In this document: positions 1-16,240 of the stretch, one piece after another
How positions within the stretch are numbered: the stretch's first letter is position 1
Layout: the number at the start of each line of letters is the position of its first letter
Origin: Gymnodinialimonas phycosphaerae
Lineage (GTDB): Bacteria > Pseudomonadota > Alphaproteobacteria > Rhodobacterales > Rhodobacteraceae
DNA length: 16,240 nt
Assembly (NCBI RefSeq): GCF_019195455.1
Contig: NZ_JAIMBW010000002.1
Coordinates: 1-16,240, forward strand
Direction of reading: 5' to 3'
The notes under the pieces: model-generated
Seen by the model: the letters and a program-made list of their open reading frames with translations, nothing else
The model's database searches: none
What the model was told of the DNA's origin: nothing
Position numbers and translations under genes: made by a program

Positions 1-141
1 AGCATTGTGGCCCATGCAGGGCGCGTCATCGGCCATGAGGCGCTTAGTCCCGCCGAGAAATGGGCGGGTTTGCGTACATTGGCACGGCTTCGATTAATCC
101 GCATGGCGTGGATGCTGCGGCAGGCTGTAATGGGCCGATGA
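1..141 (+). CDS. C-terminal end of an unidentified protein (5' end outside window)
   Basis: An open frame enters from the left edge in frame 1 and ends at TGA 139-141, giving 46 residues. The tail is rich in Arg, Leu and Ala (it ends ..RMAWMLRQAVMGR) and begins with an HAGRVIGHE segment; basic amphipathic endings like this are common in glycosyltransferases and other cytoplasmic enzymes of polysaccharide clusters. No motif identifies the family. It reads in the same direction as the beta-helix gene, 137 bp upstream of that start. The gap turns AT-rich around 143-165, which may hold a promoter for the downstream gene, but no clear -35/-10 pair is visible. The frame is short, so chance openness cannot be excluded. 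Confidence 0.45.
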   Translation, partial: SIVAHAGRVIGHEALSPAEKWAGLRTLARLRLIRMAWMLRQAVMGR

Positions 142-278
142 CTGATTTTAGACAAATTTAAAACCAATCTTCACCACGCATATTCCTTCATGGCACCAAG
201 ATGCGCTGGGAAACAGGCGTAACGCGCGTACCTCCGCTTGGGGGTGTCGTTTGCTGAATACGCCTGAAGGAATCGCCC

Positions 279-3200
279 ATGCCATTTGAACCGGTAGGCT
301 CAAGTCTCGTACTCACGGTCTCCAGCGAGGCTGAACTGCTGGACGCCTATGAAACCCTGTCCAACTCGGAAGGGGGCGGGCGTATTGAATTGACCGAAGG
401 GGTGACGGGGCTGCGGCTTGAGTTGCGCGATGGTGGCAATGAGCCGGTCCACATCACCTCGGCCGACCCGGAAAACCCGGTGGCCCTGTCGGCGATCGTG
501 CTGCGCGATCTTGAAAATGTGCGGGTCAGCGAGGTGCATGTCGACAGCACGGGCACAGATTTCCCTGCCCAAAGCGGCGGCTTCGGCCTCAATGGCGTCG
601 AGGCGGTGGAGCTTTCCAACATCACGTTCACCGGCGGAGCGACGGAGTATTACAATCCCGACGATCCGGATTCCGTTCTGGGCATCGGTATGGGATCGAT
701 CCGCGACAGCAGTGATGTCGTCTTCAGCAACAACACGGCGTCGGGCTATCTCCATGGCACGTCCATCATGGAATCGCGCGATGTGAAGTTCTTGAGCAAT
801 GAATTCACCGAGTTCCAGGGCGACGGTCTGCGCATGGGGGGCGTTCAGAACGTGCTGGTCGAGGGCAACTATTTCCACGATTTCCTGGGCACCACGAACG
901 ATTTCACCCACGGCGACATGATCCAGCTATGGTCGACCAACGCCGAAATCGTCTCCAGCGACATCACCATCAACGGCAACATCCTCGATAGCGGCAATGG
1001 CAGCAGCTCCCAGAGCATCTGGATCCGCAACGAAACCTACGACAAGGGTCTGGATGACGGCTATATCTACAGCAATATCACGATCACCAACAATCTGATC
1101 CACAACAGCCATGTCCACGGGATCGCGGTGGGCCATGCCAATGGCGTCACGGTCGAGGACAACACGCTGCTGTGGAATGCCGCGACAGGCGATCCCCCGC
1201 AAATCGTTCTCTCAAGCAGTTGGAACGTCACGGCCAACAACAACATCACCTCTGATCTGAGGCTGCCTGCCGATGCCCAGTCCGAGGGCAATGTCATCTT
1301 GGACTACATCAACCCCTATGCTGATGACTATGTCGGCAATCACATCATCAATCCCTTCGCTGTCGGCGGCGCGGATCTGGCTGACCTGCGTTTGCGCCCC
1401 GATAGCGAATATCTGGGAACCGGTTCAGAGTTCAGCGATCCGCTCCTGACCAGCTATGGCGGGATCGAACCCGTGGTGGTGGTCTCTGTCGATGCAGAAG
1501 ATCCGCAGACGATTCAATTGGATGCGGGATTCTCGGTGGATGAGGACGGCTTCCTGAACGAGGCGAACTATACGTTTGAATGGGAGTTCCCCGATGGCTC
1601 GGTTCACGAAGGGGCGACGGTCAGCTACCAGTTCACGACCCCGGGAGAGCGCGAGGTGGAGCTGCGCATCCTGAACGACGGACAAGTCGTGGCCGAAGAA
1701 ACATTCGGGCTTGATGTGGAAGATGACACGTATCTCAGCTTGAGTGCGAAACATGGGTTTGAAGACCAGTCGGCCTATGACAGCGAAGTCTGGGTGTCCG
1801 GCTCCGAGGTGGTGGACGGTCCCGAGGGGCCAGCGTTCCGGATCGGTGGTGACGATTACTTCGCCGCGTCCTCCAGCAATGAGCAGCTGCACAGCTTGCA
1901 GGGGTTCGACCTGAACCTGAACATGAGCGTTATCGACGACAGCGCGGGGTCGTTCCTGCGCATGGGTTCGACCATGCGGGCCGAGGTGGAATGGGACGGC
2001 TCCGTCTGGTTCCAGCTGCGCACCGACGAGGGCACCTTCCGTGTCGACAGCGGCGACACCCATGTCGACGACGGCGCGTTCCACAATATCGCGGTAAGCT
2101 ATTCGCATGCCAACGGCACGCTGCAATTGCAGATCGACGGTGAAGTCGTGGATGAGGTCGAGGCCCATGGCACGACCCCGCCGATTTCCAGCAACAGCTT
2201 GATCATCGGCTCTCCCTGGAACGAGGTCGTCGACGCGCTGGTAAGCGATGTCACGTTTGCCGCCCATGCGGATCATTTTACCGTCACGCCGCCCGCGCCG
2301 ATTGTAGAGCCCAATGTTTTGCCGGCAGAAGTGGTAGAGGAAGAGGAAGTGGCAGAGGAAGGCCCGCCGCCGCCTGCGGACGACTTCGATGTGACCACGG
2401 CCGATCTTGCGGCGTTGAGCGCGGATCAGGGTCTGTCGAACCTGTCGAGTTCCGGCGTCGATCTGTGGAACTCCGGGGCGGAAATCGTCGACGGCCCCCA
2501 GGGCGAGGCCGTGCGGATCGGCGATGGTGACATGTTCGCCTTCTCGGGCCGTAGCGAGGACATGCACGGTCTGGACAGCTTCGGGTTCCAGATCGAGATG
2601 AGCGTTATCGACGACAGCGCGGGGTCGTTCCTGCGCATGGGTTCGACCATGCGGGCCGAGGTGAACCCGGACGGGTCGGTCACGTTCAACCTGCGCACCG
2701 ACGAGGGGTCTTTCGAGGTCGACAGCGGCGACACCCATGTCGACGACGGCGCGTTCCACAATATCGCGGTGAATTATTCGGATCTCAACGGCATGCTGCA
2801 GTTGCAGATCGATGGTGAGATCGTGGACGAGGTCGAGGCCTATGGCCTGACCACGTCGAGCACCAGCAACAGCCTGATGATCGGCTCCCGCTGGGAGCAG
2901 ACGGTCGACGCGCTGATCCATGACGTCAGCTTCACCTCGGACCCCGGCGACCCTAGCGACGCCTTTGGTCCTCTTGTCGGGTCTGACACTATCGTCACGC
3001 CGCCCGCGCCGATTATAGAGCCCAATGTTTTGCCGGCAGAAGTGGTAGAGGAAGAGGAAGTGGCAGAGGAAGGCCCGCCGCCGCCTGCGGACGACTTCGA
3101 TGTGACCACGGCCGATCTTGCGGCGTTGAGCGCGGATCAGGGTCTGTCGAACCTGTCGAGTTCCGGCGTCGATCTGTGGAACTCCGGGGCGGAAATCGTC

Positions 3201-3938
3201 GACGGCCCCCAGGGCGAGGCCGTGCGGATCGGCGATGGTGACATGTTCGCCTTCTCGGGCCGTAGCGAGGACATGCACGGTCTGGACAGCTTCGGGTTCC
3301 AGATCGAGATGAGCGTTATCGACGACAGCGCGGGGTCGTTCCTGCGCATGGGTTCGACCATGCGGGCCGAGGTGAACCCGGACGGGTCGGTCACGTTCAA
3401 CCTGCGCACCGACGAGGGGTCTTTCGAGGTCGACAGCGGCGACACCCATGTCGACGACGGCGCGTTCCACAATATCGCGGTGAATTATTCGGATCTCAAC
3501 GGCATGCTGCAGTTGCAGATCAATGGTGAGATCGTGGACGAGGTCGAGGCCTATGGCCTGACCACGTCGAGCACCAGCAACAGCCTGATGATCGGCTCCC
3601 GCTGGGAGCAGACGGTCGACGCGCTGATCCATGACGTCAGCTTCACCTCGGACCCCGGCGACCCCTTTGGTCAGGAACCGACAGCTGAGGTGGAAAGCAA
3701 AACGATGGGCATCGAGATGTCGCTGACATCGCCCACGGCGCTTGTTTCCACGCAGCAGGAGAGCGGGGATGTGCTGGAGGAGACAACCTCAACCGACGAG
3801 GATGACGCAGATCTGATCGCCGCGCTGTTCCTGCCGCCTGCTGGAGAAAACATCGAAGCCACACAACAGCAGAGCTTTGACGATTACGAAGATGAGAATG
3901 AGGAAGACGCTGGCATGGCCGCGGGAAGCTGGTGGTAG
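279..3938 (+). CDS. Large extracellular-type protein: parallel beta-helix + PKD-like + three LamG-like domains
   Basis: The product has 1219 residues. ATG 279 is preceded by GAAGGAA six bases upstream. Residues ~40-355 show the Asn-rich short-strand pattern of a right-handed parallel beta-helix (pectate-lyase/epimerase-like), a fold that usually binds or cleaves polysaccharide. Residues ~397-480 resemble a PKD domain (FEWEFPDGS, VSYQFTTPGEREVELRI). Three LamG/concanavalin-like modules follow at ~486-667, ~709-887 and ~947-1124, separated by Pro/Glu linkers (VVEEEEVAEEGPPPP). The acidic tail ends in GSWW. There is no classical N-terminal signal peptide and no RTX nonapeptide repeat, so export, if it occurs, would need a type I-like or other route; this is inference. 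Modules 2 and 3 are almost identical. It converges with the spike operon. A role in binding or modifying cell-surface or extracellular polysaccharide is plausible; the catalytic activity is unknown. Confidence 0.85.
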   Translation: MPFEPVGSSLVLTVSSEAELLDAYETLSNSEGGGRIELTEGVTGLRLELRDGGNEPVHITSADPENPVALSAIVLRDLENVRVSEVHVDSTGTDFPAQSGGFGLNGVEAVELSNITFTGGATEYYNPDDPDSVLGIGMGSIRDSSDVVFSNNTASGYLHGTSIMESRDVKFLSNEFTEFQGDGLRMGGVQNVLVEGNYFHDFLGTTNDFTHGDMIQLWSTNAEIVSSDITINGNILDSGNGSSSQSIWIRNETYDKGLDDGYIYSNITITNNLIHNSHVHGIAVGHANGVTVEDNTLLWNAATGDPPQIVLSSSWNVTANNNITSDLRLPADAQSEGNVILDYINPYADDYVGNHIINPFAVGGADLADLRLRPDSEYLGTGSEFSDPLLTSYGGIEPVVVVSVDAEDPQTIQLDAGFSVDEDGFLNEANYTFEWEFPDGSVHEGATVSYQFTTPGEREVELRILNDGQVVAEETFGLDVEDDTYLSLSAKHGFEDQSAYDSEVWVSGSEVVDGPEGPAFRIGGDDYFAASSSNEQLHSLQGFDLNLNMSVIDDSAGSFLRMGSTMRAEVEWDGSVWFQLRTDEGTFRVDSGDTHVDDGAFHNIAVSYSHANGTLQLQIDGEVVDEVEAHGTTPPISSNSLIIGSPWNEVVDALVSDVTFAAHADHFTVTPPAPIVEPNVLPAEVVEEEEVAEEGPPPPADDFDVTTADLAALSADQGLSNLSSSGVDLWNSGAEIVDGPQGEAVRIGDGDMFAFSGRSEDMHGLDSFGFQIEMSVIDDSAGSFLRMGSTMRAEVNPDGSVTFNLRTDEGSFEVDSGDTHVDDGAFHNIAVNYSDLNGMLQLQIDGEIVDEVEAYGLTTSSTSNSLMIGSRWEQTVDALIHDVSFTSDPGDPSDAFGPLVGSDTIVTPPAPIIEPNVLPAEVVEEEEVAEEGPPPPADDFDVTTADLAALSADQGLSNLSSSGVDLWNSGAEIVDGPQGEAVRIGDGDMFAFSGRSEDMHGLDSFGFQIEMSVIDDSAGSFLRMGSTMRAEVNPDGSVTFNLRTDEGSFEVDSGDTHVDDGAFHNIAVNYSDLNGMLQLQINGEIVDEVEAYGLTTSSTSNSLMIGSRWEQTVDALIHDVSFTSDPGDPFGQEPTAEVESKTMGIEMSLTSPTALVSTQQESGDVLEETTSTDEDDADLIAALFLPPAGENIEATQQQSFDDYEDENEEDAGMAAGSWW
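2282..2953 (+). repeat. LamG module direct repeat, copy A (672 bp)
   Basis: First copy of a direct repeat inside the beta-helix/LamG gene. It covers the Pro/Glu linker plus the second LamG-like domain. The other copy lies 711 bp downstream (237 codons, in frame). Only two base differences are visible over 672 bp, both changing an amino acid (Val to Ile in the linker, Asp to Asn in LQI-D/N-GEIV). This implies recent duplication or ongoing homogenisation. Confidence 0.95.
2993..3664 (+). repeat. LamG module direct repeat, copy B (672 bp)
   Basis: Second copy of the linker-plus-LamG direct repeat, in frame with copy A. The 39 bp between the copies encode a short Asp/Gly/Pro-rich linker that is not repeated. 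Unequal recombination between the copies would add or remove exactly one domain without breaking the reading frame. Confidence 0.95.
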
Positions 3939-3951
3939 CCAGCTCCCCGCG
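3920..3951. terminator. Strong hairpin between convergent genes, likely bidirectional terminator
   Basis: Arms 3920-3932 (CGCGGGAAGCTGG) and 3939-3951 (CCAGCTCCCCGCG) pair over 13 positions with one A-C mismatch. The six-base loop contains the TAG stop of the beta-helix gene. The spike gene on the other strand stops 19 bp further on. No long T-run follows on either strand, so it is not a textbook intrinsic terminator; stem strength and position between convergent stops are the argument. Confidence 0.5.
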
Positions 3952-3969
3952 TGCAGGTCAGGGGCGGTC

Positions 3970-6900
3970 TTATGGGGCAGCCAGTGCGGGCCCAAGGTTT
4001 TCGATCTCGGTCGGTGTCAGGTCCGCATAGAACAGCGCGGGCTGCGCAAGATCGAACACCCGATCAGATGCGGTGGATGAGCTGGGGATATCGTAGATGA
4101 CACGATCCCCGCTTGCCACGGAAGCGGCTGGCATCTTTGCCCACACGCGCCATGTCCCGCCGCCCATGTCAATCGCACCGCTATCGGTGAAGTCACCGGT
4201 GGGCTCGGTGCCTGCGGGTAGGGTGAGGCCGAACTCTCCGTCAAACGAAGCCCCTGTGATGTCCAGAAGACGCAGAAGCAGCGTCCCGCTGGTCTCTCCA
4301 AAACTCAACCGAACATCGCAACACGCGGTGACGACCGTGGAGCCGGAGGGCGCGGCCAGGGACAGGTTTCCATCCGCCGAGTCCGCGCGGGCATATCCGA
4401 CAGTCGGCTTCACCATCCAGTTGCTGACGACATTGGGTTGCAGGCCACCGTTACGACGCCATTGTGACGTGGCCCCGAAGTCTTGCCCTTGTTCGCTATC
4501 CGCGAAGGTGAGCGTCGGACCCATCGTGATGCCGGAGGCCATCGCGATCTCCTGGGCGCGTACCGGGATGCCTGGATAAGTCTCTAAACCGCTTTCTAGT
4601 GCCGAAATATGGGCCCGGAGGCCATCCCGGTAGAGACGTGCGTCGTAGTCAGGTGCGCCGTGCAGACAGAAGTCGCCATAGTTGCCGTCGGTGCCGAAGT
4701 GTACAACGTCACCGTTGGCGAACGCCTCTTCGGGCGTGACACGTACCACGCCTTCCCGCGCGCCGCCGGAGCCTGTGCCGGTGTCCTGGATGGTCACGGT
4801 GCCACGGTAGGCCGTGGGGTAGGTTGTGGCGTCTGCAAGGCCTGTGCGGAAGACGGGCCGCGCCGTGCGGTCGGTGTCGCCATTGCGATAGATCACGAAA
4901 CCCATCACGTCCTGCTGGTGCGGGCGGGGGCTCGGGACCGTCTCAGCGTCTTGAATACGCTGGGTCGTCAGGGTGGCCCCATCGGGGATTGCGTAGACGA
5001 AATCCGCGTAGCTGCCATCACTGGCCCATTCTACCCGGTCCAGCACGGGTGCATCATAATACCCTTGGGCGATCAGCAAGCCCGCGCCGAGGTCCTGGGC
5101 GAACAGGACCTGCCCGTCGCGTTCGGTGATGGAGGGGTGGATTGAACTTTGCGCGGGCTGCGCAAGCTGCGCCCCGTTCACGTAATCTCCAAAGCGCACC
5201 AACGCCGGAGAGATCAGCGCCCGCCCGGTGTTGGCGGCAGGCGCGTCGGTCAGGAAGTCGAGACGCTCCTGATAGGACGGTATCCCGTTTTGCGCGATCA
5301 TTCCCGTGATCGCATTGCCCGCCGTATCCGTCGTGTAGTTTGGTTGAGGAGGGTCGTAGGTGCCTTCTGCGTTCCGCACCTTGATCCCGGGCATCATCAT
5401 GTGAACCTTGGTACCCAGAGGTAGCAGGCCAAATCCGCGTTCGGTCGTGTCGATCAGGCAATGCTCAAGGGTATTGGCGACGAAGTCGAAATCCGAGCCA
5501 TCGGCCGCGACCCCGAAAAAGTGCGGTGCACGGCTTTCCCAGAGAGTCTGCGCGGCCCCGGCTTCGGCGTTCCACCAGTTGTAGACCACATCAGAGACGG
5601 ACCCAAAGGCCACGGAGGCCAGCTTGACGACCGCAACTTCTTCATCGAAATTCCGGCCCGTCTCATCATCGTCCATCATGTCGGTCATGTCGGTGCCGGA
5701 ACGCGTGCCATCCACCATTCGGAGGGGCATTCCGCCTGACCCGAGGTGCCAGAGGTTGGCGATGGCCACAAATCCCGGATTGATGTCTTGGTTGGCGATG
5801 GCGTCCGGATCCGCAGTTATCACACGGTAGCCTGTGTATCTGTCCTCGTGGCGGTCCTTGAGGGCATAGCGCGCGTCCACACCGGGAAGCAGTGTCGGCA
5901 TCTGGCCAGCGCGGGCGTCGAGGTTGCTGTTGGAGAAGACGCCGATCTTGTTCTCGGACTGGCCGAGGATCGTCATAACGGGAACCGAGGCCCAAATGCC
6001 CTCGATCCCACGCTGTTCCCGCCACGCTTCGATCATCCAATCATCGAATGCGGCGCTGGCATAGCCCACCCCTTCATACCCCCCGTTCTGAGAAATGATC
6101 TCGCCCATGTGGCGGTCGATGTAGTCGAAGTAGGTCTGGTGATCGGTGATGTAGCTGGAGCCAACCGCCCGCAAGAACAGCGTCAGCGGCACCATCGCCT
6201 TCATGGTGATGTGGCGATAGCCGGGTTTGTCGTCACCCCCGATGGAAACGCCCGGGTCATAGGTCAGCGCGTTTTCAAGCACTCCCAATTGATTCGTCTC
6301 GCCAGTGGGGAGAGCCTTGTTCGTCCCGAAATCAGAGCACCATTCCGGCCACCCCAACATCTTCTGCGGGTAGGGCGCAGAGATATACTGCGGGTCTATG
6401 TCGATGATCGCTTGCGTGACAGGCTGCACCCGGCGCGTCTCGGCCAAGGCAGTTGATCCGACAGGTGGCCAATTCACAGTTGAGCGGTTGTTGGTGGTCA
6501 CGACTGTCAGGTCACGTGCGCTCTCGAAGTGGCCAGGGATCAACTCGGAGGCGAGGCCCAGGATGACATCCGCCATCTGGCACCAGCCTCCGTTGGAGGT
6601 GACGATACCGCCTTGCAACATGCGCCATTTGAGGTCTTCCGCGACCTGACAGATCATGCGGGCCACCTCCAGGCGCTCTGCCTCGCTGCCGCCGCCGTAC
6701 ACAAGCCAGAAACCGGCGCGCGCGAAATCCTCGGCCACGGCGCCGCCATACCCCCCTTGGGGGCCAAGGTTGGTGGCGCGGGTCGCACTCAGATTGGTAT
6801 CGATCATGTGGATGACCAGATCGATACCCCCCAGGATCCCGGCGTATGTGGGCAGGTTGGCGTAGGAGTTGGCGACGGTATCAGGAAGGACGATATCGGA

Positions 6901-7527
6901 CGTGCGCCACGGCGGCGACTTGTCCGGGTTCGCCATGGCAGGGCGGGCGCTGTCGGCATGGACAGGGGCCAGGGGCACGACAGTCAAGATACCGTAGTTG
7001 GTGATGACCTCGCGCTGATCGTCCGTGTCAGGATCACAAACCGCCTTCACCAAAGAGGCAGGCGCATTCAGCGCAAGCGGCTGCCCCGTAGCCCCGGGAT
7101 CGACGTTGTGCACAGCCTCATAGGCCAGCGCCTCATTCGTATTGACCCGCCGTCCATCCCAGCCCTGATTCCGCCAGCGGCGCATGTTGCTGTCTTGCAT
7201 ATCCGCAAGGGAGGCTGTCGGGACCTGCGCCTGTCCGGGATCACGCATCATGCCGTGAAGGGGGGCATCAACATAAGAGGTGCCGTCAATCGTGCCGGAA
7301 TGCAGCACCGCCGTGGGTGTGGTCGCGGTCAAGGTGGTTTGGGCGCTTTGCTGCACCCAAGGCGAGCCATCCGCATAGAGTCCGTGTGCGCTGGTTCCCG
7401 CTACGCTGAAGCCAGCGTCACGATGCGTGAGCACGACGGTTTGCCCCGGCACGTCGGGTGCGTCCGGCAGGCCGGATTGGATCGGCATGCTTTGGGATGA
7501 AATGGAGTGGGACAGCGCGATACTCAT
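3970..7527 (-). CDS. Large spike/fibre-like protein downstream of spike-base gene (GTA head-spike GhsB-like position)
   Basis: The product has 1185 residues starting MSIALSHSIS. The start ATG (7527) overlaps the last base of the upstream stop (TGATG), indicating translational coupling. The open frame extends further upstream, but there it translates the small gene out of frame and gives Arg/His-rich nonsense, so the internal ATG is chosen. Most of the protein is an unrecognised globular region (motifs such as LPTYAGILGGIDLVIHMID and TSNGGWCQMADVILGLASEL). The last ~165 residues look like a beta-sandwich carbohydrate-binding or fibre-tip domain (TLLLRLLDITG, GGTWRVWAKMP, QPALFYADLT). Position directly behind an Rcc01079-family spike base suggests it is the spike that binds host surface polysaccharide, as the rcc01080 product does on RcGTA capsids. 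Sequence homology to rcc01080 itself could not be tested, and it might instead be a phage tail-fibre-like protein or an autonomous adhesin. Confidence 0.7.
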   Translation of the reverse strand: MSIALSHSISSQSMPIQSGLPDAPDVPGQTVVLTHRDAGFSVAGTSAHGLYADGSPWVQQSAQTTLTATTPTAVLHSGTIDGTSYVDAPLHGMMRDPGQAQVPTASLADMQDSNMRRWRNQGWDGRRVNTNEALAYEAVHNVDPGATGQPLALNAPASLVKAVCDPDTDDQREVITNYGILTVVPLAPVHADSARPAMANPDKSPPWRTSDIVLPDTVANSYANLPTYAGILGGIDLVIHMIDTNLSATRATNLGPQGGYGGAVAEDFARAGFWLVYGGGSEAERLEVARMICQVAEDLKWRMLQGGIVTSNGGWCQMADVILGLASELIPGHFESARDLTVVTTNNRSTVNWPPVGSTALAETRRVQPVTQAIIDIDPQYISAPYPQKMLGWPEWCSDFGTNKALPTGETNQLGVLENALTYDPGVSIGGDDKPGYRHITMKAMVPLTLFLRAVGSSYITDHQTYFDYIDRHMGEIISQNGGYEGVGYASAAFDDWMIEAWREQRGIEGIWASVPVMTILGQSENKIGVFSNSNLDARAGQMPTLLPGVDARYALKDRHEDRYTGYRVITADPDAIANQDINPGFVAIANLWHLGSGGMPLRMVDGTRSGTDMTDMMDDDETGRNFDEEVAVVKLASVAFGSVSDVVYNWWNAEAGAAQTLWESRAPHFFGVAADGSDFDFVANTLEHCLIDTTERGFGLLPLGTKVHMMMPGIKVRNAEGTYDPPQPNYTTDTAGNAITGMIAQNGIPSYQERLDFLTDAPAANTGRALISPALVRFGDYVNGAQLAQPAQSSIHPSITERDGQVLFAQDLGAGLLIAQGYYDAPVLDRVEWASDGSYADFVYAIPDGATLTTQRIQDAETVPSPRPHQQDVMGFVIYRNGDTDRTARPVFRTGLADATTYPTAYRGTVTIQDTGTGSGGAREGVVRVTPEEAFANGDVVHFGTDGNYGDFCLHGAPDYDARLYRDGLRAHISALESGLETYPGIPVRAQEIAMASGITMGPTLTFADSEQGQDFGATSQWRRNGGLQPNVVSNWMVKPTVGYARADSADGNLSLAAPSGSTVVTACCDVRLSFGETSGTLLLRLLDITGASFDGEFGLTLPAGTEPTGDFTDSGAIDMGGGTWRVWAKMPAASVASGDRVIYDIPSSSTASDRVFDLAQPALFYADLTPTEIENLGPALAAP

Positions 7528-7787
7528 CAGAGCATCACAACGATATCGGTTGCCGTGGTGCCAGTGGCCCAGATCCGCGTGGCGCGGACTGGAAAGCCTA
7601 TGCCGGCTGCGATGTAGACGGTGGCGGTCGAGCCGCCGGTCGTCGTGATCCGAACGCTGCCTGACTGCGCCACATTGATGGCACGCGAAGGCATGGTCAG
7701 ATCTGTGCCGTCGTTTGGCGTAACCGGCACGAGGAGTGTGGCGGGGCTTTCGAGGCCAATGGCGTGGTTGTCGAATGGATCGGGCAT
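7527..7787 (-). CDS. Spike base protein, RCAP_Rcc01079 (GTA head spike GhsA) family
   Basis: 86 residues. ATG 7787 has a good AGGAGA ribosome-binding site about eight bases upstream. The layout MPDPFDNHAIGLESPATLLVPVTP, then NDGTDLTMPSRAINV, a Gly/Thr-rich beta region, and an ending in P-VRATRIWATGTTATDIVV fits my recollection of the small spike-base family typified by Rhodobacter capsulatus rcc01079. Those proteins sit on capsid vertices of the gene transfer agent and anchor a polysaccharide-binding spike. The gene is first in a two-gene operon with the 1185-residue protein. No capsid, portal, terminase or tail gene is visible in this window, so the pair is outside a GTA or prophage cluster; in R. 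capsulatus the spike genes are also separate from the main cluster. The family call is from pattern memory. Confidence 0.75.
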   Translation of the reverse strand: MPDPFDNHAIGLESPATLLVPVTPNDGTDLTMPSRAINVAQSGSVRITTTGGSTATVYIAAGIGFPVRATRIWATGTTATDIVVML

Positions 7788-8027
7788 CGAGGGCTCTCCT
7801 GGATAAAATCAAGAGGCAGGGCCATCGAAGCAGAGAGCAGGGGAATTCGGAGGTATGCGCATGAGCGGGAAGACACCTGTCGACCTGGAGACGACGCGCT
7901 CTGCCAGCTTTAGGCGGAGGTTGGTCTCGTATGGAGGAGGATTCGAGTCAAGGGCAGGTAAAGAGAGTCTTACCAAACCCCAGAGTGCGCGCGGTGCCTT
8001 CCATGGTGCACCCAGGAGGGGCGTCTT

Positions 8028-8738
8028 TCACGGGTCGGCAGGGCGCCCGCGGGGGTCGATCAGCATGGCCAGCACCCAACCCGCAAGGAACCCCCCAAGG
8101 TGTGTCTGCCACGCCAGTTGACCATCAAGGGCCCAATACATCGCGATGTTGATCGCGATCAGCAGGGCGGCCACCCGCGCAATCGGCCACAACCCGGCGC
8201 GGGCTGTGAACCGATCCACGTAGGCCCAGGCCATCAGCCCCCCCGCAAGGCCGAACAAGGCCCCCGATGCGCCGACCATGGGCTGGATCGTCGTTGCCAA
8301 AAGCCCGTAGCCCGCCGCCCCGCCTATGGCGGTGCCAAGGTACAGCACAATGAACCGGAGCCGACCCACACGGGCGATGATTTCGGCCCCCAGCGACCAC
8401 AGGGTGATCATGTTCATGGCCAGATGCCCCGGTCCGCCATGCAGGCCCGCGTAACTGAGAAACATCGTATAGGGTTGCAGGGTGTAATTGGGATCCCACC
8501 CCTGCAGCAGGCCCGGCCAGAACCCATACCATTCATAGGCGGACTGGCGCAGGCGGGAGCTGCCCCAAAGACCATAGTCACTGCCCAGAAGCCCCAGTTC
8601 GACAATACTCATGAGGGCGACCATCGTCGCCAGAAGCCACGGCGCGGAGGGGTGGTATAGAGGCGCGGATGACGGCAGCGTCGGCCCGGCAGACAGGGTC
8701 TCGGCTTCATCGGTGGTGGTCTTGCGCGCGCGTGCCAT
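8028..8738 (-). CDS. Rhomboid family intramembrane serine protease
   Basis: 236 residues from ATG 8738 (MARARKTTTD); an in-frame TTG at 8756 would add six residues, and neither has a clear Shine-Dalgarno site. Rhomboid hallmarks are present in order: the GHLAMN motif in TM2 (H105 and N109), the catalytic serine in GASGALFG (S158), and the catalytic histidine in QTHLGGFLAGW (H213). Six hydrophobic segments fit the minimal bacterial rhomboid fold in the inner membrane. Rhomboids cleave single transmembrane segments of membrane proteins; the substrate here is unknown. It lies between a glycosyltransferase and the spike operon on the same strand, with ~180 bp and 240 bp gaps, so co-transcription is uncertain. 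The 240 bp to the spike-base start holds no convincing gene. Confidence 0.92.
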   Translation of the reverse strand: MARARKTTTDEAETLSAGPTLPSSAPLYHPSAPWLLATMVALMSIVELGLLGSDYGLWGSSRLRQSAYEWYGFWPGLLQGWDPNYTLQPYTMFLSYAGLHGGPGHLAMNMITLWSLGAEIIARVGRLRFIVLYLGTAIGGAAGYGLLATTIQPMVGASGALFGLAGGLMAWAYVDRFTARAGLWPIARVAALLIAINIAMYWALDGQLAWQTHLGGFLAGWVLAMLIDPRGRPADP

Positions 8739-8866
8739 TGGACAGACTTGACGCAACGGGTGCGGGGTCGCAAGGGATTGGATGTCTGCCTCCGTGTCAG
8801 GGCGGCCGGGGCGACGCTTTATCGTGGGGCGGATTGGGCCCGGATCCGGCGGTTCTTCAAACGGAG

Positions 8867-8896
8867 GCGCCGTAGGTATTCCGTGATCTACGGTGC
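8867..8896 (-). terminator. Candidate hairpin downstream of the glycosyltransferase
   Basis: Arms GCGCCGTAG (8867-8875) and CTACGGTGC (8888-8896) pair over nine positions with one G-U and a 12-base loop, 23 bp after the stop of the minus-strand glycosyltransferase. No clear T-run follows, so the call is weak. Confidence 0.25.
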
Positions 8897-8918
8897 GGCC
8901 CGATCGTGTGAGCGCCCG

Positions 8919-9851
8919 CTAGTATCCATCGATCCGCTGGTACGGGTTCGATTGCAGGTTGAACAGCCCACGCAGATATCCCCAAGCGCTGGCCAGGCTG
9001 AGCAGGCCTTTCGTCATCTGGTCCCGGCCCCTGCGCCGCCCAAAGAGCATCTGCCCCGTTCCCTGAACGATGCGCCCCAAACCCAGATACAGACACTGTC
9101 CGACCCGTGGTACAACGTAGCGCAGCTTGGATTGGCCGTGCATCCGCTCGATCATCACCCCACCACTGGCGCGGCGGATATTGCGCTGGATATGCCAGCT
9201 CAGGGTGGAGCGGTTGTCGGGATATTCCTCGAAGACCCGCGCCTCTTCGACCCAGATGACCTGTCCGCCTTTGCGGCTGAAGCGCAAAAAGAATTCCGTA
9301 TCCGACCCGCCGGTATATCGCATCTGTTCGTTCAATCGCATCGCCAGCCCGTCGGGGCGGAACAGGCGGGCTGCGACCATTGTGTTGTTGGTCGCGGCCG
9401 CGGGCAGGCGCGTCCCCGTCGCATGGCCTGCCCGGCCCGAGTGGGGCAGCCAGCCAGGGGCATTGGCCGGGTAGTCGCGTAATACTGGACCGGTCAGCAC
9501 CTCGGCGTCGGGATAGGTGTTGCGGGCTGCGGTGAAGGTTGTCAGCCAATCCTCAGCCACCCATTCGTCGTCATCGATGAAGATCAACCAGTCAAATCCG
9601 ATGCTCAGGGCCGTTTCTATCGCCCGGTTTCGGGCAAAGGGGATGCCCGGCTCGACCTCTTGGGCGTAATGGATATCCAGCCGATCCGTGAAGCTCATGA
9701 CGATATCGCGCGATTGCACCTCAGTATCGTTTTCGACCACCACGACGAAAACCGGCTCGGACATGCGGGCGATCGCAGGGCACAGGGAGGAGAGGCAGCG
9801 CGCCAGCATCTGTGGCCGTCCCCGCGTGCAGAGGGTAATGCAAATGCTCAT
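8919..9851 (-). CDS. Family 2 glycosyltransferase (ExoM-like)
   Basis: 310 residues. ATG 9851 was chosen because AGGAGC sits about seven bases upstream; an in-frame upstream start would add 11 residues without support. GT-A fold signs: beta1 MSICITLCTRGRPQMLARCL, acidic residue in VVVVENDTE, the PGIPFARNRAIE segment, then the metal-binding DDDE at ~93-96 (FIDDDEW), and a C-terminal acceptor region with GGSDTEFFLRF. The start resembles succinoglycan-type ExoM transferases, which add sugars to lipid-linked exopolysaccharide units at the cytoplasmic face of the inner membrane. Donor and acceptor sugars cannot be read from sequence. It is 180 bp upstream of the rhomboid gene on the same strand and about 190 bp from the start of the divergent gene fragment. 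Confidence 0.9.
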   Translation of the reverse strand: MSICITLCTRGRPQMLARCLSSLCPAIARMSEPVFVVVVENDTEVQSRDIVMSFTDRLDIHYAQEVEPGIPFARNRAIETALSIGFDWLIFIDDDEWVAEDWLTTFTAARNTYPDAEVLTGPVLRDYPANAPGWLPHSGRAGHATGTRLPAAATNNTMVAARLFRPDGLAMRLNEQMRYTGGSDTEFFLRFSRKGGQVIWVEEARVFEEYPDNRSTLSWHIQRNIRRASGGVMIERMHGQSKLRYVVPRVGQCLYLGLGRIVQGTGQMLFGRRRGRDQMTKGLLSLASAWGYLRGLFNLQSNPYQRIDGY

Positions 9852-9988
9852 CGGCGCTCCTGTGCCTGGCTTTAATCCGTGCAATCGATAGCCTGGATCA
9901 CCCAGGGCTCCAAGATATTGGTCGTACCCCGTAAATGCGGCGGTTTCTCGACGTCTGCAAAGATCGTCGATGCGGACGTCTCGCGACC

Positions 9989-9997
9989 TGATATAAT
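9989..9997 (+). promoter_or_regulatory. Extended -10 promoter for the gene fragment at 10043
   Basis: TG-A-TATAAT is a perfect -10 hexamer (9992-9997) with the extended TG dinucleotide. It lies 45 bp before an ATG that has an AAAGGAT ribosome-binding site. No good -35 is seen, which extended -10 promoters tolerate. It stands out against the surrounding GC-rich DNA. Confidence 0.55.
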
Positions 9998-10042
9998 ATG
10001 TTCGGACGCAGCCATCGTGTCACTGTCTAAAGGATAAGCCCC

Positions 10043-10435
10043 ATGACACGCCCCCGGATCGCGATCTGTTTCTTCGGGATTACACGATCGCTCCGCCATA
10101 CAATCGAGACGATCGAAGCCAATGTTCTGGCCCCGGCCTGCAAGCAGGGCGCGGTGACGGTCTTGTCGCATTTCTTCGAGCAGACCCAGATCGACAATCC
10201 CCGGTCCGGTGAGAGCGGTACGTTGGACGTGGAGGAGCACAAACTCCTGCCCAATGACTGGCTTGAGCTGGAGCCCCCCGGAACCGGGCTTGAGCAGTGG
10301 GATTTCGAAGGGTTGAAACAGCATGGGGACCGCTGGAATGACGATTTCCGCTCGTTGCGCAACCTGATGCAGCAACAGCATTCGTTGCATCGGGTGACGG
10401 GGGCTGCACTTCAGACTGACCCTGATCTGGTGATC
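10043..10435 (+). pseudogene. 5' fragment of an unidentified (polysaccharide-cluster type) gene, 3' end deleted
   Basis: ATG 10043, with AAAGGAT upstream and an extended -10 promoter, opens a normal-looking protein of about 131 residues (MTRPRIAICFFGITRSLRHT, continuing to DPDLVI). Beyond that the frame stays open to 11068 only because it reads the antisense of the glycosyltransferase on the other strand: the composition shifts to Ser/Arg-rich and loses structure. The FFGITRSL start resembles uncharacterised proteins of exopolysaccharide or capsule loci, where full proteins are longer, but I cannot name the family. The fragment probably makes a chimeric, non-functional product if translated. 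See the junction at 10429-10435. Confidence 0.65.
10429..10435. other. Probable deletion junction joining two 3'-truncated convergent genes
   Basis: The bases GGTGATC fit both genes: GAT-CTG-GTG-ATC (DLVI) of the plus-strand gene and, on the minus strand, ATG-ATC-ACC (MIT) of the glycosyltransferase, where related enzymes would continue Pro-Asp-Ala. On either side of this point the plausible protein sequence switches strand. A short shared sequence suggests microhomology-mediated deletion of the two 3' ends and everything between; the exact base is inferred. Confidence 0.5.
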
Positions 10436-10766
10436 ATCGGCCGATACCCCATCTGGGCCGCGCGCAGGCAGAGATCGGCCTCCTCCCCATACATGAAGTA
10501 TTTCAGATCGAACCCCCCCAGCCTCTGCCACAACTCCCGCTGGATCAGCAGAAAACACCCGACCACGATGTCGACCTCACGCACGCTGTCGCGCTTCCAG
10601 CCGCCGATGGCCTCTGGGTTGAAAAACTCGGATCCGCGAAACAGCGCGTCCAACCGGATCGCGCGGCATAACATGCTCCACGGCGTGATCCGGTTCCAGC
10701 ACGAGGCAATGTTCAGGCTGCCGTCCGCAAACACCGTGCGCCCGCCCCAGATGCCCGCCTGCGGGG

Positions 10767-10784
10767 TTTCGCGCGCGAAACCGA
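10767..10784. other. parS-like 18-bp palindrome, site 1 (inside glycosyltransferase coding sequence)
   Basis: GGTTTCGCGCGCGAAACC is a perfect palindrome identical to the copy between parA and parB. It lies within the truncated glycosyltransferase, encoding Gly-Phe-Ala-Arg-Glu-Thr. Identity with the par-locus copy argues that it is a ParB-binding site or a recruited one. Confidence 0.6.
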
Positions 10785-11144
10785 CCAAATTGTCCACCGC
10801 CCCCGCATGGCATTCCGTATCGGGGTTGAGCAGCAGCAGAAACTCGGTGTCCACCTGGGCTGCCACCACGTTGTTGGCCTTGGCAAAGCCCAGATTTTCG
10901 TCGGAACGGATCAGCTCGACCCGGTCCTCATGGGCAAAGGCCTCGGCGATTGCATCGGCAGAGCCATCGCTGGACGCGTTATCCAGAACCACCAGCCTGA
11001 AGGATGTCTGCCGCGTCGTCTCCAGACACGTGCGGATCGCGGTCAGGGTCAGGTCGCGGGTGTTATAGCTGACCATGATGATGGTCAGGATTGGATCGGC
11101 AGACGTCATGTCAAATGTAACTCTCTCGCTTAAGAGTGCCTCGC

Positions 11145-11160
11145 GTTTCACACGCGAAAC
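11145..11160. other. parS-like palindrome, site 2 (degenerate)
   Basis: GTTTCACACGCGAAAC matches the 16-bp core of the other sites with two changes in the left half. It lies upstream of the truncated glycosyltransferase start, between it and the 35-bp repeat array. Confidence 0.5.
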
Positions 11161-11221
11161 GGTCCGTGTTCCAGTGGTTTTTGGTGAGGGGGTCTTCTGT
11201 TTCGCACCCATCCTTCGCACC

Positions 11222-11370
11222 TTGAGCGGATTCCTTATGCGCTACCGCTGCGCTACTTGAGCGGATTCCTTATGCGCTACCGCTTCGCTACTTGAGCGGG
11301 CTCTTTATGCGCTACCGCTGCGCTACTTGAGCGCGTTCTTTATGCGCTACCGCTTCGCTACTTGAGCGCG
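11222..11370. repeat. 35-bp tandem repeat array at the 3' end of repA
   Basis: Four full units start at 11222, 11257, 11292 and 11327 and a partial fifth at 11362, spaced exactly 35 bp. Each unit begins TTGAGCG, has a variable 6-7 bases, then TTATGCGCTACCGCT, G or T, CGCTAC. The G/T choice alternates unit by unit. The last unit overlaps the repA stop codon region. There are no variable spacers. The CGCT-ACTTG-AGCG portion can form small hairpins, extended to five-base stems where the copies carry GCGCT..AGCGC. Function is unknown: candidates are a Rep-binding array, a terminator-like block or a product of slippage. Confidence 0.95.
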
Positions 11371-12365
11371 TGTTTCTTCACCCATCCCAAAAACGCCTTG
11401 TCGGGCGAACGCAGGCGCGGACGCCCCGTCGCCGCCCAAACCCCACGCCAGTTTGCCTCCAGCGCATAGACGTCCCAGCCCGGTGCGATCGCGCGGGCCT
11501 GCTCCAGGGCGTCCGGCGACAGCACCGGGCCTGTGCCAATATCCTCGACCACCGCGCGGGGCGTGATGCGGATCAGATCACCGGGCTCTTCGACCAGCTC
11601 GTAATCGGGCAGGCGATCGCTCTTGATGATCTCGCGCAACATCGCGCGGAAGACCCTGATGGGCGAATTAGAGCCTGATTTTTTCGCCAGCACGGCCACA
11701 GATACCTGCCAGGCGGGCTGCGCCCCGCAATGCTTGCGCGCGATCTCGTAGAGCCGCCGCTCCAGGGGTTTGCGCAAAGAGAAATACTCGCGGCTCAGCG
11801 TCAGGACAGACTTGGACAGCACCGCATTATAGAGCCAATCGGACAACGTCACCGACACGCTGATCATCCGGCCGCCGCCCCTTTTTGTGTCCCGTGTCTT
11901 GCGCACGATCTCCCAGGCCTCGATCAGACCGAAGCCCGAGGTCACCTCAACCGGGTCCGCCTTGGGGCCGGTCGCGATGTTGGTGGTGATCCGCGTGCCC
12001 GCCAGCCGCTCGAACGCGTCCTTGAGGCGGCGGTACGCATCGCCCGAGGTCTCGCGGCCCGTGGCCAGCAGCAGGTCATGGGCCGTCAGCGTCAGCGTCC
12101 GCGAGGTCGCGCGGCCGACGTTGATCGCCGCCATCAGCTGGCTGATGCAGAAGATCAGGATATCGGCGTCGAAGATCGTGGCGCGGCCCTTCACGCTTGG
12201 CGTGATGGTGATTTCGGTGCCGCGATGCTCGTAGGACAGGATCCGGCGATCGGGCCGGGTGGAAAGCGAGAAGATCGGATGCTCCATGCTCGCCAGATCG
12301 TGCTTGGGCACGGCCGCGAAGAAATCGCAGACGAAGAAATCGCGCGTGGTGGGTTGGGGGGTCAT
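11358..12365 (-). CDS. repA: RepA-type plasmid replication initiator (RPA family)
   Basis: 335 residues from ATG 12365, preceded by AGGAGAGG about ten bases upstream. The N-terminus (RDFFVCDFFAAVPKHDLASMEHPIFSLS) and the core (ILIFCISQLMAA, LLLATGRETSGDAYRRLKDAFERLAGT, LSREYFSLRKPLERRLYEIARKHCG) fit the replication initiator protein A family common on alphaproteobacterial, especially Rhodobacterales, plasmids. The tandem winged-helix arrangement implied binds iterons and opens the origin together with DnaA. The ending, WVKKHALK, is basic. It is divergent from parA across a 531-bp region with iterons and a DnaA box. A leader hairpin (12398-12412) lies just upstream and a 35-bp repeat array overlaps its 3' end. 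Length is normal for the family and no damage is seen. Confidence 0.92.
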   Translation of the reverse strand: MTPQPTTRDFFVCDFFAAVPKHDLASMEHPIFSLSTRPDRRILSYEHRGTEITITPSVKGRATIFDADILIFCISQLMAAINVGRATSRTLTLTAHDLLLATGRETSGDAYRRLKDAFERLAGTRITTNIATGPKADPVEVTSGFGLIEAWEIVRKTRDTKRGGGRMISVSVTLSDWLYNAVLSKSVLTLSREYFSLRKPLERRLYEIARKHCGAQPAWQVSVAVLAKKSGSNSPIRVFRAMLREIIKSDRLPDYELVEEPGDLIRITPRAVVEDIGTGPVLSPDALEQARAIAPGWDVYALEANWRGVWAATGRPRLRSPDKAFLGWVKKHALK

Positions 12366-12397
12366 GCTGCTCGAACCCTCTCCTGTTATATACGTCC

Positions 12398-12412
12398 CTG
12401 CCCTTTGGGCAG
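12398..12412. promoter_or_regulatory. Stem-loop in the repA leader / possible antisense terminator
   Basis: CTGCCC-TTT-GGGCAG is a perfect six-pair hairpin. On the plus strand it is followed by TGTTTTATT, giving a terminator-like shape for transcripts antisense to repA. On the minus strand it would lie in the repA mRNA leader, about 15 bases before the ribosome-binding site. Either role could affect copy control; neither is proven. Confidence 0.35.
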
Positions 12413-12424
12413 TGTTTTATTGGC

Positions 12425-12443
12425 CTACCGCTTCCGGCTACCT
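12425..12443 (+). repeat. Degenerate relative of the 35-bp repeat core, upstream of repA
   Basis: CTACCGCTTCCGGCTACCT matches the array core CTACCGCTTCGCTACTT apart from a two-base insertion and one substitution. It lies 60 bp before the repA start, on the opposite side of repA from the array. Confidence 0.45.
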
Positions 12444-12485
12444 GGGGCCGGTTTTGTAACCTGTCGTCGGTTCCGTTTCTGCGCC

Positions 12486-12514
12486 CGCGCTCAAATAGGC
12501 GGAAGCGGTCGCGC
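12486..12514 (-). repeat. Second degenerate relative of the 35-bp repeat, opposite orientation
   Basis: Read on the plus strand, CGCGCTCAAATAGG followed by CGGAAGCGGTCGCGC resembles the complement of the array unit (CGCGCTCAAGTAGCG, then AAGCGGTAGCGC), with two short insertions and about two substitutions. Together with the 12425 copy it places the motif in both orientations upstream of repA. Confidence 0.45.
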
Positions 12515-12547
12515 AAATCAGAACTCGTGGTTTCATTTACGCCTAAG

Positions 12548-12556
12548 TTATCCACA
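12548..12556 (+). promoter_or_regulatory. DnaA box
   Basis: TTATCCACA is a perfect match to the high-affinity DnaA box and lies 34 bp before the first iteron. Confidence 0.85.
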
Positions 12557-12590
12557 GGCGTGCGCGGGGTCCATGATTCCTTGACCTGTC

Positions 12591-12656
12591 ATCGGGGGAT
12601 CGGAGTCGCTTCAGCGGGGTTTCAGAGTCGCCCTATCGGGGGATCAGAGTCACCCT
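12591..12656 (+). repeat. Three adjoining 22-bp iterons
   Basis: Units 12591-12612, 12613-12634 and 12635-12656 share the pattern A-T/G-CGGGG, then TC-A/G-GAGTC-G/A-C, ending CCT in the last two. They abut with no spacer, two helical turns apart. The third is closest to the first at its start and to the second at its end. They are the likely RepA-binding sites. Confidence 0.8.
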
Positions 12657-12853
12657 GTCTCAAAGAATGCCCTGCAAGATGTTGAAGCCATGGACCTTTC
12701 TCAAAGCGTGTCCGTTCCGTAACTGAATCAATAACAGAAAAATAACAGGGCTATTCAGCGCAAAGCCCCTGCCCTACCCTGAAGTCCCATGGCTCCCCCC
12801 TTGTTTGCTTAGAAAAAGCGCTTTGATGTGCGGACATTGCTTGCATGTTACAG

Positions 12854-12884
12854 GTTTTCGCGTACCTTAAGGAAAACATATAAC
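12854..12884 (+). promoter_or_regulatory. Candidate parA promoter/operator
   Basis: An imperfect inverted repeat, GTTTTC (12854-12859) and GAAAAC (12872-12877), encloses the palindrome CCTTAAGG. It is followed by TATAAC (12879-12884), a possible -10, 12 bp before the parA ATG. The position suits autoregulation by ParA. The -35 is weak and the short distance to the ATG makes the -10 call doubtful. Confidence 0.3.
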
Positions 12885-12896
12885 ACGAGGGCGGAA

Positions 12897-14279
12897 ATGA
12901 GCAGCTTGCCTCCCTATTTCAACATCTCGCCCGAGAAGGCGCTGGACGATCTGGGCGATCCCAAGGGGACAGCGGATTTCTCTGCCTTGGCCGATGCCTG
13001 TGCCAAAGGTCGCGCTGATCTGTCCAGTCGGGGCCTGGATGAAACCGGCACCCGCACCCTGCGCCTGTTTTCCACCTGGGAGATCACCAAATACCTGATC
13101 CCCGTGGCCCCTGCCCATTTCCGCCGGGTGTTGCGCCAGAACCCCAACTTGCCCCAAGGCACATCCGAGACCGAGGGAGGGGCCAAGTGGTTTACCCTCG
13201 ACGACGTGTTGCGCCTGCGCGCCCATTTCGGAGCAGAGGGGTCCAAGGCGAAGGAGTACCTGCCCTACCGACCCAAAGGCCTGCCCGCCAAGATCGTTGC
13301 CGTGGCCAATTTCAAGGGCGGCGTGGGCAAGACCTCCACCGCCGCGCATCTGGCGATGTCAGCGGCGCTGGATGGCTACAAGGTGCTGGTGGTGGATCTG
13401 GACAGCCAGGGCTCCATGACATCGATTTTCGGCGGCAAGGTCGAAGATGAATGGGGCACGGTCTTCCCGCTGCTGGCGCGCCACTACGCGCAGGCGCTGA
13501 GGGCCGAGAACCAGCGCCGCATGGACCGGGGCGAAGCGCCGCAACCGCTGGATGAGACGCTGTCCGAGGCGGTGGATATGACGGCGCAGGACGTGATCCG
13601 TTCCACCCATTGGCCGAACATCGACCTGATCGGCGCGCAGCTGAATTTGTACTGGTCCGAATTTCAGATCCCGGTCTGGCGCATGGCCACGCGCGGCTGG
13701 AAGCTTTGGGAGGCTCTGTCCGGCAGTTTAGAGGCTGACGGCGTGCTGGATGACTATGACATCGTCTTCGTCGATACGCCCCCTGCCCTGGGCTACCTCA
13801 CGATCAATGGACTGGCGGCGGCGGATATCCTTCTGGTGCCGTTTGGCGCCTCGTTCCTGGAGTTCGACAGCACCGGGCGCTTTTTCGACATGCTCCACGC
13901 CACCTTCGCCTCCATCGAGGAGGGGGAAAATATGGCCGCCCGCGCCTTGGGCCGCGACGAGATGCGGTTTGAGTGGGACGCGGTGCGCGCGGTCCTCACG
14001 CGCTATGACGGCAGCCAGCAGGCGGAAATGGCGGCCTTGATCAGTGCGCATATGGGCGAGGTTCTCAGCCCCCACCGCCAGGACTTCACCGCGCTGATCG
14101 GCCAGGCGGGTGAGCAGGTCCACGGTATCTACGAGGCCGATTACCGCGATTTCAACCGCGAAACCTATGCGCGCGGCCGCGCCACCTTTGATGAGACCTA
14201 TGCGGGCTTCAAGAAGCTGCTTCTGGGGATCTGGCGCCGGGAAGAATTGGACGCGGCGGCGGAACAGGCGGCGGAGTGA
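12897..14279 (+). CDS. parA: ParA-type plasmid partition ATPase
   Basis: 460 residues. ATG 12897 follows GAGGG by about six bases; upstream in-frame GTG 12828 would add 23 unsupported residues. A DNA-binding N-terminal region (~50-112, with STWEITKYLIPVAPAHFRRVL and WFTLDDVLRLRAHF) suggests a type Ia ParA that represses its own operon. The deviant Walker A KGGVGKTS is at 140-147, VDLDSQGS at 166-173, and Walker B DIVFVDTPPALG at 288-299. It binds ATP and DNA nonspecifically and moves ParB-bound plasmid copies over the nucleoid. It starts a parA-parB operon and is divergent from repA. Length (about 400-480) is normal for large plasmid ParA proteins. The 172-bp gap to parB holds a parS-like palindrome. 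Confidence 0.95.
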   Translation: MSSLPPYFNISPEKALDDLGDPKGTADFSALADACAKGRADLSSRGLDETGTRTLRLFSTWEITKYLIPVAPAHFRRVLRQNPNLPQGTSETEGGAKWFTLDDVLRLRAHFGAEGSKAKEYLPYRPKGLPAKIVAVANFKGGVGKTSTAAHLAMSAALDGYKVLVVDLDSQGSMTSIFGGKVEDEWGTVFPLLARHYAQALRAENQRRMDRGEAPQPLDETLSEAVDMTAQDVIRSTHWPNIDLIGAQLNLYWSEFQIPVWRMATRGWKLWEALSGSLEADGVLDDYDIVFVDTPPALGYLTINGLAAADILLVPFGASFLEFDSTGRFFDMLHATFASIEEGENMAARALGRDEMRFEWDAVRAVLTRYDGSQQAEMAALISAHMGEVLSPHRQDFTALIGQAGEQVHGIYEADYRDFNRETYARGRATFDETYAGFKKLLLGIWRREELDAAAEQAAE

Positions 14280-14339
14280 AGGGGAAGTTCATTCCTGGCC
14301 CAACGCCCTTTTGGGTACCTGGAGGCCGGGGCACCGAAC

Positions 14340-14357
14340 GGTTTCGCGCGCGAAACC
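14340..14357. other. parS-like 18-bp palindrome, site 3 (between parA and parB)
   Basis: GGTTTCGCGCGCGAAACC, a perfect palindrome, lies 61 bp after the parA stop and 94 bp before parB. It is identical to site 1. Location inside the par operon makes it the strongest centromere candidate. Confidence 0.75.
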
Positions 14358-14451
14358 GCAACAGCCTGGCGCCCATGGTAGGATGCAAAATGTCTATTCG
14401 GGGCCTGTCGCGCGTTGCGCTGTCTTGGGCCGGATATCAGGAGGGGCCATT

Positions 14452-15468
14452 ATGGCAAAACGCAAACGATTGAGCCCGGCAATGATCGCGGGGCAGGGGA
14501 CAGATCAGGCTCTAACGGGGGCATTAGACCCTATTTCCAACCCACCGATCGCCCGTGTTGCAGGCGACGCGGCCTCCCATGCCGCCGTTCAGGAACTGGC
14601 CGATGAACTGACCCGCGCCCGCGTCGAGGGGCGGTTGGTCCAAGACATCGCGCTGGATCAGATCGACGAGACCCACCTGACCCGCGACCGGATTGCGACC
14701 GATGCCTCAGACATGGCGGCGCTGGAGGCCTCTATTGAGGCGCGGGGGCAGCAGATGCCGATCGAGGTGGTGGATCTGCGCGGCAGCAGCGAAGCGGTAG
14801 CGCATGGAACTCAAGCCAAGCGTTTCGGGTTGATCTCTGGCTGGCGCAGGCTCGCGGCGATCAAGCGGTTGGCCGACCGGGATCCAGATCGCTTTACCAC
14901 CGTCCGCGCCGTCCTGCGCCGTCCTGACACCGCCGCCGAGGCTTACCTTTCGATGGTCGAGGAGAACGAGCTGCGTGTGGGGCTGTCCTATTATGAACGC
15001 GCGCAAGTCGCCGCGCGGGCCAGTGACATGGGGGTGTTTGAAGGCTCTGCCGAGGCGGTCCAGAACCTGTTTCCCACCGCGTCCAAGGCGAAGCGGTCGA
15101 AGATTAACGCCTTCGTTCGCCTGTTCCGCGTGCTTGACCCGGTGCTGACCTTCCCCGAAGCGATCCCGGAGCGATTGGGCCTGCGTTTGGCCAAGGCGCT
15201 TGATGCGGGGCAGGGGGCGCTGCTCTACAAGGCCCTGTCGGCGGTCCGTGCCGAGACGGCCCAAGAGGAGCAGGCCCGGATCGAGAAGGTCTTACAGGCA
15301 AATTCAGGCTCTAAAACGCCTAATAGGGTCGTGCACGCTTCTTATCCGGGGGGGGTGGAGTTGAGCCAAACCCGGGGAGGGCTGAAACTGAGTGGGCCGG
15401 GAGTGACCGCCGAGTTGCAACGGGATTTGGAAACCTGGCTCGCCGCGCGCCAAAAGACCGCGCCCTAG
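14452..15468 (+). CDS. parB: ParB-type plasmid partition protein
   Basis: 338 residues. ATG 14452 has a strong AGGAGGGG site just upstream; the open frame extends back into parA but that part is out-of-frame parA sequence. A basic N-terminus (MAKRKRL) is followed by a ParB/RepB-like domain: LDQIDETHLTRDRI (~68-81), LEASIEARGQQMPIEV (91-106), the arginine patch SGWRRLAA (129-136), and ENELRVGLSYYERA (171-184), then a helix-turn-helix region around 190-250 and a C-terminal dimerisation-type tail. It binds parS and loads around it, stimulating ParA. The arginine patch is SGWRR rather than GERR, as in plasmid RepB/ParB variants. Its stop codon directly abuts a parS-like palindrome. It lies downstream of parA, probably in one transcript. 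Confidence 0.92.
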   Translation: MAKRKRLSPAMIAGQGTDQALTGALDPISNPPIARVAGDAASHAAVQELADELTRARVEGRLVQDIALDQIDETHLTRDRIATDASDMAALEASIEARGQQMPIEVVDLRGSSEAVAHGTQAKRFGLISGWRRLAAIKRLADRDPDRFTTVRAVLRRPDTAAEAYLSMVEENELRVGLSYYERAQVAARASDMGVFEGSAEAVQNLFPTASKAKRSKINAFVRLFRVLDPVLTFPEAIPERLGLRLAKALDAGQGALLYKALSAVRAETAQEEQARIEKVLQANSGSKTPNRVVHASYPGGVELSQTRGGLKLSGPGVTAELQRDLETWLAARQKTAP

Positions 15469-15486
15469 GGTTTCGCATGCGAAACC
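15469..15486. other. parS-like 18-bp palindrome, site 4 (abuts parB stop)
   Basis: GGTTTCGCATGCGAAACC is a perfect palindrome differing from sites 1 and 3 only in the central pair of bases. It begins at the base after the parB stop and ends 19 bp before the next gene. Confidence 0.7.
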
Positions 15487-15505
15487 TCTTCGCTAAGACG
15501 TCGCG

Positions 15506-16240
15506 ATGACCTCTGATCTCGCCATTATCATCCCGCATTTCAACGACGTGGACCGCCTTACGCGGTGCCTTGCCGCATTGGAACCCCAGGACCGGACAGG
15601 CGTGGAGGTGGTGGTTGCCGACAATGCCTCGACGCAGGATCTGGAGGGCGTCAAGACGCGCTTCGATTGGGTGCAATTCGTTGTGCAGCCTGAGGCCGGG
15701 GCAGGGCCGGCCCGCAACGCGGGCGTCGCGGCCAGCACGGCACCTTGGTTGGCGTTTCTGGACGCGGATTGCGTGCCCGGGCCCGATTGGGTTTCGCGGG
15801 CGCTACACAACACGTTGGGTCGCCCGGAAATCGTGACAGGCGGCCGCGTCGAGGTGTTCGATGAAACCCCGCCGCCACGCTCGGGCGCCGAGGCGTTCGA
15901 GACGGTCTTCGCCTTCGATCAAGAGGGCTATATTCGCGACAGGGGGTTTTCGGTAACCGCCAATCTGGTCGCATCGCGCGCGATGTTTGACCGGACAGGG
16001 CCGTTTCTGGTGGGGGTTTCGGAGGATCGGGACTGGTGCCTTCGGGCGACGGCAAAGGGCGCCCATCTTTTCTATGCGCCAGATCTGAGGGTGGGCCATC
16101 CCACGCGGACCGATTGGCCGTCGCTGGAGCGGAAGTGGCAACGGATGAACTATGAGACCTTTGGCTTTTATCTGCGCAATGCGCGGTTCGTCCTCGCCGC
16201 CCGCGGGAAATGGGGGCTGCGTGCGTTTCTGATGCCGTTA
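15506..16240 (+). CDS. Family 2 glycosyltransferase, 3' end outside window
   Basis: 245 residues are visible from ATG 15506 (MTSDLAIIIPHFNDVDRLTRCL), still open at the right edge. GT-A motifs: VVVADNAST (~36-43), PEAGAGPARNAGVAA (62-76), the metal-binding DADC (86-89), and the acceptor-side EDRDWCLRATAKGAHLFYAPD with the catalytic ED. The region after ~215 (KWQRMNYETFGFYLRNARF) looks like the start of membrane-associated C-terminal helices. It likely adds a sugar to a lipid-linked exopolysaccharide or O-antigen precursor at the inner membrane; the sugar is unknown. The ribosome-binding site is weak (TAAGACG). It lies 37 bp after parB with a parS-like palindrome in the gap, so ParB spreading could affect its promoter, or it may be read through from parAB. 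Confidence 0.88.
   Translation, partial: MTSDLAIIIPHFNDVDRLTRCLAALEPQDRTGVEVVVADNASTQDLEGVKTRFDWVQFVVQPEAGAGPARNAGVAASTAPWLAFLDADCVPGPDWVSRALHNTLGRPEIVTGGRVEVFDETPPPRSGAEAFETVFAFDQEGYIRDRGFSVTANLVASRAMFDRTGPFLVGVSEDRDWCLRATAKGAHLFYAPDLRVGHPTRTDWPSLERKWQRMNYETFGFYLRNARFVLAARGKWGLRAFLMPL

Follow-up and report, generated by a model that had tools for sequence, protein, structure and literature searches.

To our knowledge, receptor use by gene transfer agents (GTAs) has been studied mainly in Rhodobacter capsulatus. According to PMC10218006, the head spikes of this species bind the capsule, and the spike genes adjoin the capsule genes and are co-regulated with them. PMC7296036 describes alternating hydrophobic residues at the N-terminus of the head fibre of its GTA (RcGTA), which fill pockets of the base pentamer. 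RcGTA-like gene clusters are described as having coevolved with their hosts, which points to vertical inheritance (PMC6854486). The spike-base family is also frequent in phages, as a tail or head fibre pair, and in viral contigs. Here we describe a spike base and putative fibre encoded on a small plasmid. We consider it probable (about 0.6) that this pair is the head-spike, i.e. receptor-binding, module of the chromosomally encoded GTA of the host.

The plasmid and its genes

The stretch of DNA analysed (the window) is an entire contig of 16,240 bp. The frame of a GT2 glycosyltransferase (291 aa counted from Met) crosses the contig ends. Hence, the contig is a circular plasmid, and there is no flank that could conceal a prophage. 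Its features are as follows:

279..3938, + strand: 1219-aa protein with a right-handed beta-helix, PKD and three LamG domains (Pfam; phrog_2234, E 2.7e-9)
3970..7527, - strand: putative head-spike fibre (GhsB-like), 1185 aa (coupling, position, relatives)
7501..7527, - strand: N-terminal stretch of the fibre, MSIALSHSI, putative anchor (compared with PMC7296036; loose pattern yes, strict pattern no)
7527..7787, - strand: spike base protein of the Rcc01079 family (GhsA-like), 86 aa (NF048002, PDB 6tb9, phrog_12296)
8028..8756, - strand: rhomboid-family protease (Pfam; rhombosortase similarity weak, 27 bits against a cut-off of 84)
8919..9884, - strand: GT2 glycosyltransferase (Pfam PF00535)
10411..11220, - strand: GT2 glycosyltransferase, C-terminus apparently truncated (Pfam PF00535; sequence)
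11178..11387, + strand: 35-bp tandem repeats (repeat family D3), probable iterons of the plasmid origin
11358..12365, - strand: replication initiator protein A, RPA (PF10134, E 7e-95)
12828..14279, + strand: plasmid partition ATPase of the ParA/RepA type (PF13614, E 1.5e-29; phrog_164; TIGR03453, E 4e-57, under cut-off)
14110..15468, + strand: ParB-type partition protein, given as ORF bounds with the real start probably internal (TIGR03454, E 1.7e-15, under cut-off; phrog_4715, E 1.3e-14)
15506..16240, + strand: third GT2 glycosyltransferase, N-terminal part (junction-crossing frame; PF00535, E 1.8e-20)
1..138, + strand: third GT2 glycosyltransferase, C-terminal part (junction-crossing frame; PF00535)

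An earlier note on this DNA had placed the pair on a probable plasmid, near glycosyltransferase genes and without capsid, portal, terminase or tail genes in the window. All three statements hold. The pair lies on a closed circular replicon with RPA and ParAB, the plasmid carries three GT2 genes, and scans of nine ORFs against Pfam and NCBIfam and of ten ORFs against PHROGs recognised nothing for a capsid, portal, terminase or tail assembly. The note had also raised the case of capsid or tail genes just outside the window; the plasmid is closed and none was recognised on it, and an ordinary prophage was thereby ruled out.

Residues 99-324 of the 1219-aa beta-helix protein account for its PHROG 2234 match, a family named 'tail spike protein'. 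Right-handed beta-helices are present in numerous non-phage proteins too. Repeat family D2 (99%) is recorded for the gene of this protein. The plasmid also has a scar between two truncated genes.

The spike base and the putative fibre

The 86-aa protein was assigned to the spike-base family, as the earlier note had suspected, by the family model NF048002 ('spike base protein, RCAP_Rcc01079 family'), with 102.5 bits over residues 3-85 against a curated cut-off of 28. A second match, to PDB 6tb9 ('Head spike base Rcc01079', E 3.9e-14), spans residues 3-81 and thereby almost the entire protein, and a third is to PHROG 12296 ('tail fiber protein', E 1.4e-23). At the level of sequence, these three matches are far beyond chance. 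The protein retains the LESP motif holding Glu12, which contacts the capsid in RcGTA (by sequence comparison, with inferred numbering), and the equivalent residue is variable within the family. The window base is not especially near Rcc01079. In a tree of the 86-aa protein, with modest support, it falls in a clade of mainly plasmid and chromosome loci, the tip closest to it is L219, a viral contig that has a capsid gene, and the R. capsulatus base is placed among phages. The scores of the window base for phage RcapNL (59 bits, tblastn) and for Rcc01079 (56 bits, phmmer) are about equal.

The stop codon of the base gene and the ATG of the 1185-aa frame share one base (TGATG, CTCTGATGAGT), and the latter frame continues to position 3970, in agreement with the translational coupling reported earlier. 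Based on its position, coupling, N-terminus and relatives, we regard the 1185-aa protein as a putative fibre. It had no Pfam match over cut-off and no sequence match in PHROG, NCBIfam or PDB (the latter up to E 10). The comparison with phage-fibre profiles that the earlier note had proposed was thus negative for PHROG and NCBIfam, and naming the fibre by its domains was dropped. Only two relatives were found among 7992 scored candidates, and none in 60 further genomes. One relative lies in a viral contig and one, distant, at locus L170; relatives also include a Microcystis phage 'carbohydrate esterase' and the spike locus of a Pseudorhodobacter plasmid.

The N-terminus of the fibre, MSIALSHSI, resembles the RcGTA anchor imperfectly: it fits a loose version of the pattern and fails a strict version, with His at the third hydrophobic position. 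By eye, it is not a signal peptide. The loose pattern occurred in 59 of 1160 control ORFs, which are unconfirmed genes, versus 8/11, 41/54 and 23/43 coupled fibres; for the strict pattern, the counts were 41 of 1160 versus 6/11, 34/54 and 21/43. Because the loose pattern was equally enriched in viral contigs (24/49), it marks a spike rather than a GTA. The strict pattern, too, was enriched among relatives, including viral ones.

At 43 of the 77 spike-base loci, an ORF was coupled within +5 bp of the base gene; at 20 loci, no such ORF was found within 60 bp. Among 261 pairs of loci with a base identity of 60-69%, only 28 retained a full-length homologous fibre and 108 any detectable one. From these comparisons, the base and the putative anchor are conserved, while the fibre bodies are swapped. 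Domains recognised among 47 fibres were SASA (6), GDSL (3), LamG (3), CBM (1) and a few others.

The host GTA and the linkage to polysaccharide genes

The host belongs to the same genus as Jannaschia sp. CCS1. The check for a chromosomal GTA suggested in the earlier note was positive: the host chromosome carries an RcGTA-type cluster, in which eight of the ten ORFs scanned matched portal, protease, capsid, connector, head closure, RcGTA_tape, distal tail and hub; GTA_TIM, a GTA marker domain, was also found. The RcGTA_tape match (NF058675) reached 352 bits at a cut-off of 220, and the capsid aligned to the RcGTA capsid Rcc01687 with 616 bits. A search of the host genome for capsid and portal genes of the HK97 type led to this cluster alone.

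The earlier note had further proposed that the plasmid supplies alternative spikes to the GTA. This part did not stand. The alignment profile gave a single spike-base match in the host genome, the plasmid's own, and a PHROG 12296 search of the chromosome returned only two chance-level matches (E 0.26 and 0.70). Since these searches detected no further spike base, the plasmid pair is the only head-spike set seen and not an 'alternative'; a chromosomal spike pair that it might supplement was looked for and not found. Within 250 bp upstream of the window pair there were no CtrA half-sites (TTAAC/GTTAA), and no convincing promoter motif common to the GTA cluster and the window pair was found upstream. 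Some relatives bear GTGTTGCG and CAGCGTACG upstream.

The spike base was present in 70 of the 199 genomes of the family and on 29 PLSDB plasmids. In the host genus, all 13 genomes contained GTA_TIM and three of them a spike base. Across the family, GTA_TIM was found in 67 of the 70 spike-bearing genomes versus 105 of the 129 others (p 0.004). One of the three spike-bearing genomes without GTA_TIM, G116, has its base inside a polysaccharide locus (L172).

We counted polysaccharide genes within about 8 kb of the spike base, using home-made profiles trained on plasmid loci. At least one such gene was detected at 49 of the 77 loci versus 2 of 38 control stretches (p 4e-10), and at least two at 38 of 77 versus 1 of 38 (p 1e-7), the controls being taken from contigs of at least 688 kb and being somewhat longer than the test stretches. 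The linkage held after removal of hits at least 45% identical to the training set (44 and 33 of 77 versus 2 and 1 of 38). It was also seen on contigs of at least 790 kb (12/17 with at least one gene, p 1e-6; 9/17 with at least two, p 3e-5). No polysaccharide gene was detected at 28 of the 77 loci. Among annotated plasmid records, 22 of 26 had polysaccharide genes by the spike base, three of them weak, and two of 26 were phage-like at that position. Viral contigs with a spike base had polysaccharide genes beside it in 0 of 80 cases. Hence, the association of spike and polysaccharide genes that the earlier note had pointed out on this plasmid is general across the family and recurs on plasmids. 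Phage structural genes were unrecognised at 74 of the 77 loci and flagged at three, which is an underestimate, as these profiles have low sensitivity and flagged only 33 of 80 viral contigs.

Possible roles of the pair and comparison with known systems

If the pair is the head-spike module of the host GTA, a vertex of the capsid would be expected to receive five base proteins during GTA production. One long fibre would plug its N-terminus into the base pentamer, and the remaining fibre would bind or trim the extracellular polysaccharide of recipients. Glycosyltransferases like those on the plasmid would plausibly synthesise or modify the sugar bound. We infer that the pair is expressed during GTA production, is incorporated into particles, binds a sugar and confers a benefit. 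Plasmids and chromosomal polysaccharide loci would then carry receptor-binding cassettes by which one GTA is aimed at different recipients, and these cassettes would be interchangeable because only the fibre body is swapped, with the base and anchor conserved.

The linkage to polysaccharide genes (49/77 loci) would also fit co-opted surface or polysaccharide-modifying proteins that descend from a phage spike and work without a particle (a released esterase or adhesin, for instance). Esterase domains (SASA or GDSL) occur in some fibres, a coupled fibre is missing at many base genes, and G116 combines a spike base with polysaccharide genes without GTA_TIM. However, the base is conserved and docks on capsids in RcGTA, the base-pentamer anchor is about 10- to 15-fold enriched in coupled fibres, and the window fibre starts with a putative anchor that, by inspection, is not a signal peptide. 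Together with GTA_TIM in 67 of the 70 carriers, this makes co-option unlikely.

No gene for a capsid, portal, terminase or tail assembly was recognised on the plasmid, and the genome search for HK97-type capsids and portals found only those of the GTA. Moreover, polysaccharide linkage characterises bacterial loci (49/77) and not viral contigs (0/80). A role as host-range module for a superinfecting or helper phage, or as a receptor cassette moving between phages and plasmids, is therefore quite improbable, although the family is frequent in phages (RcapNL, RcapMu) and viral contigs, the nearest tree tip of the window base is a viral contig, relatives of the fibre occur in Microcystis phages and one viral contig, and two of 26 annotated plasmid records are phage-like at the spike site. 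A decayed prophage or phage-plasmid remnant that is now functionless is very improbable: phages are a likely source of the family, the scar flanked by truncated genes points to a loss of plasmid DNA, and the replication protein of the plasmid has a PHROG match as well, but both ORFs are intact and coupled, the base recurs in 70 of 199 genomes and on 29 plasmids, and 74 of 77 loci have no recognised phage structural gene, as judged by the same insensitive profiles (33/80 viral contigs flagged).

We return to the GTA head spike as the preferred reading. If spikes are interchangeable, partly plasmid-borne and polysaccharide-linked cassettes, one plasmid could alter DNA-exchange partners across a large bacterial group. 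Such cassettes would form a link between GTAs and polysaccharide plasmids, and each spike would be expected to have a matching sugar. The pairing of spike and polysaccharide genes on related plasmids and chromosomes hints that such plasmids may help to decide which cells receive DNA. A tentative extension, possible but on balance doubtful, is a transferable self-recognition cassette, in which the plasmid would encode both a surface sugar and a GTA spike gripping that same sugar, so that the particles of carriers favour carriers. Gain, loss or swap of the plasmid would then switch the DNA-exchange group of the cell.

The window pair shares with GhsA/GhsB of RcGTA (Rcc01079/Rcc01080) the base family, the coupled order of base and fibre (R. 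capsulatus SP108, locus L078), a hydrophobic fibre N-terminus (in the window an imperfect likeness of the anchor), polysaccharide genes nearby and an RcGTA-type capsid in the host. The two systems differ in several respects. GhsA/GhsB is chromosomal in R. capsulatus, whereas the window pair lies on a 16-kb plasmid. The RcGTA fibre has 325 aa (PMC7296036), in contrast to the 1185 aa of the window fibre, which has no PDB sequence match. In the tree, the R. capsulatus base lies among phages and the window base among mainly plasmid and chromosome loci. Control by GafA/CtrA is reported for R. capsulatus, while no such signal was seen upstream of the window pair. In the phages RcapNL (gp29-gp30) and RcapMu (57-58), whose bases are 42-43% identical to the window base, a further structural gene directly follows the base gene, and the pair closes a complete module of structural genes; the window plasmid has no such module.

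The polysaccharide plasmids of Rhodobacterales are also termed 'biofilm' plasmids. Like these, the window plasmid combines an RPA-type replicon, ParAB and glycosyltransferase genes, and its rep/par DNA is about 76% similar to that of Phaeobacter plasmids. The spike base is found on the window plasmid and on 29 PLSDB plasmids.

The spike pair and the plasmid that carries it

The two adjacent genes are a genuine spike pair, and the replicon that carries them is a genuine plasmid. The earlier note ascribed features of the Rcc01079 spike base family to the 86-aa protein, and membership was confirmed by a score of 102.5 bits against the family profile NF048002 (cut-off 28) and by an E-value of 3.9e-14 against the solved base protein of RcGTA, the gene transfer agent (GTA) of Rhodobacter capsulatus. 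The proposed coupling to the 1185-residue reading frame also held, as this frame overlaps the stop codon of the base gene by one base. The window is the whole of the smaller of two contigs (16,240 bp) of a 4.32-Mb genome. Its ends are bridged by a GT2 glycosyltransferase frame (294 open codons, 291 aa from Met; PF00535, E 1.8e-20), and hence the contig is a circular plasmid; a plasmid had been suspected.

Features of the plasmid
279-3938: 1219-aa beta-helix/PKD/LamG protein; its beta-helix matches a PHROG 'tail spike' family
3970-7527, minus strand: putative fibre, 1185 aa
7527-7787, minus strand: spike base, 86 aa
8028-8756: rhomboid protease with weak rhombosortase similarity
10043-10460, plus strand: ORF starting MTRPRIAICFFGITRSLRHT
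10411-11220, minus strand: GT2 gene
Elsewhere: RPA replication initiator (PF10134, E 7e-95)
Elsewhere: ParA-type and ParB-type genes
Elsewhere: 35-bp tandem repeats, iteron-like in appearance
In total: three GT2 genes, one apparently truncated

For the putative fibre, Pfam gave nothing above cut-off, and PHROG, NCBIfam and the PDB gave no sequence match. A search of 5.8 billion proteins yielded two relatives among 7992 scored candidates. Residues 28-550 were about 30% identical to a 'carbohydrate esterase' of Microcystis phages, and residues 517-1002 were 39% identical to the protein encoded after a spike base on a Pseudorhodobacter plasmid.

Within the beta-helix/LamG gene, two 300-nt stretches in 2279-3289 share 99% DNA identity, which points to recent duplication or conversion. 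Matches to its product also occur near two other spike bases (L008, L021). One may speculate that this large repeat protein is a substrate of the rhomboid protease. The convergent ORF and GT2 gene both seem to be cut where they meet (approximately 10,430-10,450), probably a deletion scar among the plasmid's sugar genes.

Linkage of spike bases to polysaccharide genes

We searched 199 genomes of the family, including the host's own. The spike base profile was found in 70 and the GTA marker domain GTA_TIM in 172; the marker was present in 67 of the 70 spike base carriers versus 105 of the 129 other genomes (p 0.004). Of 79 spike base places besides that of the window, 77 stretches were examined, some cut by contig ends. 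At least one polysaccharide gene was present at 49 of these 77 loci versus 2 of 38 control stretches (40 drawn, two nonexistent), and at least two were present at 38 versus one. The linkage was also seen on contigs of at least 790 kb (12 of 17 loci with at least one such gene, 9 with at least two) and is therefore not only a plasmid effect. None of 80 viral contigs with a spike base, the best 80 of 326 and on average shorter, had polysaccharide genes. The phage-gene profiles flagged structural genes at 3 of the 77 family loci and on 33 of the 80 viral contigs, and so miss many. The spike family is generally linked to polysaccharide loci in bacterial genomes, and the window pair is part of this linkage.

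Some spike base genes (those of L154, L160 and L204 among them) are preceded by the recurrent motifs GTGTTGCG and CAGCGTACG, which are absent from the window. One polysaccharide locus with a spike base, L172, lies on a 4.32-Mb contig of a genome in which GTA_TIM was not matched (G116); either its GTA has diverged or the spike has been put to another use.

The base gene was found on 29 PLSDB plasmids, 26 of them typed as non-mobilizable. We examined 27, of which 26 were annotated. Annotated polysaccharide or sugar genes lay no more than 8-9 kb from the base in 22 of these 26, weakly so in three (L020, L307, L317). Phage genes were near the base in two, L311 and L308 (the latter with a GT61 gene as well), and neither class was annotated in L015 (cut at the record end) and L314, despite two GT4-like frames detected in L314 by our profiles. 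The unannotated plasmid, L306, gave no profile matches. On nine examined plasmids, six from Sulfitobacter, two from Roseivivax and one from Marinovum (L016, L017, L019, L312, L313, L314, L315, L317, L319), the base directly followed parB in the order parA-parB, as if it belonged to the plasmid backbone.

Within the genus, all 13 genomes had GTA_TIM and three had a spike base: the host, on the window plasmid; G201, on an 86,072-bp contig whose base has the same position as that of plasmid p1 of Jannaschia sp. CCS1; and G209, on two contigs (326,594 and 56,281 bp). The match of G201 to p1 suggests that the genus is that of Jannaschia sp. CCS1. Polysaccharide genes accompanied two of the three other loci, and none were recognised at the third, on contig C5 of G209. 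In the stretches around these three loci, the base was the only match among the window genes searched.

Fibre exchange and the host's GTA cluster

The window fibre starts with MSIALSHSI. This fits the loose pattern of the hydrophobic anchor, which in RcGTA plugs into the base pentamer, but fails the strict one. The loose pattern ([ILVMF][GAS][ILVMF][GAS] near the protein start) occurred in 59 of 1160 control ORFs, versus 8 of 11 coupled fibres on plasmids, 41 of 54 in named genomes, 23 of 43 in the family sample and 24 of 49 on viral contigs. Among 261 locus pairs with bases 60-69% identical, 28 had full-length homologous fibres and 108 any detectable fibre similarity, which indicates that base and anchor are retained while the body is swapped. 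A Pfam scan of 47 coupled fibres identified SASA esterase (6), GDSL (3), LamG (3), Ig (2), CBM (1) and glycine-rich (1) domains. DUF2213 and terminase domains, in one member each, imply that one or two of these 'coupled fibres' are other phage genes.

The earlier note had raised the question of a chromosomal GTA cluster with its own spike pair. The cluster exists: 8 of 10 scanned ORFs of an RcGTA-type cluster matched portal, protease, capsid, connector, head closure, RcGTA_tape (352 bits, cut-off 220), distal tail and hub, while ORFs of 483 and 145 aa had no NCBIfam match. GTA_TIM was found as well. Its own spike pair was not supported, as no second spike base was found in the host genome. The cluster's capsid matched that of RcGTA with 616 bits, and the single HK97 capsid and single portal found in the whole genome both lie within the cluster; the host's only capsid found is that of the GTA. 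We infer that the pair attaches to GTA particles, where it would bind a sugar to some benefit.

Lineage of the base and comparison with R. capsulatus

Published work on R. capsulatus describes head spikes that bind the capsule and spike genes that adjoin the capsule genes and share their regulation (PMC10218006), head-spike genes triggered by GafA with CtrA (PMC9638019), and the relationship of these genes to phages RcapMu and RcapNL (PMC8601537). Among the papers listed for GTA spikes, plasmids, capsule and receptors, none describes plasmid-borne GTA spikes in its title or abstract.

In a FastTree phylogeny of 189 bases (86 positions, modest support), the window base belonged to a 28-tip clade supported at 0.76, of which 27 tips, counting the window, were bacterial and one was viral. 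This viral contig, L219, bears a capsid gene and was the nearest tip to the window base. Such placements suggest that exchange between phages and bacterial loci probably occurred more than once. They also imply that, although the window pair belongs to the family, the R. capsulatus pair has closer counterparts elsewhere: the R. capsulatus base groups beside phage RcapNL and viral contigs, whereas the window base belongs to a mostly bacterial clade.
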